The notes below the pieces were generated by a model. The model ran no database searches. It was given only the letters and a program-made list of their open reading frames with translations, and had not been told where the DNA came from. A stretch of 64,000 nt of DNA from Chryseolinea lacunae. GTDB taxonomy: Bacteria; Bacteroidota; Bacteroidia; Cytophagales; Cyclobacteriaceae. Positions within the stretch are counted from its first letter, which is position 1; every line of letters begins with the position of its first letter. The DNA lies in assembly GCF_016735595.1 (NCBI RefSeq), contig NZ_JAERRB010000014.1:1-64000 (forward strand), in the 5' to 3' direction. Shown piece by piece: positions 1-64,000 of this stretch. Position numbers and translations under genes: made by a program.

Positions 1-223
1 CCTAATTTCGTTTTGATTAACTTAGATTCTGTTCTCATTTTTCTGACAGTTTAAAGGGTTTGACTTTAGATAGTTTGCACTTCTAAGTTAACCCAACTGT
101 CAGATTAAGTCGGAACTACTACAACTTAACCAAAATCTAAGTCCACATTATGAATTAATTAACGACTGTAATGATTCAGTACTCTACAAGGATTAAGATT
201 AAGTCTGACTGCTTCACCCAGAG

Positions 224-952
224 CTAAGGAGGAGTTAAATTCATTTTCTTTCTCAGGTACGCGATCCATTTCTCAGTGTTTTCTTCAACTTCCTTCACAG
301 ATTGATGGGGAAATTTTTTCGAAACGTATTCAGAAAAACTAGTTCTCAACTTCGCATCTTCCCATTCCATAATCGACATACTTAACATTGGCCAAATCTT
401 AGATTGCACCATAAATCCAAACAATGGCAAATAGGGAGGTGCATAATAAAACGAATTCTCTATCAATTCATCATACAGCTGTTTGTTGAGCGCCATCTTC
501 ATGTCTCGCACAACATCAAAAAATATTCTCAACTTTCCGCCTTCCCTGATTGCTGTCGCAAGCGCTGGCATTCCTTTATCCTGAAAAAATGTAAACAAGT
601 AGTCACCAAATCCGGGCTCGGTAAGATCGCATAGATCCTGGCCATAAAATAAATACTCTTCTTTAAACCGTTCGAGAGAAAAATCTGATAGGGTCTTTTC
701 TATCACAAAATCGATGAGCTCTTTTTCCTTTTCAATAATTTGATCGATGGTTGGGCCTTGTTTCTTTCCAGATGAAAAAACAACATATCGAGGTTTGGAA
801 AATAACTCAAAATAATAGCTCTTAAAGAAAATAGTTTTTCGATCATAGGTTACATGCACGTATAGAGGATGCGTAAGTTTCCCATGAAAATGAACCTTCT
901 TCAGTCTATCGTTCAGAAAAATCTTATAACTGACCTTGTAGGTTTTGCTCAT
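224..952 (-). CDS. Hypothetical protein of the integrative element
   Basis: This is a 242-residue soluble protein with no family I recognise with confidence. The first 60 residues (with a strand-like HPLYVHVTYDRKTIFF stretch) faintly resemble the arm-type DNA-binding N-terminus of Bacteroidota tyrosine integrases, but no integrase core or catalytic R-H-R-Y set follows. Acidic and aromatic residues dominate the C-terminal half. It lies in the AT-rich element next to the serine recombinase and is read away from it, so it is probably element cargo or an accessory gene. Function is unknown. Confidence 0.6.
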   Translation of the reverse strand: MSKTYKVSYKIFLNDRLKKVHFHGKLTHPLYVHVTYDRKTIFFKSYYFELFSKPRYVVFSSGKKQGPTIDQIIEKEKELIDFVIEKTLSDFSLERFKEEYLFYGQDLCDLTEPGFGDYLFTFFQDKGMPALATAIREGGKLRIFFDVVRDMKMALNKQLYDELIENSFYYAPPYLPLFGFMVQSKIWPMLSMSIMEWEDAKLRTSFSEYVSKKFPHQSVKEVEENTEKWIAYLRKKMNLTPP

Positions 953-1161
953 CCGCTGTTATTTGACCTGGACTCAAAATATCAGTTTATTCAAATCAAT
1001 CCAAAATAAATCATTTTGAATTATCATAGGGTAATTCAAAGAGCCATTTAAGCTAATTAGATACAAGTTTAGTTAAAAATATTTGTTATCAAAACAAAAC
1101 TTTTTAACTTAGCGTTTAAACGGTACCCCTTGTCATGCGCAAGGCGGATGAAGGGTGCCAA

Positions 1162-1320
1162 ATGGAGAAAATTACGCCAGAAAAAGTAGTACAAATGCTC
1201 AAAGCAAAGGGCATGGAAGTGTCCCTTGAAGAGGCTACTTCTATACTTAAGTTTCTCCAACTACTTGCTGATGCCGTGGTGTCTCAATATCTGGGCAGAG
1301 AATGCAAGGAGCATAAATGA
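1162..1320 (+). CDS. Small recombinase-associated protein, 52 residues
   Basis: The frame opens at 1135, but the ATG at 1162, preceded by an AAGGGTG purine stretch, gives the compact product MEKITPEKVVQMLKAKGMEV and onward, and I prefer that start. The product is short and helical, with a VSLEEATSILKFLQLLADAVV core. It ends only 25 bases before the recombinase start, so the two are probably co-transcribed. From memory, similar small proteins precede recombinase genes in other Bacteroidota elements; a recombination directionality or regulatory role is possible, but nothing in the sequence proves it. Confidence 0.6.
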   Translation: MEKITPEKVVQMLKAKGMEVSLEEATSILKFLQLLADAVVSQYLGRECKEHK

Positions 1321-1345
1321 TTTATTAATCTAAAGTGTTGTGCGC

Positions 1346-2965
<1,620 letters not shown>

Positions 2966-2983
2966 AAATGGAAATACCCCCAA

Positions 2984-3022
2984 AATAAAAAAATGCAGGA
3001 ATACTTTCCTGCATTTTTTTTA
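2984..3022. terminator. Bidirectional intrinsic terminator
   Basis: The stem ATGCAGGAA/TTCCTGCAT (2993-3001 and 3006-3014) has an A-tract on its left and a T-tract on its right, so it can stop transcription in both directions. It ends the SIMPL-domain gene on the minus strand and would shield tRNA-Pro from readthrough. Confidence 0.8.
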
Positions 3023-3042
3023 AGGCACTGAAGGCGAGAACC

Positions 3043-3726
3043 CTACTTTATCTCGAATTGCGCCACAATCTGCGCCTTCAGTTTTATCTTCTTGAACCCG
3101 ATTTCAGGCTCACCGGAATTGCCGGCCAGGTCGCCTCCTTTGAACATCGCATTTGCATACACGGGCTGAACGGGCTCATTATCCCAATCGCGCACCATGA
3201 GCGGCTTGCCCGCCTCGGCGCCGATGGATTTCAAAAGTGTTTGGGCTTTGGCCTGGGCGGCTTGTAACGCTTTCACTTTCAGGTCGATTTTGTATTTCTC
3301 GATGTCGGTGTGGCTCACGCGGGTGAGGTCGAGTTGTTCCACTTTCACGGGCTCGAGTTTCACCAGGAATTTTTCCAGTTCGGCGGCGCTGGTCAACTTC
3401 AGCTCGTAGGACTTTTCGCGGAACGCATCTTTTTCTTTGCGGCCCAGTTTGCCGAGTTGTGAGCCGGCATCGGCCAGCGTAAGATTTTTGCGGTCAACGC
3501 CGGCGGCCTTCAGGGCTGCCATAAAATCCTGGTCGAGTTTTTCGAGTTGCACTTTGTTACGGTTCTCTTCGAATTCGCGCAGGCGGATGAACAGGAAGAT
3601 TTCGTTTGGTTCAATTTCCAATTGTGCCGAGCCGGGCACTTCAATAAAATGTTCGCCTTTAAAAACATCCTGGCCAAAGGTGGTGGCGACAGAGAACAGA
3701 AAAATAAAAAAAATCGGGAATCGCAT
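3043..3726 (-). CDS. Secreted SIMPL (DUF541) domain protein
   Basis: The product is about 227 residues and begins with the signal peptide MRFPIFFIFLFSVATTFGQ when started at the ATG at 3726; the frame opens ten codons earlier, but this start gives a clean signal sequence. The rest matches the SIMPL/DUF541 family: an IEVPGSAQLEIEPNE opening strand, alternating helices (ALKAAGVDRKNLTL) and a C-terminal IVAQFEIK strand. Family members are periplasmic or surface proteins linked to stress tolerance; the molecular role is unknown. It is a single gene on the minus strand with its own terminator. Confidence 0.8.
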   Translation of the reverse strand: MRFPIFFIFLFSVATTFGQDVFKGEHFIEVPGSAQLEIEPNEIFLFIRLREFEENRNKVQLEKLDQDFMAALKAAGVDRKNLTLADAGSQLGKLGRKEKDAFREKSYELKLTSAAELEKFLVKLEPVKVEQLDLTRVSHTDIEKYKIDLKVKALQAAQAKAQTLLKSIGAEAGKPLMVRDWDNEPVQPVYANAMFKGGDLAGNSGEPEIGFKKIKLKAQIVAQFEIK

Positions 3727-3843
3727 AGTTGTATTTGTTTGATGGATTAGACACAAAACCCTTGCCTAAAGTGGTAACGCAAACTCAAAAATGATGGACA
3801 ACTGCGGTAATGCGCTGATCTACAGAAACAATAAAAAAATAAA

Positions 3844-3871
3844 AAGGCCGATGTCACGCGACACCGGCCTT
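3844..3871 (-). terminator. Terminator of the ahpC-ahpD unit
   Basis: The hairpin AAGGCCGATGTC/GACACCGGCCTT (one wobble pair, loop ACGC) is followed on the minus strand by a T-rich run (complement of about 3829-3843). It lies just after the stop codon of the AhpD-like gene. Confidence 0.75.
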
Positions 3872-3892
3872 CTCTTAACAAACTAAAACTCC

Positions 3893-4489
3893 TTAATAAA
3901 TAATCTTGCTCACACTGGTGATAACAGACGCGAGACGCACGGCTTCAAAAATCCGTTCTTCTTTGCTGCCCAGCTCAATGAGCGAAGCCTCATGCGACTT
4001 CACACACAGCTCGCAGCCGTTCACCGCGCTCACGGCCAGGCTCATCAGCTCAAAGAATTCTTTGCCGCCTACAGGTCTGCCCATGATGTTCATCTTGATG
4101 CGTGCAGGGATCTCGTTGTATTTTTCCTTGTTCACAAAATGACGGAACCGGTAAAACACATTGTTTGCGCTCAGCAGCGAGGAGCAACCTACCGCTTCGG
4201 CAATTTCTTCGGCCGACGCCCCTTCTTCCTGGGCGTTGGCGGCGAAAAAGGTGCGCAAAACGGGGTTCCCGGCATTCACTGCCAACGCCACCCCAAGCAC
4301 TGCAATCTCTTTCTTGGTGAGAAACTCGCTTTCGAAAGAGTTCTTGAAATTGATTTTCAGGTCGGCCAGGTAGCGCGACTTGCCATTTTCCAGCAGGTCG
4401 AGCGATTGGGTTTCGTATCCCTTGTCGAGTTTCAGAAAGTCGAGGAATTCCTGCGTGCTTTCCGAATACGTCGTTGTTGTTGATTCCAT
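3893..4489 (-). CDS. ahpD: AhpD-like alkylhydroperoxidase (carboxymuconolactone decarboxylase family)
   Basis: This 198-residue protein has the AhpD-type redox motif NGCELCVKSHE, with Cys159, Cys162 and His166. In the family, the CxxC pair with a nearby histidine and glutamate reduces oxidised AhpC or peroxides directly. A second family repeat is visible around residues 60-115 (KEIAVLGVALAVNAGNPVLR and onward). It lies 55 bases downstream of the peroxiredoxin gene on the same strand, with a terminator behind it, so the two form a peroxide-reducing pair. The start ATG at 4489 gives MESTTTTYSESTQ. I assign ahpD from motif and context, as sequence alone does not prove which reductant feeds it. 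Confidence 0.85.
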   Translation of the reverse strand: MESTTTTYSESTQEFLDFLKLDKGYETQSLDLLENGKSRYLADLKINFKNSFESEFLTKKEIAVLGVALAVNAGNPVLRTFFAANAQEEGASAEEIAEAVGCSSLLSANNVFYRFRHFVNKEKYNEIPARIKMNIMGRPVGGKEFFELMSLAVSAVNGCELCVKSHEASLIELGSKEERIFEAVRLASVITSVSKIIY

Positions 4490-4544
4490 GATTTGTTTTG
4501 CTTATTGAACTGAAATAGATTCCAGAGACGCGAGGGGAATTGTA

Positions 4545-5102
4545 CTACACCTTCAGCGTTTCTTTTCCTTTTTCCCAGTTGCAAGGGCAAAGCTCGTCGG
4601 TTTGAAGCGCATCGAGCACGCGGATCACTTCTTTCACATTGCGGCCCACGTTCAGGTCATACACACTCACCCAACGCACGATGCCCTGAGGATCGATGAT
4701 GAAGGTGGCACGGTATGCGATTTTCTCTGTAGGCTCCAGGATGCCAAGGTCTTCAGCCAACGACTTCGAGGTGTCGGCCAGCATGGGGAACTTCAGGTCT
4801 CTCAGGTCGTCGTGATTTTTTCTCCAGGCCAGGTGAACAAATTCAGAATCGGTCGAAGCGCCGATGAGGTTGGCACTGCGGTCGCGGAACTCGCCATAGC
4901 TTTTGTTAAATTCTGCAATTTCGGTAGGGCACACAAACGTGAAATCCTTGGGCCACCAGAAAAGCACGGTCCAGCGTCCTTCGTCGTTGATGAGGTCTTC
5001 CGAAGAGATGTCAAAAAATTCTTTTCCTTTTTCGAGCGATACAACAGCCGACTTTTTGAAAGCGGGGAACGGTTGTCCAATAGATAAGATGCCTTTTGTC
5101 AT
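4545..5102 (-). CDS. ahpC: Peroxiredoxin, AhpC/TSA family
   Basis: This peroxiredoxin of about 185 residues reduces hydrogen peroxide and organic peroxides in the cytoplasm. The peroxidatic cysteine is Cys58 in FTFVCPTEIAEF, preceded by the typical WPKDF segment. The resolving cysteine lies in the C-terminal LCPCNWEKG motif near residues 172-174. The preferred start is the ATG at 5102 (MTKGILSIGQPFPAF); the longer frame from 5138 would overlap the promoter. It is followed by ahpD and faces oxyR, the arrangement expected for OxyR control. Confidence 0.92.
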   Translation of the reverse strand: MTKGILSIGQPFPAFKKSAVVSLEKGKEFFDISSEDLINDEGRWTVLFWWPKDFTFVCPTEIAEFNKSYGEFRDRSANLIGASTDSEFVHLAWRKNHDDLRDLKFPMLADTSKSLAEDLGILEPTEKIAYRATFIIDPQGIVRWVSVYDLNVGRNVKEVIRVLDALQTDELCPCNWEKGKETLKV

Positions 5103-5231
5103 GAGGTTAGAAAATTTTTTAGTGATTGATTCTGACAAAAATAAGATGAATTGAGTTATAAATTTTATCGATATTTACTATTCGGATATATATGTGGTCT
5201 ATTACAACGTTTTAAATACACGCGCAATCGT
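5103..5231. promoter_or_regulatory. Divergent ahpC/oxyR control region
   Basis: This is an AT-rich 129-base region between the divergent starts. On the minus strand a perfect Bacteroidota -7 element, TATTTTTG (complement of 5136-5143), lies about 34 bases before the ahpC start; no clear -33 TTG was found. CTAT and ATAT half-site-like words around 5178-5192 may belong to an OxyR site, but I cannot fit the full four-part OxyR consensus. Confidence 0.5.
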
Positions 5232-6152
5232 ATGAACCTCCAACAACTCGAATATATTGTCGCCCTCGACATCCATCGAAACCACGCCAAGGCTGCTGAA
5301 CATTGTCATGTGACCCAACCCACGCTCAGCATGATGGTGAAAAAACTCGAAGACGAACTCGACGTCAGGATCTTCGACAAGGGGCAGCCCCTCAAGCCCA
5401 CACCCGCCGGCGAAATGATTGTGTCGCGGTCGCGGCAAATCCTTCAGGACATAAAAAACCTGAAGGAATTTATTCGCAACGAAAAAGATTCTATCGAGGG
5501 TGAATTCAGGTTGGGTGTTATTCCCACGCTGGCGCCCTACCTGTTGCCACGTTTCCTCAACGGCTTCCTGGAAAAAAATCCGGGCACATCGTTCACCGTC
5601 ATGGAGTTGCAAACCCAGGAAATTATCCGCCTGCTCAAAACCAACCGCCTCGACATCGCCATCCTCGTTACACCCATCGACGACCGCGAGATACGCGAGG
5701 TGCCCGTGTTTTATGAGCCCATTCTTCTCTACACCTCCGAAGGTCTCAAATACTATCAGCAGGACAAGGTGAACCTGAAATCGCTCACCTACGACAACCT
5801 GCTGATGCTGGAAGAGGGACATTGTTTCCGCGGCCAGGTAGAGAACCTGTGTTCGGCCAAGGGCAAAAAGGTGCATCACCAACTCAACTACCAGAGCGGT
5901 TCGTTCGAAACGCTGAAGGCCATGGTAGACAACAACTACGGCTACACGCTCATTCCCGAACTGTCGGTGAATGTGAAAAGCAAACATGTGAAACACTTCA
6001 TGTCGCCCGAGCCGGTGCGCGAGGTAAGCCTGGCTGTGCACCACGGGTTTGTGAAAGAAATGCTGTTGTCGAAACTGCGCGACGCCATCCTCAAATCCAT
6101 CCCCGCGCACTTCAAGAAAAACGAAAAATACGTTCGCGTCCGCTGGAACTGA
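5232..6152 (+). CDS. oxyR: Hydrogen-peroxide sensor OxyR (LysR family)
   Basis: This 306-residue LysR-type regulator senses peroxide by disulfide formation and activates peroxidase genes. The N-terminal winged helix-turn-helix (about residues 1-60) contains HVTQPTLSMMVKKLEDEL, and the effector domain follows from about 90. The diagnostic pair is present: Cys198 and Cys207 in EGHCFRGQVENLC, with the same eight-residue spacing as Cys199/Cys208 of E. coli OxyR. The start is the ATG at 5232 (MNLQQLEYIVALDIHRNH); the upstream in-frame ATG at 5151 would add a non-conserved tail. It is divergent from ahpC-ahpD, its likely targets. Confidence 0.92.
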   Translation: MNLQQLEYIVALDIHRNHAKAAEHCHVTQPTLSMMVKKLEDELDVRIFDKGQPLKPTPAGEMIVSRSRQILQDIKNLKEFIRNEKDSIEGEFRLGVIPTLAPYLLPRFLNGFLEKNPGTSFTVMELQTQEIIRLLKTNRLDIAILVTPIDDREIREVPVFYEPILLYTSEGLKYYQQDKVNLKSLTYDNLLMLEEGHCFRGQVENLCSAKGKKVHHQLNYQSGSFETLKAMVDNNYGYTLIPELSVNVKSKHVKHFMSPEPVREVSLAVHHGFVKEMLLSKLRDAILKSIPAHFKKNEKYVRVRWN

Positions 6153-6201
6153 TGCGCTAATGGCTTGATTTTGAGGATTCTGATATTCGTGATTTTAACG
6201 A

Positions 6202-6245
6202 ACTTTCAATAAGTATTGAAAGTTTCAAAACTTTTAATACATTTG
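6202..6245 (+). promoter_or_regulatory. Promoter with overlapping palindromic operator for the GbsR gene
   Basis: A perfect palindrome ACTTTCAAT-AAGT-ATTGAAAGT lies at 6202-6223. Its right arm contains the TTG (6216-6218) that would serve as the -33 element, and a perfect -7 element TACATTTG follows at 6238-6245 with a 19-base gap. A repressor bound at the palindrome would cover the -33 region, which fits autoregulation by the GbsR protein encoded next. The predicted transcription start falls at or next to the ATG at 6252. Confidence 0.6.
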
Positions 6246-6251
6246 ATCCGT

Positions 6252-6755
6252 ATGAAATACAAGGAAGCCAAGGAAGAGTTGATACAGGCCTGGGGAAACC
6301 TGGGGTACAGCTGGGGTCTGAACAAAACCATGGCCCAGATTCACGCCTTGCTCATGATTTCCACCAAGCCCCTCTCCACGGAAGACATCATGGAAGACCT
6401 GAACATTTCGCGCGGCAACGCCAACATGAACATCCGCGCGCTGCTCGACTGGCGCATCATCTACCGCATCTCGGTGCCCGGCGACCGGAAGGAATATTTT
6501 AAGTCTGAGAAAGACATTTGGGCGCTGGCCCGCCAGGTGGCGAAGGAGCGGAGAAAGCGCGAACTGGAACCTATCCTGAAAGTGCTCAAATCGGTGAACG
6601 AAGTGCAAGCCGATGGCACAGACGAAACAAAAGAACTGAAGAAAGTAGTGAAAGACCTGAAAAACTTTGCCGAAAAATCAGACAACCTGCTGGAAGCCTT
6701 CGAAAAATCGGAGGAGAACTGGTTCTGGAGCACGGTGGTGAAAATGTTCAAGTGA
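6252..6755 (+). CDS. GbsR/MarR-type transcriptional regulator
   Basis: This regulator of 167 residues has a winged helix-turn-helix near residues 30-90 (STEDIMEDLNISRGNANMNI), followed by a charged C-terminal helical region (KELKKVVKDLKNFAEKSDNL). The layout matches the GbsR branch of the MarR superfamily, whose known member controls osmoprotectant genes; here the ligand is unknown. The ATG at 6252 is chosen because it gives MKYKEAKEELIQAWGNLG, the usual family opening. It leads a same-strand group with a membrane protein, a DCC-family protein and a TIGR01777 epimerase, which are probably its targets. Confidence 0.8.
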   Translation: MKYKEAKEELIQAWGNLGYSWGLNKTMAQIHALLMISTKPLSTEDIMEDLNISRGNANMNIRALLDWRIIYRISVPGDRKEYFKSEKDIWALARQVAKERRKRELEPILKVLKSVNEVQADGTDETKELKKVVKDLKNFAEKSDNLLEAFEKSEENWFWSTVVKMFK

Positions 6756-6815
6756 GAGCATTTTTTTTACCTTGAATTTTCAATATTTTCTGAAAATACA
6801 AAATATATAAACATT

Positions 6816-7187
6816 ATGAAATACGTCGACCTCGCCATCCAAACCCTGCTTTTTCTCGCCGCCGCCGGGGTAGTGATCACGCATTTTGGAGCGCCAGATT
6901 GGGAGATGGGCATTTTGTTGGTACAGATCCTGCTGGGGCCGTGGCAATTGCTCGGTTCCCTGGCAGCTGTTCTTTTGCGCACCCGCCAACATGAATTGAA
7001 AGTGCCGCACCTGGCCATTTCGTGGATATACATCTTTGTGCTTTTGGTGGTTAGTCGCGATCACGTGTCTGTGATGCTGGTCACCGTTCCGGCCTGGCTG
7101 CTGGCGGCCTATTATTATGTGGTCACCTGGAAAGTGGCGCTCCATCGCAAACACGATGGCAAATTTCTTCCTCATCTCAGTTTCTAA
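6816..7187 (+). CDS. Small integral membrane protein, function unknown
   Basis: This 123-residue protein has about four hydrophobic helices (near residues 5-22, 30-52, 65-80 and 84-106) and a basic C-terminal tail. I do not recognise a named family. It lies 60 bases after the GbsR gene, and its stop codon overlaps the next start (TAATG at 7185-7189), which points to translational coupling with the DCC-family protein. Confidence 0.7.
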   Translation: MKYVDLAIQTLLFLAAAGVVITHFGAPDWEMGILLVQILLGPWQLLGSLAAVLLRTRQHELKVPHLAISWIYIFVLLVVSRDHVSVMLVTVPAWLLAAYYYVVTWKVALHRKHDGKFLPHLSF

Positions 7188-8005
7188 TGGCATTGCATAT
7201 GAAAACCCTGAAGAACCACATCATCCTCTACGACGACGAATGTCCCATGTGCGATTTATATACTCGCCAGTTTGTGCGCACCGGCATGCTCGACCAAAAC
7301 GGCCGCGCACCCTACGCGCAGGCCGACGCGCTCCACCTGGCGTTGGATAAAGAACGGGCACGCAACGAGATTGCTATGGTCGACACCGAGAGTGGCGAGG
7401 TCGTTTATGGCATCAACAGCTTTTTCAAAATCCTGATCAACCGTTTCCCTGCGCTGGAATTTTTGTTCCGGTGGAAAATATTTCAATGGCTGGCGGCACG
7501 CGTCTATGCTTTCATATCCTACAACCGGAAGGTGATCGTTCCTTCCACACGACCTCAAGCCCTTTGCACGCCCGATTTTAAACTCACCTATCGCATTGCC
7601 TACATCGTCTTTACGTGGCTGTTCACATCCGTCATACTCAACGCCTACACGCAGCACCTCGCGCCACTTGTTGCCCCCAGCAACCTCACACGCGAACTTG
7701 CGGTGTGTGGTGGACAAATTCTGTTTCAGGGTTTTGTTGTAGCGTTGCTCTACAAAGATCGGGTGGTTGAATACCTGGGCAACATGATGACGGTTTCTTT
7801 TATAGGCGCATTGCTGTTGCTGCCCGGGCTCTTGTTCACCCAAGCCGGCGAAGTTTCGGCCTGGGCACACACGGCGTGGTTTATGATGGTGGTAACGATC
7901 ATGTTTCTGGAACACTGGCGTCGCGTGAAACTTTTGCGCTTGCCGGCAAACATTTCCATGAGCTGGGTTTTCTACCGCGTTCTGGTGTTGAGTATCATTC
8001 TTTAA
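7187..8005 (+). CDS. DCC-family (DUF393) protein with membrane domain
   Basis: This 272-residue protein opens with a DCC-type thiol-disulfide module: the YDDECPMCDLYTRQF motif near residues 14-28 carries the D-x-x-C-x-x-C signature of the family. After about residue 125 come four or more hydrophobic segments (for example RIAYIVFTWLFTSVILNAY), so it is a redox-motif domain fused to a membrane domain. The start at 7187 overlaps the previous stop; the ATG at 7199 (MKTLKNHIILYDDECPMC) is an equally good start. Substrate is unknown. It belongs to the GbsR-led cluster. Confidence 0.75.
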   Translation: MALHMKTLKNHIILYDDECPMCDLYTRQFVRTGMLDQNGRAPYAQADALHLALDKERARNEIAMVDTESGEVVYGINSFFKILINRFPALEFLFRWKIFQWLAARVYAFISYNRKVIVPSTRPQALCTPDFKLTYRIAYIVFTWLFTSVILNAYTQHLAPLVAPSNLTRELAVCGGQILFQGFVVALLYKDRVVEYLGNMMTVSFIGALLLLPGLLFTQAGEVSAWAHTAWFMMVVTIMFLEHWRRVKLLRLPANISMSWVFYRVLVLSIIL

Positions 8006-8015
8006 TCTAAGAGTT

Positions 8016-8930
8016 ATGAATAAAGTAATTCTGGCCGGTGGAAGTGGATTTCTTGGTTCCGTGTTGGCCCGCTATTTTGCCACACGCGCCAAACACGTGG
8101 TGATTTTTAGTCGCAAGCCCCAGCCCGCCGTGGGCAACATCAACACGGTGCAGTGGGATGCGAAACAATTGAACAACACCTGGGTGCGCGAACTGGAAGG
8201 CGCCGATCTGCTCATTAACCTCACGGGCAAAAATGTGAACTGCCGCTACACGGAGGCGAACAAAAAAGAAATTCTAGAATCACGACTCGATTCCACGAAT
8301 GTGCTGGGCCTTGCCCTGCAGCAGCTACAACAACCTCCCCGCGTGTGGATACAAAGTGCGTCCGCAACATACTATCGCCACGCCGAAGACCGTCCCATGG
8401 ACGAGACCACGGGCGAAGCCGGCGAAGGATTTTCGGTGGATGTTTGCAAGGCATGGGAAAAAACATTTGCCGACCAGATCGCACCGCGCACACGAAAAGT
8501 GCTGCTTCGCGTTGGCATTGTGTTGGGCATGGGCGACGGCGCATTTCCCCGCATGCTGAACCTGGTGCGTGCAGGGTTAGGAGGGCGTCAGGGCGATGGC
8601 CATCAGCTCATCAGCTGGATTCATGAAAAGGATGTCGCGCAAATCATGCACTGGCTCTATCAACACGAAACGCTCGACGGCATGTTCAACGTCACGGCGC
8701 CACAACCGGTCACGAACGCGGTGTTTATGGACACCCTTCGCCGGATTTGCAAAATGCCATTTGGTCTTCCTTCTCCCGGTTGGTTGCTGAAACTTGGCGC
8801 GGGGGTTATCGGCACGGAAACCGAACTGATCTTGAAGAGCCGCTGGGTAATTCCGAAACGCTTGCAGCAGGAAGGCTATATGTTTGCTTTCCCTACGCTT
8901 GAAGGGGCATTGAAGGATATTGTAGGATGA
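8016..8930 (+). CDS. TIGR01777-family NAD-dependent epimerase/dehydratase
   Basis: This 304-residue atypical short-chain dehydrogenase of the YfcH/SDR39U1 group has the nucleotide-binding glycine motif LAGGSGFLGSVLARYF at residues 5-20. The INLTGKNVNCRY and IQSASATYY segments correspond to the family's cofactor and active-site strands, and the C-terminal FGLPSPGWLLKLGAGVIG segment is typical of the group. Substrate is unknown across the family. It is the last gene of the GbsR cluster, starting 10 bases after the DCC gene, and a terminator follows at 9003-9034. Confidence 0.85.
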   Translation: MNKVILAGGSGFLGSVLARYFATRAKHVVIFSRKPQPAVGNINTVQWDAKQLNNTWVRELEGADLLINLTGKNVNCRYTEANKKEILESRLDSTNVLGLALQQLQQPPRVWIQSASATYYRHAEDRPMDETTGEAGEGFSVDVCKAWEKTFADQIAPRTRKVLLRVGIVLGMGDGAFPRMLNLVRAGLGGRQGDGHQLISWIHEKDVAQIMHWLYQHETLDGMFNVTAPQPVTNAVFMDTLRRICKMPFGLPSPGWLLKLGAGVIGTETELILKSRWVIPKRLQQEGYMFAFPTLEGALKDIVG

Positions 8931-9002
8931 TTGGCCAGGCCCGGGTTTGAAAATCGATGAAAGGGTGATGCAAAGGCCTTAGGGGCCACCGCGAAGAGAA
9001 AG

Positions 9003-9034
9003 AAAGCCGTTCCGACCAATCGGGGCGGCTTTTA
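9003..9034 (+). terminator. Terminator after the GbsR cluster
   Basis: The hairpin AAAGCCG/CGGCTTT (9003-9009 and 9026-9032) has inner complementary bases and a short T-run. The TATATTTG at 9034-9041 just behind it could be a -7 element for the sigma-factor gene, but it has no matching -33 TTG. Confidence 0.6.
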
Positions 9035-9121
9035 TATTTGTTTGAAAATCTGTAAATCTTGTTGTAACCATTCGTATGCCTCCCGGTAACTAACACGAAA
9101 TTGACAAAACGCATAGAGTTG

Positions 9122-9658
9122 ATGACAGACGAAACCATCATGGAGGCCGTGAAAAGCGGGGATCTTCAACAGGCATCTATGCTGTTTGAGCGCTATCACA
9201 AGCGCATCTTCAATTTCCTGGCGCGGCTGGCCATGGACCGCGCGCTGGCCGAAGATCTGACACAAAATGTTTTTTTGAGGATCATCAAATACCGGAACAG
9301 CTATCGCGAAGGCGCGCGCTTCCAGTCGTGGATCTATCAGGTGGCCCGCAACGTGTTTTCGGATCACTATCAGGCACACAAAAACAAGTATTCGGATTTT
9401 GTAGACGTAGACAAATTGAGAGACAACATGGCCGAAGCAGAAGACGAACAATGGGACGAGAAGGAGAAACTACTGCACCGTTCGATGGCACTGCTCGCAG
9501 ACGAACAACGCGAGCTGCTGATTTTGACGCGCTTTCAACACATGAAATATGAAGAGGTGGCGCAGGTGATGAACACCACCGTGGCAAACATAAAAGTGAA
9601 AGTGCACCGCGCCATTGCCAAGCTGCGCGAACACTATTTTGAATTGGAAAAGAATTGA
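9122..9658 (+). CDS. ECF-type RNA polymerase sigma factor
   Basis: This sigma factor of 178 residues directs RNA polymerase to a stress or envelope regulon. Region 2 is seen in AMLFERYHKRIFNFLARL and in the RFQSWIYQVARNVFSDHY core (about residues 20-95); region 4 lies near residues 120-175 (ALLADEQRELLILTRFQHMK, then VANIKVKVHRAIAKLRE). The ATG at 9122 is preferred over an in-frame TTG at 9101. The anti-sigma gene follows after 32 bases, and two DUF4097-type secreted proteins come next, so the operon probably codes for its own regulator and outputs. Confidence 0.9.
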   Translation: MTDETIMEAVKSGDLQQASMLFERYHKRIFNFLARLAMDRALAEDLTQNVFLRIIKYRNSYREGARFQSWIYQVARNVFSDHYQAHKNKYSDFVDVDKLRDNMAEAEDEQWDEKEKLLHRSMALLADEQRELLILTRFQHMKYEEVAQVMNTTVANIKVKVHRAIAKLREHYFELEKN

Positions 9659-9690
9659 TTACTGAATTGCCTTTGGGCGAACGACTAGAT

Positions 9691-10467
9691 ATGGAAAAGG
9701 AAAAACTGGAAAGCCTGATCATCGACTTCATCGACGGAAAACTTTTGGAAGACGAGCGGAAGATTGTTGAGCAGGAATTGATGCGAAATCCGGCCGCTTA
9801 TAAATTATACGAAGAGTTGAAGGAGGTGATGCAGGCCATGCACACGGCATCGCGCCTCGAACCTTCGGCCAACCTGAAGCTGCAGTTCGACAAGATGCTG
9901 GCCGAGGAAATGCAACAACAAAAGCCGGCAAAGACCATCTTCTTTCAACCGGTGTTCTATCGCGTGGCGGCGGCCGTGTTGTTGCTGGTGTTGGGAGGCG
10001 GTGTAGGTTTTTGGATAAGCAGGCAGCAACAACAAGCCGAAGAGCTGAGGGCCATGAAAGAGGAGATGGAAAAGACCAAACAAATGATGATGGGCATGCT
10101 CGACAACCAGGAGTCGGCAAGCCAACGCCTCATGGGCGCTAACGTGGCCTACAAAACCATCGTGAAAGCCGACGACGAAATTGTGAACGCACTGGTTAAC
10201 ACCATGAACGAAGACCCGAACACCAACGTGCGCATGGCAGCCCTGGAAGCGCTGTCGAAATTTCACAGTCAACCCCACGTGCGCAAAGCGCTCATTGCAT
10301 CGCTGCGCACACAAAAAGATCCCCTTGTGCAAATCGCCCTCATCCACCTCATGATCGACATGAAAGAGAAGGGCATCACCGAAGAGCTGAAACGCATCAC
10401 CACCGACGACGAAGCATTGCCCGCCGTGAAGGATGAAGCCCATGTGGGTTTGCTGAAGCTCTCTTAA
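9691..10467 (+). CDS. Membrane anti-sigma factor with C-terminal HEAT-like repeats
   Basis: The product is about 258 residues. The N-terminal 60 residues (LIIDFIDGKLLEDERKIVEQ) form a zinc-finger-like anti-sigma domain lacking the Cys/His set. A single membrane helix follows (near residues 93-113), then a short coiled coil (LRAMKEEMEKTKQMMMGML) and HEAT-type repeats (DDEIVNALVNTMNEDPNTNV; VRKALIASLRTQKDPLVQ). The membrane position and place directly after the ECF sigma gene indicate that it sequesters that factor. HEAT repeats would lie outside the membrane and may sense the signal. The ATG at 9691 is chosen; a TTG at 9655 overlaps the sigma stop. Confidence 0.8.
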   Translation: MEKEKLESLIIDFIDGKLLEDERKIVEQELMRNPAAYKLYEELKEVMQAMHTASRLEPSANLKLQFDKMLAEEMQQQKPAKTIFFQPVFYRVAAAVLLLVLGGGVGFWISRQQQQAEELRAMKEEMEKTKQMMMGMLDNQESASQRLMGANVAYKTIVKADDEIVNALVNTMNEDPNTNVRMAALEALSKFHSQPHVRKALIASLRTQKDPLVQIALIHLMIDMKEKGITEELKRITTDDEALPAVKDEAHVGLLKLS

Positions 10468-10594
10468 GACGAAAAAAAGTGAAAGCATAATAGTGAAATC
10501 AAGCTACGTATACGTAACCACACACCCACACGAGAACTATTACACGAGTAGCCTTTGAATAAACAGGTTTAACAAAAACGAAAACAGATCGACA

Positions 10595-11365
10595 ATGAGA
10601 CGAATAATGACAACAATTACCCTCATGACATTAAGCATAGGGTTTATGCAGGCGCAGGAATACAAAGTAGCCAAAAGCAGCGGCCGCCTCGAAATCAGGG
10701 AAGTGAACCATGTGGTGGTGGAGGGCTATTCCGGAAACGAAATTGTGTTTACTTCCCGCAGTGGCAAACGCGACGACGACGAACGTGCCAAAGGCCTCCG
10801 CTCCGTTAGCGCCAACGGTTTGGAAGACAACACCAACCTCGGCCTCTCGGTGGTAGATAAAGGCAACGTGATTGAAGTGCAACAACTGAAACGCATGGAC
10901 GGCCCCGAAATCACCATCAAAGTTCCCAAGGGCGTGACTGTGTCATACTCGCACACCTCGCCGCACGGCGACGAAATTGAATTCAAAAATGTGGAAGGCG
11001 AAATCGAAGTGTCGACTATGCACAATGGCGTGCAGCTCACCAACGTGACCGGGCCGCTCACCATCAAAACGGTGCATGGCGACATTGAGGGAACATTGAA
11101 TGCCAGCGTGAAAGCGCCCATCTCCATCGTGTCGGTGCACGGCCATGTGGACATTGCGCTGCCCACGACGGTGAAGGCTTCGGTGAAATTGGGTACGGTA
11201 TACGGCGAGATCTTTGTGGACCCTGAGTTCAAGATGGACCTCGAGCGCACCGAAAACAACATGGTGAAATTCAGCAGCGACACCGTGACCGGCAAAATCA
11301 ACGGCGGCGGACTCGACATCAACCTGTCGTCTACGCACAACAACGTTTACCTCCGCAAGAAATAA
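10595..11365 (+). CDS. Secreted DUF4097-type beta-strand repeat protein
   Basis: This 256-residue protein has a signal peptide (about residues 1-20, ending MQAQ). The body is made of short beta strands with repeated T-x-x-G-x-I/V turns (VEGEIEVSTMHNGVQLTNV; IKTVHGDIEGTLNASVKAP; VSVHGHVDIALP), the right-handed beta-helix-like pattern of DUF4097/adhesin-like proteins. It follows the anti-sigma gene by 127 bases on the same strand. Such proteins often sit behind ECF/anti-sigma pairs in Bacteroidota; the role is unknown and may be envelope-related. Confidence 0.75.
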   Translation: MRRIMTTITLMTLSIGFMQAQEYKVAKSSGRLEIREVNHVVVEGYSGNEIVFTSRSGKRDDDERAKGLRSVSANGLEDNTNLGLSVVDKGNVIEVQQLKRMDGPEITIKVPKGVTVSYSHTSPHGDEIEFKNVEGEIEVSTMHNGVQLTNVTGPLTIKTVHGDIEGTLNASVKAPISIVSVHGHVDIALPTTVKASVKLGTVYGEIFVDPEFKMDLERTENNMVKFSSDTVTGKINGGGLDINLSSTHNNVYLRKK

Positions 11366-11443
11366 ACTTCAGCGCAGTACTCTTCAACATCACTTGTCGC
11401 AAGATGGGGTGGGAGAGTATTGCCCTGCTAAAATCCAAAAGCC

Positions 11444-12190
11444 ATGAACAAAAATATACTTGGGATCCTCGCCGCACTGCTGCTGCCCCTGCCAGACTAT
11501 GCGCAAACCGTGGTGAACAAAACCGTGGAAGCAAAACCCGGACAACACGTGGTGATGCACTTCGACTACCCGGAACTGGTGCGCGTGAGCACCTGGGATA
11601 AAAACGAAATCAGCATTCAGAGCGCCGTGAGCATCAACAACGGCGAGAACGACGACGCCTTCGAAATCTTCACATCCGTGTCGGGCAACGCCATCTCCAT
11701 CAGAAACGAAATCAAAAACATGGACAAGCTGCCGCGGCGCATCACCATTGTGGATGGGGCGCAGAAAATTGTGTTCAAAGACAAGGAAGAGCTTCGAAAG
11801 TATCAGCAGGAAAAAGGTTCTGCAAACTACGACCGCATGTCCTATGGACTGGAGATGAAAATAAAGATCGAAGTGAAAGTGCCGCGCAACTTCGAAACAC
11901 GGGTAGAGAGTGTTTATGGGATGGTGGAGGTGAAAGACTTCACCGGGCCATTAACCATCGATGCAACCTATGGCGGTGTGGATGCTGCACTGACCGAGCG
12001 CGCTGCCGGTGAAGTGGAAGCCGAAACAAACTACGGAGAGATCTATACAAACTTCGACGCAAAATTTGGATCGGGCGCGTTCAAGCAAGGCGATTTTCAC
12101 ACGCATGTGGTGGCCAAACCGGGAACGGGTCCGAAGTATAGCTTCGACTCAAAATATGGAAATGTGTATATTCGGAAATCGGTTCAATAA
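11444..12190 (+). CDS. Second secreted DUF4097-type protein
   Basis: This 248-residue protein has a signal peptide (MNKNILGILAALLLPLPDYA, then Q). The C-terminal half shows strand-turn repeats (YGMVEVKDFTGPLTIDATYG; YGEIYTNFDAKFG; YGNVYIRKSVQ) like its upstream neighbour, and both end with a VYLRKK/VYIRKS strand, so the two are probable paralogs. It ends the ECF operon; an intrinsic terminator follows at 12212-12260. Confidence 0.75.
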   Translation: MNKNILGILAALLLPLPDYAQTVVNKTVEAKPGQHVVMHFDYPELVRVSTWDKNEISIQSAVSINNGENDDAFEIFTSVSGNAISIRNEIKNMDKLPRRITIVDGAQKIVFKDKEELRKYQQEKGSANYDRMSYGLEMKIKIEVKVPRNFETRVESVYGMVEVKDFTGPLTIDATYGGVDAALTERAAGEVEAETNYGEIYTNFDAKFGSGAFKQGDFHTHVVAKPGTGPKYSFDSKYGNVYIRKSVQ

Positions 12191-12211
12191 GAAAACAGCA
12201 CACGTCATTTG

Positions 12212-12260
12212 GTCTCTGCGCGTTGACAGTGTTCAAAGCGCAGGGACTTTTTTCTTTTTC
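12212..12260 (+). terminator. Terminator of the ECF sigma operon
   Basis: The stem GTCTCTGCGC/GCGCAGGGAC (12212-12221 and 12238-12247, one G-T pair) is followed directly by a long T-rich run. Confidence 0.8.
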
Positions 12261-12286
12261 AACGTTTTCTGCATTCATCAAAAAAA

Positions 12287-12469
12287 CTATTCGGCCTTGG
12301 CGTTGGTCTGCATCGCGATTTCTTTCGCGTTGTTTTCGGATTTGTCTTTTGTGGTTTTGCCAAGCGGCTCATCGGTCAGTTTGAACGCCAGCGAAACAAC
12401 GGCCCATGCAGCGATAAAAATCAGTTTTCCAATGGTGCGAGACCTGGAATGGGAGCGTAGAATCTTCAT
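12287..12469 (-). CDS. Possible small membrane protein, 60 residues
   Basis: The frame encodes a basic N-terminus, one hydrophobic segment (GKLIFIAAWAVVSLAFKL, about residues 14-31) and a charged tail rich in lysine and glutamate. No family is recognised. Support for a real gene comes from a perfect -7 element (TAAGTTTG, complement of 12490-12497) about 20 bases upstream, although no clear -33 TTG was found. It is convergent with the ECF operon. Confidence 0.4.
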   Translation of the reverse strand: MKILRSHSRSRTIGKLIFIAAWAVVSLAFKLTDEPLGKTTKDKSENNAKEIAMQTNAKAE

Positions 12470-12489
12470 GCGGATAAGAATTTGATAAT

Positions 12490-12497
12490 CAAACTTA
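12490..12497 (-). promoter_or_regulatory. -7 element before the 60-residue membrane peptide
   Basis: On the minus strand the word TAAGTTTG matches TAnnTTTG exactly and lies about 20 bases ahead of the ATG at 12469. It is back to back with the promoter at 12527-12556, and the CTAY-N7-RTAG repeat at 12504-12522 lies between them. Confidence 0.4.
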
Positions 12498-12503
12498 ATA
12501 AAT

Positions 12504-12556
12504 ATCTACTAATCCTATAGATAATGTTGGTAAATAAATTTTTTATACTACTTTTG
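12504..12556 (+). promoter_or_regulatory. Promoter with CTAY-N7-RTAG operator, YceI leader
   Basis: TTG at 12527-12529 and a perfect -7 element TACTTTTG at 12549-12556 are 19 bases apart, an excellent Bacteroidota promoter. Just upstream lies the inverted repeat ATCTAC-N7-ATAGAT (12504-12522), a variant of the repeat found at 16628-16646, 19090-19108 and 21547-21565. The transcript would start near 12563 and carry a leader of about 350 bases before yceI, containing a cysteine-ending small frame. Confidence 0.6.
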
Positions 12557-12688
12557 TCTCGTTGTCAGGCAAAAACATAACCTTTGCCACAGAGAAGAGA
12601 GATTCTCTGCCCCATATTTTTTCGGGTTGATTTCTGAAAGGGAGTTACCGGATGGAATGGCGGGAGATAAAGGACAGATATTGACGCT

Positions 12689-12796
12689 ATGAAGACTGTG
12701 ATTGAACTGAACACGATTTCGAAATTCCACCACACGGCACAAAGCCACGCGCAAAATGCCGCGAACAACACACGCTGCGCCACCGGCTGTTGTTGA
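12689..12796 (+). CDS. Cysteine-ending leader peptide 1 (35 codons, ...CATGCC-stop)
   Basis: The frame begins MKTVIELNTISKFHH, ends RCATGCC, and stops 115 bases before yceI. It is too short for ordinary gene calling. Reasons to take it seriously are its place in the leader of a good promoter and its resemblance to three other small frames in this window that also end in consecutive cysteines. The two last Cys codons (TGTTGT) and the T of the stop form one arm of a hairpin with AACAACA at 12764-12770 (other arm 12788-12794). By analogy to known polycysteine leader frames of mycobacteria, translation may sense cysteinyl-tRNA supply. Here the third cysteine is separate (C-A-T-G-C-C), so it is the weakest of the four. 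Confidence 0.4.
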   Translation: MKTVIELNTISKFHHTAQSHAQNAANNTRCATGCC

Positions 12797-12911
12797 ACAC
12801 CATCAATTTATTTTTTTAACGAACCGATCCGAACCTCCACCGCGTGAAGCCTGGCACGGAAATCGCGTTCCATTCAATTTTTAAAAACACTAAACTATAA
12901 TTTACTAAAGA

Positions 12912-13517
12912 ATGAAAACTCAAATGCTGAAATTCCTCGCCCTGATTGTTGTGGCTTCTGTGGCTGTTGCGTTCACGAACCGTGCGCCACAAACGTATAA
13001 AGTGAGTCCGAAAGAAAGTGCGTTGACGTGGACCGGCAAGAAAGTGACGGGCCAGCACAATGGCACCGTGGCCATTTCCGCCGGTTCGTTGACCTGGGAT
13101 GGAAAAACACTGAAAGATGGCTCGTTCGATATTGACCTGTCGACCATCACAGTGACCGATATCACCGACGCCGATACCAATGCAAAACTGGTTGGCCATT
13201 TGAAAGGTGACGATTTCTTTGGCGTGGCAAAAACGCCAAAGGCCACATTCGTGATCACCTCGGTGACACCAAAAGACGGTAAGTACTGGGTGAAAGGAAA
13301 GCTCACCATCAAAGGCATCACAAACGATTCTGAATTCCCGGCAACGGTGAAAGCCGATGGCAAGAAATTGACCGCCGAAGCCAAGATCATTGTGGACCGC
13401 ACGAAGTATGACATCAAATTCAGATCGACAAACTTCTTCGAAAACCTGGGCGACAAAGCCATCTCCAACGACTTTGAGTTGGATGTGAAACTGGTGGCCA
13501 CTGTTGCCGGTGTATAA
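12912..13517 (+). CDS. YceI-family lipid-binding periplasmic protein
   Basis: This 201-residue protein has a signal peptide (MKTQMLKFLALIVVASVAVA, then FTN). The mature part is an extended lipocalin-like barrel: YKVSPKESALTWTGKKVTG, GSFDIDLSTITVTDI and HLKGDDFFGVAKTPKATFVI are the conserved YceI segments, and KITIKGITNDSEF-like strands follow. Family members bind isoprenoid or lipid ligands; the ligand here is unknown. It lies downstream of a strong promoter, an operator-like repeat and a cysteine-ending leader frame, which ties it to the putative sulfur-responsive set. Confidence 0.88.
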   Translation: MKTQMLKFLALIVVASVAVAFTNRAPQTYKVSPKESALTWTGKKVTGQHNGTVAISAGSLTWDGKTLKDGSFDIDLSTITVTDITDADTNAKLVGHLKGDDFFGVAKTPKATFVITSVTPKDGKYWVKGKLTIKGITNDSEFPATVKADGKKLTAEAKIIVDRTKYDIKFRSTNFFENLGDKAISNDFELDVKLVATVAGV

Positions 13518-13770
13518 AATATTCTGGTTGTAGTTAGGGTAAAGGGATGAGGGGTTCTGTACGTTGGCTAGTCTGAATTTCCTCTCCCTTTCTTTTTCTC
13601 ACCACAAAAGCACTCATTAACCTAGGTGAAAACTCTGGAGGAGGCAGATCAATTTTAGTTGGTTTGCCTCCAAAAGAGCAACGTTGTCAGCAAATGTTTT
13701 TGATCATCTCCACTCCCTTGCCATCCCCCTAACGAAGTCGTAACTTGCTTGCTACCCTAAAAGGAACGCG
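13518..13770. other. Intergenic region between yceI and the FAD oxidoreductase gene
   Basis: No gene or good -33/-7 pair is seen. A 7-base inverted repeat GGAGGCA/TGCCTCC (13640-13646 and 13675-13681) with a 28-base loop is the only notable structure. An AAGGA purine run at 13761-13765 is a likely ribosome binding site for the next gene. Confidence 0.4.
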
Positions 13771-15216
13771 GTGAGTATGAATGATGCTGATGCTATAGTG
13801 GTGGGAAGCGGCCCCAACGGCCTGGCCGCAGCCATCACGTTGCAACAACAAGGCCTGTCGGTTTTGTTGCTGGAAGCCAAACCCACCGTTGGTGGTGGGC
13901 TGAGGTCGGCTGAGCTCACTTTGCCGGGCTATGTTCACGACGTGTGTTCGGCCATCCATCCCCTTGCTTTGGCGTCTCCCTTTTTTCGGACCTTGCCGTT
14001 GCACGACCATGGCCTTGCCTTTGTGCAACCCGCCCTGGCGCTGGCCCATCCGTTTGACAACGGCCGCGCTGTTGCACTCTACCCATCGCTGGCCGAAACG
14101 GCAAAGAACCTCGGCGCTGACGGCGAGGTGTTCCAAACCTTGCTGACATCCATGATTGAACGCTGGCCTGCGGTTGAAAATAATGTGTTGGGACCGTTGC
14201 GTTTTCCATCGCACCCTCTTGCACTGGCAAAGTTTGGATTGAAGGCGTTGCCGTCGGCTATGGCCATGGCGCGAAAATTTTCGACGGCCGAAGCAAAAGG
14301 ATTGTGGGCGGGAATGGCGGCGCACAGCATGCTGCCGCTCGACAGCATGACCACGGCAGCCATTGGCTGGGTGTTGTGCATTGCAGCGTTTCGTGGCGGG
14401 TGGCCGGTGGCCAAAGGCGGGTCGCAGCAAATTGCCAATGCGCTCGCGTCGTATTTTGTTTCCATCGGCGGAAAAATTGAAACAAACACCGAAGTAAAAT
14501 CCCTCAGTCAACTTCCGAATGCAAAGGCTGTGTTGCTGGACGTCACACCCCGCCAGGTGCTGGGCATCGCCGGCCACAAACTTTCGTCGCTCTACACGTG
14601 GCAGCTAAAGCGCTACCGCTATGGCATGGGTGTGTTTAAAGTAGACTGGGCGCTCGATGGTGCTGTGCCGTTTGCGGCCGACATCTGTCGCCAGGCCGGC
14701 ACTTTGCACATAGGGAGTACGTTGGAAGAGATCCGGTTGTCGGAGGCCGCAGCCGCCGACGGACGATATGCGGAGCGGCCCTTTGTGTTGTTTGCCCAGC
14801 AGAGTGTGGCCGACCCAAGCCGGGCACCACAGGGCAAACATGTGGCGTGGGCCTATTGCCACACACCAAACGGGTCAACAGCCGATCGCACCGCCGTTAT
14901 CGAGAAGCAGGTGGAGCGTTTTGCGCCGGGCTTTCGCGACCGCATCCTGGCGCGGCACACGTTGAACTCGGCACAGCTTGAGCAATACAATTTTAACTAT
15001 GTGGGTGGCGACATCAACGGCGGTGTGCTCGACCTCGGGCAGCTCTTCACGCGGCCCGTGCTGCGGGCATCGCCCTATCGCACATCGTTGAAAGGTCTCT
15101 ATATATGTTCTTCGGCCACGCCTCCCGGTGGTGGTGTTCACGGTCTTTGCGGCCACTATGCGGCGCGACGTGCGTTGAAGGATATCTTCGGCATTTCTGT
15201 AAAACCCCTGTTATAA
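13771..15216 (+). CDS. FAD/NAD(P)-dependent oxidoreductase, phytoene-desaturase-like
   Basis: This 481-residue flavoprotein has the N-terminal dinucleotide-binding motif AIVVGSGPNGLAAAITLQQQ (residues 8-27) and the family segment LLEAKPTVGGGLRSAE. The C-terminus carries the second FAD contact LYICSSATPPGGGVHGLCGH. It belongs to the amine-oxidase/phytoene-desaturase superfamily (NAD(P)/FAD-dependent oxidoreductases); the substrate cannot be read from sequence. The start is the GTG at 13771, five bases after AAGGA, or the ATG at 13777. It lies between yceI and the YeiH-type exporter on the same strand. Confidence 0.8.
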   Translation: MSMNDADAIVVGSGPNGLAAAITLQQQGLSVLLLEAKPTVGGGLRSAELTLPGYVHDVCSAIHPLALASPFFRTLPLHDHGLAFVQPALALAHPFDNGRAVALYPSLAETAKNLGADGEVFQTLLTSMIERWPAVENNVLGPLRFPSHPLALAKFGLKALPSAMAMARKFSTAEAKGLWAGMAAHSMLPLDSMTTAAIGWVLCIAAFRGGWPVAKGGSQQIANALASYFVSIGGKIETNTEVKSLSQLPNAKAVLLDVTPRQVLGIAGHKLSSLYTWQLKRYRYGMGVFKVDWALDGAVPFAADICRQAGTLHIGSTLEEIRLSEAAAADGRYAERPFVLFAQQSVADPSRAPQGKHVAWAYCHTPNGSTADRTAVIEKQVERFAPGFRDRILARHTLNSAQLEQYNFNYVGGDINGGVLDLGQLFTRPVLRASPYRTSLKGLYICSSATPPGGGVHGLCGHYAARRALKDIFGISVKPLL

Positions 15217-15275
15217 TTACTATATTTTTTATAACTCGGATTTCCATAACACAAATCGCTTAACCGAAAATCAAC

Positions 15276-16535
15276 ATGGCTGATACAAAAAAAGTGTTGC
15301 TTCACGAAGACTGGGCCGTAGTGGTGCTGGGGTTTGCCATCATCGCACTTTTTCTCCTGGGCCTTGTGGTGCCCGTGCCTTCCTTCTCGTGGAGCTCGGC
15401 CGAAGACCTGACGCAAAAGGTTTTCACCGCCGGAAATCTGATGAAGATCGGCGCGCAATTTATCGTGGTGTTTGTGTTTGCCACGGCCGGTGCCTGGCTC
15501 ACCAACAAGCCGCTGAAATCGTCGCTGTTGGTTTTTCCGGTGGTGTTTCTGCTCACGGTCGTAGCGTTGATCATCGCGGGAAACAAGGGCGTGAAAGATC
15601 TGAACCTGGAAGCTGTTATTTTTAGTCTCACCATTGGGTTGATCATAGGGAATGTATTTAACCTTCCCGCCGGATTTCGCGAAGCCTTGTCCACAGAGTT
15701 GTTTGTGAAAATCGGGTTGGTATTGCTGGGCACGAGTGTGATCTTTTCCGATATATTAAAAGCGGGTGGACTTGGTCTTGTGCAGGCGTTGGTGGTGGTG
15801 CTCAGTGTGTGGTATTTCGCCTTCTGGCTTTGCAAAAAACTGAAGGTCGACGATGAATTGTCGATGATGATTTCGAGTGCCGTGTCCATCTGCGGTGTGT
15901 CGGCAGCCATTGCCACGGCGGGTGCGATAAAGGGCGACACAAAAAAACTTTCGTATGTCATTTCGCTGGTGTTGATCACCGCCATACCCATGATGATCGT
16001 TATGCCCTACATAGCCAAACACTATGGCTTTTCGGAAGAAGTGACGGGCGCGTGGCTGGGGGGCAGCATCGACACCACGGGTGCGGTGGTGGCTTCGGGC
16101 ACGCTGGTGGGAGAGACGGCACTAAAAATCAGCACCATCGTTAAGTTCTCACAAAATGTTTTGTTGGGTCTCGCGGCGTTTGCCATCAGCATCTACTGGA
16201 CCTATGCGGGCAAAGCCACACCGGATGCTGCAGAAAAACAAAAGCCCACATTGAACGTGATCTGGGAACGGTTTCCAAAATTTGTGATCGGGTTTGTAGC
16301 GGCCTCGTTGCTCTTTTCTTTTTTTCTGAGCGCCGAGAAAGTGAGCGCCGTGAAAGACGGTATGAAAAGCATTCAGACCCTTTGGTTTGTGCTGGCCTTT
16401 ACGAGCATCGGCCTGGAAACAAAGTTTTCGGACCTCATCAATTCCAACACACAAAGACCGCTCTATGCCTTTTTGGGCGCGCAGCTGTTTAACATTCTGG
16501 TGACGTTGGTGCTGGCCTATGTGCTGTTTGGCTAA
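15276..16535 (+). CDS. YeiH/UPF0324-family putative sulfate exporter
   Basis: This 419-residue inner membrane protein has about ten hydrophobic helices and the family signatures LPAGFREALSTELFVKIGLV, SSAVSICGVSAAIATAGA and WLGGSIDTTGAVVASG. The family is annotated as putative sulfate exporters on limited evidence. It starts 60 bases after the oxidoreductase gene. The 60-base gap contains CTAT-N7-ATAA (15220-15234), a weak version of the operator-like repeat found nearby. Its sulfur annotation supports the idea that this region handles sulfur. Confidence 0.85.
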   Translation: MADTKKVLLHEDWAVVVLGFAIIALFLLGLVVPVPSFSWSSAEDLTQKVFTAGNLMKIGAQFIVVFVFATAGAWLTNKPLKSSLLVFPVVFLLTVVALIIAGNKGVKDLNLEAVIFSLTIGLIIGNVFNLPAGFREALSTELFVKIGLVLLGTSVIFSDILKAGGLGLVQALVVVLSVWYFAFWLCKKLKVDDELSMMISSAVSICGVSAAIATAGAIKGDTKKLSYVISLVLITAIPMMIVMPYIAKHYGFSEEVTGAWLGGSIDTTGAVVASGTLVGETALKISTIVKFSQNVLLGLAAFAISIYWTYAGKATPDAAEKQKPTLNVIWERFPKFVIGFVAASLLFSFFLSAEKVSAVKDGMKSIQTLWFVLAFTSIGLETKFSDLINSNTQRPLYAFLGAQLFNILVTLVLAYVLFG

Positions 16536-16625
16536 GCAAGTGGCCTTTCAGAAGTATTCTACACGAAAAAGACAGCTTTAAAAAAACAGCGCTAACCATG
16601 CGACTGAAAAAATAACATTAAATTA

Positions 16626-16678
16626 AAGTCTATAAAAACCATAGACTTAATTTGAATTAAGAAATTTTTATATCTTTA
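16626..16678 (+). promoter_or_regulatory. Promoter with CTAT-N7-ATAG operator, hydrolase leader
   Basis: A perfect inverted repeat AAGTCTAT-AAAAACC-ATAGACTT lies at 16626-16648, extended by imperfectly matching ATTAA arms. It is followed by TTTG at 16651-16654 and a -7-like TATCTTTA at 16671-16678 (last base off consensus, gap 16). The repeat lies directly upstream of the -33 element. A second small palindrome CTTAAT-TTGA-ATTAAG (16646-16661) overlaps the -33 word. Confidence 0.55.
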
Positions 16679-16729
16679 CGCCAGAGTTCGGCAGCAAGCT
16701 TGCTGATCGGGCCGGATAAAAACTTTTAG

Positions 16730-16819
16730 ATGCAACACTTTAACACGCACAACGCCATGCAGATGCCCACCTCCGTCTGCGCTATGCCTCGCGGGCATTT
16801 CTATTGTTGTTGCTGTTGA
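16730..16819 (+). CDS. Polycysteine leader peptide 2 (29 codons, ...HFYCCCC-stop)
   Basis: The frame reads MQHFNTHNAMQMPTSVCAMP, then RGHFY and four consecutive cysteines before TGA (Cys codons 16805-16816). It starts about 45 bases after the predicted transcription start and ends 243 bases before the alpha/beta hydrolase gene. The segment CGGCCCG at 16829-16835 can pair either with CGGGCCG at 16708-16714 (in front of the frame) or through GCCCG with CGGGC at 16792-16796 (inside it). Mutually exclusive pairings around a stall site are the hallmark of attenuators. I infer a cysteine-sensing leader; expression is unproven. Confidence 0.6.
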   Translation: MQHFNTHNAMQMPTSVCAMPRGHFYCCCC

Positions 16820-17062
16820 ATGAATGAACGGCCCGTCATAAAATCAAAAAAAATCCCCTCATCATTCTCGAAGCACCCGCTTTAGCTGCGGCGCTGCGGT
16901 AGTGATGCATGGAATAAAGGCAAAATTGAAATTCATACACTAAAGAAAATGGCTGTCGGATGCACCTGCTTGAGAGGCTTATTGGTGGTAGGTCTGTTAA
17001 GAATAGGTGCATTCCGTCGCCACCAATGCCGACGATAGACCACCTTTAAAACGACATTACGT

Positions 17063-17812
17063 ATGAACGCAACACTAGCACTTCCGCATGTTCCTTTGTT
17101 CGACGTGGGCGAAGGCGAACCGATCATTTTGTTGCACGGCCTTTTTGGCAATCTCAGCAACTGGGGTCAGGTAGCGTTCGAGTTCACTTCTACGCATCGT
17201 GTGCTCATACCACGTCTGCCACTATACTCCACACCGCTCTCGCGCGAAAGACTGGACAATCTGGTGGACTACGTAGAAAATTTTATTGAAGAACAAGGCC
17301 TCGACACGGTGACGCTCATGGGCAACTCGCTTGGCGGGCACATTGCGTTGCTCTATGCCTGGCGTCATCCGCAGAAGGTGAAAAAACTGGTGCTGGCCGG
17401 AAGTTCGGGGCTCACGGAGAATTCTTTTGGAGGAACCTTTCCGCGGGTGAGAGACTACGAATACATCCGCGAGCGCGTGGAGAAAACATTCTATAAACGC
17501 GAAGTTGTGACCAAGCAACTGGTGGACGAAGTATACGAAACGGTTCAAAGCCGGCCGAAGACGCTCAGCATCATTAACCTGGCGCGTGCCGCACAACGCC
17601 ACAACGTGGCCGATACGCTACAGAAAATCAAAACACCGACACTGCTGGTGTGGGGACGCCAGGACACCATTACGCCCCCCGAAGTGGCGCTGGAGTTTCA
17701 TGCGTTGCTGCCCCATTCGAAAGTAGTTTTCTTTGATCAGTGCGGGCACGTGCCCATGATGGAGCATCCTAAGTTATTCAATCAGCATGTCAGAGATTTT
17801 CTGGAGTCATAA
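17063..17812 (+). CDS. Alpha/beta hydrolase
   Basis: This 249-residue serine hydrolase of the alpha/beta fold has the oxyanion loop IILLHGLFGNLSNWG near residues 21-35 and the nucleophile in TVTLMGNSLGGHIALLYAW (Ser near 89). The acid lies in LLVWGRQDTITPPEV (Asp near 198), and the base histidine in CGHVPMMEHP (near 228). The pattern is that of meta-cleavage-product or MenH-type hydrolases; the substrate is unknown. Its last 26 bases overlap the next gene, so it is translationally coupled to the sterol-desaturase-like hydroxylase. Its leader contains the four-cysteine small frame. Confidence 0.87.
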   Translation: MNATLALPHVPLFDVGEGEPIILLHGLFGNLSNWGQVAFEFTSTHRVLIPRLPLYSTPLSRERLDNLVDYVENFIEEQGLDTVTLMGNSLGGHIALLYAWRHPQKVKKLVLAGSSGLTENSFGGTFPRVRDYEYIRERVEKTFYKREVVTKQLVDEVYETVQSRPKTLSIINLARAAQRHNVADTLQKIKTPTLLVWGRQDTITPPEVALEFHALLPHSKVVFFDQCGHVPMMEHPKLFNQHVRDFLES

Positions 17813-19022
17813 GGCCGTCAACTACGCCGCGCTGGCAATACCAGCATTTTTTTTATTCCTGGGACTGGAATATGCAGCGGCATTGCGTCAACGAAAAACA
17901 CACCTCTTCAAGTTCGACAGCTCCATCGCGAACATCAGCATCGGCATTGGTGAGCGGTTGTTGAATTTGTTTCTTACGGCGAGCTTCTATGGTGTGTTTA
18001 CCTACCTCTACGAAAATTTTGCCCTCTGGCAAATTCCAAACACGTGGGTAGTGTGGGTGATTCTGTTGCTGGTCACCGATCTGGTGTGGTACTGGTATCA
18101 TCGGCTCGGGCACGAAATCAATTTGTTCTGGGCGGCACACATTGTGCATCATCACAGCGAGGAATTTAACTACAGTGTTTCGGCGCGCATCACCACCATT
18201 CAATCCATTGTGCGCAACCTGTTCTGGGCCTTGCTGCCGCTGGCGGGCTTTCACCCGGCCATGGTCATGACCATTCTGGTGGTGCATGGCACGTATTCGT
18301 TTTTCACGCACACGCAAATGATACGCAAGCTGGGCTGGTTCGAACACGTGCTCATCACGCCGTCGCATCACCGGGTGCACCATGCCTCCAATGAGAAGTA
18401 TCTCAATAAAAACTATGGCGATCTGTTTGTGTTTTGGGACAAGCTCTTTGGCACCTTCCAACGCGAGGAAGAAGAACCGGTTTACGGGTTAACCCATCCG
18501 TTGAAAAGCTACAGCTTCATCTGGCAGCACTTTCATTATTTCATGGAGATCTTCTATGCCACCTCCCAGGAGAAGGGCATCGTTAACAAACTGAAAATAA
18601 TTTTCGGGAGTCCCGAAACGCTGGATCAAAACATCCGCCCCATGCTGGAGCAACGTTTCATTCCCAACCAGCATGATACCAATCCGCGCAAGCGTTTCAA
18701 AGCCTATCTGGTCATCCAGGTATTGCTGGCGGTGGCCGTACTTTTCCCTGTTACGTTATTTTATCAGGACATTGCCCTGCTCGAAAAAGTAGTGGCCGCA
18801 TTTTTCATTCTCATCACGCTGGTGAATTGTGGTGCCCTGCAGGAACAACGGCGGTGGATCTATTACCTGGAATACCTGCGTTTGCTGGTGGTGGTGACCT
18901 ATGTGTCGTATCGGATGAATAGCCCGGAGCTCTTGGTTTGCACCGTGTTCATCAGCCTATTGGTGATCTGGCCTTTGCAGAAGTGGTACTTCCGGTTGGT
19001 CTATGGCGTGCAGGAACGCTAA
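17787..19022 (+). CDS. Sterol desaturase/fatty acid hydroxylase family protein
   Basis: This 411-residue membrane di-iron oxygenase shows the histidine clusters of the family: HRLGH (near residue 109), HIVHHHSEEFN (near 119-127) and HHRVHHASNEKYLNKNYG (near 194). Several transmembrane helices lie at the N-terminus and four more after residue 300. Such enzymes hydroxylate or desaturate lipids in the membrane. It begins inside the hydrolase gene (26-base overlap), so the pair probably acts in one pathway. Substrate is not deducible. Confidence 0.88.
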   Translation: MSEIFWSHKAVNYAALAIPAFFLFLGLEYAAALRQRKTHLFKFDSSIANISIGIGERLLNLFLTASFYGVFTYLYENFALWQIPNTWVVWVILLLVTDLVWYWYHRLGHEINLFWAAHIVHHHSEEFNYSVSARITTIQSIVRNLFWALLPLAGFHPAMVMTILVVHGTYSFFTHTQMIRKLGWFEHVLITPSHHRVHHASNEKYLNKNYGDLFVFWDKLFGTFQREEEEPVYGLTHPLKSYSFIWQHFHYFMEIFYATSQEKGIVNKLKIIFGSPETLDQNIRPMLEQRFIPNQHDTNPRKRFKAYLVIQVLLAVAVLFPVTLFYQDIALLEKVVAAFFILITLVNCGALQEQRRWIYYLEYLRLLVVVTYVSYRMNSPELLVCTVFISLLVIWPLQKWYFRLVYGVQER

Positions 19023-19059
19023 AAAAATAAAATAAAATTAATCGAAACTTAAAAAGCAC

Positions 19060-19108
19060 TTGCTCCGTTTCAGAATTAATATTATGTTTGTCTATCGATT
19101 TAGTAGAC
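19060..19108 (+). promoter_or_regulatory. Promoter with downstream operator, S-box leader
   Basis: TTG at 19060-19062 and a perfect -7 element TATGTTTG at 19083-19090 are 20 bases apart. The inverted repeat GTCTAT-N7-GTAGAC (19090-19108) covers the expected transcription start near 19097, a position suited to repression. The transcript runs into the S-box at 19128. Confidence 0.65.
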
Positions 19109-19127
19109 ATTAAAAAACTGAATCAGA

Positions 19128-19228
19128 TTTATAAAGAAGAGGGGAGAGAACAGGCTCTGTGAACCTCTAGCAACTTTCTGGAAAGAATAAGTGCTACATC
19201 CTGCCCGAAACCAAAATGGGTATATAAA
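19128..19228 (+). promoter_or_regulatory. SAM-I (S-box) riboswitch
   Basis: All S-box stems can be drawn: P1 TTTATA/TATAAA (19128-19133, 19223-19228), P2 GAGG/CCTC (19139-19142, 19164-19167) with inner AGAG/CTCT (19145-19148, 19155-19158), P3 CTTTC/GAAAG (19174-19178, 19181-19185) and P4 CCC/GGG (19204-19206, 19218-19220). The conserved single-strand words GTGAA, GCAAC and GTGCTACATCCTGCC are in the right order. S-boxes bind S-adenosylmethionine and normally switch off methionine and sulfur genes. Here the aptamer ends 12 bases before a polycysteine leader frame, and the first full gene is a PhyH dioxygenase. The expression platform is not clear. Confidence 0.85.
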
Positions 19229-19240
19229 ACGAAGAACAAC

Positions 19241-19330
19241 ATGAGAACATCGAACCAACCTCTGCATCCATCGTCACACCGCCTCGCCTTTTCTATGTGT
19301 CGAAGCCTGACAACCCGCTGTTGTTGTTAA
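19241..19330 (+). CDS. Polycysteine leader peptide 3 (29 codons, ...TTRCCC-stop)
   Basis: The frame reads MRTSNQPLHPSSHRLAFSMC, then RSLTTR and three cysteines before TAA (Cys codons 19319-19327). It begins right after the S-box P1 stem and ends 222 bases before the PhyH gene. The hairpin GCTGT/ACAGC (19317-19321, 19333-19337) encloses the cysteine codons and stop. A second hairpin GATGACG/CGTCATC (19374-19380, 19397-19403) follows. Position behind a SAM riboswitch makes a cysteine- or sulfur-sensing role the simplest reading. Translation is unproven. Confidence 0.6.
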   Translation: MRTSNQPLHPSSHRLAFSMCRSLTTRCCC

Positions 19331-19552
19331 CCACAGCACCTCCTTTTTCATTCTAGAAGTCTTGTTCACGGCCGATGACGCATCGGTGTGTGGCTTCGTC
19401 ATCTCTATAATCATTTCGAAACCTTAACGTCATCTGGCTATGTCATTTGTGTGCACTTTCGTGCGATGTTGATGAGATCGACATTACACGTACCAAACCC
19501 CATCATTACACGGACCTATATCGAATACATCACCACCAAAATTTGAAACACC

Positions 19553-20401
19553 ATGTCATCGTATAAAAAATTCACATTCCAGGGCGAACTCACCGAAGAA
19601 CAACTTCAATTCTTTACCAAAAACGGATTTATTCATTTTGAAAACTATGCTTCACGCGAAACAGTAAACGACATCTTGCAGTCTACCGAAGATGTGCAGC
19701 GCCGCTGGATCGCCAACGGTGTAGACAAAGTGAATGGCATTCCCATCAAATACGGACAGGACGTTGACGGAAACAAAATTGTGCAGCGTTTTGCATTCAC
19801 CAACCAACACAGCGACGCCGTGCAGCGCTTCGCCTCGAACCCGAACCTGGATGTGTTGAAAGCCCTCATGCCCAAAGGCGCGCGCCTGGGTCTGCAAGAA
19901 AAAGACGGCGTGGTGTTCAACCACTATGTGAACACCGAAGGGAGCAACTTCTATCACATGGGCTGGCACACCGATAGCGCACGCGACATCTTCTATGGCA
20001 AAAAGGTAGCGCCCATGCTGAACATCGGTTTCTATCTCGACGACTCCACGGCGGCAAAAGGTGGACTCCGTGTTTTGCCGGGCACACACAAACAAAGTCT
20101 TTGGGATTTGTTGTTCCGCAAAAAATATTATCTCAACAACTACGCCGACGAAAACGAAGTGCTGGTGGAAGCCAAAGCCGGCGACCTCGTGATTCACGAC
20201 GGACGCATCTGGCACCGCGTGGCGCCTTCGCCTGTGACGGGCGAAGCCAGCCGTCGCCGCGTGATGTACATTCCCATGATTGTGGGCAAGTTCAAACCAA
20301 AAACACAAGAGAGTGCCACGCCGCTTTATCTGCACCTGCTGCCGTTTGTGGGAACCAAGAAGCATAAGAACTTGATTCCGGCATTCCGCAAAGCCGCATA
20401 A
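19553..20401 (+). CDS. Phytanoyl-CoA dioxygenase (PhyH) family protein
   Basis: This 282-residue non-haem iron/2-oxoglutarate dioxygenase has the iron ligands in HMGWHTDSARD (His139, Asp141) and the distal histidine in VIHDGRIWHRVAP (probably His221). A basic cluster (SRRRVMY, near 233-239) provides the 2-oxoglutarate contact. Family members hydroxylate lipids, amino acids and many natural products; the substrate here is unknown. The gene is read from an S-box leader with a polycysteine small frame, unusual for this family and suggestive of a sulfur-linked substrate. A strong hairpin follows at 20408-20433. Confidence 0.85.
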   Translation: MSSYKKFTFQGELTEEQLQFFTKNGFIHFENYASRETVNDILQSTEDVQRRWIANGVDKVNGIPIKYGQDVDGNKIVQRFAFTNQHSDAVQRFASNPNLDVLKALMPKGARLGLQEKDGVVFNHYVNTEGSNFYHMGWHTDSARDIFYGKKVAPMLNIGFYLDDSTAAKGGLRVLPGTHKQSLWDLLFRKKYYLNNYADENEVLVEAKAGDLVIHDGRIWHRVAPSPVTGEASRRRVMYIPMIVGKFKPKTQESATPLYLHLLPFVGTKKHKNLIPAFRKAA

Positions 20402-20407
20402 AAAAGA

Positions 20408-20440
20408 GGCTGTCAGCAAATGTGCTGACAGCCGTTTCTC
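20408..20440 (+). terminator. Hairpin terminator between PhyH and ATP-grasp units
   Basis: A perfect 11-base stem GGCTGTCAGCA/TGCTGACAGCC (20408-20418, 20423-20433) has a 4-base loop, followed by GTTTCTCC. The T-run is weak, so termination may be partial. No promoter is visible between it and the next small frame at 20465. Confidence 0.6.
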
Positions 20441-20464
20441 CTTGAAGTATCAACAAAAAAATAA

Positions 20465-20548
20465 ATGCATATCGCGATCACCCATTTTTTAAGCCTGAAT
20501 CTTCGTGCAGCCGGCAGAATCCTGCCAAAGGCACACCGTTGTTGCTAG
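20465..20548 (+). CDS. Cysteine-ending leader peptide 4 (27 codons, ...KAHRCC-stop)
   Basis: The frame reads MHIAITHFLSLNLRAAGRIL, then PKAHR and two cysteines before TAG. It starts 31 bases after the hairpin at 20408-20433 and ends 79 bases before the ATP-grasp gene. It shares the basic residue-then-cysteines end with leader 3. It may act as a leader peptide of the ATP-grasp gene, transcribed by readthrough or from a promoter I cannot see. With only two terminal cysteines it would be unremarkable alone; the clustering with three others raises it. Confidence 0.45.
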   Translation: MHIAITHFLSLNLRAAGRILPKAHRCC

Positions 20549-20627
20549 CGCCACCACGCCACCACCTGCGCCTTCGCGCTTTGTCTTGTTCAGAAAAGCA
20601 TCATTCAACCTAAACGTTTTAGCGCAT

Positions 20628-21536
20628 ATGTTCACCCTTATTGAAAAACCCATTGGCATTTTCTATGGTCACGAAGAGTGGTTCAATCCATTGTTCCGCG
20701 AATTGGAGCGTCGTGAATTGCCCTATGTGAAACTGAACCCGGCCCGGCAATGGTTCGACCTGGGCGAAACGGAAACACCCTATAGCCTGGTGTATAACGA
20801 CATGAGTTTCCCATCGTATGCCGATGGCCCATCGTCGTCCAACCTAAGCCTGTCGGCCTATTTTAGTTACCTGGAGCAGCAACGCGTGCCTGTGATCAAC
20901 GGATCGGCAGCCATCGCGTTGCAACAAGCCAAAGTGCAACAGCTGCTGTTGTTGAAACGACTGGGCCTTGACTTTCCCGACACACGCGTCATCACGCACC
21001 TCAGTCAATTGAAGAAGGCGGGCGACGTGTTGATCTTTCCCGTGCTCATCAAAGGCAATGCCGGCCTGGGCAACGAAACCGTGCTTGTGCAATCTCTTCA
21101 ACACCTGCGCGAGAGCCTGGAGGACGGAACACTGGCCCTGAGCCAACAAACTCCGTGGCTGGTGCAGCAGTGGATTCCCGCCAAGGGCCATCATGTGGTT
21201 CGGGCGGAAGTGATTAATGGAAATTTTCAATATGCCGTGAAACTGCATCGCCCGCAGCATGACCTCGACCTGCGCACAGCCGATGCAGAATGGTTTGAGC
21301 CGACGCACAGCGTGGTGAAAGCCGTGGAGGCTATCGCGCGTGAGGCACGGCTGGAAGTGGCCAGCGTGGAATATGCCGTGGATCGCCGCGACAATAAACC
21401 CTATTTCTATGCTATTCACGCGCATTCCAACTTTGTGGCCCTTCCTCAACGCCATGGATATGACCCTTATGCCGCCCTGGCCAGCCATATTGAGGCCAGG
21501 CTTCAAAAACGGCGCGAAATTGAATTGGTGTTATAA
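20628..21536 (+). CDS. ATP-grasp enzyme (RimK/GshB-like)
   Basis: This protein of 302 residues has the ATP-grasp features FPVLIKGNAGLGNETVLV (near residue 140) and an acidic C-terminal metal site around VASVEYAVDRRDNKPYFYAI. ATP-grasp ligases join a carboxylate to an amine or thiol through an acyl phosphate; RimK-like members add amino acids to peptides, and glutathione synthetase is related. The specific substrate is not deducible. The ATG at 20628 (MFTLIEKPIGIFYGHEEWF) is chosen; the frame opens at 20505 in the leader. It follows a cysteine-ending small frame and precedes a TonB receptor. Confidence 0.75.
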   Translation: MFTLIEKPIGIFYGHEEWFNPLFRELERRELPYVKLNPARQWFDLGETETPYSLVYNDMSFPSYADGPSSSNLSLSAYFSYLEQQRVPVINGSAAIALQQAKVQQLLLLKRLGLDFPDTRVITHLSQLKKAGDVLIFPVLIKGNAGLGNETVLVQSLQHLRESLEDGTLALSQQTPWLVQQWIPAKGHHVVRAEVINGNFQYAVKLHRPQHDLDLRTADAEWFEPTHSVVKAVEAIAREARLEVASVEYAVDRRDNKPYFYAIHAHSNFVALPQRHGYDPYAALASHIEARLQKRREIELVL

Positions 21537-21546
21537 TTTCCCCTAA

Positions 21547-21581
21547 CTCTATTGATTCAATAGTGTTTAATTGTATTTTTG
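21547..21581 (+). promoter_or_regulatory. Promoter with CTAT-N7-ATAG operator, TonB receptor
   Basis: TTG at 21552-21554 and a perfect -7 TATTTTTG at 21574-21581 are 19 bases apart, about 30 bases before the ATG. The inverted repeat CTCTAT-N7-ATAGTG (21547-21565) overlaps the -33 word. The inner CTAT/ATAG matches the repeat at the other leader promoters, though the outer bases differ. Confidence 0.6.
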
Positions 21582-21611
21582 TGATAAATCCACCAAACCC
21601 ATAGAGTTTAT

Positions 21612-24524
21612 ATGAACCGTTTGTATTCCCTTCTCTTCCTGCTCTCGTTAGCCTCCGGAGCCTGGGCCCAGTCGCCCGCGGTGCTAACCGGAAAAATAAC
21701 CGACGGCGAAACCCAGGAACCCCTTGCCGGTGTGAACATCCTTATTAAAGGCACTGTGACCGGAACCGTAACCGATCTGGAAGGAAACTTCAGCCTCAAA
21801 ACAAAATCGCTGCCCATAACATTGTCGGCATCTTTTATTGGTTTCAAAACACAGGATGTGACGGTGACATCGGCCGACCAGACCATCAACCTCGTGCTGG
21901 AACCCAGTGCGCTGTTGGGCTCGGAGGTGGTGGTGACCGCTTCGCGTGTGGAGGAGTCGCAGTTGAAATCGCCCGTAGCCATCGAGAAACTCGATACGCG
22001 CGCCATCCGCGATTCGCCTGCGCCCAGCTTTTACGACGCGTTAGAAAACGTGAAAGGTGTGCAGATGACCACCTCAAGCCTCACGTTTAAAGTGCCCAAC
22101 ACCCGTGGCTTCAATATTCCCAACAACTTCCGCTTCATGCAAGTGGTGGACGGTGTAGACATGCAGGCTGCCACATTGGGTGTGCCCCTGGGAAATGCCA
22201 TCGGCCCCACGGAACTCGATATTGAAAGCGTGGAAATAACTCCCGGAGCAGCTTCGGCCCTCTATGGCATGAACGCCATCAACGGTATGGCTAACCTCAT
22301 CACGAAAAGCCCTTTCCTGTATCAAGGCCTCAGCCTATATCAAAAAACCGGCGTGAACCACGTGGACGGGATCGACTACGATCCCAGCGTGCTGTCTGAA
22401 ACCGCCGTGCGCTATGCGCATGCCTTTAATAACAAAGTGGCTTTTAAAGTGAACGGCAGCTACCTGCGTGCCACCGACTGGCGCGGCAACACGGGCACCG
22501 ATCAGAACCCGAACGGAACCCCCGGCACCGGCAACCCGAACTATCCCGAATTGAATGTGGCCGATCATCCGGCCTACGACGCCTGGAATAAATATGGCGA
22601 CGACAGCGGAAGCAACGCGGTGACGGTGAGTGGTGTGACCTATAACGGTGCGCCCAATCAATCGTTCGTAGTGAGAAGAACCGGCTATTGGGAGAAAGAC
22701 CTCGTGCCCGGCAAAGTAGACAATAAAAAATTCGACGCGGCCATTCACTATCGCATTGGCAGCAACGCTGAGCTTTCGTACGCCTATCGCATTGGTGAAA
22801 TGGATGGTCTGTTTCAGCGGGGAAATAAAATCCAGCTGAACAACACGCGTGTACAGAATCACAAACTGGAATTGAAAGGTGCCAATTATTTTGTGCGCAC
22901 CTATGTGTCGCTCGAGAACACGGGCGACTCCTATAACCTGAAACCTTTGTCTGACAACCTCGATTTGTCGCATTTGTCAAACAAAGACTGGACAACCAAG
23001 TTCAAGAATTCATTGCAAACCGAATTGAATGGTGGCACCGACCTGGCCGAAGCGATGCGTCGCGCCCGCGCGGCAGCCGATGCCGGAAGAGCAGAGCCCG
23101 GCACACCTGAATTTGATGCGTTGAAAAAAGAAATCATCAGCATCAATAACTGGGACCACATCAGCGCAGTGCCCACAGGAACACAAACCGGTGGCGCGGC
23201 CCTGAATCAAAAGAGCCGTATGTATCATGCCGATGCACAGTGGGATCTTTCAAAACAGGTAAAATATTTCGACCTGTTAGTGGGCGCGGACTTCCGCATC
23301 TATGAGATCATTCCCGATGGAAACAACTTCGTGGAGTTTTCGAGACCCATTGCCGAACGCACACAGCCCGAAGACGACGGCAGCTTTGGCAACAATGTAT
23401 ACTACAAGAAGTATGGATTTTTCTCGCAGGTGACCAAGACGTTTTTCAAAGAGAAGCTGAAGATCTTCGGATCGCTTCGCCTGGATCATAATCTTGAATT
23501 CACGCCGAAGCTTAATCCACGGATAGCAGCCGTGTATACGGTGGCTGAAAAACACAACTTCCGCGCTTCCTTCCAGAATGGATTCCGGTTCCCGTCCTTG
23601 TTCGAAGCCTTGTCGTTTGTGAACAACGGAAACATCCGTCGCGTGGGCGGCCTGCCCTACATCAACGACGGTCTGAACTATCTCGACAATTCGTACACGC
23701 TGGCTTCCATCAACACCTTCAACGCGGCGGTGAACACCGACGTGAAGGGCGGTCTTTCTTTGACCGACGCGGCCTATAAAAACCGTGCACTGCTGGAAGT
23801 GACCAACTTGTCGGCCACACGTCCCGAGCGAATCAATTCGTTTGAAGTTGGCTACAAGAGCGTGCTGTTCGACAACACACTGGTGATCGACATCGATGCC
23901 TACACCAATCAATACGACGGTTTCCTTGGTCAGGTGGAGGTGGCTGTGCCATACTTGACCACCGACGGAAAATATCCTGACGACAACCAGCAAGTGCAGG
24001 TGGGATCGGACGCCGCCGTGATTTCGATGTTGGCTGCAAACCGCACCCCGCGTCAGAAACGTTATCGTGTATACACCAACGCCAAGCAGAAGTATAACAA
24101 CTATGGCTCGTCGCTGGGAGTGACTTATAATTTCTTCAAGAAGTTCACCGTAGGTGGAAACCTCAACTACAACAACATCTCGTCTAACACGGAAAAAGAT
24201 GTGTTTGTGACAGGTTTCAATACCCCCAAGTGGGCGACCAACATTTCGTTTGGAAATCGTGAAGTGGTGAAAAACCTTGGCTTCAACGTGGTGTACAGAT
24301 GGCAACAGTCTTTCCTCTGGGAGAGCCCATTGGCCAACGGCTCCATTCCGGCCTATCACACCTTCGACGCACAAGTGTCTTACAAACTGCCTGAGCTGAA
24401 GTCGACTTTCAAACTGGGTGGAACCAATATTTTGAACAATCGCTACATCCAGTATGCCGCGGGTCCTACCATCGGCGCACTGTATTACTTCTCCATCACC
24501 GTCGACGGATTGTTGAAGAAGTAG
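21612..24524 (+). CDS. TonB-dependent outer membrane receptor
   Basis: This 970-residue protein has a signal peptide (MNRLYSLLFLLSLASGAWAQ) and an N-terminal carboxypeptidase-regulatory-like domain (about residues 25-105; VLTGKITDGETQEPLAGVNI). A plug domain follows (about 110-240; EVVVTASRVEESQLKSPVAI, TPGAASALYGMNAINGMANL), then a large beta barrel. It imports a substrate across the outer membrane with TonB energy. No SusD partner lies next to it, so the substrate may be a small molecule or chelate rather than a glycan. It is located in the putative sulfur region and shares the operator-like repeat. Confidence 0.92.
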   Translation: MNRLYSLLFLLSLASGAWAQSPAVLTGKITDGETQEPLAGVNILIKGTVTGTVTDLEGNFSLKTKSLPITLSASFIGFKTQDVTVTSADQTINLVLEPSALLGSEVVVTASRVEESQLKSPVAIEKLDTRAIRDSPAPSFYDALENVKGVQMTTSSLTFKVPNTRGFNIPNNFRFMQVVDGVDMQAATLGVPLGNAIGPTELDIESVEITPGAASALYGMNAINGMANLITKSPFLYQGLSLYQKTGVNHVDGIDYDPSVLSETAVRYAHAFNNKVAFKVNGSYLRATDWRGNTGTDQNPNGTPGTGNPNYPELNVADHPAYDAWNKYGDDSGSNAVTVSGVTYNGAPNQSFVVRRTGYWEKDLVPGKVDNKKFDAAIHYRIGSNAELSYAYRIGEMDGLFQRGNKIQLNNTRVQNHKLELKGANYFVRTYVSLENTGDSYNLKPLSDNLDLSHLSNKDWTTKFKNSLQTELNGGTDLAEAMRRARAAADAGRAEPGTPEFDALKKEIISINNWDHISAVPTGTQTGGAALNQKSRMYHADAQWDLSKQVKYFDLLVGADFRIYEIIPDGNNFVEFSRPIAERTQPEDDGSFGNNVYYKKYGFFSQVTKTFFKEKLKIFGSLRLDHNLEFTPKLNPRIAAVYTVAEKHNFRASFQNGFRFPSLFEALSFVNNGNIRRVGGLPYINDGLNYLDNSYTLASINTFNAAVNTDVKGGLSLTDAAYKNRALLEVTNLSATRPERINSFEVGYKSVLFDNTLVIDIDAYTNQYDGFLGQVEVAVPYLTTDGKYPDDNQQVQVGSDAAVISMLAANRTPRQKRYRVYTNAKQKYNNYGSSLGVTYNFFKKFTVGGNLNYNNISSNTEKDVFVTGFNTPKWATNISFGNREVVKNLGFNVVYRWQQSFLWESPLANGSIPAYHTFDAQVSYKLPELKSTFKLGGTNILNNRYIQYAAGPTIGALYYFSITVDGLLKK

Positions 24525-24685
24525 GGAAGAGCATTAACCTGAACTGAGCTTGCCCCGGCGCGAACAGCGCAACCATTGCAGCGAGAAATGGTGGGGTGAG
24601 CAAAGTTTTTTAAGGTACGTTGTGGCGTTGGTGTTTGATCTTCGTAAAAACCATGATCATGTGAACTAAAAACCCAGAGACAAAG

Positions 24686-25570
24686 ATGGAAGCAGCCGAT
24701 AAAAGTTTGTTGAACCGGAGAGCGATTGTGGGTGTGATTGCCGGGGCCGTGGTGTTGCTGGTATTGGTTGTTTTTTCTTTTTCTGATGGGCTGTGGGAAG
24801 ACACCACCGCGCTGGTGTCTGGCATTGGTCCGGAGTTTTTCATTTTTGTGTTGGGCGGGTTCATCGCCCAAATGATCGATGGTTCGCTGGGCATGGCCTA
24901 TGGCGTGAGTGCGTCAACGTTTTTGTTGTCGTTTGGCGTGCCGCCTGCGGCGGCGAGTGCCAGCATTCACACGTCGGAGATCTTCACCACGGGTGTTTCG
25001 GGATTGTCGCACCTTCGTTTTCAGAATGTAAACAAAAAACTTTTCCGCAGCCTGTTGTTGCCGGGCATCGCGGGTGCCGTGGCGGGCGCTTATATTCTTT
25101 CCTCGTTTGAGGAATACAATACATACATCCGACCGATTGTGGCAGCCTACACGTTGGTGCTGGGTGTTGTGATTGTGCGCAAAGCGGTTCGCAAAAGTCA
25201 ACCAAAGACCAAGACGCGGAACATTCCGGCGCTGGCAACCTTTGGCGGTTTCATGGATTCTATTGGCGGAGGCGGCTGGGGACCCATTGTGGCGTCGACG
25301 CTGATCGCGAAGGGAAGAAGTCCGCGCTACACCATTGGCTCGGTGAACCTGGCGGAGTTCTTTATTTCCACCTCCAGTTCCATCACATTTTTTGCCACCA
25401 TTGGGGTGAGCTATTTTCAAATTATTGCCGGCCTTGTTCTGGGCGGAATCATTGCTGCGCCCATTGCCGCACACCTCACCCGAAAGCTGCCCGTGAAAAA
25501 AATGATGATCGTGGTGGGTGTGGTAGTCATCCTGGTGAGCATCCGGCTTATCGTGAAGGCGTTTGTTTAA
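24686..25570 (+). CDS. TauE/SafE (TSUP) family sulfite exporter-like protein
   Basis: This 294-residue membrane protein with about eight helices has the two TSUP repeats FIAQMIDGSLGMAYGVSAST (near residue 58) and FGGFMDSIGGGGWGPIVAST (near 188), with the typical ASASIHTSEIFTTGVSGLSH segment. TSUP members export or import sulfite, sulfonates or related organosulfur anions. It begins 161 bases after the TonB receptor and is the last gene of the region. Together with the YeiH-type exporter it gives the region two sulfur-transport annotations. Confidence 0.87.
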   Translation: MEAADKSLLNRRAIVGVIAGAVVLLVLVVFSFSDGLWEDTTALVSGIGPEFFIFVLGGFIAQMIDGSLGMAYGVSASTFLLSFGVPPAAASASIHTSEIFTTGVSGLSHLRFQNVNKKLFRSLLLPGIAGAVAGAYILSSFEEYNTYIRPIVAAYTLVLGVVIVRKAVRKSQPKTKTRNIPALATFGGFMDSIGGGGWGPIVASTLIAKGRSPRYTIGSVNLAEFFISTSSSITFFATIGVSYFQIIAGLVLGGIIAAPIAAHLTRKLPVKKMMIVVGVVVILVSIRLIVKAFV

Positions 25571-26133
25571 CAAAGGGTTTTGAGCGACTGTCGTTTCTTC
25601 GTTGCCGACATTTTCGTTTTTTGGTCGCGATATTCTTGCGCAGATTATGCTTCACTCGTTTGCGAAATGTGTTTTGTCTTTGAATAAACTGTGTTCGTGT
25701 TTAGAATTTCAGATCATGCCGGAGACGCTCTTTGTGTTCTGTTCGCTTCAAAAGAGAAGCATTTCGAAATGGGTGACGGCCTTTTCGGGTGAGACTTGCC
25801 AGGTGCTGTGTGGCAGTTGTAAGCGTTGGGACAATGGTGTGTGATGGTGTGTTGGGAATATTTCCGTGGCCAACGTTTCATTTCCGGACGGCAATGTGCT
25901 CACGGCTGCTGCAGGCAAAACGTTGGTTCTGCCAGCGGATGCGAGTGGTTTCAACGGGCAGCCGTCCATCTGTGTGTGAAATCTATCCTTGAAAAGTACC
26001 GGCTTTCGAATTCCACTCCCGGCCAGATCACAATTGATTTTTGTTGGCGTGTAAATTCTTCTATCTTGCGCCCCATTTATTTATTAGTTATTTGGACGGA
26101 TCACCCGTGGATCCACAGCTGGTTGAAATTGAA
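25571..26133. other. 563-base stretch without a supported gene
   Basis: Short frames exist on both strands, but none shows a family, a ribosome site or coding-like composition. The segment just before the SET gene contains TTTTTGTTGG and TATCTTGCG words near 26038-26080 that could be a weak promoter. I see no repeats or RNA structure worth naming. Confidence 0.4.
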
Positions 26134-26670
26134 ATGGCACTACTCGAAAAGCAACTTTACGTTAAGAAGTCTACGATCCCCAACGCAGGCAAAGGTTTAT
26201 TCACAAAGAAATTCATTCCCAAAGGAACACTCATCGTCGAGTACAAAGGCAAGCGAAGCACGTGGAAAGAAGTGAAAGATGAAGACGGCAAGAACGGCTA
26301 CATCTTTTTCATCAACCGAAACAACGTTATCAACGGCTTGCCCAATAAAAAAGCACTGGCCCGCTACGCGAATGACGCCCGCGGTCTGGTGAAAATCAAA
26401 GGCCTGCTCAACAACTGCGAATATTCAGTGGACGGCATCAAGGCCTACATCGAATCGAAGAAAGACATTCCCGCCGGTTCCGAGATTTTTGTTGACTATG
26501 GCAAAGACTATTGGAAAGTTATCCGCGAAAACATCAAGCTGTGGAAGCAGGAAGCCAAGGAAGCCGCCGCAAAGAAGAGCACCAAGAAAAACGGTAAGGC
26601 CGTGAAAACAAAAAAGGCCGGCAAGAAGAAAATTCACCACACGGCTAAACGCATGGAGCACGGGCACTAA
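26134..26670 (+). CDS. SET-domain protein with lysine-rich tail
   Basis: This 178-residue protein has a SET methyltransferase fold: the opening KKSTIPNAGKGLFTKKFIPK, the cofactor-side motif LLNNCEY (near residue 96) and the closing IPAGSEIFVDYGKDYW (near 115). The last 40 residues are a histone-tail-like lysine-rich stretch (KKSTKKNGKAVKTKKAGKKK), which could bind DNA or be a self-methylation target. SET enzymes methylate lysines; the bacterial substrate is unknown. The ATG at 26134 gives the domain a clean start, and the longer frame from 26041 is not supported. Confidence 0.8.
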   Translation: MALLEKQLYVKKSTIPNAGKGLFTKKFIPKGTLIVEYKGKRSTWKEVKDEDGKNGYIFFINRNNVINGLPNKKALARYANDARGLVKIKGLLNNCEYSVDGIKAYIESKKDIPAGSEIFVDYGKDYWKVIRENIKLWKQEAKEAAAKKSTKKNGKAVKTKKAGKKKIHHTAKRMEHGH

Positions 26671-26694
26671 GTGCCGCGCGGCGGCCCGCATCTC

Positions 26695-29649
26695 TCAACG
26701 TGCCGCCTGTTCCGCAACTACCAATCGCTGATTTGCATCAGCGGCAAATTCATCAAATCCTTTTTTAAGGGCTTCGGCAATGTAGGCCTTCAACAGCCTG
26801 ATGGAATTTCCATTGATCTGAATGGCTTCCGACAGAATGGTGTAGGCCTTGAAACTATCTTTCGAATTGGTCCGATAGAAATCGGCCGACGCAATAATGC
26901 CCTCTTCAAAATAGGGATTGTAGTGCGACAACACCGCGTATTGTTTTTCGGCCGTGTTCAAATCTCCGTTCGATTCGGCCACCAGCGCTGTATACAACAT
27001 TTTTTCCAACGACTGCGACTCGTCGAACGTGATGCCTTTGTTGATTTGGTTGGCCAGTCCCCTTGTCTCCTTGCGATAGGCCAGCATCAGCAGCTCGAAG
27101 TGCGCCACATCGTTGTATAATTTTTTGTCGGTAAGTTCCAGGCCGGCGATGCGGTTAAAAAGGCGTATAGCCGGAACGGTATGATCGGCTTCGAAATAGC
27201 GTTGGCTGAAGTCCAGCAGGGCCTGCGCTTTGAAGTTGACGTTGGCAAATGAGTTGACCAGGTGATTAAAAGCCAGCGAATCGCCCAGCCCGACACGATA
27301 GCGGCAAAACTGATATTTGTCCGGGTCTGACAGCGTGAGCACTTCGGCGAACGACACGGTCAGAATTTTTTTCATCTGCGTGGCGATAAGTTTTTCTTTC
27401 AGGTCTTCCTTGCGCGAAACCGTGTCCCAGGCAGCAAGTGCCTCGGGGAGACGGCGGGCTTCGGTGAGCGCGATGGCGTTATAGAACCGGGCATCCTTAT
27501 AGTCGTAGGTGCCGGCAAAGGTGAAGAAGCTCGATGCGAGGTCGGGGTTATGTTGCTCCAGCGCCCACAAGCCCATCACATAATTAAATTTTCCCTGGTA
27601 GGATTGACTGAGGTAGGTTTGCTCTGCCAGAATTTCCAACGCTTTCGACACGTTGCCGCGATGGTAGAAGGCAAACGCCAGCGACGCTTTCAGTGCTTCT
27701 CTGAAGTCGCTATTCAGCGAATCGTCGGCAATCTGGTTTGCCCTGGCGATGAATGTGGTGTCGACCGTGGTGGCATATTTCACGATGTAGTTGTTCAGCA
27801 GCGTGGCCGAATACAAATCCAGTCTCGTGGCCGGGAGAGGCGACACGTCTGTTTTCAACGGTTGTTGCTGCAGGGACGAAAGCGCCAACGCGTTGCTCAA
27901 CACAGCTGGCGTGGTGTTGCCGAACAGTTGAAGAATGGAGTCTGTTTTCAACGGAAGATTTTCCGTCGCGGCCATGGCGAAGAAATTGGTTTCGGCCGTG
28001 ACACGTGTTTGGTTATGTCCGCGGGCCCGGTCAAGATAGCGTAGCGCCGAGTCTACGTTGTGGAGTTTGGAGTAGGCATAGCCGAGGTTGTTTTCCAATG
28101 GCCCCATGGAGCCGTGTGTTTTTAGATTTTCCGTGAAATTTTCCACGGCTCCTGATGGACTGCCTTCCCACAAATAGATGTTGCCGGCATTCGTCAGGGA
28201 ATACGGCGTGGGGCGTCGGCGATTGGCCTGTGCGTAGAATTGGTGAGCGTCGTCAAAATTGAAACGCGATGCTTTCAAGCGACCCAGCGCATAGTTGGCG
28301 CGGTTGTTTTGAAAGGCCTGGGTTCGCGACTGCTCATAGAACGATTCGGCAAAGTCGCCATTGCCAAGCAACGTGTGCATGTCGCCTGCCGCATTATAGA
28401 AGCCGCCCATGCTGTGGAAAACATATTCGTGCCAGTTTGAATAAAACACAAACCCCAGCACAGCAATGGTGCCGGCAAAACGATAGGTGAAGTAAGGCAT
28501 GCGCGTGGGTTGATAGAGCACGTTGAACACGGGCAGATCGCGCGCCAGCATCAGCACATAGTTAGAGAACAGGTAGGTGAGAAAGATGATGCCGTAGCCC
28601 GTGTGGGCAAAGATGATGGCATCGCGAATCACTTTCAGGGCCGGGTCGTTCGCATTGCCCAGCAGTTGCCCCATGGTGGCAAAGGCGATCGCTCCCAACG
28701 CGAGAAAGAAATAGCCGCCAAACGGATGATATGGAAATATGTTGGCATACAGAATTTCGCGACGGCGAAAACCCCACACGCCCAGCACCGCCGACACTGT
28801 GAACAGCAGGTATAGGTTGATGTATAAAATATTCCAGTCGATCACGCCCATCTCGTGGAAACAGGTGATGAGGATGTTGGCCAGGTAAATAACGCTGATG
28901 ATGGACAGGTGACGCAGACTTTTGGTTCCTCCACGGCTCGTGATGTAGACAAACGACGCCATCACTTCGTGCGCAATGAGAATGATGAATAACACCGTGA
29001 GAATCATGCCCGGCGTGTATCCCGTTAAGGTGAGATGATAGAAGGGATAGTTAACGGCAGCGAACAACGCCACACACCCCGCGATGAGGGCCGTGATGCC
29101 TCCAAACAAAAGAAGACGCGTAGTGAACGACCAGCTTGCACGCACGCGGTTGAAGTAGAATGCAGGCACAACATAGAGAACGAGCGCGGCGATGACCGGA
29201 ATTCTGTGGTGATGTCCGAACAACCCCAGCACCTCCAGCCGCAGGCTCACCAGGAAGAGAATGAACAACCCCATGCCCACAAAAAACCAGAACCGCTCCA
29301 TGGTGGTGATGACGGTGAGGATAACGATGGCGCACACCACAAGGATCGCGAGGAAAATATAGGAAGCCGTTGTGTTCGGCACGATGTCGCTGCCATCGAG
29401 GTATTCGAAGATCACATAGCTTTCGGCGGGAACGTTGAGCGAGAAGGGCCCAAGCCGGAAACTATGCACGGTGGTTTCCAACATTTTTTGTTCCTGCAGT
29501 TTGTTCCAATGGAGGATGCCGTCGGCACCTTTGAACCAACTGAACCACAGAAAGACGATAGAAAAAATAAAAACCACGCCGAGGCCAAGCCACACGGTGC
29601 GGTATTCTTTCAGCCAGTTTTTCCAGAAGAAGAGCGATTGCGTAGTCAT
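26695..29649 (-). CDS. Large membrane protein with C-terminal TPR repeats
   Basis: This 984-residue protein has two halves. Residues 1-420 contain a dozen or so hydrophobic helices (first at about 18-37, then 91-415). Residues 430-980 form a soluble TPR array: FAESFYEQSRTQAFQNNRAN, VENFTENLKTHGSMGPLENN, LRYLDRARGHNQ and AEKQYAVLSHYNPYFEEGI are typical helix pairs. It resembles large hypothetical proteins of Cytophagales; the biochemical role is unknown. TPR arrays usually bind protein partners. It is monocistronic on the minus strand; the acyltransferase-gatC unit ends upstream with a terminator. Confidence 0.75.
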   Translation of the reverse strand: MTTQSLFFWKNWLKEYRTVWLGLGVVFIFSIVFLWFSWFKGADGILHWNKLQEQKMLETTVHSFRLGPFSLNVPAESYVIFEYLDGSDIVPNTTASYIFLAILVVCAIVILTVITTMERFWFFVGMGLFILFLVSLRLEVLGLFGHHHRIPVIAALVLYVVPAFYFNRVRASWSFTTRLLLFGGITALIAGCVALFAAVNYPFYHLTLTGYTPGMILTVLFIILIAHEVMASFVYITSRGGTKSLRHLSIISVIYLANILITCFHEMGVIDWNILYINLYLLFTVSAVLGVWGFRRREILYANIFPYHPFGGYFFLALGAIAFATMGQLLGNANDPALKVIRDAIIFAHTGYGIIFLTYLFSNYVLMLARDLPVFNVLYQPTRMPYFTYRFAGTIAVLGFVFYSNWHEYVFHSMGGFYNAAGDMHTLLGNGDFAESFYEQSRTQAFQNNRANYALGRLKASRFNFDDAHQFYAQANRRRPTPYSLTNAGNIYLWEGSPSGAVENFTENLKTHGSMGPLENNLGYAYSKLHNVDSALRYLDRARGHNQTRVTAETNFFAMAATENLPLKTDSILQLFGNTTPAVLSNALALSSLQQQPLKTDVSPLPATRLDLYSATLLNNYIVKYATTVDTTFIARANQIADDSLNSDFREALKASLAFAFYHRGNVSKALEILAEQTYLSQSYQGKFNYVMGLWALEQHNPDLASSFFTFAGTYDYKDARFYNAIALTEARRLPEALAAWDTVSRKEDLKEKLIATQMKKILTVSFAEVLTLSDPDKYQFCRYRVGLGDSLAFNHLVNSFANVNFKAQALLDFSQRYFEADHTVPAIRLFNRIAGLELTDKKLYNDVAHFELLMLAYRKETRGLANQINKGITFDESQSLEKMLYTALVAESNGDLNTAEKQYAVLSHYNPYFEEGIIASADFYRTNSKDSFKAYTILSEAIQINGNSIRLLKAYIAEALKKGFDEFAADANQRLVVAEQAAR

Positions 29650-29684
29650 TACTTTTAATTGAAGATCGGTATCACAAGATAAAA

Positions 29685-29720
29685 AAATAAAACCCGGAAG
29701 GCGTTCGCCACTCCCGGGTC
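29685..29720 (-). terminator. Terminator of the acyltransferase-gatC operon
   Basis: The hairpin CCCGGAAGGCG/CGCCACTCCCGGG-like stem (29693-29718) has near-perfect pairing, followed on the minus strand by TTTTATTTTTTT. It lies 41 bases after the gatC stop. Confidence 0.8.
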
Positions 29721-29758
29721 AAGTTCAGGCCCGTGGCCAGACAGTAACGTGGTGTGTT

Positions 29759-30046
29759 TTATTCCAGTACTTTCGGCACGCGGAAATAGTCAGCATCTTT
29801 TTTGGGTGCGTTGCGCAGGGCGCGTTCGTGGCTGAGGTGTTCCTTCACTTCGTCTTCGCGCAGCACGTTCACTTCGTGGCTCATGGTGGTGAGGGGTTCC
29901 ACGCCAGTGGTGTCTACCTCGCTCAGTTTTTCTACCCAGTCCACAATGGCGGTCATGTCGCCCATCATTTTCTCGGCATCTTTCGCGTCGAATTCGAGGC
30001 GCGAAAGGTGTGCGATTTTGTCCAACAGGGCACGATCTATTTTCAT
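29759..30046 (-). CDS. gatC: Asp-tRNA(Asn)/Glu-tRNA(Gln) amidotransferase subunit C
   Basis: This 95-residue GatC subunit wraps around and stabilises the GatA/GatB amidotransferase that converts misacylated Glu-tRNA(Gln) or Asp-tRNA(Asn). Family segments are HLSRLEFDAKDAEKMMGDM and the C-terminal LRNAPKKDADYFRVPKVLE. The ATG at 30046 (MKIDRALLDKIAHLS) overlaps the acyltransferase stop as ATGA, so the two are translationally coupled; the longer frame upstream lies within the acyltransferase gene. gatA and gatB are not in the window. Confidence 0.9.
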   Translation of the reverse strand: MKIDRALLDKIAHLSRLEFDAKDAEKMMGDMTAIVDWVEKLSEVDTTGVEPLTTMSHEVNVLREDEVKEHLSHERALRNAPKKDADYFRVPKVLE

Positions 30047-30771
30047 TTTCCTTGATGCTGTTTCAGTTCGGTGTCGATGATGGAAAACAATTTCTGTTTG
30101 AGGGCGTCGGTATCTTTGGCCGTGAGCCCGGTGGTTTCCAGTGGTTCGTGAAAGATCACGTGGAGTGGATGCCAGCGCAACAGGAATTGATCCGGCGGCA
30201 AAATTATCCAATTATACGGTATGGTGACAGGCACAATGGGAATTTGTTTCTCCACGGCGATGCGCACGGCGCCGTCTTTGAAAGGACCCATTTCGGGGCC
30301 CTTTTCAGTAACTATCCCCCCCTCGGGGAAGATCACGAGGTTCTTGCCCTGGTCGATCGCGTCCATAGAACGGACCAACGACGTGTAGCGGCTGCGCATC
30401 TTCTTGCGGTCGACCGTGATGTGGAGCTTGCCATACATCCACCCAAACACCGGCACGGTTTCGATGCCGCTCTTGCCCACAAAGATGGCGTTGTGCGGTA
30501 TGAGCCCCATGGCCGGAATGTCGAGGTATGAAAAATGGTTTGAGCAAAAGATGTATTGCTTCTTTGGATCTAACGGTGTTCGGTACACCAATCGTAGCGG
30601 CACACCAATGAAAAAGAAAAGCAGCCGGGCCCACAACCGGTTGAGGATGCCCACCAGTTTGTGCTGGCGTGGAAACAAAATGGGAATAAGAAACAGCGGC
30701 AGCAACAACGCGAAAAGCATGGCAAACACCAGCGAACCATACGCCGTGTAGACGCCTCTTAGAATTTTCAT
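30043..30771 (-). CDS. 1-acyl-sn-glycerol-3-phosphate acyltransferase (PlsC-like)
   Basis: This 242-residue membrane-bound acyltransferase transfers an acyl chain to lysophosphatidate in phospholipid synthesis. The family's first motif reads SNHFSYLDIPA, with the catalytic His and Asp in H-x4-D. The second motif is near FVGKSGIETVPVFGWMYG, and the third is VIFPEGGI. An N-terminal hydrophobic helix lies at about residues 12-30. It overlaps gatC by four bases (ATGA). PlsC-type assignment is firm at family level, but exact acyl and acceptor preference is not. Confidence 0.88.
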   Translation of the reverse strand: MKILRGVYTAYGSLVFAMLFALLLPLFLIPILFPRQHKLVGILNRLWARLLFFFIGVPLRLVYRTPLDPKKQYIFCSNHFSYLDIPAMGLIPHNAIFVGKSGIETVPVFGWMYGKLHITVDRKKMRSRYTSLVRSMDAIDQGKNLVIFPEGGIVTEKGPEMGPFKDGAVRIAVEKQIPIVPVTIPYNWIILPPDQFLLRWHPLHVIFHEPLETTGLTAKDTDALKQKLFSIIDTELKQHQGK

Positions 30772-30826
30772 ACTAGTTTATACAAAGGCACAAACGCGTT
30801 TCAAATCTATCGAAAATAAACCGATG

Positions 30827-32161
30827 CTACTGGCCATTTATAGTGCTGGCGCCTGGAATAACGATAAGTGTTTTCTGGCGGCCGTCGATGTAGCGGAATT
30901 TTCCCTGGTCGTCGAAGAAGCCATCTTCCTCCAGTTTGATCTGGATGTCTTTCTTCCATTCGGCAATGTTGGTTGTCACGTTAAGCTCGATGGAGTAGGC
31001 TGTGTTGTAGTGCAGGGGATAGTCGCCGGTGTCGGGCACACCGTTTTGCATGTCCCATTGCCCGATGGTGGTGCCGGCCGCGTGGCCATGATATCCGATG
31101 GGGTGGGTGTAGATCGAAGGCGTGAGACCCTGCGCCAACGCCTGCTTGCGCGAGTCGGCCAGGATTTGGTTGCCCGTTTTGCCCAGGACAAAGTTCGATG
31201 TGAGGATGTCCTGAAGCTGGTTGCCTTGTTTGAGGGCTTTCTTCAGGTATTCCGGCGCATCGGTTTCTCCGCCTTTCAGGATATAGGCATGTTGTTGCGT
31301 GTCGGTGTTAAGCCGCAGATAGGTTATGCCGAAGTCCACATGCAGGAGGTCGCCGGGCTGGATCACGAGCGGCTGAATGCGTTTGGTGAAAATGACGTCG
31401 GGCTCGCTGCGCTGAATGGACACGGAAGGATGAAACCACGTGTCGAGCTTCAGTTCTTTGATCTTCTCACGGTACCACCACACGACGTCTTCTGTGGTGG
31501 TGGCGCCGGGTTGAATGACGCGATCGGAAAAACCTTGCTGAATGATTTCATGGGCAATGCGGCAGATTTGCGGATAGATTGCCATCTCTTTGTCGCTGCG
31601 GGTTTCCAGCCAGCTCACGGCAAGTTTCTCGGCCGACACCACGCGCGATTGCAGGGGTGCTCCCAATGCTTTTGTCAATGCCTCATAGTCGTTGGCGGTG
31701 AGGCCGTCGGCATGACCATAGTGCTCGGCTTTGTTGACGCCGATTTTCTTTGGATTTCTTTCTTTGATGATGCTGGCCAGTTGTGCCCATTGGTCGGGTT
31801 GTTTGTCGGGGTCCCAGGCGCGTTTAAAAACTTTGCCCACGTCATAGCGGGCCACGGCCAGGTATTCCATTTCTTCTTTCGCACCCCGGTCAAACATCAC
31901 CAGCATGGTGGTGCGGCGGGCCGCCATCCACGTGGCCGGCAATAGTGTTTTGATGACGGGATCTTCGTTGTATTCGCGCGACATCACCACCCACATGTCG
32001 AAGCCTTCGCGGCGCATCAGGGCGGGCAGAAGTGTTTTCAACCGGTCGTCCAAAAGTTCGTCAATCACTTTGGCCTGATCGCGCTGCGACAGAATGAGCG
32101 GAGTTTGTGCAAACGAGAGGCTTGTCAGAAATAGCGTGCATGCAAAAAGAAAATACTTCAT
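30827..32161 (-). CDS. Secreted M24-family metallopeptidase (Xaa-Pro dipeptidase-like)
   Basis: This 444-residue protein has a signal peptide (MKYFLFACTLFLTSLSFAQ). The C-terminal pita-bread fold has the metal ligands in DLLHVDFGITYLRLNTDTQQ (two Asp), HPIGYHGHAAG (His), SIELNVT (Glu) and IKLEEDGFF (Glu). M24 peptidases cleave X-Pro bonds or remove N-terminal residues; a signal peptide places this one in the periplasm or outside. It is a single gene on the minus strand. Confidence 0.86.
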   Translation of the reverse strand: MKYFLFACTLFLTSLSFAQTPLILSQRDQAKVIDELLDDRLKTLLPALMRREGFDMWVVMSREYNEDPVIKTLLPATWMAARRTTMLVMFDRGAKEEMEYLAVARYDVGKVFKRAWDPDKQPDQWAQLASIIKERNPKKIGVNKAEHYGHADGLTANDYEALTKALGAPLQSRVVSAEKLAVSWLETRSDKEMAIYPQICRIAHEIIQQGFSDRVIQPGATTTEDVVWWYREKIKELKLDTWFHPSVSIQRSEPDVIFTKRIQPLVIQPGDLLHVDFGITYLRLNTDTQQHAYILKGGETDAPEYLKKALKQGNQLQDILTSNFVLGKTGNQILADSRKQALAQGLTPSIYTHPIGYHGHAAGTTIGQWDMQNGVPDTGDYPLHYNTAYSIELNVTTNIAEWKKDIQIKLEEDGFFDDQGKFRYIDGRQKTLIVIPGASTINGQ

Positions 32162-32242
32162 AGGTCAGGTAAAAATTTTTCGTCGTTCGCTACCGACTGA
32201 GCACCGGGTAGCGGAAGGGTGTTGTGTCGAGCGCCGGTCTTT

Positions 32243-32806
32243 TTATTCTTTTTCTTTGAACGCAATGATGCAACGCTCTGTCTTCAACATTTCCAGTGCG
32301 TCGTTCACATGGATGGTCGACTTGGCGTCGTTCATTTCGTCTTTGATTTTGTTCTTTATTTCTTTCATGTGCAGCGCTTCAATGAAGCGACGCACGTCGT
32401 CGTGCGTTTCCAGAATGAGCTTGGGCACTTCGGCGGGTTTGTCGTGATCGTCTTTGGCCACCATGGTGAAGTAGCACGAGTTGGTGTGACGAATGGTGCT
32501 GTTTTTCACATGCTCGGCTTCCACGCGAATGCCGACAATCATGGACGAGCGCCCCACATAGTTCACCGATGCATGCAGCGAAACCAGTTCGCCCACTTCC
32601 ACGGGTTTCAAAAACTCAACCCGGTCCACCGACACGGTCACGCAATAGGCGCCCGCGTGTTTACTGGAACAGGCATAGGCCACTTTGTCCATGAGCGACA
32701 ACAAAATGCCCCCGTGAATTTTTCCGCCAAAGTTGGCATAAGAAGGAATCATCAACTCGGTGATGGTGGTCTGTGAGGTGCGTACGGGTTTTGCGGCTTC
32801 AGCCAT
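32243..32806 (-). CDS. Acyl-CoA thioesterase, hotdog fold
   Basis: This protein of 187 residues has the BACH/YciA-type motif IPSYANFGGKIHGGILLSLM, which contains the catalytic region of the family. The hotdog beta strands and long helix (MDKVAYACSSKHAG) follow. It hydrolyses acyl-CoA. The C-terminal 50 residues (ALHMKEIKNKIKDEMNDAK) form an extra charged helix beyond the usual family length of about 130-160. The ATG at 32806 gives MAEAAKPVRTSQTTI; the longer upstream frame is not supported. Confidence 0.85.
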   Translation of the reverse strand: MAEAAKPVRTSQTTITELMIPSYANFGGKIHGGILLSLMDKVAYACSSKHAGAYCVTVSVDRVEFLKPVEVGELVSLHASVNYVGRSSMIVGIRVEAEHVKNSTIRHTNSCYFTMVAKDDHDKPAEVPKLILETHDDVRRFIEALHMKEIKNKIKDEMNDAKSTIHVNDALEMLKTERCIIAFKEKE

Positions 32807-32914
32807 GCCTTTCGTTTTCGAAAAGATAGGAAAAAATAACAGGGCGTAAACGGAATTTTGTCCGGGAGGCAAACGGCCTTCGTTGGCCTTGCATTCACAA
32901 AGGTGTGCGGTGAA

Positions 32915-34279
32915 TTATTTTGATGGTGCGGGCAAGCTTGCCTCAACGGAAAGGGCCAGGCGCGAGGCCAGCATACGAAACCGGAAGAACATGGCCAGGG
33001 CCGTTAGCGTGAGCCCAATGGAAAGGCCAAGCCAGATGCCCAACGAACCCATGCCTGCATGAAAGGCCAGCCCATACCCCAACGGAAGTCCGATGATCCA
33101 GTAGGCCACAAAGATGAGCACCGATGGAATCTTCACATCCTGCAAGCCGCGAAGGGCCGAAGCACACACCACCTGCGTGCCGTCTGAAAGTTGAAAGAGT
33201 CCGGCAATGATCATGAGCGAGGAGGCGATGCGAATCACGTCGCCATCGTTGATGTAGAGCATGGGCAGCGCATGGCGACCGGCCACAAAACCAACGGCAC
33301 AGCACAACATCAACACGAGGGCCATGCCCAGCAAGGTGTAGCAGGCAAGCTTCAGATTTTTGACATCCCGTTGTCCCAAAAAATAGCCGACACGAATCGT
33401 TGCCGCAGCGGCAAGTCCTGCCGTGGTCATATAGCTGATGGTGGCCAGGTTGATCACCACCTGGTGCGCGGCCTGCGATTTGGTGCCGAGCCATCCCATC
33501 ATCACCAGCGAAAAATCGAATGCCGCCACTTCAAAAATAAACTGCGCACCACTGGGCACGCCAATGTTCAACATCTTGGCAAACAGCGCACGCGAATAAT
33601 TTCCCAACGAAAAACTTGCCCGGAATTTTCGGAACGCTGGCGCAGCATAAACATAGCCCACAATGGCCAACGCCATGAACACCCGCGACAAGAACGTGGC
33701 CCATCCTGAACCCATCAACCCCATCGCAGGAAAGCCTCCATGCCCATAGACGAGCGCGTAGTTCAACGCGATGTTCACCACGTTGCTGGCAATCATGATG
33801 ACCATGGCCACACGGGTATTCGACAATCCTTCAGCAAACTGTTTGAAGCTTTGAAAGATGAGAACAGGAATCAACGAAAAGGCAATAATTTTCAGGAATG
33901 GAATGGAGAGTGCAATAACATCTTCGGGTTGGCCGATGTGATAGAGCGCTTCCTTGCCAATATACACGGCGCCCACCAGCACCAGAGCATTCACCACGTT
34001 AATGACCAGCCCGTGTCGCAAGGTTTCGACAATGCGTTTGTCGTCGTGCTGCCCGTCGGCTTCGGCCACCAGAGGCGTGATGGCATACGACACACCAATG
34101 CCAAACAACAACAGCACATTGAACGCCACCGTTGCCAGCCCCGCCGCGGCCAATTCTGTAGCTCCCAGGTGACCGACCATGATGTTGTCGGTGAACCCCA
34201 TCATCACGTGGCCCAGGTTGCTGAGCATGACGGGGTAGGCGAGGTGAAAATTTTCCTTGATGTGAGCGCGGATGGTCAT
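32915..34279 (-). CDS. MATE-family efflux transporter
   Basis: This 454-residue inner membrane antiporter has about twelve helices in two halves. The N-terminal half carries AYPVMLSNLGHVMMGFTDNI and MVGHLGATELAAAGLA, the usual MATE opening; the second half repeats the pattern from SGAQFIFEVAAFDFSLVMMG. Family members export cationic drugs and metabolites with sodium or protons. Substrate is unknown. It stands between a NUDIX hydrolase and a thioesterase on the same strand. Confidence 0.9.
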   Translation of the reverse strand: MTIRAHIKENFHLAYPVMLSNLGHVMMGFTDNIMVGHLGATELAAAGLATVAFNVLLLFGIGVSYAITPLVAEADGQHDDKRIVETLRHGLVINVVNALVLVGAVYIGKEALYHIGQPEDVIALSIPFLKIIAFSLIPVLIFQSFKQFAEGLSNTRVAMVIMIASNVVNIALNYALVYGHGGFPAMGLMGSGWATFLSRVFMALAIVGYVYAAPAFRKFRASFSLGNYSRALFAKMLNIGVPSGAQFIFEVAAFDFSLVMMGWLGTKSQAAHQVVINLATISYMTTAGLAAAATIRVGYFLGQRDVKNLKLACYTLLGMALVLMLCCAVGFVAGRHALPMLYINDGDVIRIASSLMIIAGLFQLSDGTQVVCASALRGLQDVKIPSVLIFVAYWIIGLPLGYGLAFHAGMGSLGIWLGLSIGLTLTALAMFFRFRMLASRLALSVEASLPAPSK

Positions 34280-34326
34280 GTATGTAGACGACGTTCAAAA
34301 AATGGAGAGGAGTGTTTTTAAAAAAA

Positions 34327-34884
34327 TCAAATGCCTTTCAACCGGGCCACCGCCAGCAGACCGGCCATGCTGATGGCGTCGGTGATCTCGCCGCGCATCA
34401 CCATGGCCACGGCGTCGCGCAAGGGGAGCTTTCGCACTTTCATGTCGGCTTCGGTTTCTTCGCGGGCTGTGTCGCCGTGTTGCAGTTCTTCGGCCAGAAA
34501 CACAAAGCCCTCTTCGTCGGTGGCTGAGTTGGATGTGTGGATGCGGAAGAGGCGTGTCCATTTCTGCGCGGTTAGTCCGGTTTCTTCCTGCAGTTCGCGG
34601 CGCGCAGACAGTTCAGGGTCGACTGTGAAGGCGCCACCACCTTCGGGAATTTCCCAATGGAATTCGTTTAGCGTATACCGGTATTGACCGACCAACCAAG
34701 TGTTGTTTTCTTCGTCGAGGGCTACAATGCCAATGGCTTTATTTTTGAAATGTACTTTGCCATAGATGCCGTTTCCGCCGGCGGGGTTGATGACCTGGTG
34801 TTCGGTCACTTTGATCCACGGATTTTCATATTTGTCTTCCGACGACAGGGTGGTCCAGGGATTTTCGATTTCGTTTTGCGCCAT
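34327..34884 (-). CDS. NUDIX hydrolase, ADP-ribose-pyrophosphatase-like
   Basis: This hydrolase of 185 residues has a NUDIX box spread over GGGAFTVDPELSARRELQEE and TGLT (G-x5-E-x7-R-E-x-x-E-E form, with an enlarged first gap). The preceding EIPEGG is typical of ADP-ribose/ADP-sugar pyrophosphatases. It cleaves nucleoside diphosphates linked to another moiety using Mg2+. The ATG at 34884 (MAQNEIENPWTTLSSEDKYE) is preferred over a GTG four codons upstream. Confidence 0.85.
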   Translation of the reverse strand: MAQNEIENPWTTLSSEDKYENPWIKVTEHQVINPAGGNGIYGKVHFKNKAIGIVALDEENNTWLVGQYRYTLNEFHWEIPEGGGAFTVDPELSARRELQEETGLTAQKWTRLFRIHTSNSATDEEGFVFLAEELQHGDTAREETEADMKVRKLPLRDAVAMVMRGEITDAISMAGLLAVARLKGI

Positions 34885-35019
34885 ACGGGTTTGCACGATG
34901 CCGGAATTTTTTTCCTGAAAACCTTTCAGGATGCGTGAATTGAAGGGCTTCCGGCATGTTGTTCAAAGCTATTCAATCTCTTTTTTGCAGGAAATCATTT
35001 ACGCATTAAGTTTGTGTTC

Positions 35020-35616
35020 ATGCTGCGATCGTCGTTCACCAAAGATCTGATCGAGGCCGGATGCGATGAAGCCGGCCGGGGGTGTCTTGCCGGCCCGGTA
35101 GTGGCCGCCGCCGTGATCCTCCCCAAAAAATACCGCCACAAACTCCTGAACGATTCCAAACAACTCACAAAGGAAGAACGCGAAGCCCTGCGCGAAGACA
35201 TTCAGCGCGATGCCATGGCGTGGGCAGTCGGCGAAATCGACCAGCTGGAGATCGACCGCATCAACATTCTGAATGCCTCTTTCAAAGCTATGCACGTGGC
35301 ACTCGACAAACTCACCGTCCGCCCCGAACTGTTGCTCATAGACGGCAACCGGTTCAAGCCCTATGCGGAACTGAAGCACGAGTGTATCATCAAAGGCGAT
35401 GGCAAATATCTGTCTATCGCGGCAGCATCCATACTCGCCAAAACCTATCGCGACGACCTGATGCTGAAGCTGGCCGAACAATTTCCGGGCTACAACTGGC
35501 ACACCAACGTGGGCTACCCCACAGAAGCGCACCGCGAGGGCATCCGGCAGCTGGGCATCACACCTTACCATCGCCGATCGTTCACGCTGTTGCCCGACCA
35601 GCTGGAATTGTTTTGA
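35020..35616 (+). CDS. rnhB: Ribonuclease HII
   Basis: This 198-residue RNase HII cuts RNA-DNA hybrids at ribonucleotides and removes misincorporated ribonucleotides. The signature [17 protein letters not shown] (residues 10-26) holds the first catalytic Asp-Glu, [10 protein letters not shown] follows, and [11 protein letters not shown] and [17 protein letters not shown] are the other conserved segments. The ATG at 35020 is taken; a GTG two codons upstream is possible. Confidence 0.93.
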
Positions 35617-35732
35617 ACCACGAAACGATGGGAACGTTTACCAAGATTATGCGAGGCTGAAAACGTTGCTGCTTGCTAGTCAAAGAAATATTGCTTTAAC
35701 TTTTATTGGGTGATTTAAAATCTGAGTCTGGT

Positions 35733-36494
35733 ATGTGTTTAATTTTTCTGTCTTTCCGAAATCACCCCACCTACAAACTTGTTGTGGCTGCAAACCGCGA
35801 TGAATTTTATGAACGCCAAACGGAAGCTGCAAAGTTCTGGGACGACAAACCTCAAATTTTGGCGGGCCGCGACCTCGTGGCCAATGGCACCTGGATGGGC
35901 ATGACCACGTCGGGAAAAATCTCGTTGCTCACCAACTATCGCGATCCCAAAAACATCGACCCCCACGCACCTTCGCGCGGACTCCTCGTGTCCGACTATC
36001 TGGAGGGGCGCAACCGTCCCGAAAATTATTTGCGTGCCGTGGATGAAGGCGACGCGGAGTATAACGGGTTCAATATCATCACGGGCAGTGTAAACGAGTT
36101 GTGGTATTATTCAAACTATTCACATGTGATTGAAGAACTGATGCCCGGGTTTTATGGGCTGAGCAATCATCTGCTGGACACGCCGTGGCCAAAAATTGTT
36201 CGGGGCAAAGAGAAGTTGAAGAGCATTATCGCGCAACCGGTCATTCAACCGGAGCAACTGCTCGACGCGATGTATGATGAAGTGCTGGCTCCCGAAGATA
36301 AATTGCCCGACACGGGCTTGTCGCCGGAGCGTGAGAAGGCGTTGTCGTCCATGTTTATTAAAACGCCAAACTACGGCACCCGGTGTTCAACCGTGGTGCT
36401 CGTAGATTATGATAATGAAGTGACGTTTGTGGAGCGGGTGTATGATGTTAAAACCTTTCAGCACACCACGGGCACCTTTCAATTCAAGGTGTGA
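35733..36494 (+). CDS. NRDE (TANGO2-like) family protein
   Basis: This 253-residue protein opens with the conserved cysteine start MCLIFLSFRNHPTYKLVVAA, then NRDEFYERQTEAAKFW, the Asn-Arg-Asp-Glu motif that names the family. Further family blocks are GRDLVANGTWMGMT, LTNYRDPKNIDPHAPSRG and YGTRCSTVVLVD. The N-terminal Cys suggests an N-terminal nucleophile-like fold. TANGO2 has been linked to haem and lipid handling in eukaryotes; the bacterial role is unclear. It converges on the adhesin gene with only ten bases between stop codons. Confidence 0.88.
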   Translation: MCLIFLSFRNHPTYKLVVAANRDEFYERQTEAAKFWDDKPQILAGRDLVANGTWMGMTTSGKISLLTNYRDPKNIDPHAPSRGLLVSDYLEGRNRPENYLRAVDEGDAEYNGFNIITGSVNELWYYSNYSHVIEELMPGFYGLSNHLLDTPWPKIVRGKEKLKSIIAQPVIQPEQLLDAMYDEVLAPEDKLPDTGLSPEREKALSSMFIKTPNYGTRCSTVVLVDYDNEVTFVERVYDVKTFQHTTGTFQFKV

Positions 36495-36504
36495 TCGTAG
36501 GCAA

Positions 36505-39500
36505 CTACTTCTTCACGAAGCGCGTCACCTGTCCTTTTTGGTTTCTCAAAATGTAAATCCCTGCAGGCAGTGGCGTGGCGTCAAAATCCTTCACACCATC
36601 GGCCTGCATCACCACCTGGTTCAGGCTGTTGAAGAATGTTACGTTGGCACGTTGGCTGAAGTAGATTGTTTCGTTGCCGCCGGCGTTGGGATAGACCGTA
36701 AATTCTGCATCCTCACCTTTTCGCTGCAGCGACGTGATCCACGATTTTGATTTGCCGTCGTAGTCCGTTTGTATGAGGCGATAGTACGATAAGCCATCAT
36801 AGGGTTCTTCGTCAATAAAGCTATAGGTCTTGCGTGTGCTGGAGTTTCCGGCACCTTTCACCTTGGTCATAAACGTGAAGTCAAGACCATTCTGCGAGCG
36901 TTCGAGTGTGAAGAAGTCGTTGTTTTTTTCGGTGACCGTGGTCCAGTTCAAAGTTGCCGTTGCGCCGCCGTCTTGAGCGAAGAAGCGTTCGAGTTCTATG
37001 GGGAGGGGGTTGGTCGGGGAGACTGATGCTAAGGTTAGGGGGCCGTCTGCAGAGCCTCCCAAAAGAACGGAAGCTGTAACAGAGCCCGTTGCGCCACCCG
37101 AGGCAGTTCCATCATTACCATAGTTTTGCCAGGCCGAGCCGCTCCACCGGGCCACCCGGAGTGTGGCTGGCGTGGAGACATACACCGGCCCACCACATGC
37201 GTTTTCATTCCACGTTAGTGTGACGTATACATTTGAAAGTCCGTTTGCCCGGGTGATGTTCCAGTACTCGCAACCGCTAACGGTGTAGAAGCTCGGATCC
37301 CAAGTGGTCTTTCCCCCGAAAGGCTGAGGGGTGTTAAAGTACTCCGCCGTAAAAATCTGCGTGATGACATTTGGTGTACCAACTCTGGCAGAGATGGCCA
37401 TAGGTCGGTAGAATCCATTTTTGCCAATGGGGAATGAAAATGCCACGTTGCCGGTTTTTCGCACCGGACCATTCACGTAGCTGTTGCTGTTTGCACCCGA
37501 CACTGTTGCGGCAACAGGGAAAGACGGGAGCGCTGTCGAGCTAGAGTTAATCACGCCGGATGTCATGGCAAGATTGCCTGAAATGGTGATGCCCGTATTC
37601 AAGGTCACGCTTGTTCCAACCGTCTTGTTCATGGTCATTCGTTGAAAGGTTGGCGCTGCCGAACCACCTACTACACTTATAGACTGAGCATTTCCACCAG
37701 AAAATTCGGCGAACCCGTTGTTCGCGCCAAAGGTTATGCCTGCCGCTGCGTTTACCGTCACATTCGATCGGAAGAAGCTGGTAGAATTGTAGGCCGGTTG
37801 AAGAAGACCCGAACCGGTTCGAGTAAACGTTATGTCTCCGTTGAAATTGTCGCCAGTTGTATTGGCCAACGTGAAATCGCCGTTGGCGCTATTGACGATA
37901 GTCGTTGTTCCATTGAAGACGTTAGAACCCGAGCTGACGTTGGCGGTTGTTCCATTCTTTTCTATGTACGTCGTGCCGGCATAAGTTGCGCCTTGAAGTT
38001 GAACTTGTGGCGCAACAAAATTCACGTCAGCGTTAAATGTTGACGAGGGGCCAGAAATCAACAATGCTGTTCCCGTAAGGGTCAACGCCTGGGCTGTGCT
38101 ACCCACTTGCGTGAAGGCTCGCAGCTGAAGTGTTCCGATGCTAAATCCTGCGGCATCGAGGGCAATAGTTTTAGATGTTGCCAGTGTAGACGATCCTCCA
38201 TTGTTGCCAAACAGAACACCACTGCCGGAGGTTGAACTAACGGAAATGTTTCCGTTGTAGAGCGAACCGGCCGCCGTATGCGACATACGCAACGCCGATC
38301 CCGTGCCTCTGCTTCTCAAAATAACATCGGCATTAAATTGATCGATCGCAGTGTTGGCAAACGTGAAGTTGCCCGTGCCCGAAACAACAATTTCGGAAGG
38401 TGCATTGAAGATGTTGTTGCCCGTGCCGTTCTCTGTTGTTGATCCTGTTTTTTCAAGATAAGCGGTGCCGTTAAATGTTGTGCCGTTCATGGCCATGCCC
38501 GGTGCCTGAAGCACTACGTTGCCGTTGAACGTTGTGCCGGGGCCGGACGTGAGCAACGCTGTGCTCGACGGACTGGAAGGCAGAATGATGCTCTGTGGTG
38601 TACCACCCACTTGTGTGAAACGGAACAAACGAAGTTCACCAAACGCATAACCCGCACCGCCCACGCTAATGGTTTGCCCGCTAGCCAACGAAGAGCTTCC
38701 GCCGCCGTTGCCAAAGAAAATGCCGCCGCCAAAGGTGGAGGTCATCACGATGTTTCCGGCAAAGGTGTTGCCCGTGCCAAGATCGGCCACGCGAATGGTG
38801 CCCGCACCGGAGTTGTTCAGATTCAACGCATTGTTGAACCTATCCAGGTTGGCCGCAGAGGATGGACTTCTCAAGTAGCCCGAGCCCGAATTGTTTAGGG
38901 TAGTGACACCGTTAAAAATATTGTTTCCCTGGCTGTCGTCGTTGGTGGCACCTGTCTTTTCGAAGATGGTGGTTCCATTGTAGGTGGCACCACTCAGCAC
39001 AAGGGCCGGTGCCTTGAAATTCACATTGCCATTGAAGACAGAACTGAGACCAATGGTGAGGTTCGCGCTACCCGTGAGTGTGAGCGCCTGCGGTGTGGTT
39101 CCCAGCTGTGTAAAGTTCTGAAGGGTGAGCGTGCCCGCCGTAAATTTTCCGGCGCCTTCATCAGTAATCGTGAAACCGTTGGCCAGTGTCACCGGGCCAC
39201 CATTGCCACTGAGTAATATGCCACGACCGGCGGTGGACGAAACGATGATGTTGTTGTTGAACGTGGCCGTGCCATCATTGCCAATAACAATACCCGATGT
39301 CGCGTTGGCGTTGGTACAACGAAGCGTAACCACACCGTTGAACGTGGCGGTTGAACCGGCGTTCCGCGCAATGATGGTGTTCACGTTGGCGCTGGTGTTT
39401 CCTCCGTGGTTCACAGTCACATTGCCACCAAAGAAGTTGTTTGCTGAACTTATCCCGATTTGGATGCGATACGTTCCGGTGTTGTTTACGGTGAGATCGC

Positions 39501-41835
39501 CGTTGAACGTTTCGGGAAGCGTGTCGCCAAATTCGAACGTAGACGATCCGCTGTTCACCAGCGTAGTGGTGCTGTTGAAAATGTTGCCGCCCACTGACGT
39601 GCTACCGGTGGCGCCGTTTTTTTCGAGGTAGGCAGTGCCGTTATACGTGGTTTGTCTGGAGGTGAGTTGAGGCGCCACAAAATTCACATTGCCATCGAAC
39701 TGCGACGCGGGACCGATCACCAGATTGGCCAGCGACGTGAGCGTAAGGCTCTGCGGTGTGGCACCTGTTTGACGGAACTGTTCAAGACGCAGGTCGCCAC
39801 GCGAAAATCCCGATGAGCCAACGGTGATGGTCTTGTTTGCGGCCAATGTTGATGTCCCACCGTTGTCACCAAACCAGATGCCGGTTCCGAAAGTAGAGTT
39901 CACAACAATGTTTCCATTGAAGAGCGTGCCCGCCACCTGGTACGCCAGCTGAATGCTTCCGGCACCTGTGTTTCTGAGGGTGAGGTCGCCATTGAAGGTG
40001 TCGAGGGCCGACACGCCGCTGCGCAACGCCGCTGTGCCGGGGTTGGAGTTCACCAGTGTGGTGGGTCCGTTAAACGTGTTGTTTCCAACGCTGTTGTCTG
40101 TGGTGATGCCGGTCTTTTCCAGGTAGGTAGTGCCTGCGTAGGTTGATCCATCCAAAATCAACCGGGGCGCGATGCCCGTCACGTTGCTATTGAAGGTGGC
40201 CATGGGGCCCAGCGCGAGTATGGCGGTTCCCGTAAGGGTTAGGTTGGTTGCTGCCGTGCCGGTTTGTGTAAAATTCTGGAAGGTAAGTCGGCCTTGCGAA
40301 AAACCGGAAGGCCCCACGGTGATGGTTCCGTTTCCAAACACAACCGTGCCCGAGCCGGCCGTCATCCGGATGTTGTCGCCACAGGTGCTGTTCACCTGCA
40401 CGTTGCCATTGATGACCACATTTCCGTCGCGAGCAATTTCAAATTCACCCGTTGCCGAGGTGCCCGAGTTCAGGATCAGCGGACCGTTAAATGTGGTGAG
40501 CGTGTTGGGATCAAGACTCACGTGAATGTCGCTGGAGTTACCGTTGTTGTTGAGGGTGGTGGTGCCAAAGAACGTGGTGACCGATCCAGATAGTCGTGAA
40601 ATCTGTATACGGTTCACGTTGTCTACCGCTCCGGAACTATTGATGGTGGCGTTGCCATTGAACACGTTGCCCGTGGTGCTTTCGCCGATCCGAATGCGAC
40701 CGCCGCCAAGACCGTTGAAGGTGGCTGCCCCATTCCAGGTGTCGCCCGTGCCGCTGTTGCCCAACACAAAGTCGGCGTCGCCGGTGTTGGTCATGGTGAA
40801 GGTGCCCACGAACAGGTTTCCGCCCACCGAGTTGCCCGTGGTGGTGCTGCTGGTTTGTGTGAAGTTTCCGCTGTTGTTGAAGGTGCTGGTGTTGAAGCGA
40901 TGCACCGGCGACGATGTGGTGATCGGCCCATTGAACGTTGACGCAGGACCAAGCGTGAGAATGGCCGTTTCGTTCCCGGCCAGCGTAATGTTCTGCGTGG
41001 TGGTTCCTGCTTGTGTGAAGTTGCCCAGCTGAAGGTTGCCACAGCCTGAGGCGCCATAGCTTGCCACCGTGATGGTGCGCGTGTTGGCCAGCGTGGATGT
41101 GCCACCGTTGTTTCCAAAGATGACAGCGCCCGTATTGTTATAGTTGATGGTGATGTCGTTGTTGAAGAGGGTGCCCGCGGCGTTGCGTGCCAGCAGAATG
41201 GCCGAAGCGCTGTTGCTGTTTATGGTGAGCGTGTTGTTGAACGCATCCGGATTGATAACGCCCAACCAAAGCTGAGCCGTGCCGGCATTGGTGAGTGTCA
41301 CGGCACCGTTGAAGGCGTTGCCGCCGTCGCCCGAATCGTTGGTGCCTCCCGTTTTTGTGAGCGTCACAGTGTTGTTGAACGTGCTGCCGCTCAGTTGAAG
41401 CTGCGCCGAGCTGCCCGTCACGGCCGCGCCAAACAGTGTTCCGTTGAACCGGCTAAGCCCCGTGCTGTTCAACGCCAGCGAGGCGGCTGCGCCCGTGTTC
41501 GAAACGGTTCCTGTAGTGAACGTGTTGGGTCCGTTGGTGGTGAGTGTGTTGCCAGAGAGATCGATCGTGCCGGTGTAGCCGGTAATGCTCAAACCATTTA
41601 TGGTTGGCACCACGTTCACAACGCAATTGCCATTGCGCCCGCCCACACCGTTGAAGAACACAGCGTCGGTTGACGTGGGGGGTGTGGAACCTCCCGGACC
41701 TGTGGCCGTGGTGGACCAGTTGTTGGGGTCATTCCAGTTTCCGGTGGTGGTTGCGATCCAATGTCGTTGTGCAAGCGTGCTTTGAGCTGCCAGGAAGAGC
41801 CCAATGAAGAGGGCCAAGCGGTAAAATTTATACAT
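36505..41835 (-). CDS. Giant repeat surface protein with type IX sorting domain
   Basis: This 1776-residue protein has a signal peptide (MYKFYRLALFIGLFLAAQST, then LAQ). Residues of roughly 100-1450 consist of irregular copies of a beta-solenoid unit of about 150-200 residues. At least six copies carry the block TLA(N/A)xKTITVGxxGFSxG, then FTQxGxTxQxLTLTG, followed by GPxSxFNGNV, LEKTGxT, NxFNGxTTL and FNGDLTLxNTG. Asn, Gly and Thr dominate, and cysteine is rare. The last 70 residues (FTVYPNAGGNETIYF and onward to GIYILRNQKGQVTRF) form a type A T9SS C-terminal sorting domain, so it is exported and surface-attached, probably as an adhesin or gliding-related protein. The ATG at 41835 is chosen to give the signal peptide. 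Confidence 0.85.
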   Translation of the reverse strand: MYKFYRLALFIGLFLAAQSTLAQRHWIATTTGNWNDPNNWSTTATGPGGSTPPTSTDAVFFNGVGGRNGNCVVNVVPTINGLSITGYTGTIDLSGNTLTTNGPNTFTTGTVSNTGAAASLALNSTGLSRFNGTLFGAAVTGSSAQLQLSGSTFNNTVTLTKTGGTNDSGDGGNAFNGAVTLTNAGTAQLWLGVINPDAFNNTLTINSNSASAILLARNAAGTLFNNDITINYNNTGAVIFGNNGGTSTLANTRTITVASYGASGCGNLQLGNFTQAGTTTQNITLAGNETAILTLGPASTFNGPITTSSPVHRFNTSTFNNSGNFTQTSSTTTGNSVGGNLFVGTFTMTNTGDADFVLGNSGTGDTWNGAATFNGLGGGRIRIGESTTGNVFNGNATINSSGAVDNVNRIQISRLSGSVTTFFGTTTLNNNGNSSDIHVSLDPNTLTTFNGPLILNSGTSATGEFEIARDGNVVINGNVQVNSTCGDNIRMTAGSGTVVFGNGTITVGPSGFSQGRLTFQNFTQTGTAATNLTLTGTAILALGPMATFNSNVTGIAPRLILDGSTYAGTTYLEKTGITTDNSVGNNTFNGPTTLVNSNPGTAALRSGVSALDTFNGDLTLRNTGAGSIQLAYQVAGTLFNGNIVVNSTFGTGIWFGDNGGTSTLAANKTITVGSSGFSRGDLRLEQFRQTGATPQSLTLTSLANLVIGPASQFDGNVNFVAPQLTSRQTTYNGTAYLEKNGATGSTSVGGNIFNSTTTLVNSGSSTFEFGDTLPETFNGDLTVNNTGTYRIQIGISSANNFFGGNVTVNHGGNTSANVNTIIARNAGSTATFNGVVTLRCTNANATSGIVIGNDGTATFNNNIIVSSTAGRGILLSGNGGPVTLANGFTITDEGAGKFTAGTLTLQNFTQLGTTPQALTLTGSANLTIGLSSVFNGNVNFKAPALVLSGATYNGTTIFEKTGATNDDSQGNNIFNGVTTLNNSGSGYLRSPSSAANLDRFNNALNLNNSGAGTIRVADLGTGNTFAGNIVMTSTFGGGIFFGNGGGSSSLASGQTISVGGAGYAFGELRLFRFTQVGGTPQSIILPSSPSSTALLTSGPGTTFNGNVVLQAPGMAMNGTTFNGTAYLEKTGSTTENGTGNNIFNAPSEIVVSGTGNFTFANTAIDQFNADVILRSRGTGSALRMSHTAAGSLYNGNISVSSTSGSGVLFGNNGGSSTLATSKTIALDAAGFSIGTLQLRAFTQVGSTAQALTLTGTALLISGPSSTFNADVNFVAPQVQLQGATYAGTTYIEKNGTTANVSSGSNVFNGTTTIVNSANGDFTLANTTGDNFNGDITFTRTGSGLLQPAYNSTSFFRSNVTVNAAAGITFGANNGFAEFSGGNAQSISVVGGSAAPTFQRMTMNKTVGTSVTLNTGITISGNLAMTSGVINSSSTALPSFPVAATVSGANSNSYVNGPVRKTGNVAFSFPIGKNGFYRPMAISARVGTPNVITQIFTAEYFNTPQPFGGKTTWDPSFYTVSGCEYWNITRANGLSNVYVTLTWNENACGGPVYVSTPATLRVARWSGSAWQNYGNDGTASGGATGSVTASVLLGGSADGPLTLASVSPTNPLPIELERFFAQDGGATATLNWTTVTEKNNDFFTLERSQNGLDFTFMTKVKGAGNSSTRKTYSFIDEEPYDGLSYYRLIQTDYDGKSKSWITSLQRKGEDAEFTVYPNAGGNETIYFSQRANVTFFNSLNQVVMQADGVKDFDATPLPAGIYILRNQKGQVTRFVKK

Positions 41836-41935
41836 AGATGGGCTCGCGGTATATAGAACCAGCAATTTATACATTAATTGCAGGACATGTAACACGTGTA
41901 AGTTTAAACAAATAAATTACTTAGCCCGGCTGTTG

Positions 41936-42796
41936 ATGAAGAAAGATCAGGCTCCCTTACCGCTGAAGATAATGCGGTGGATTTTTCCAAAATTGGAGGT
42001 CATTGCCCCCTGGCTGGCACATCGTTTTTTTATAAAAATATTTTTCTCACCCCTCCACTACCCGCGTCCTGAAAAAGAGAAAAAGGCAGAAGACTTTGCT
42101 CAGCGGTTCACCGTGACCGCGGCAGGAAAAAAAGTTCAGGGGTATGTATGGGGAGAGGGCAGGCCTGTGCTGGTCATTCATGGCTGGGCAGGACGGGCAA
42201 CGCAGTTCAGACGGTTTGTGAAACCCCTGCTGGCCGCTGGTTTTCAGGTGGTGGGGTTCGACGCTCCGGCCCATGGTCACAGCGAGGGCAAGAAAACCAA
42301 CCTGGAAGAATTTGATGAATCTATTCGCGCCGTCTGTGCGCATGTGGGTGAACCCTGGGCGGTCATTGCCCATTCGTTTGGTGGCGCCGCGGCCCTGTTT
42401 TCGGCTTCCCGGGGCGTGCCCATTCACCGGTTGGTGATGATTGCATCGCCGTCTGTAGGCGACGAAATCATCAATGGCTTTTTGAAGGCCGTTCACGGGA
42501 CAGCGCCTACGCATAAATTTTTTAAAAACTATATACGCGAAACGACCGGGAAACCTTTCGAAGAATTCACCGGGGAGCATTTCATCACCCAGCTAAAAGG
42601 CCCCCTCGATCTGCTGTTGGTATACGACGAGGAGGACAAGGAAGTGCCTATGCTGCACGCCCGCGCCCTGTTGCAACGCTATCCCTCGGCGATGCTCATC
42701 CGCACCAAGGGCCTTGGCCACACCCGCATCCTGCGCGACGACCACGTGATTGCGGCCTGTGTAACATTTGTCCGCAACGGAACGTCGCAGGGGTGA
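41936..42796 (+). CDS. Alpha/beta hydrolase
   Basis: This 286-residue hydrolase has a basic, partly hydrophobic N-terminal segment (residues 10-40), then a hydrolase fold: LVIHGWAGRATQFRRF (oxyanion loop, near 78), AVIAHSFGGAAALFSAS (Ser near 144), LLLVYDEEDKEVPM (Asp near 228) and TKGLGHTRILRDD (His near 255). The substrate is unknown; the fold and size resemble esterases and lysophospholipase-like enzymes. The ATG at 41936 is preferred over a TTG one codon before. It is divergent from the adhesin gene. Confidence 0.85.
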   Translation: MKKDQAPLPLKIMRWIFPKLEVIAPWLAHRFFIKIFFSPLHYPRPEKEKKAEDFAQRFTVTAAGKKVQGYVWGEGRPVLVIHGWAGRATQFRRFVKPLLAAGFQVVGFDAPAHGHSEGKKTNLEEFDESIRAVCAHVGEPWAVIAHSFGGAAALFSASRGVPIHRLVMIASPSVGDEIINGFLKAVHGTAPTHKFFKNYIRETTGKPFEEFTGEHFITQLKGPLDLLLVYDEEDKEVPMLHARALLQRYPSAMLIRTKGLGHTRILRDDHVIAACVTFVRNGTSQG

Positions 42797-42950
42797 GCAT
42801 TGAAAAAAAATCGCCTGCCGAATGCAAAAATTGGGCGGTGATATAAAAAAGAGCAACTTAAATTCGCAGCGGAAGTTATATAACGGGCAAGCCTCACGAA
42901 TTTTTGCCGGGAACTGTAATTCGCGGGCCGAAGCATAAACTAATTGGACA

Positions 42951-43667
42951 ATGAAGATTATTGAAACCGACAACCTGACAAAGGTTTACCGCATGGGCGA
43001 CAACATTGTTAACGCCCTGCAAGGTGTGTCCATCTCCATCGACAAAGGTGAATATGTGGCGTTCATGGGCCCCTCCGGCTCTGGCAAGTCAACCCTCATG
43101 AACATTGTGGGGTGTCTCGACTCACCCACCACAGGAAGCTATAGCCTCAACAACCACCAGGTGAGCGACATGACGGAAAACGAACTGGCCGAAGTGCGCA
43201 ACAAGGAGATCGGCTTCGTGTTTCAAACCTTCAACCTGCTTCCCCGCGCCAGTGCCCTCGACAATGTGGCCCTTCCCCTCATTTATGCGGGCTACAGCAA
43301 ATCCGATCGCGACGAGCTCGCCATGGCCGCCCTGCAAAGTGTGAACCTGGCCGACCGCCATCATCACAAACCCAACGAACTGTCGGGCGGACAGCGACAG
43401 CGCGTGGCCATTGCCCGTGCGTTGGTGAATAATCCTTCCATCATCCTTGCCGATGAGCCGACCGGTAACCTCGACACCAAAACGTCGTATGGCATCATGG
43501 CGCTTTTTCAGGAGTTGCACGACAAAGGCAACACCATCATCATGGTGACGCACGAAGACGACATTGCGCACTATGCACATCGCATCATCCGCCTGCGCGA
43601 TGGACTGATTGAGTGGGACAAAAAGAACGACAACGTGAGCCGCGGCAATCCCGTGGAAGCACACTAG
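42951..43667 (+). CDS. ABC transporter ATP-binding protein, LolD/MacB type
   Basis: This 238-residue ATPase has Walker [10 protein letters not shown] (near residue 39), the Q-loop [10 protein letters not shown], the signature [15 protein letters not shown] (near 144), Walker [11 protein letters not shown] (near 164) and the switch histidine MVTHEDD. The family couples to FtsX/MacB-type permeases that export macrolides, lipoproteins or other envelope substrates. No permease is adjacent; the MacB-type permease at 58338-60749 is a possible partner, but nothing shows this. Confidence 0.9.
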
Positions 43668-43705
43668 GCGTTTTCACTTTCCTGCCGAACGTCTACCTTT
43701 AGCCC

Positions 43706-44257
43706 ATGAAGATCTATACGAAAACCGGCGACGAGGGCACCACAGCACTCTTCGGAGGCAAGCGTGTTTCCAAAGCCGATCTGCGCATCGACACCTATGG
43801 CACCGTAGACGAATTGAATTCGTGGATGGGCCTGCTTCGCGATCAGGAGGTGAACAGCTCACGCAAAGAAATTCTCGTGTTCATTCAAGACCGGCTTTTC
43901 ACCATCGGTTCCATCCTGGCCACAGAGCCTGGTAACACCAAAGTGAAAATTCCCGCGCTGCACGAAAGTGACATCACCACACTCGAAACTGAAATCGACA
44001 CCATGGACGCCGCCTTGCCGCCCATGCGTTTCTTTGTGCTGCCCGGCGGGCATTCGTCTGTTTCATTTTGCCACATTGCCCGCACCGTTTGCCGCAGGGC
44101 CGAGCGCCTCATCATTGCCCTGCATGCGCAGGAAGGTGTGGAGCCACTGGTCATAAAATACGTGAACAGACTTTCTGACTACCTCTTTATGCTGAGCCGG
44201 AAAATGACGCAGGAGCTGCAAGCAGAAGAGACCCCCTGGAAACCGAAGATGGAATAG
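43706..44257 (+). CDS. Cob(I)alamin adenosyltransferase, PduO type
   Basis: This 183-residue enzyme transfers adenosine from ATP to cob(I)alamin, giving adenosylcobalamin. The N-terminal motif IYTKTGDEGTTALFGGKRVS is the ATP-binding signature of the PduO/MMAB family, followed by DTYGTVDELNSWMGLL and the C-terminal CHIARTVCRRAERLIIAL and KYVNRLSDYLFMLSR. It starts 38 bases after the ABC ATPase gene and precedes the N-acetyltransferase by 7 bases. The organism therefore uses or salvages vitamin B12. Confidence 0.92.
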   Translation: MKIYTKTGDEGTTALFGGKRVSKADLRIDTYGTVDELNSWMGLLRDQEVNSSRKEILVFIQDRLFTIGSILATEPGNTKVKIPALHESDITTLETEIDTMDAALPPMRFFVLPGGHSSVSFCHIARTVCRRAERLIIALHAQEGVEPLVIKYVNRLSDYLFMLSRKMTQELQAEETPWKPKME

Positions 44258-44264
44258 GCCGCGA

Positions 44265-45035
44265 ATGTTTCAGGGGATGAACCGATCCGACTATTTAGCA
44301 CGCATCAACTTCGCAGGCCCGGCCTCGCCCGATCATGAAACGCTGATGATGCTTCATCGCCAGCACGTTTATCATGTGCCGTTCGAAGACCTGGACATTC
44401 ACTACCAAAGACCCTTCACGCTGGATGAAGACCGTGTGTTCGACAAAATCGTGAACCACCGGCGGGGTGGATTTTGCTATGAAGTGAACTCGTTGCTGAC
44501 CATGCTGCTGAACGACATTGGCTTTTCGGCGCGCATAATTTCGGCCCGCGTCTTTACTGAAGACGACGTGGAAGGACCACCCTTCGATCACATGGCTGTG
44601 TTGATCGAACTGGACAAGACCTATCTCGCCGACGTTGGCTTTGGTGACTTATTCATCACACCCCTCGAATTGAAAGAAGACATCATTCAAACCGATGGTC
44701 GAAACCATTTCAGGATCGACAAACGGGATGATGGAAATTTTGTCTTGCAGATGGCCAGCGATCAGAAAACATTTCAACGCAAATATTCATTCAGCCTGGC
44801 ACCTTGCACACTCGACGACTTTCGCGAACCGTGTCGCGACAAACAAATAAATCCCGAATCGCATTTTGTGAAGAACACCATCTGCACGTTGCCTACGGAA
44901 CAGGGACGCATCACGGTGTATAACGCCAGGTTCATCGATCGAAAAGGAACAGAGAAATATGAAACGCTTGTTGATGACGATGCAGCCCTTCGGAAAATTT
45001 TGAAAGAGCGATTTCAAATCGAGATCCTGCCGTGA
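44265..45035 (+). CDS. Arylamine N-acetyltransferase
   Basis: This 256-residue enzyme transfers an acetyl group from acetyl-CoA to arylamines or related substrates. The catalytic triad is visible: Cys in RRGGFCYEVN (Cys near residue 69), His in PPFDHMAVLI (near 108) and Asp in YLADVGFGD (near 123). The N-terminal HVYHVPFEDLDIHYQRPF is the typical opening. The ATG at 44265 is listed; the ATG at 44277 is also possible. The physiological substrate in bacteria is usually unknown. Confidence 0.9.
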   Translation: MFQGMNRSDYLARINFAGPASPDHETLMMLHRQHVYHVPFEDLDIHYQRPFTLDEDRVFDKIVNHRRGGFCYEVNSLLTMLLNDIGFSARIISARVFTEDDVEGPPFDHMAVLIELDKTYLADVGFGDLFITPLELKEDIIQTDGRNHFRIDKRDDGNFVLQMASDQKTFQRKYSFSLAPCTLDDFREPCRDKQINPESHFVKNTICTLPTEQGRITVYNARFIDRKGTEKYETLVDDDAALRKILKERFQIEILP

Positions 45036-45156
45036 TAAAAATGCTGGGTCAGGTTATGTTGATCGTTTCAGGAGACAAAGAAAATTTTCCCATTGCCGTC
45101 AAAATCGGCACCCCCGGCAAATAAAACACAAGCGATTTCGATACTTACAGCATAAA

Positions 45157-45200
45157 CTAACAGTTGTTAGTGGTGAAGAAAAATTATCTCTACCTTCGAG
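45157..45200 (+). promoter_or_regulatory. Palindrome and possible promoter before ilvE
   Basis: CTAACA-GT-TGTTAG (45157-45170) is a perfect palindrome whose right arm holds a TTG usable as the -33 element (45165-45167 region). A -7-like TACCTTCG lies near 45191-45198, one base off consensus. An autorepressed or amino-acid-controlled promoter is possible. Confidence 0.4.
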
Positions 45201-45218
45201 CCCTTAATATGCTGATCC

Positions 45219-46283
45219 ATGGTAGAGACCTTGAAAGTTGAAGTTGAGCGTGTGGCAAAATCAAGATTGCCACAGGTGGATTTTTCAAACCTCCCGTTCG
45301 GGAAGATTTGCACCGACCATATGTTTATGGCCGATTTCAGAAACGGTGCGTGGGGCAACCTGCGCATTGTGCCGTTTGGCTACATGCCCATCAGCCCGGC
45401 CACACCGGCCTTGCACTATGGCCAGTCGGTGTTCGAAGGATTGAAAGCGCATCGCGGCGCAAACAACGAAGCGCTGGTGTTCCGCCCCATGGACAACTGG
45501 GCACGGTTGAACCGCTCGGCCGAACGGTTGTGTATGGCACAGGTTTCGGAAGAGGTGTATGTGGAGGGTTTGCGCGCCTTGATCGAACTGGATCGCACGT
45601 GGATTCCCGGCGCGCCCGGCAGTTCGCTATACATTCGTCCTTTCCTTTTTTCGGCCGACGAAATTATCGGCATCCGTCCTTCGCAGGATTTCACGTTCAT
45701 GATCATTGCTTCGCCGGTGGGAGCCTACTATGCCGCGCCGGTGAAAGTGAAAATAGAAACACACTACACCCGCGCTGTGGCTGGTGGAACAGGCTTTGCC
45801 AAAGCCGGTGGAAACTATGGTGGCGCGATCTATCCCACCAAGCTCGCCAACGACCAGGGCTACCAGCAACTGCTGTGGACCGACGGGCGCGAACACGCCA
45901 ACATTGAAGAGTCGGGCACGATGAACGTGATGTTTGTTATTGACGACACTCTGGTAACGCCCGCCCTAAGCGATTCCATCCTGGCCGGCATCACCCGCGA
46001 CAGTGTGCTGACCGTTGCGCGCAGCGAAGGCATGCGCGTGGAGGAACGCAAGGTGAGTGTGAAAGAACTGATTGAAGGCCTGCAGAACGGACGCGTGCGC
46101 GAAGCCTTTGGCGTGGGCACAGCCGCCACCATCGCGCCCATTGAGGCCATTGGCCACGAAGGCGTGGACTACCACCTGCCCGCGGTAGAGAAATCGTCGG
46201 TGGCCCCGCACATCTACAAAACGCTCGACAACCTGAAGCGTGGCATTGCACCCGACCCGTTTGGGTGGATCACAAAAATGTAA
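45219..46283 (+). CDS. ilvE: Branched-chain amino acid aminotransferase
   Basis: This 354-residue PLP enzyme of fold type IV transaminates leucine, isoleucine and valine with 2-oxoglutarate. The PLP lysine lies in GYQQLLWTDGREHANIEESG's upstream segment YPTKLANDQGYQQ. Family blocks HYGQSVFEGLKAHRGANNEA (near residue 66), RPFLFSADEIIG and SGTMNVMFVIDD are present. The length and N-terminal extension fit the type II (eukaryote-like) BCAT group common in Bacteroidota. A terminator follows. Confidence 0.92.
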   Translation: MVETLKVEVERVAKSRLPQVDFSNLPFGKICTDHMFMADFRNGAWGNLRIVPFGYMPISPATPALHYGQSVFEGLKAHRGANNEALVFRPMDNWARLNRSAERLCMAQVSEEVYVEGLRALIELDRTWIPGAPGSSLYIRPFLFSADEIIGIRPSQDFTFMIIASPVGAYYAAPVKVKIETHYTRAVAGGTGFAKAGGNYGGAIYPTKLANDQGYQQLLWTDGREHANIEESGTMNVMFVIDDTLVTPALSDSILAGITRDSVLTVARSEGMRVEERKVSVKELIEGLQNGRVREAFGVGTAATIAPIEAIGHEGVDYHLPAVEKSSVAPHIYKTLDNLKRGIAPDPFGWITKM

Positions 46284-46314
46284 TCTCTTTTTTTACCTGA
46301 ATAACTCAACCTGA

Positions 46315-46346
46315 AACGGTGGACTTGATTGTCCACCGTTTTCTCT
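46315..46346 (+). terminator. Terminator of ilvE
   Basis: The stem AAACGGTGGAC/GTCCACCGTTT (46314-46324, 46331-46341) has a 6-base loop followed by a T-rich run. Confidence 0.8.
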
Positions 46347-46371
46347 ATTTTTAAGGGTAAATAAACTTCGC

Positions 46372-46893
46372 GTGAAAAAAAGTAGAGCGTGCTGGAGTGT
46401 TGTGATGATGTTGCTTTTTGCCACGGTGGGCTATGCACAAAAGCAGCTGGTGGTGCTGAAAGGCGAAAAGGTACTGTTGAGGCTGCGCTATGGCGACGAG
46501 ATTGTTTTTCGCGTGAAGGGCAGCAAGACCGTTCGCGAAAGCTATGTGAACAATTTGTTCGACACCGCTGTGATGGCCCACAAAGACATCATTCCTTTCC
46601 ACAAGATAGACCGCATCTATTTCAAGCACAGCAACCTGGCCAATGTGGTGGGCGGAATTCTTTTGATTGGCGGCACCGGCTATTTTGTGATCGATCAATT
46701 TAACACCGTGGTGGTGCAAGGCCACGAAGCCAGCCTCGACGACAACGTTACGCGCACGTCGGTTTCGATGGTGGCCGTGGGGTTGCCCCTGTTCTTGATC
46801 CGTAAGAAATCTCAACGCATCCGGGGGCGCTATCGCCTGCTCACGGCCAACTATGACTCGCCTTTCTATCAGCACGACCTCGATCATTTTTAG
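46372..46893 (+). CDS. Conserved-looking secreted/membrane protein of unknown function
   Basis: This 173-residue protein starts at a GTG and begins with a signal peptide (about residues 1-22, ending VGYAQ). A beta-rich segment (VLLRLRYGDEIVFRVKGSKT) is followed by a short hydrophobic patch (VVGGILLIGGTGYFVIDQF, about 91-110) and a second one (VSMVAVGLPLFLIRKK). I do not recognise the family; similar small proteins occur in Cytophagales. It lies between ilvE and prfB with a terminator upstream, so it is probably its own unit. Confidence 0.65.
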   Translation: MKKSRACWSVVMMLLFATVGYAQKQLVVLKGEKVLLRLRYGDEIVFRVKGSKTVRESYVNNLFDTAVMAHKDIIPFHKIDRIYFKHSNLANVVGGILLIGGTGYFVIDQFNTVVVQGHEASLDDNVTRTSVSMVAVGLPLFLIRKKSQRIRGRYRLLTANYDSPFYQHDLDHF

Positions 46894-46918
46894 CGCGAGG
46901 GTATTTGCCGGAATTCCT

Positions 46919-46926
46919 TACTTTTG
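46919..46926 (+). promoter_or_regulatory. -7 element of prfB
   Basis: TACTTTTG matches TAnnTTTG exactly, 22 bases ahead of the prfB ATG. A TTTG lies only 11 bases upstream of it, too near for a usual -33, so the promoter assignment rests on the -7 alone. Confidence 0.45.
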
Positions 46927-46947
46927 CCCAAAATTTATTTATTCACC

Positions 46948-48046
46948 ATGACAACAGATCAATTGAAAGATTTGAAGGTTCGCGTTAGCGCCTTGAGGGG
47001 GTATCTTTGACTACGATCATAAGATCCTTGAAGTAAGAGACGAAGAGCTCATCACCCAGCAGGCTGATTTCTGGAACAATCCCAAACAAGCCGAAGCCAT
47101 TCTCAAAAACATCCGCACCAAAAAAGTGTGGACCGACGCATTCGACAGCCTCACCAAAGGTCTGGACGATCTGGAAGTGCTCTATGAGTTCTACCAAGCC
47201 GGCGACGTGGGCGAGGAGGAATTGGACCGCGACTATGAAAAAGCGGCCAAAGCTGTGGAAGAGCTCGAATTCAAAAAAATGCTGAGCAAGGAAGAAGACC
47301 AACTCAGCGCCGTCGTCGAAATCAATCCCGGAGCCGGTGGAACCGAAAGCCAGGACTGGGCCGACATGTTGAACCGCATGTACATTATGTGGGGCGAAAA
47401 GAGCGGCTACAAAGTGACACAGATCGACTATCAATCGGGCGACGTGGCTGGCATCAAATCGGCCACGCTCGAAATAGACGGACCGTTTGCCTATGGAAAG
47501 TTGAAAGCCGAAATCGGCGTGCACCGTCTCGTGCGCATTTCGCCCTACGACTCCAACCAACGCCGGCACACGTCGTTCGCATCCATCTTTGTCTATCCCA
47601 AAGTAGACGACTCGATCGAAATTGAAATCAACCCGGCCGACATCGAAATTCAAACGTCGCGCTCCGGTGGCGCCGGTGGGCAGAACGTGAACAAGGTGGA
47701 AACCAAAGTGCAGCTCACGCACAAACCCACGGGCATCGTCATTGTGTGCCAGGTGGAACGCTCGCAGCACGCCAACCGCGAACGCGCCATGCAGATGCTG
47801 AAGTCCAAGCTCTATCAGCTGGAGATGGAAAAACGCAACGCAGCCCGCGACAAGATTGAAGCCGGAAAAATGAAAATCGATTTTGGCTCGCAGATCCGTA
47901 ACTATGTGTTGCATCCCTACAAGCTGGTGAAGGATGCCCGCACGGCCGTGGAGCGTCACGATGCACAGAACGTGCTCGACGGTGACCTCGACGACTACAT
48001 CAAAGCCTTCTTACTGGGCGCACAAGAAAAGCCTCAGCAATCGTAA
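46948..48046 (+). CDS. prfB: Peptide chain release factor 2, programmed +1 frameshift
   Basis: RF2 releases finished proteins at UGA and UAA. The first frame (ATG at 46948) encodes 20 residues and stops at TGA 47008-47010. The context AGGGGGTATCTTTGAC carries the internal ribosome-binding word AGGGGG and the CTT-TGA-C slippery site, identical to the E. coli frameshift site. Skipping one base (T47008) continues the second frame from GAC at 47009 to 48046, giving about 365 residues in all. The GGQ motif is in [20 protein letters not shown], and the stop-recognition SPYDSNQ-type loop lies upstream of it ([16 protein letters not shown]). Annotation tools often report only the second frame. Confidence 0.96.
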
Positions 48047-48054
48047 CCCTTTAG

Positions 48055-48093
48055 CAGGCTCGCGCGATTAACGTGGTGCGAGCCTGTTTTTTT
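48055..48093 (+). terminator. Terminator of prfB
   Basis: A stem CAGGCTCGC/GCGAGCCTG (48055-48063, 48078-48086) is followed by seven T. It lies 8 bases after the prfB stop, and the next gene begins after it. Confidence 0.85.
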
Positions 48094-48105
48094 CTACACA
48101 ACCCC

Positions 48106-49275
48106 TTGACCACGGCACGAATCTATAACACACAGTTTTGGCTGGTATGCTGCAGCTCGTTGCTGTTCTTTGCCAGTTTCAACATGCTCATGCCCAAATT
48201 GCCTTCTTTTCTCAGCAGTTTAGGTGGTGGCGGCTATAAGGGATTCATTATTTTTCTATTCACAGTCACGGCATTGATTTCTCGCCCGTTCAGTGGCAAG
48301 CTTGCCGACAAGTTGGGCCGCGTGCCAGTGATGATGGCGGGGTGCATCGTCTGTTTTTTTTGTAGCCTCGTCTATCCCTTCACTACCACAGTGTTCTGGT
48401 TTTTCATACTGCGCCTTGTGCACGGGTTCTCTACGGGGTTCACACCAACCGGCCAGGCTGCATATCTATCGGATGTAATACCTGCCGCGCGCCGTGGTGA
48501 GGCTATTGGACTGCTGGGTACGATGGGGACGTTGGGCTCAACGATTGGTCCGGCCTTTGGAAGCTTGATTGCTGAATCCTATGGCTTGCAGGCAATGTTC
48601 TTTTGTTCGTCTGCTCTGGCCTTAATGTCCACCCTCATCCTGTTGGGCATTCGGGAAACGTTGTTTGAGAAACATCCTTTCAGTCGCGGGTTGATCAAAG
48701 TGAAGCGCTCAGATCTGTTTGAGCCGCGTGTGCTGGTGCCTTGTATTGTGATGTTAATGAGTGTGTATGCTTATGGCGCGATGTACACCTTACTTCCGGA
48801 CTTTGCAGAGTATTTGAAGTTCAAGAACACGGGCATATTGTTATCATATCTCGCCGCGGCTTCACTATTCGTGCGTCTGGTAGCTGGCCGCGCCTCCGAT
48901 CGTTATGGACGGAAGCCGGTGTTGTGCGTGGCCACGTTCATAATCGCGATTGCTTTGCTGGTGACGGGTTTTGCGCACACAAAACTTCAACTCATTCTTG
49001 GCGTGGTGATGTATGGATTTGCCTACGGCGCCGTGTCGCCCACGTTGCTGGCCTGGGCCACTGACCTGAGCGACGAGCATCATAAGGGGCGCGGTTTGGC
49101 ATCGCTCTATATTTTTATGGAGATGGGCATTGGTATCGGTGCCCTCATGTCGGGATGGGTCTATGGAAATGATCCTTCAAATTTTATCCTTACCTTTTCC
49201 ATCTGTAGCGCGTTGGCCGCAGCGTCGTTTGTGTACCTGCTGTTTAACCGCCCGGTCGTAAAAGTAAGCGCATGA
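48106..49275 (+). CDS. Major facilitator superfamily transporter
   Basis: This 389-residue transporter has twelve predicted helices. The MFS motif A is present in both halves, GKLADKLGRVPV (loop 2-3) and GRASDRYGRKPV (loop 8-9), and the region VHGFSTGFTPTGQAAYLSDV matches motif B/C of drug-exporter types. Substrate is unknown. The frame opens at 48073 inside the prfB terminator; a TTG at 48106 is the more plausible start, though unproven. It overlaps the YhhN gene by four bases (ATGA). Confidence 0.82.
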   Translation: MTTARIYNTQFWLVCCSSLLFFASFNMLMPKLPSFLSSLGGGGYKGFIIFLFTVTALISRPFSGKLADKLGRVPVMMAGCIVCFFCSLVYPFTTTVFWFFILRLVHGFSTGFTPTGQAAYLSDVIPAARRGEAIGLLGTMGTLGSTIGPAFGSLIAESYGLQAMFFCSSALALMSTLILLGIRETLFEKHPFSRGLIKVKRSDLFEPRVLVPCIVMLMSVYAYGAMYTLLPDFAEYLKFKNTGILLSYLAAASLFVRLVAGRASDRYGRKPVLCVATFIIAIALLVTGFAHTKLQLILGVVMYGFAYGAVSPTLLAWATDLSDEHHKGRGLASLYIFMEMGIGIGALMSGWVYGNDPSNFILTFSICSALAAASFVYLLFNRPVVKVSA

Positions 49276-49958
49276 AAAAACTGTTACTGATTCTTTTTGT
49301 CGTGGTGAGTTTGGGTGAACTCATCGCCGGATTTATAGACGTGCCCGAACTTCACCTCGTGTGCAAGCCGATGATATTGCTGACCCTGGGAGCCTATTAC
49401 TGGGTGAGCGCCGGGCATCGGAACACCCTCGTGCTGCTGGCCATTTTCTTTTCGCTGGCGGGCGATGTGTTGCTCATGTTTGATGCGGGCAACGAACTGT
49501 TTTTTATCTTTGGCTTGCTGGCCTTCCTCACCTCGCACCTCTTCTACATTTTTGTTTATCGGCAACATCAATGGCCCGCCGTGGAGGATAAACTGAAGGG
49601 CATTCAAAAAATCAGACTGGCGTTTCCGATCGTGCTGGCCGGCACGGGATTGATGGTGGTGTTGTATGATGCATTGGGGCCGTTGAAAATTCCGGTAATG
49701 GTCTATGCGCTGGTGCTGGTGGTGATGGTCCTCAACGCGTTGTTTCGCTATGGCCGCACATCGCCAAAAAGTTTTCGTTTGGTCTTTGGCGGCGCTGTGT
49801 TCTTCATGCTTTCCGATTCGCTATTGGCGATCAACAAATTTCTTACGCCCCTGGCCAACAGCGCCACCTGGATCATGCTCACCTACATCGTGGCCCAGTA
49901 TTGCATTGTGTCGGGACTGCTCGATCACGATAGCGAACCGGATGCACAACGTGACTGA
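49272..49958 (+). CDS. Lysoplasmalogenase, YhhN family
   Basis: This 228-residue membrane protein has about eight helices and the family motifs KPMILLTLGAYYW (near 33), FFSLAGDVLLMFD (near 59) and GAVFFMLSDSLLAINKF (near 172), whose acidic residues form the presumed active site. The family hydrolyses the vinyl-ether bond of lysoplasmalogens; in bacteria without plasmalogens the real role is less certain. The start overlaps the MFS stop, so the two are co-translated. Confidence 0.85.
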   Translation: MKKLLLILFVVVSLGELIAGFIDVPELHLVCKPMILLTLGAYYWVSAGHRNTLVLLAIFFSLAGDVLLMFDAGNELFFIFGLLAFLTSHLFYIFVYRQHQWPAVEDKLKGIQKIRLAFPIVLAGTGLMVVLYDALGPLKIPVMVYALVLVVMVLNALFRYGRTSPKSFRLVFGGAVFFMLSDSLLAINKFLTPLANSATWIMLTYIVAQYCIVSGLLDHDSEPDAQRD

Positions 49959-50056
49959 CTATGATTTTCTTAATGACGTTTCTGATACGATATTTCACAA
50001 AACATTCAGACTGTAACAGAGTTTATCTATTCAAACAAAACTAACAACCGCGCAGC

Positions 50057-50695
50057 ATGGACTTTGTTATTCACTATGAAACTGCATTGCAACTCCTGAT
50101 CTCGTTTGCCATCGGCACGGCCATCGGGCTTGAGCGTGAATACAGAAGCAAGGCGGCCGGTCTTCGCACCATGATCATTATCTGCCTGGGCTCTACGCTT
50201 TTCACGGAAGTGTCCATGGCCATTGGTGGTGCCTCGCCCGATCGCATTGCGTCGAACATCATCACGGGCGTGGGCTTTCTGGGAGCCGGTGTTATTTTCA
50301 AAGACGGCCTCACCATCACCGGCATCACCACCGCCACCACCATCTGGATTTCGGCGGCGTTGGGAATGGCCGTGGGCGCAGGCCAATATTTCATTGCCCT
50401 TGTAGGCTCGGGCGTAGTGCTCATTGTGCTGACGCTCTTCGAAAAACTCCAGGAGCTCATCGAACGGTTTCATCACGCGCGTTCATACAAAATCGTGTAT
50501 ACTTTCGACGACTCGTTTGTCGCGACATTGGAAAGTGTATTGCGCAAGGGCAGATTGCGCTTTCAAAAGAAACGCGACATCAAGGAAGAAAAAGGATTTC
50601 TGTTGCTCTATGAAGTATCAGGGCGCGAACAACGGCTCGAGGCGTTCAATACGTTTCTGAAAATGGATAGCCGGGTCATCTCGTTCGAATATTGA
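50057..50695 (+). CDS. MgtC/SapB family membrane protein
   Basis: This 212-residue protein has an N-terminal MgtC domain with four or five helices: AIGTAIGLEREYRSKAAGLR (near residue 19), TMIIICLGSTLFTEV and GVGFLGAGVIFKDGLTITGI (near 71-90) are the family signatures. The C-terminal 80 residues form a soluble domain. MgtC proteins are linked to magnesium limitation, membrane potential and survival under stress; their exact activity is debated. It is a single gene. Confidence 0.88.
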   Translation: MDFVIHYETALQLLISFAIGTAIGLEREYRSKAAGLRTMIIICLGSTLFTEVSMAIGGASPDRIASNIITGVGFLGAGVIFKDGLTITGITTATTIWISAALGMAVGAGQYFIALVGSGVVLIVLTLFEKLQELIERFHHARSYKIVYTFDDSFVATLESVLRKGRLRFQKKRDIKEEKGFLLLYEVSGREQRLEAFNTFLKMDSRVISFEY

Positions 50696-50742
50696 GGTTA
50701 GCCTAGGATATTGTTTCATAGAATGACACCGAATGTAAAAAG

Positions 50743-50776
50743 CAGAGGCTACGCAAAATGAATTGTGTAGCCTCTG
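50743..50776 (-). terminator. Terminator of the DUF418 gene
   Basis: A stem CAGAGGCTAC/GTAGCCTCTG (50743-50752, 50767-50776) is followed on the minus strand by CTTTTTACATTC. It may serve both converging genes, but only the minus strand shows a T-run. Confidence 0.7.
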
Positions 50777-50809
50777 TTGCATTGTATACGTCCAGAGTAG
50801 CGTTACGCG

Positions 50810-52147
50810 TCAGGTCAGCACCAGCTCCATCGCTTTCGACCGAAGCATAGGTTGTTTTTTCCAATAGGTAAGACTGCGCCACACCCATTCCAGCGGGCCA
50901 AACAAAAAGTAGCGTAGCCACACGTTGCTGAAAATGATTTGAAAAACCCAAATGGCAATAATATAATACCATTGCTCGGAGCGACCAATTTGTCCGAATT
51001 TCCCAAAACCATAGCCGTAGAAAATGAGGGTGCAAATCATGGACTGCGACAGATAGTTGGTGAATGCCATTTGCCCCACGTTCGCATAGAGTTTGAGAAA
51101 CCCGTGGAAGAAACCACTTTTATACAACAACATGATCAACCCGATGTGTCCCAGCGACACCGACGCACGGTGAATGTCGTATAGACTCACGTGCACCGGC
51201 CACAGTTCAATAAACTTATAAAAATCCAAACCGGCATTATACCAGGCTATGCCCACCAGCACACCTTCGCCAATGCCCACACCATAGCCAACGAGCATGA
51301 GCCAGAAATAGAAAAGGGTTGATTTGTCGCCTGTTAAAATTCCCGTGCGATAAAGAATCATTCCCAGCAACACACAGACCATGACATCAAAAAAAATGGA
51401 CTGATAAAATTTCGACGATTCAAATTTTGCGTTGAGTGGACTCAGGTGTTTCCACACTTTGGGGTAGCTCTGCAGCATGGCTTTATTTTCTTTCTCCACG
51501 TCCTTCCTGATATTCTCTACTTTTTGTTTGTCAAGCGTTTCTTCCCATTTCTTCAGATCGCCATCCTGCTCTTCGGTCAAGGTTTTCTTTTGCTCCTTGA
51601 GGGCGAGCGCGGCGAGTCCGTTGTCGCGCTTGGCAATGTTGTCGGTAAACTTCAGATAGGACTTGAACATGTTGATGGAAATGAAGAACACCAGGAGCAG
51701 CACCAGCACCCTGACGGAACTTTTGCGCAACGGGAACAAAAACAATCCGCAGATGGCATAGTGATAGAGAATGTCGCCGGGCCATAGCAGCACGTAGGCG
51801 TTCACTAATCCAAACACGAGCAACCAGATGAGCCTGCGGTAATAGATGTCGGCCGCTTCGATGCCCGATTGTTTTTCAAGGCGCGATATGATGAGCAGTG
51901 CGCCAGCGCCAAACAACATCGAAAACATTCCGCGGAACGATCCGCCCAACACAAACAGTGTGGTCATCCAACTCGACACATCAAGTGGTGTTGACGCATC
52001 GTTCAGAATGCGGAAATCGAAGTCCACCTGAAAGGCACGCGAGAAGAATGGCATGTTCAGAATGAGAATGCCACAGAGGGCAACACCCCGCAGGGCGTCC
52101 AGCACAAAGATTCTCTCTTTTTGCTGAAGAGGGAGAGAAGGATTCAT
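50810..52147 (-). CDS. DUF418 membrane protein (YeiB-like)
   Basis: This 445-residue protein has about nine to ten helices. The N-terminal motif RIFVLDALRGVALCGILILN (residues 12-31) is the hallmark of the acyltransferase-like YeiB/DUF418 group, and the GHIGLIMLLYKSGFFHGFLK and FTNYLSQSMICTLIFYGYGF segments are its DUF418 C-terminal region. A charged coiled-coil insert (about residues 185-225, KEQKKTLTEEQDGDLKKWEE) lies between the halves. The family's role is unknown, possibly transport or surface modification. Confidence 0.85.
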   Translation of the reverse strand: MNPSLPLQQKERIFVLDALRGVALCGILILNMPFFSRAFQVDFDFRILNDASTPLDVSSWMTTLFVLGGSFRGMFSMLFGAGALLIISRLEKQSGIEAADIYYRRLIWLLVFGLVNAYVLLWPGDILYHYAICGLFLFPLRKSSVRVLVLLLVFFISINMFKSYLKFTDNIAKRDNGLAALALKEQKKTLTEEQDGDLKKWEETLDKQKVENIRKDVEKENKAMLQSYPKVWKHLSPLNAKFESSKFYQSIFFDVMVCVLLGMILYRTGILTGDKSTLFYFWLMLVGYGVGIGEGVLVGIAWYNAGLDFYKFIELWPVHVSLYDIHRASVSLGHIGLIMLLYKSGFFHGFLKLYANVGQMAFTNYLSQSMICTLIFYGYGFGKFGQIGRSEQWYYIIAIWVFQIIFSNVWLRYFLFGPLEWVWRSLTYWKKQPMLRSKAMELVLT

Positions 52148-52228
52148 AGGAGAGGGTTTGTTGATCCTATGAAGTTAATATTCTGCGTTTCGGATTACAA
52201 TACCCTATTCAGGTGACATCCTAAAAAT

Positions 52229-52264
52229 GCCGGGACGCAACATGCTTGCATGTTGCGCCCCGGC
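52229..52264 (-). terminator. Strong terminator after the GIN-domain gene
   Basis: A near-perfect stem of about 16 pairs (CGCAACATGC/GCATGTTGCG core with CCGGG/CCCGG flank) is followed on the minus strand by ATTTTTAGG. It is 27 bases after the GIN-domain gene stop. Confidence 0.8.
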
Positions 52265-52291
52265 GTTGTGCATTGGCTTGTTGTGCAAAAA

Positions 52292-53107
52292 TTACATTTT
52301 GTGCACGTGGCCGCTGCCGGCCGAATGACTGTTGATTTTGCTGGGATTGCCTTTATAGCCCACCGATCCACTGCCGGTGATGTTGGCATCCAGTTCTTCG
52401 CGCACGTTGATTTCCACATCGCCCGAGCCCGAGATGCGGACGTCGCATTTCGACGTGGTGAAGTCTGCGGCCAGCACTTTGCCCGAACCGCTGATGGTGG
52501 CTTTCACCGTTCCGGCGCTGCCTTCGGCTTCAATTTTTCCGGAGCCGGCCACACCGAAGTCGGCGGCGTTGGTCACGTTCATGGAGAGCATCAGGTTGCC
52601 CGAGCCGCTCACGTCGCTGTTGAAGCTTTTGCTTTTTCCTTTCAGGCGAATGTTGCCCGAGCCACTGAGGTCGCTTTCCAGGTCGCCCGAAGCTTCCACG
52701 TCAAGCTTCATGTTGCCGGAGCCACTCACGCTCAATTCGATATTGTCTCCCACAATTTTGGTTTCGCCAATGATGTCGCCAGAGCCGTTCAGGATCACGG
52801 CGTCGATGTCTTTCACGGTGATGTATACGTTCACGTCGTCGCCATCTTTCCAGCGCCAGCTCTGCCAGCGTCCTTCTCGTCCAATCACCAGTCGGCCACC
52901 GTCCACTTCCAGTTCAAGTTTCTCGAGGATTTCTTTTCTGCCTTCGAGTTCAACTTTTTGAGGGCTGCCCTGGCGCAGGTAGAGCTTGCCGGGTATGCGA
53001 TATGAAATTTTAGTGAATGTATCGACGTTTCGCGTCTCGCGGGTTTGGGCGTGGGTCAGCGAAAGCATGAGGCCCAGGGCCAGGGTGAGCAGGAATTGTT
53101 TTTTCAT
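52292..53107 (-). CDS. Secreted GIN-domain (DUF2807) protein
   Basis: This 271-residue protein has a signal peptide (MKKQFLLTLALGLMLSLTHA, then Q). The mature part is a right-handed beta helix with repeating S/N-G-S-G-D/N turns: ILNGSGDIIGE, LSVSGSGNMKLDVEASGDLE, SDLSGSGNIRLKG, SDVSGSGNLMLSM, FGVAGSGKIEA, ATISGSGKVLA, VRISGSGDVEINV and ANITGSGSVGYKG. This is the head-GIN/DUF2807 fold, a putative auto-transporter-like adhesin. The ATG at 53107 is chosen for the signal peptide. Function is unknown. Confidence 0.88.
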   Translation of the reverse strand: MKKQFLLTLALGLMLSLTHAQTRETRNVDTFTKISYRIPGKLYLRQGSPQKVELEGRKEILEKLELEVDGGRLVIGREGRWQSWRWKDGDDVNVYITVKDIDAVILNGSGDIIGETKIVGDNIELSVSGSGNMKLDVEASGDLESDLSGSGNIRLKGKSKSFNSDVSGSGNLMLSMNVTNAADFGVAGSGKIEAEGSAGTVKATISGSGKVLAADFTTSKCDVRISGSGDVEINVREELDANITGSGSVGYKGNPSKINSHSAGSGHVHKM

Positions 53108-53224
53108 GTGTTCTGGTATTGTTTGCTTTTCAGTATAGACTGGCCATCCCACATCAAGGTTGCACGGGTTTGTGAGGAATTTTTATTTCTCGTTCTTTGA
53201 CGGAAATTTTCCACGCCCGGTTAC

Positions 53225-53833
53225 ATGCCCGTTTTCGACTTCAAGACCTTGCAAGCCCCTGCCTCAGGCACGTATAAAGAGAAGGGAAGCAAATTCCTGG
53301 CGTTTGCCTACCCGGTGTCGTCATCCGCCGACATCAAAGAAAAACTGGATGCCCTGCGAAAAGAATATTATGATGCCCGTCACCATTGTTATGCTTGGAT
53401 GCTGGGGCCGGACCAGAAAAATTTTCGCGCGGCCGACGACGGCGAACCCAACCATTCAGCGGGCGACCCAATCCTGGGACAAATCCGCGCCAAAGGCCTG
53501 ACCGATGTGCTCATTGTGGTGGTGCGCTACTTTGGAGGAATCAAACTGGGCGTGGGCGGACTCATCACCGCCTATAAGGCTGCGGCCGACGATGCGTTGC
53601 AAAATGCTGTAGTGATACAAAAGGAAGTGATGGCCACCGTCACACTCACCTACGACTATGATGCCACGCCCGAAGCGATGCGCCTGTTAAAAGATTTTAA
53701 TGCCACCATTGTCAGGCAGGATTTCACCGAACGATGCCGCATGGAAATAACATTTTCGTTGAGGGTGCAGGAAAAATTCCAGGAAGCGCTCCTCCTTCTT
53801 CAGGCCCTGGGCACCGCCATTGCCGGCGAATAA
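53225..53833 (+). CDS. yigZ: YigZ/IMPACT family protein
   Basis: This 202-residue protein has the UPF0029 N-terminal domain with the signature DDGEPNHSAGDPILGQI (near residue 71) and VVVRYFGGIKLGVGGLI (near 99), followed by a C-terminal ferredoxin-like DUF1949 domain. The eukaryotic relative IMPACT acts in translation control; the bacterial activity is not settled. It converges with the sensor-like gene at 53837, only 3 bases away. Confidence 0.9.
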   Translation: MPVFDFKTLQAPASGTYKEKGSKFLAFAYPVSSSADIKEKLDALRKEYYDARHHCYAWMLGPDQKNFRAADDGEPNHSAGDPILGQIRAKGLTDVLIVVVRYFGGIKLGVGGLITAYKAAADDALQNAVVIQKEVMATVTLTYDYDATPEAMRLLKDFNATIVRQDFTERCRMEITFSLRVQEKFQEALLLLQALGTAIAGE

Positions 53834-53836
53834 CAC

Positions 53837-56110
53837 TCAGCCTTTCTTACGAAGTTCGTTGATGCGCTGCGATGCTTCTTCTTCCTTCATCGACGAAAGA
53901 ATGACCCACTGCACATCCGGAATGGCCAGCGGTGCATAGGCATTCAACAACTCCACACCCGAAGAATTTTTTTCGATACGGGTTCCGGTCTCGCCATTTA
54001 GCGCATTTGTTATCGACTGCAGGTTTAATTGTTCCACCAGAATGCTGGTGTTCATCAGGTCGACCTGATGCACCACGGCATCGGAATAGCCGTTGGCCCG
54101 AAGGGTGGCGAGGTAGTGGCGTTTGTCTTCGAGAAGGTCGCGCGAAATGGATCGCAGCTTGTAGTCGCTGCCCACCATATACGTTTCGCCGCTTTCTCCC
54201 AGCCCGTCTTCGCGCCACTTGTTGTCGCCCGTAAGAATCTGATTGATTTTGTTGATGGGCATCTGAAACACAAGCGCTCCCGTTTTTTCATCGCCGTCAC
54301 AGATCGGGCATGCAATGAAGGAGGCTGGAGCGTTATAAGACGGTGCATACGGTTCGAAGTCAACCAGTCGCACAAATTGTTTGTCGGTGCTTCGGAGCGC
54401 AGTCTGCACCAGGCTTCCAAAGTTGGTGGTGCTGTAGCGGCCCGTGATGAGGTTGGTTCCAAAGTCCACCTCCTTGAACACGCTATACACGATGTTGCCG
54501 GCGCGGTCGATGAGGAAGATGTCGTAGTAGCCAAATTTATCGAGGAAACTCAGCAGCAACGGGTGATAACGTGCGTGCACGAGACCGTATTCGCTGTTGT
54601 CGCGCGACGTGACCATCAGTGACTTTTGGCCGGTCGGGTGAGGGTTGGCCGCGATGAACGTATATTGAAGTTGCTGCGCAATGCTGTCGGCGGGAATAAA
54701 GTCATCGGCGTTCACCGCGTCAGAAACATTGTCTTGCAGCCGGGGCAGAAACTCTTTTGCGTAATACTGTTTGATGCCTTCTTTCACGCGGCCTTGTGCG
54801 CCGGCGCTGGCATCGATCTCGAGGCTATGAAAGGTTTTGGTGAATTCCTGCATGGCGTCGATCACCATTTTGTTTTCCGAGAACGTGATGATCTGGTTTC
54901 GGATGATGTCGAAATAATATTCCACGTTTCGTTTCTTCGTGGAGTTGATGGATTTGAGCTGATCGAATTTTGACTGGTGGTTGAGGTCCGTAAGCTGCCG
55001 GAACAACTCGTTGTATTTGCGGCTGATTTCCTCCTGGGTAGCCTGCAATTCTTCCTGGTTCTGTCGCAGCTCTTCCTCCTGCGAACGCATGTGCTCCGCT
55101 TGCTCCTGCGACTCTTGTAGAAGCTGGCGTGTGTGTTCGGCAGTGCGAAACGAAATGATGTTGTGGGCAATGGTCTCGCCAATTTTTTCAACAAAGGCTA
55201 TCTCGTGTTTTTCAAACTCGCGGAACGATGCAAGCTCAACGGTGCCCACCACATCGTCGTCCATTTTTAAGGGGGTGATGAGGAGGAACCTGGGCGTGGC
55301 GTCGCCGAGACCGGAGGTGATGCGCACAAAATTTTCGGGCACCTCTTTGAGATACATGGTTTGTTTCTCCAGATACACCTGGCCGATAAGTCCCTCGCCA
55401 GGCATGATGGTTTTGTTGATATACTTCTTCCGGTCGAACGCATAGCACGCTTGCATGTCGAGCGAAGGTTTATCGGTTGTGCTGCTGTTGATGATGAAGA
55501 TGGTGCCCTGGTTGGCGCGCAGCAGCTTGATAAGATTCCGCAGAATGTCGTCGCACAGTTGCTTCAGGTTTCGGTCGGTGCGCAACACGTCCACAAAACG
55601 GGCGAGGCCGTCGGTGGTCCAGTTTCGTTTCCGGTCTTCTTCTTTCACGGCCAGCAGGCTTTCCTTGATCTTTAACAACGAATGTCCCAACAGGTCGTCG
55701 TCGCTGAGGGGTTGATAGGAAGCCTGGAGGTTTCCTTCGCCGATCTGGTTGGCGAAGTCCGTTTTGTTTTTCAGCTCTTCGCGTGTTCGGTGAATGGCCT
55801 GGCTGATCGCGTTGAACTCGCCGTCATCCACCCCATGCAGCGTGTGGTTGAATTTCCCCTCCGACAAATGCATCGATGCCTCCTCCACTTTTTCGAAACG
55901 CCGCGACAACGCGCGCAGGAAAAGCGCCGCGAAAAGTCCATAGCCCGCCGTCACAACAACGGCCATGACCAGCATGAAAAAGGGTTGGGAGTTTTCTTCC
56001 GGCGTGCGCAGCGACATGCCTACGGTGAACGCGAGAAGAAGCAAAACGGGAATGATGACGAGTAACGAGAATTTAACCAAAAGCCTTCGCTCCTGAGAAA
56101 TAAAAGCCAT
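53837..56110 (-). CDS. HAMP-GAF-cache protein without an output domain
   Basis: This 757-residue protein has two N-terminal membrane helices (about 12-32 and 44-66) with a very short segment between them. A HAMP-like linker (about 67-165) is followed by a GAF domain (about 185-325; LRANQGTIFIINSSTTDK, GEGLIGQVYLEKQTMYLKEV, DDVVGTVELASFREFE). A coiled coil (about 328-380; QEEELRQNQEELQATQEEIS) leads to a C-terminal double-cache-like region (about 400-750; NKMVIDAMQEFTKTFHS, FGYYDIFLIDRAGNIVYSVF, TYMVGSDYKLRSISRDLLE). I see no histidine kinase, GGDEF, chemotaxis or other output domain. With only two N-terminal helices, the cache part would be cytoplasmic, which is odd. Partner-based signalling is likely. 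Confidence 0.8.
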   Translation of the reverse strand: MAFISQERRLLVKFSLLVIIPVLLLLAFTVGMSLRTPEENSQPFFMLVMAVVVTAGYGLFAALFLRALSRRFEKVEEASMHLSEGKFNHTLHGVDDGEFNAISQAIHRTREELKNKTDFANQIGEGNLQASYQPLSDDDLLGHSLLKIKESLLAVKEEDRKRNWTTDGLARFVDVLRTDRNLKQLCDDILRNLIKLLRANQGTIFIINSSTTDKPSLDMQACYAFDRKKYINKTIMPGEGLIGQVYLEKQTMYLKEVPENFVRITSGLGDATPRFLLITPLKMDDDVVGTVELASFREFEKHEIAFVEKIGETIAHNIISFRTAEHTRQLLQESQEQAEHMRSQEEELRQNQEELQATQEEISRKYNELFRQLTDLNHQSKFDQLKSINSTKKRNVEYYFDIIRNQIITFSENKMVIDAMQEFTKTFHSLEIDASAGAQGRVKEGIKQYYAKEFLPRLQDNVSDAVNADDFIPADSIAQQLQYTFIAANPHPTGQKSLMVTSRDNSEYGLVHARYHPLLLSFLDKFGYYDIFLIDRAGNIVYSVFKEVDFGTNLITGRYSTTNFGSLVQTALRSTDKQFVRLVDFEPYAPSYNAPASFIACPICDGDEKTGALVFQMPINKINQILTGDNKWREDGLGESGETYMVGSDYKLRSISRDLLEDKRHYLATLRANGYSDAVVHQVDLMNTSILVEQLNLQSITNALNGETGTRIEKNSSGVELLNAYAPLAIPDVQWVILSSMKEEEASQRINELRKKG

Positions 56111-56379
56111 GGAAAAGAATAGGTTTATGAGTTTGACTCAAAGTACAATTTTTTTGAGTTCTATAACACACATCGGGCTAACAGAATTTGACGGGAACGT
56201 TTGTGATGAGGCCATCTACGTAGATGTGCGCGTGTGCTTTGCCGATGGATGTTGCTGCGCGGATTTCGAGGCTGGACTTGGATGGGCGATGAGCAGCACA
56301 CCCTATCCACACGGCATGGAAAGGAAACATGTTATGGCAATGTTAATCCTCGGAGTGGCACTGAGGATCTATTGGAGCT
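56111..56379. other. Intergenic region, no supported gene
   Basis: A frame on the plus strand (56109-56393) contains three consecutive cysteines mid-frame, but its composition looks non-coding and it overlaps the ferredoxin gene end. The minus strand word TACTTTGA near 56141-56150 could be a weak promoter for the sensor gene. Nothing else stands out. Confidence 0.4.
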
Positions 56380-56706
56380 TTACGAAAGCGTAGTATCCAT
56401 CAACGCGAAGGCCGCGTCCTGCAGGCGTTCGTTCAACCTGATCTGACAAGCCAGGCGGCTTTGTGGCGTGGCGTTGGGAAGCGTGTCCAGCATGTCAAGC
56501 TCGGCGTCGGCCGGGGCCAGAAGCTGGTCTGCACCCTTCAGCACTTCCACATGGCATGTGGCGCACAAGGCCATGCCACCACAGGTGGCGGCAATGGGAT
56601 AGTCGGAAGCTTTCAACACTTCCATGAGGCTCAGGTTGATGTCGTCTGGTAGCTCGAGCGTCTGGGTCTGCCCGGTGCGGTCGGCTACGGTGAACGTTAT
56701 ATTCAT
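56380..56706 (-). CDS. 2Fe-2S ferredoxin
   Basis: This 108-residue plant/vertebrate-type [2Fe-2S] ferredoxin carries cluster ligands in AATCGGMALCATCHVEVL (three cysteines, C-x5-C-x2-C near 41-50) and the fourth in SRLACQIRLNERLQ (near 86). It carries electrons between a reductase and an oxygenase or other enzyme. It lies 21 bases downstream of a ferredoxin-NADP reductase gene, so the two form a redox pair. Confidence 0.9.
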   Translation of the reverse strand: MNITFTVADRTGQTQTLELPDDINLSLMEVLKASDYPIAATCGGMALCATCHVEVLKGADQLLAPADAELDMLDTLPNATPQSRLACQIRLNERLQDAAFALMDTTLS

Positions 56707-56727
56707 GGTGGTAGGTAGCGTTGTTCG

Positions 56728-57732
56728 TTAGAAAGCATTAACACCATTCACGGTCGTGTATTTGAAACTACGCTTCTGCGAAGGATACACAAACTCGAAT
56801 GCGCGCTGGGCCATGAGGGCCGCTTCATGAAAGCCGCACAAAATGAGCTTGAGTTTGCCAGGGTAGGTGTTGATGTCGCCAATGGCAAAGACACCTTCCA
56901 CGTTGGTAGCATAGTCTACCGTGTTCACTTCAATGGCGCTCTTGTCGAGGTTCAAGCCCCAGTGGGCGATGGGCCCGAGTTTAGGGCTGAGGCCGAACAA
57001 TGGGATGAGGTAGTCGGTCTCGATCTCCTTCACACTTTTGTCCTTGTCAACTACCGAAACACTCTTCACCACACCATTGCCATTCACGGCCTGCAGGTTG
57101 GCGCTGAGCAGCAAGTCGATCTTGCCTTCGTGAGCCAGCTTAAAAACTTTCTCGGCCGAGTCGGGCGCGCCACGGAAAGATTCGTTCCGGTGAATGAGCG
57201 TGACGCGCTCGGCGATCGACGACAAATGAATAGCCCAGTCCAACGCAGAGTCACCCCCGCCGGCAATGACCAGCCTGCGTTTGCGAAAGGTTTCCGGATC
57301 CTTCACCATATACACCACGCCTTTGCCTTCGAAGTGTTCGAGGTTTTGCAGCTCGGGCTTGCGCGGTTCGAAGCTGCCCAGGCCGGCGGCAATCACCACC
57401 ACCTTGCAGTGCACTTGTGTGCCTTCGGAGGTAGTCACCACAAAGCTGCCGTCGTCGTTTCGCGTGAGGCCGTCAACCCGTTCGCCCAGGGTGAACGTCG
57501 GTTTGAACGGATCGATCTGTTTGCGCAGGTTGTCTACCAACGTCTGCGCATTCACTTCCGGAAAGCCGGGAATATCGTAGATGGGTTTTTTGGGATAGAT
57601 CTCCGAAAGCTGACCGCCAATCTGTGGCAACGCGTCGATGAGGTGACAGCGCATTTTCAAAAGCCCGGCTTCAAAAACTGCAAAGAGGCCCACAGGCCCG
57701 GCACCAATGATACAAAGATCGGTCTGGATCAT
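56728..57732 (-). CDS. Ferredoxin-NADP reductase, thioredoxin-reductase-like type
   Basis: This protein of 334 residues has the FAD motif LCIIGAGPVGLFAVFEAGLL (residues 6-25), the NADP motif VIAGGGDSALDWAIHLSS (near 154) and the C-terminal FAIGDINTYPGKLKLILCGF (near 283). The pattern matches the bacterial TrxR-like FNR (YumC type); no redox-active CxxC pair of thioredoxin reductase is seen. It transfers electrons from NADPH to ferredoxin, and the ferredoxin gene follows directly. The ATG at 57732 is chosen over a longer frame. The upstream region carries an element shared with the marR promoter. Confidence 0.9.
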   Translation of the reverse strand: MIQTDLCIIGAGPVGLFAVFEAGLLKMRCHLIDALPQIGGQLSEIYPKKPIYDIPGFPEVNAQTLVDNLRKQIDPFKPTFTLGERVDGLTRNDDGSFVVTTSEGTQVHCKVVVIAAGLGSFEPRKPELQNLEHFEGKGVVYMVKDPETFRKRRLVIAGGGDSALDWAIHLSSIAERVTLIHRNESFRGAPDSAEKVFKLAHEGKIDLLLSANLQAVNGNGVVKSVSVVDKDKSVKEIETDYLIPLFGLSPKLGPIAHWGLNLDKSAIEVNTVDYATNVEGVFAIGDINTYPGKLKLILCGFHEAALMAQRAFEFVYPSQKRSFKYTTVNGVNAF

Positions 57733-57772
57733 AATCTGGGAGGTTTGTATACTCAAATGTAGTGTAATAACT

Positions 57773-57789
57773 ATTAGTATAACAACTAT
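57773..57789. promoter_or_regulatory. Operator-like element A before the reductase gene
   Basis: ATTAGTATAACAACTAT lies 41 bases before the reductase ATG. It closely matches ATTAGTGTACAAACTTAT at 58270-58287 before the MarR gene on the same strand, with one base of length difference. A shared binding site for the MarR protein is the natural reading. Confidence 0.5.
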
Positions 57790-57827
57790 TTTGGTACGAA
57801 TAAAGTTGCGCAAACAGGCTGTTATTT

Positions 57828-58259
57828 TCAGCCCAGGTTGTTATAAATGGTGTCGAGAATTTTCTTGAATTGGTTGAAGTCGCGCTCCGACAGGCCCTCC
57901 CAGGCTTTGAGGCGAATGGCTTTCACTTTGGGGGTGAGTTGTTCCACTTTGCGGATGCCTTCCTTGGTGAGGTTCACCACAAAGCTGCGCCGGTCGGTGG
58001 GGTGGACGTTACGCACCGTGAGGCCTTTGTCGCACAGCAGGTCGATGATGCGCGTGAGGGTGGGATTGTCTTTGAACAGCAGTTCGGCCAGCTCGTTCTG
58101 CTTCATGTTGTCGTGCTCATAGAGGTGCTTCAACACAATCCATTGATCCACCGTCACGTTGAAACCAAGTTCTGTGAAACGTTGCTGGGCATATTGCTTC
58201 ACGCGTTTGGCGGTGCGGTCCAGCAAAAAGGAATATGAACTGTATTGATCGTCGCTCAT
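57828..58259 (-). CDS. MarR-family transcriptional regulator
   Basis: This 143-residue winged helix-turn-helix dimer has the recognition region NELAELLFKDNPTLTRIIDL (near residues 57-76) and the wing DRRSFVVNLTKEGIRKV (near 98-114), with dimerising helices at both ends. MarR proteins sense phenolic or oxidant ligands and repress nearby genes. It lies just upstream of the ferredoxin reductase and ferredoxin genes on the same strand. A palindrome at its own start suggests autoregulation. Ligand is unknown. Confidence 0.9.
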   Translation of the reverse strand: MSDDQYSSYSFLLDRTAKRVKQYAQQRFTELGFNVTVDQWIVLKHLYEHDNMKQNELAELLFKDNPTLTRIIDLLCDKGLTVRNVHPTDRRSFVVNLTKEGIRKVEQLTPKVKAIRLKAWEGLSERDFNQFKKILDTIYNNLG

Positions 58260-58261
58260 AG

Positions 58262-58287
58262 CACTAATTATTAGTGTACAAACTTAT
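58262..58287. promoter_or_regulatory. Operator-like element B (palindrome) before the MarR gene
   Basis: A perfect 15-base palindrome CACTAAT-T-ATTAGTG (58262-58276) starts two bases before the MarR start codon. Its right half continues into ATTAGTGTACAAACTTAT (58270-58287), similar to the element at 57773-57789. Confidence 0.55.
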
Positions 58288-58337
58288 CAATTTAACACCA
58301 GCAAAGAATTTTTTTACGGAATTTGAATGGGCCTGTG

Positions 58338-60749
58338 CTATTCGCTCTTGAGCGTAGTGGCCGGATTGACACGCGCCAGCTTCAGCGTGAGATAGCCCAA
58401 TGTGGCCCACGCCACCACCAGCAGCAACACACCCGCGCCCACAAACACCAATGGACTCATGCCTACCCGGTAGGTGAAATGCTGAAGCCAGTCGTTCATG
58501 ATCCACCAGGCCAGCGGTGCCGCAATGACAACGGCAAACAACACCAGCGTTGTGAAATCTTTGACGAGCAAAAAGATGAGGTCACCAAACCCGGCACCCA
58601 ACACTTTGCGCACACTCACTTCTTTGGTTCGGTTCTGGAAGGTGAGGGCCGCGATGCCCAGCAAACCAAAACACGCAATGAGGATGGCCACCACCGAAAA
58701 GGTGATGAGTACCTGCGCAATTTTTTTCTCTTCGGCATACTGTTCGTTAAGGGTGTCCGACAGAAAGGAGAACTCGAAGCCAAACCGGCTGTCGAACTTC
58801 TTCCACGTCGACGTGATGGCGGCAAGCGTTTTGGGAAAGTCTTTTGTGTTGAGCTTCACCAGCACATAATTAAAATTCGCTTTGCGCACGGTGAAGATGA
58901 GGGGCTGCACGGCCTGGTGAAACGACTGGTAATGAAAATCTTTCACCACCCCAATCACGTTTCCCTTCAGCGCGTCGCCGTCGCGATCGAGCACAATGGT
59001 TTTGCCCACGGGTTGGTTCAGGTTGAGGCTTTGGGCTGCGGTTTCGTTGATGAGGAATGAATTTTCGTCGGCGGCATTTTCGCGCAGGAAGTTTCTTCCC
59101 GAGGCCAGCGGAATGTCGAGCACCTTCAGCAGGTCATAGCTCACGGCAATCTCCGAAGCGTCGACCCGTTGCTGGGGATCGCTGTCGGCAAAAATGGTTT
59201 GCTGGTTAAAAGACTTGCCGGGTATGTTCGACGCGGCCGACACTTCTTTCACGCCGGCAATCTTGGCCAGCTCGGTGTGGAGTTCGTCCTGGTGAGGCGC
59301 AATGGCGTGACGGTTTTTGATGGGGATCACCAGCACTTCTTCGCGGTTAAATCCCAACCCCCGATTTTCAACAGCGTTCAGTTGCTGATAGATGATGACG
59401 CTCACGCAAATGAGAATCATGGAGGCGCTGAATTGAAACACGGTGAACACCTTGCGCAAGCCGGTGCCCCGCGGACCCTGAAGGCCTTTGCCTTTCAACA
59501 CAGCCGCGGGTTTGATGCCCGACAGGAACAGCGAAGGGTATAGTCCAGCCAACAGACCAGCCGTGAGGCCGAGGCCCACCAGCAACACCACAGCATAGCC
59601 GCTAAGCTGAACCGTTTGATGTGTGGCCGCATTGAACAATGGAAGTGCAAACTGAATGAGCACCAGCGAGAGAAACGTGGCCAGCAAAGCCACCAGCATC
59701 GACTCGCCCGTGAACTGTGTGATCAGTTGGGTGCGGAATGCACCAAGCGATTTGCGAATGCCAATCTCTTTGGCGCGCCCCGACGATTGCGCCGTGCTGA
59801 GGTTTATGAAGTTGATGCAGGCGATGACCAGAATGAGAATGGCCGCGGCGCTCATCATATACACATAGTCGATGTTGCCGTTGGGTTCCAGTTCCCAACG
59901 CAGCACCGAGGTGAGGTGAATGTCGGTGATGGGTTGCAGACGGAAGCCGTAGTGATTGGCTTCGAGGTAGCGAAACTCTTCGGGTGTGAGGTCGATGTAT
60001 TTTCTTACCCAGGGGAGAATTTTTGCTTCGAGGGCTTTTGCATCGGTGCCGGGTTTGAGACGGATGTAGTTATAATGTCCGAAATCTTTCCAGGTATAAA
60101 ATTCGCTGTCGGGATCTTCGTCTGCTTTCTCGTGAACATACGACACCAGAAAATCGAAATGAAAGTGCGACTGGGCCGGCACATCGCGGAACACACCGAT
60201 CACCTCGATAGTGTTGCGATCGTCGTTCACGGAAAGAAATTTGCCAATGGGTTCGTCGGTTCCAAAATAGCGCTTTGCTGTAGACTCCGAGATGAGCAAT
60301 CCATCGGGTCGCTTCAGCACTGTGGACGGATCGCCTTTGAGGAGTTCAAAAGAAAACACCTTGAAGAAATTGCTGTCCACGGCCAACACGTTGGTCTCGT
60401 CGTATTGAATGTTTTTTTCGATGTTCCGGAACGAGAACGTTTGGCGTGTGAGGCCCGGACCCCACAGGGGCGTGAGGCTCACGGCACTCTCCACTTCCGG
60501 AAAGTCGTTGGCCATGGCTTGGGCCATAGGGTGCGGCACACGCGTTTGCGGATTTTGATTTTCCCAGGTGATGCGATAGATGTTTTCGGCGCCATCGTGA
60601 AAACGATCGTATGCCAATTCGGTGCGCAGGTATTGCACAATCAGAAACACACACGTGATCCCCAGCGTGAGGCCACCGATGTTGATGAGGCTGTAGTTTA
60701 CGTTCTTGAGAAGACTCCGGAACGAGGTGATGAGGTAGTTTCTGAACAT
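58338..60749 (-). CDS. MacB/FtsX-type ABC transporter permease
   Basis: This 803-residue permease of the DUF214/FtsX group, in the large two-core Bacteroidota form, has an N-terminal helix (about 21-43) and a first periplasmic MacB-like domain (about 50-275). Three helices follow (about 285-420, with KEIGIRKSLGAF next to the coupling helix), then a second periplasmic domain and C-terminal helices (EVSVRKVLGAGFGDLIFLLV). It would export envelope substrates or transmit mechanical force. No ATPase is adjacent. It is a single gene. Confidence 0.88.
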   Translation of the reverse strand: MFRNYLITSFRSLLKNVNYSLINIGGLTLGITCVFLIVQYLRTELAYDRFHDGAENIYRITWENQNPQTRVPHPMAQAMANDFPEVESAVSLTPLWGPGLTRQTFSFRNIEKNIQYDETNVLAVDSNFFKVFSFELLKGDPSTVLKRPDGLLISESTAKRYFGTDEPIGKFLSVNDDRNTIEVIGVFRDVPAQSHFHFDFLVSYVHEKADEDPDSEFYTWKDFGHYNYIRLKPGTDAKALEAKILPWVRKYIDLTPEEFRYLEANHYGFRLQPITDIHLTSVLRWELEPNGNIDYVYMMSAAAILILVIACINFINLSTAQSSGRAKEIGIRKSLGAFRTQLITQFTGESMLVALLATFLSLVLIQFALPLFNAATHQTVQLSGYAVVLLVGLGLTAGLLAGLYPSLFLSGIKPAAVLKGKGLQGPRGTGLRKVFTVFQFSASMILICVSVIIYQQLNAVENRGLGFNREEVLVIPIKNRHAIAPHQDELHTELAKIAGVKEVSAASNIPGKSFNQQTIFADSDPQQRVDASEIAVSYDLLKVLDIPLASGRNFLRENAADENSFLINETAAQSLNLNQPVGKTIVLDRDGDALKGNVIGVVKDFHYQSFHQAVQPLIFTVRKANFNYVLVKLNTKDFPKTLAAITSTWKKFDSRFGFEFSFLSDTLNEQYAEEKKIAQVLITFSVVAILIACFGLLGIAALTFQNRTKEVSVRKVLGAGFGDLIFLLVKDFTTLVLFAVVIAAPLAWWIMNDWLQHFTYRVGMSPLVFVGAGVLLLVVAWATLGYLTLKLARVNPATTLKSE

Positions 60750-61104
60750 GGCGATAGGTTAGCGTACCTGGTCTTTCAATTTGTGTACCAACGCTGCAAA
60801 GGCAGCCAGGAGCAAAGGAACAACCTATTTCAGAAAGATCATTGGTCGGTTATGGCAAAGCGCCGTTCGGTTCCGGACTGTTGTGGACGTTTCAAATGTT
60901 TTCTTATTTTTGTGCCGGTGAAAACAAACGTTTCCACATATCGCCCCTTCCCTGCCGGAATTCGGATAGCGTAGGCGACAGACGTATCGATTTGCATCGC
61001 ATACAAGTTTGTCTGTCGTTTCCTTAACGTCCTATTCATTTTCTGTTACCAGGAATGCATGACGCCGGTCAGGCTTCGTTCGCATTCTTCAAATTTTCAC
61101 CATC
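60750..61104 (+). promoter_or_regulatory. rsgA promoter and long leader with hairpin
   Basis: TTG at 60881-60883 and a perfect -7 TATTTTTG at 60905-60912 are 21 bases apart, placing the start near 60919. The leader is therefore about 185 bases. An 8-base perfect stem CGACAGAC/GTCTGTCG (60976-60983, 61011-61018) with a 27-base loop lies in it. A 17-codon frame at 61055-61108 overlaps the rsgA start codon, but shows nothing distinctive. No gene is otherwise seen. Confidence 0.55.
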
Positions 61105-62166
61105 ATGAACATTCTTCAACTATATGGCTGGGAAGCCTATCGTGAATCCTTATCTATAACAATACCCGAAGGCCTCACCCCGGCGCGCATCATCAGCATT
61201 AAAGGATTTAAATATTATGCTGTTGCCGACGATGGCGAACTGGAAGCCGAACTGTCGGGCAAGCTGCTGTATGGCGCGGAGTCCGAAGAGTTGCCCAAGG
61301 TGGGCGACTGGGTTGCGCTGATGCGTTATGATACCCTCGGCTACATCATCGAGGTGTTGCCGCGCAGCAATGCGCTGTCGCGCAAAACTCCGGGCGCCCA
61401 AACACAACGACAAATTCTGGCCACGAACGTGGACGCCGCATTGGTGGTGCAGGGCCTTGACCGCGACTTCAACGTTATGCGGCTGGAGCGCTACCTCGTG
61501 CAGTTGCAAGCCTGCGGCATCGCGCCCGTGGTGATCCTCAACAAAGCCGACCTGGTAGACGACCCGAATGTGTTTCTGCAAGACGTGGAACGGCTGCAAC
61601 GCGATGTGCCCGTTCATCTGTGCAGCACACTGAGCAGGCTTGGGATGGACGACCTGCGTCACACGGTGTTGAAACCGCAGCGCACCTACATCATGATCGG
61701 CTCGTCGGGCGTGGGCAAAAGCTCGTTGCTGAATGCGCTGCTGCCCGGCGTTGTGCAAACCACCGGCGCAACGAGTGATGCAAACCACAAAGGCAAACAC
61801 ACCACCACCACGCGCGACCTGTTCCGGTTGCCCAACGGCAGCCTGCTCATTGACACACCGGGCATGCGCGAGTTTGGCGTGACGGCCGAAGAGGGGCAGG
61901 GCACCGACGACCTGTTTCCCGCCATTCAGCGCGCAGCCCAAGGCTGCAAGTTCTCGGACTGCGACCACATCGACGCGGCAGGCTGCGCCGTTATCGCCGC
62001 CGTGCAGCAGGGCGACCTTGATCCGGACCTCTACGACAGCTATCTGAAACTGAAGAAAGAGCAACGCCGTTTCGAAATCCGCATCGAAGACAAAAAACGC
62101 CTCGGCAAGCAGTTTGGAAAACTGACGCGTGAAGCAAAGAACTATCGCAAGAAGTACAAGTTTTGA
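61105..62166 (+). CDS. rsgA: Small ribosomal subunit biogenesis GTPase RsgA
   Basis: This 353-residue circularly permuted GTPase assists maturation of the 30S subunit. An N-terminal OB fold (about 30-100) is followed by the G domain in permuted order: G4 VILNKADLVD (near residue 142), G1 IGSSGVGKSSLLNALL (near 198) and G3 LIDTPGMREFG (near 249). A zinc finger follows (CKFSDCDHIDAAGC, near 277-292). The C-terminal tail ends in RKKYKF. Confidence 0.93.
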   Translation: MNILQLYGWEAYRESLSITIPEGLTPARIISIKGFKYYAVADDGELEAELSGKLLYGAESEELPKVGDWVALMRYDTLGYIIEVLPRSNALSRKTPGAQTQRQILATNVDAALVVQGLDRDFNVMRLERYLVQLQACGIAPVVILNKADLVDDPNVFLQDVERLQRDVPVHLCSTLSRLGMDDLRHTVLKPQRTYIMIGSSGVGKSSLLNALLPGVVQTTGATSDANHKGKHTTTTRDLFRLPNGSLLIDTPGMREFGVTAEEGQGTDDLFPAIQRAAQGCKFSDCDHIDAAGCAVIAAVQQGDLDPDLYDSYLKLKKEQRRFEIRIEDKKRLGKQFGKLTREAKNYRKKYKF

Positions 62167-62286
62167 ACCGCGCCGTTTCGGAATGGCAGGCGTTGCGTGT
62201 ATGTGAATCGTTATTTTGCCTGCACGCGATGCCCGCGCCGGAACCTACACCACCGAAAGCACGTTTCACAACAGACCCGATAAACT

Positions 62287-62760
62287 ATGAAACAAATTCC
62301 AACTCTCTACACATGGGCCGGCGGAACCGAGGCTCTTGAAAAACTGACAACCGTTTTTTATGAAAAGGTTCTCAAAGACGACCTGCTCTATCCTGTTTTC
62401 AAAAACATGAGCGGCGACCACTCCAGACACGTGGCCCATTTTATAGGCGAAGTGTTTGGCGGCCCGCAGCAATACACAAAGGGCGATGGTGGAAGTCATG
62501 CCAGCATGGTGGCCCACCACCTCGGCAAAATGCTCGACGACAAAAAACGGAAACGCTGGATGGAACTGCTGCTGGAAAGCGCCGACGAAATTGGATTGGC
62601 CAACGACCCCGAGTTTCGATCGGCACTGGTGGGCTATCTCGAATGGGGCAGTCGCATTGCCGTGCTCAACTCAGTGACCACCACCAACCCCATCAACGAA
62701 AATGAACCCATGCCCAAGTGGGGTTGGGGTGAAACCGGCGGACCGTATTTGCCGGAATGA
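62287..62760 (+). CDS. Group II truncated haemoglobin
   Basis: This 157-residue haem protein belongs to the truncated haemoglobin group II (TrHbO-like). FYEKVLKDDLLYPVFKNM and HVAHFIGEVFGGPQQYT are the A/B and E-helix regions; the following GGSHASMVAHHLGKML carries the proximal histidine (H near 76). The C-terminal helix holds the EWGSRIAVLNS segment. Roles include oxygen or nitric oxide chemistry. It follows rsgA by 120 bases and ends before a strong terminator. Confidence 0.88.
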   Translation: MKQIPTLYTWAGGTEALEKLTTVFYEKVLKDDLLYPVFKNMSGDHSRHVAHFIGEVFGGPQQYTKGDGGSHASMVAHHLGKMLDDKKRKRWMELLLESADEIGLANDPEFRSALVGYLEWGSRIAVLNSVTTTNPINENEPMPKWGWGETGGPYLPE

Positions 62761-62794
62761 TTTTTTGTGTTGACAACGACTACCTATAAAATAA

Positions 62795-62832
62795 AAACGG
62801 GCGGCATATAAAATTGCCACCCGTTTTTTTTA
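62795..62832. terminator. Bidirectional terminator
   Basis: A stem ACGGGCGGCA/TGCCACCCGT (one bulge or mismatch, 62797-62806, 62815-62824) has A-rich and T-rich flanks on its two sides. It serves the haemoglobin gene on the plus strand and the Gfo/Idh/MocA gene on the minus strand. Confidence 0.8.
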
Positions 62833-62846
62833 TTCGTTTGCCGATG

Positions 62847-63926
62847 TCATTTCTTCAGCCACAAATCAACGGGCTTTTCCACTTTCGGACGGAACGGCAA
62901 TTCTATTTTCTTTCCTTGTCCTGCCGAAGCATAGGCCGCGTAGATCACTTCCAACACGGCGCGTCCCAGTTCGCCGGTCACCAACGGCTCTTTGTTTTGC
63001 TGCACGCATTCAATGAAGTGTTTCAGTTCGTGCGGGTAGCCTTGATTAAAAACTTCTTCAAAGATGGGGAAGCTCCAGCCGGCCGTGGTGTCGGCTTTTT
63101 CCATGGCATAGCCGTAGCCGTTCTTGCTGTAGGCCAGTGCGGCGTTGCCCATGAACAGGTCGGCATAGATCACGCCTTCGGTGCCATACACTTCGCTCTT
63201 GTCGTCCATGCCGCCGTGTTTGGCCCAGCTGTTTTCGGCAAGGGCCGTCACACCGTTTTCGAATTCCACGATCACCACCGAGTTGTCTTCACCTTGTGTG
63301 CGACCGTTGTGAAGCACGGTGGCCATGGAAGCGGACACTGATTTCACTTTCGCATTGTTCAGCATCCAGAAGAACCAGCCAAAGGCATGGCATCCCATGT
63401 CCATGAGCACGCCGCCGCCGGCTTGTCTGATGTCATAGAACCAATCGCCGTGCGGGCCGGAGTGTTTTTCGGATTGTTTCAGCATAAACACTTTTCCAAC
63501 GGCGCCTTCTTTCACGAGGTGGCGCACGCGTTCATACTTTGGTGCAAAACAAAGCTCTTCGGCATACATCAGTTTCACGTTTGCTTTTTTGCACGCGTCG
63601 ATCATGGCGTCGGCTTCTTCCAGGGTAACGGCCAATGGCTTTTCGATGATCACGTGTTTGCCAGCCTTCGCGGCCTTCAGCGTCACCTCGGCGTGGAGGA
63701 AGTTGGGCAGACAGATGTCCACCACATCGCAGCCTGACTTTTCAAGAAGTTCGTCCACGTTGTCATACCACTGTGCGATATGATATTTTTCGGCGTGGGC
63801 TTTTGCTTTGTCTTTGTTGCGGGCATAGACCGCCACAACTTCCGCTTCGGGAATGAAACGGTGATAGCTTTCGATGTGAATGTCGGTGATGAAACCGGCG
63901 CCGAGAATGGCTACTTTGGTGCGCAT
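62847..63926 (-). CDS. Gfo/Idh/MocA-family oxidoreductase
   Basis: This 359-residue NAD(P)-dependent dehydrogenase has the Rossmann motif KVAILGAGFITDIHIESYHR (residues 4-23) and the conserved EKPLAVTLEEADAM (Lys-Pro, near 96). The C-terminal beta sheet includes SGPHGDWFYDIRQAGGGVLM, then DMGCHAFGW, the usual catalytic His site. It oxidises or reduces a sugar-like substrate that cannot be named. It is read toward the terminator at 62832. The last 74 bases of the window (63927-64000) show nothing supported. Confidence 0.88.
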   Translation of the reverse strand: MRTKVAILGAGFITDIHIESYHRFIPEAEVVAVYARNKDKAKAHAEKYHIAQWYDNVDELLEKSGCDVVDICLPNFLHAEVTLKAAKAGKHVIIEKPLAVTLEEADAMIDACKKANVKLMYAEELCFAPKYERVRHLVKEGAVGKVFMLKQSEKHSGPHGDWFYDIRQAGGGVLMDMGCHAFGWFFWMLNNAKVKSVSASMATVLHNGRTQGEDNSVVIVEFENGVTALAENSWAKHGGMDDKSEVYGTEGVIYADLFMGNAALAYSKNGYGYAMEKADTTAGWSFPIFEEVFNQGYPHELKHFIECVQQNKEPLVTGELGRAVLEVIYAAYASAGQGKKIELPFRPKVEKPVDLWLKK

Positions 63927-64000
63927 AGGGTGTATGGTGAGTTTGGGTTGTTGAATGTTTATGTTTTGAGTTTCAGTGATGACTTATGTTGCCCAGGCCT

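Follow-up and report, generated by a model that had tools for sequence, protein, structure and literature searches.

A SAM-I riboswitch aptamer followed by a short open reading frame (ORF) that ends in cysteine codons recurs across the phylum Bacteroidota, and a full example lies ahead of a PhyH-family dioxygenase gene in the 64-kb window, which is the whole stretch of DNA analyzed here. From the sequences compared, it appears probable that the terminal Cys and Met codons of such leaders sense how far tRNA-Cys and tRNA-Met are charged, that the commonest form of the device is gated by SAM, and that ribosome stalling turns the downstream gene on. The frames, genes and RNA elements concerned are given below in window positions.

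12689-12796, + strand: leader frame 1, 35 codons, ends ..GCC and stop, 115 nt ahead of yceI; the weakest frame
12912-13517, + strand: YceI-family gene (PF04264)
15276-16535, + strand: YeiH-type (putative sulfate exporter) gene (PF03601; TIGR00698 match below its cut-off)
16730-16819, + strand: leader frame 2, 29 codons, ends ..CCCC and stop, 243 nt ahead of the alpha/beta hydrolase gene
16947-17027, + strand: conserved structured RNA, candidate pseudoknot, between leader 2 and the hydrolase gene
17063-17812, + strand: alpha/beta hydrolase gene (PF00561)
17787-19022, + strand: fatty-acid-hydroxylase family gene, overlapping the hydrolase gene (PF04116)
19126-19230, + strand: SAM-I riboswitch aptamer, UUUAU-P1 subtype (RF00162, 71 bits, E 1.4e-14)
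19241-19330, + strand: leader frame 3, 29 codons, ends ..CCC and stop, 222 nt ahead of the PhyH gene
19553-20401, + strand: PhyH-family dioxygenase gene (PF05721)
20465-20548, + strand: leader frame 4, 27 codons, ends ..CC and stop, 79 nt ahead of the ATP-grasp gene
20628-21536, + strand: RimK-like ATP-grasp gene (PF08443)
21612-24524, + strand: TonB-dependent receptor gene
24686-25570, + strand: TauE/SafE sulfite-exporter family gene (PF01925)

The four tiny Cys-ending frames that the initial annotation placed on the + strand, ahead of the yceI, hydrolase, PhyH and ATP-grasp genes, are present as described. They are the sole ATG frames of 15–60 codons with at least two terminal Cys codons in the 42 upstream non-coding segments of the window (8,416 nt), and none was found ahead of the YeiH-type gene. 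Dinucleotide shuffles of these segments gave a mean of 0.04 such frames, at least one in 4% of the shuffles and four or more in 0 of 400, so that the random-level frequency in shuffled leaders, which the same annotation had named as refuting its idea, was not observed. A fifth frame of this kind, at 38278, runs antisense inside a large gene (36505-41895). Over the whole genome the Cys3-stop string occurs at 83 places against 48 for the reversed pattern; this enrichment is moderate, so that little can be concluded from the string by itself and its position carries the weight. Counting Cys-stop strings genome-wide was given up as evidence on its own: it yielded little, since most of the 30 places inspected among the 83 look incidental. 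These places include a few other ATG frames.

The covariance match at 19126-19230 exceeds the gathering score of 44.4, predicting a SAM binder, and frame 3 starts 10 nt after it. Frame 3 is thus not a leader frame only, as it had been presented; the SAM-I riboswitch directly upstream had been missed. Frame 3 represents the full device, and frames 2 and 4 are leaders next to which the window search detected no SAM-I aptamer. Comparison with two congeneric genomes (G001 and G002) bears out the expected conservation for frames 3 and 4, which keep their Cys runs, and in part for frame 2. In both congeners, the leader corresponding to frame 3 ends in CCCC with a largely different body and is again preceded by the SAM-I aptamer, and frame 4 has CCC at the stop; the frames aligned with frame 2 retain CCC internally and extend 11 codons beyond the Cys run. 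Frame 1 is not conserved: it was not found at this place in either genome, the region preceding the G002 orthologue of yceI likewise lacks it, and its role as a leader is doubtful. Homologues of the hydrolase, ATP-grasp and yceI genes form one cluster in a congener together with a sulfatase, a luciferase-like monooxygenase and an Rrf2 regulator. Homologues of the ATP-grasp gene carry upstream a SAM aptamer with seven Cys (G031) or with a five-Cys run (G048). Among nine distant loci with PhyH homologues (L065-L073), none has an ATG frame on the coding strand that ends in CC, and the SAM-I search in two of them (L065 and L068) gave no match.

We further analyzed 80 metY loci collected irrespective of leaders; these are related sequences that are not independent, and the counts are given without tree correction. 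A SAM-I aptamer is present in 66 of them, 58 of the UUUAU-P1 subtype and 8 of the CUUAUC type, two of the 66 lying 1.5–1.7 kb before metY, where they may serve another gene. Under a Cys-blind rule allowing starts from -3 to +25, 55 of the 58 UUUAU-P1 sites are followed by a leader ORF, 23–64 codons long, which in 48 of the 55 begins 6–11 nt after the aptamer. No leader adjoins any of the eight CUUAUC-type aptamers. These loci are nevertheless not all without one: in four of the eight a Cys-rich leader lies closer to the gene, some 170 nt ahead of metY, with the aptamer 482–556 nt before the gene, an arrangement that lowers the odds of a gate in series.

In the last 12 codons of the 55 metY leaders Cys amounts to 33.6% of residues vs. 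2.0% in the body (17-fold), and Met to 11.2% vs. 1.5% (7.5-fold). Cysteine had been proposed as the sensed residue; the Cys runs agree with this, but Met is also enriched, and it looks as if Cys and Met together are sensed rather than Cys alone. CC occurs in 38 and CCC in 33 of the 55 leaders, whereas 100 dinucleotide shuffles, any ORF being admitted, gave means of 1.4 (maximum 5) and 0.04 (maximum 1), respectively; 17 leaders are without CC. Doublets within the last 12 codons involve C in 37 leaders, S in 5, I in 3, M in 3, and V and L in 1 each. The distance from the last CC to the stop has a median of 0.5 codon (range 0–15, 38 leaders), and Cys is encoded by 146 TGT and 105 TGC codons. The metY gene of the window's own genome has a SAM aptamer and a leader ending MCCCCAARCC.

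The contrast between aptamer subtypes is also visible in a wider set of 183 distinct SAM-I sites (185 before removal of two duplicates; L086 and L205 were dropped before the counts because of short flanks). In this set, which is part of the SAM-I matches listed and was partly hand-picked in favor of genomes with many sites, a CC leader follows the aptamer at 73 of 112 UUUAU sites vs. 1 of 65 others (Fisher p 1e-19), and a terminator at 3 of 112 vs. 34 of 65 (p 4e-15); under the ATG rule, 39 of the 112 UUUAU sites lack a CC leader. The commonest target in the sampled sites is metY, and others include metX, cysH and sulfite reductase; the device is accordingly not confined to the non-classical gene set first suggested. 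The idea of a Cys-leader device in Bacteroidota is backed by conservation, shuffles and a frame-locked enrichment of Cys, but not as a leader-only device, the Cys leader often following SAM-I in the samples.

Between leader and metY, a terminator-like site was found in only 3 of 53 stretches, on which ground classical terminator-based attenuation was rejected; translational coupling of leader to gene was rejected as well, since metY is commonly some 100 nt or farther from the leader stop. C/G behind the metY leaders is 1.70 vs. 1.06 in controls (87 upstream regions, p 9e-12); the contrast is weaker by another measure, taken just behind the two aptamer types (1.30 vs. 1.04). Both values reflect composition only, which is an indirect sign of Rho. 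At 46 loci, the RNA immediately following the leader stop pairs with downstream sequence more strongly than shuffles do (mean z -0.82), a modest signal given that windows far upstream also show z of -0.28 to -0.47. RNAalifold applied to six groups revealed no common switch; recurrent hairpins were seen in Pedobacter only.

In the commonest form, the proposed device would have a SAM-I aptamer directly before the leader, the end of P1 being 6–11 nt away from the leader start codon. At high SAM, P1 would be closed beside the leader start, leaving the leader untranslated and the downstream transcript silenced; low SAM would permit leader translation. When cysteine is plentiful, the ribosome would get to the stop and depart, and when it is scarce, the ribosome would stall within the terminal Cys run and cover the RNA just behind it, so that the sulfur gene would be expressed. 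We prefer Rho-dependent, tnaC-like attenuation over a classical terminator switch, as it is favored by the near-absence of intrinsic terminators together with the C-rich, G-poor stretch behind the leader. As a statement on the whole phylum, a series in which SAM-I controls translation of a leader peptide that reads Cys and Met codons, with AND-type logic such that sulfur genes would be on only at low SAM and low charged sulfur-amino-acid tRNAs, has in our estimate a little less than an even chance. Cys leaders devoid of an adjacent SAM aptamer (frames 2 and 4, and four metY loci) indicate that the SAM relay is not universal. If true, the series device would be a riboswitch with an attenuator as its expression platform, conserved in Bacteroidota as a natural two-input RNA gate (SAM and Cys); it would explain the near-absence of terminators in one SAM-I subtype there and open a direct way to study how sulfur limitation is controlled in this phylum, in which Shine-Dalgarno sites are rare.

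Riboswitch and Cys leader might instead act independently, giving additive control with no SAM relay through leader translation. Leaders 16730 and 20465, with no detectable adjacent SAM-I aptamer, would fit such a scheme, and so would the four metY loci with a distant CUUAUC-type aptamer, three of which (L130, L134 and L157) have a terminator-like site behind it. We nevertheless hold independent action to be rather unlikely: the clustering of UUUAU leader starts behind P1, together with the scarcity of terminators in this subtype, leaves no other platform visible for the UUUAU riboswitch. It is also conceivable that the Cys tract is a nucleotide-level RNA motif, the GUUGUUG strand of a stem, rather than a series of codons. 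The tract can indeed pair with downstream CAACA-type segments in several loci, and pairing exceeds that of shuffles; its confinement to the leader frame, where C doublets far outnumber those of V and L, its position adjoining the stop, the T/C variation at third bases and the Met codons enriched beside it render this reading improbable.

Persistence across the phylum of 23–64-codon ORFs with Cys-rich ends could mean that the frames encode small cysteine-rich proteins with a function of their own and are not attenuators, but the bodies are hardly conserved even among congeners whereas the end and the position are kept, and we give this explanation slightly less credit still. That the four window frames are chance ORFs is very improbable: the incidental look of most inspected Cys3-stop places and the 4% of shuffles yielding one frame such as frame 1 would be in line with it, but four frames never arose in the 400 shuffles, the Cys runs kept in congeners contradict chance for frames 3 and 4, and frame 3 is joined to a riboswitch.

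Mycobacterial polycysteine leaderless short ORFs reportedly act as cysteine-responsive attenuators (Canestrari et al. 2020). The Bacteroidota ORF shares with them the Cys run next to the leader stop; it differs in that it often starts just behind a SAM-I aptamer, is enriched in Met and belongs to another phylum; since the SAM-linked leaders sit behind an aptamer of about 100 nt, their start is, judging from sequence alone, not at the RNA 5' end, and they are not classed with those attenuators. The tnaC leader of Escherichia coli acts through Rho attenuation and senses free tryptophan. As in tnaC, a Rho site lying behind the leader ORF would be masked by a ribosome halted at the end of that ORF, whereas codon starvation is proposed here instead of free tryptophan, and the part of Rho is conjectural. 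Like leader-peptide attenuators in general, the present leaders are short ORFs in the 5' leader with in-frame regulatory codons for the amino acid of the pathway; competing terminator/antiterminator hairpins of the classical form are not apparent in the leader-to-metY stretches (3/53), and a Rho-dependent or translational form may apply instead. In the portion of the literature available on Cys leaders and SAM riboswitches, Cys leader peptides are found in Actinobacteria and Rhodobacterales, SAM-I riboswitches are treated as complete switches, and no description of the combination was found. The available text of PMC1262725 predicts Cys leader peptides in Actinobacteria, with a short ORF, a Cys run near the stop and sulfur genes downstream as here, reports no conserved terminator hairpins in Mycobacterium, suggests Rho and names tnaC-type attenuation. 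The uORFC-8-2 motif ahead of cysS in Rhodobacterales has tandem Cys codons and a proposed ribosome-mediated attenuation (PMC8632094, in the part available); there, an intrinsic terminator is involved and no riboswitch is mentioned, whereas terminators are rare here. The SAM-I platforms covered in the accessible part of PMC2258182 act on transcription or on the ribosome site, unlike the present case in which the next element is a leader ORF. The SAM-II riboswitch of Sinorhizobium metA, which controls translation at a distance, is likewise tied to an upstream start codon (PMC9373788), but SAM-I is involved here, and an amino-acid-sensing leader is not described in the available text of that paper.

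Two further elements accompany the window leaders. The structured RNA at 16947-17027 is 86% identical to G002 and 85% to G001, with a folding z of -4.9. Contig C2 of the same genome carries a five-Cys leader followed by letters that, judged by eye, are similar; upstream of this leader is a SAM-like stretch, for which Rfam gave no match at E up to 5. The other element is a 17-bp palindrome, TCTAY-N7-RTAGA, with no strand assigned.

12505-12521: palindrome in the promoter region of leader 1
16629-16645: palindrome ahead of leader 2, kept in G001 and G002
19091-19107: palindrome ahead of leader 3, kept in G001 and G002

These are its only three occurrences in the window, each ahead of a leader (frames 1, 2 and 3), and when the half-sites are set at any other distance between 3 and 11, the window holds no match except one at spacing 6. 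Upstream of the yceI orthologue in G002 the palindrome is present and the leader frame absent. None of 107 SAM sites (88 and 19) has the palindrome within the preceding 160 nt, and it was therefore ruled out as a component of the riboswitch device. It was also seen elsewhere in four metY loci (L131, L157, L159 and L199).

The initial annotation had described four short reading frames ending in cysteine codons, all on one strand, and had taken them for parts of a cysteine-sensing device; the four are present as it gave them. They are listed here together with an element that it overlooked, a SAM-I riboswitch recovered by Rfam search at 71 bits.

12689: frame 1, ahead of yceI
16730: frame 2, ahead of an alpha/beta hydrolase gene
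19126–19230: SAM-I riboswitch aptamer
19241: frame 3, ending in three cysteines (CCC), ahead of PhyH, its start 10 nt behind the aptamer
20465: frame 4, ahead of an ATP-grasp gene

Across the window's 42 upstream non-coding segments, 8,416 nt in total, these four alone are ATG frames of 15–60 codons ending in at least two cysteines, and their frequency lies above that of shuffled leaders, dinucleotide shuffles giving a mean of 0.04 and reaching four in 0 of 400. Since the bare string of three cysteine codons and a stop is only moderately enriched genome-wide (83 vs. 48 for its reverse), it is the context that carries the evidence.

The frames were graded by comparison with two congeners, G001 and G002, whose DNA identity to the window is about 74–82% in long aligned blocks. 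In both, PhyH is still preceded by the SAM aptamer and by a leader that ends in CCCC, the peptide body being largely different, and the ATP-grasp gene has an upstream leader with a CCC end. Conservation in relatives thus holds for frames 3 and 4, for which the prediction of real leaders is solid. The hydrolase leader keeps its CCC run internally, the frame extending 11 codons beyond, and frame 2 is likely a real leader. For frame 1 conservation does not hold: gene and frame are both absent from the corresponding place, and ahead of the G002 yceI orthologue, which lies at another locus and has the promoter palindrome, no CC frame was found in the stretch scanned; frame 1 is doubtful as a leader. 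In more distant genomes, ATP-grasp homologues are preceded by SAM-I and a leader with seven consecutive cysteines (G031) or with five followed by three more codons (G048), the latter falling outside our ATG rule because no ATG adjoins the aptamer. A second cluster in G002 contains two SAM sites with leader ends CCHS and CCC, and genes for an amino-acid dehydrogenase, a thioredoxin-like protein, an alpha/beta hydrolase, an ATP-grasp protein, a luciferase-like monooxygenase, YceI, Rrf2 and a sulfatase. From this cluster and the ATP-grasp homologues, the window genes seem to belong to a set for scavenging sulfur sources. Two genes nearby, YeiH-type at 15276 and TauE/SafE at 24686, are from families with a link to sulfur export.

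A class-wide SAM-I search, with matches in 43 of 60 genomes, suggested that one SAM-I subtype is followed by cysteine leaders and the other by metH, in many cases with a terminator; the subtypes are named here UUUAU and CUUAUC by their P1 stem. We therefore drew a metY sample regardless of leaders: the best 80 of 586 loci, all from titled records. SAM-I was present in 66, two of the sites lying 1.5–1.7 kb ahead of metY. By a rule blind to cysteine, a leader adjoins the aptamer at 55 of 58 UUUAU-type and 0 of 8 CUUAUC-type sites. Among the 55 leaders, CC occurs in 38 and CCC in 33 (shuffles: 1.4 and 0.04). In the last 12 codons the share of cysteine is 33.6% (body: 2.0%) and that of methionine 11.2% (body: 1.5%). 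Both cysteine codons are used (146 and 105), the median distance from the last CC to the stop is 0.5 codon, and doublets in the last 12 codons are of C in 37 leaders, S in 5, I in 3, M in 3, V in 1 and L in 1; as other frames of the same letters would read V or L doublets, the tract is very probably read as codons, not as letters. The 17 leaders without CC include several with alternating methionine codons and several with weak tails, mainly from Algoriphagus and relatives. Leader ends at six loci (L177, L178, L183, L187, L195, L202) have methionine codons, alternating in some, instead of cysteine runs, suggesting methionine or mixed sensing.

The metY set, the class-wide sites and hand-picked fetches together give 183 distinct SAM sites (112 UUUAU, 65 CUUAUC, 6 unclassified). 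In this partly hand-picked collection, whose fetches favour many-site genomes, 73 of 112 UUUAU vs. 1 of 65 CUUAUC sites have a CC leader, and 3 of 112 vs. 34 of 65 a terminator-like site. Outside the metY sample, metH lies downstream at 45 of 58 CUUAUC sites; the UUUAU subtype in Bacteroidota precedes metY and other sulfur genes. In the window's own genome, metY too is preceded by aptamer and leader, and the same rule finds no leader at the metH riboswitch.

Genes behind UUUAU sites outside the metY sample (assigned by short motif expressions; a Pfam scan also covered ten downstream genes)
With CC leader, 36 sites: metY 21, metX 4, TonB 2, cysH 2, sulfite reductase 2, ATP-grasp 1, unassigned 4
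Without CC leader by the ATG rule, 20 sites: metY 6, permease 4, metX 3, ATP-grasp 2, cysH 2, TonB 1, unassigned 2

Four of the eight CUUAUC-type metY loci have a Cys-rich leader of 24–27 codons about 170 nt ahead of metY and far from the aptamer; in this second layout (L130, L134, L157, L170) the aptamer lies 482–556 nt ahead of metY. SAM-I is lacking at 14 metY loci: a CC frame of 8–90 codons lies within 500 nt at 4 of them and at none of the other 10, one of which has just 67 nt upstream. The cysteine leader's association with metY thus extends beyond one aptamer subtype, and close aptamer–leader pairing is a trait of the UUUAU subtype.

The leader very probably acts as a Cys/Met sensor. 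It starts 6–11 nt behind P1 in 48 of 55 cases (the rule permitted −3 to +25), so that P1 closure should hinder initiation and SAM would gate leader translation; that the two act in series, SAM controlling translation of the sensing leader, we put at somewhat under even chances. In the favoured model, a ribosome stalled on the terminal cysteine codons would then protect the transcript. Terminator-like structures occur in only 3 of 53 leader-to-metY stretches, whose C/G ratio is 1.70 vs. 1.06 in 87 control upstream regions (1.30 vs. 1.04, a weaker contrast, by a second measure); scarce terminators and the first ratio fit Rho, whose involvement is a still more tentative proposal. Just behind the leader stop, downstream pairing exceeds shuffles (mean z −0.82, 46 loci), a weak signal being present in other windows too, and group folds yielded no common switch structure.

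In the excerpts considered, cysteine leader peptides are predicted in Actinobacteria, with Rho suggested (PMC1262725), a tandem-Cys uORF with a terminator lies upstream of Rhodobacterales cysS (PMC8632094), a Flavobacterium psychrophilum study reports hints of attenuation by leader peptides upstream of amino-acid operons and no tie to cysteine (PMC9723704), and a classification of riboswitch mechanisms does not list a riboswitch with a cysteine leader (PMC2258182). Among the matches listed, no title or abstract opening described a SAM riboswitch joined to a cysteine leader, subscription literature lying mostly outside this scope.

Several further elements were observed. A conserved structured RNA lies behind two cysteine leaders, at 16947–17027 of the window and at about 8831–8930 of L064, a locus on contig C2 of the same genome; by eye its segment order is A-B-A'-B', pseudoknot-like, and Rfam gave no gathering-score match there in either sequence and, with the cut-off relaxed to E 5, no match over these places. 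In L064, at about 8530–8660, a stretch SAM-like by eye precedes a leader with a five-Cys end; Rfam does not recognise it, and it is possibly an aptamer variant. The 17-bp palindrome TCTAY-N7-RTAGA stands upstream of leader frames 1, 2 and 3 (at 12505, 16629 and 19091), recurs in the fetched loci L062, L063, L064 and L320, and precedes sulfur-linked genes in congeners. One palindrome-bearing cluster includes an Rrf2-family regulator gene (L320:8275-8727), whose product is a candidate for binding the palindrome. Finally, a further PhyH-like gene, in fragments and with an internal stop, is present in the window's own genome (G000:C7:144873-145187).
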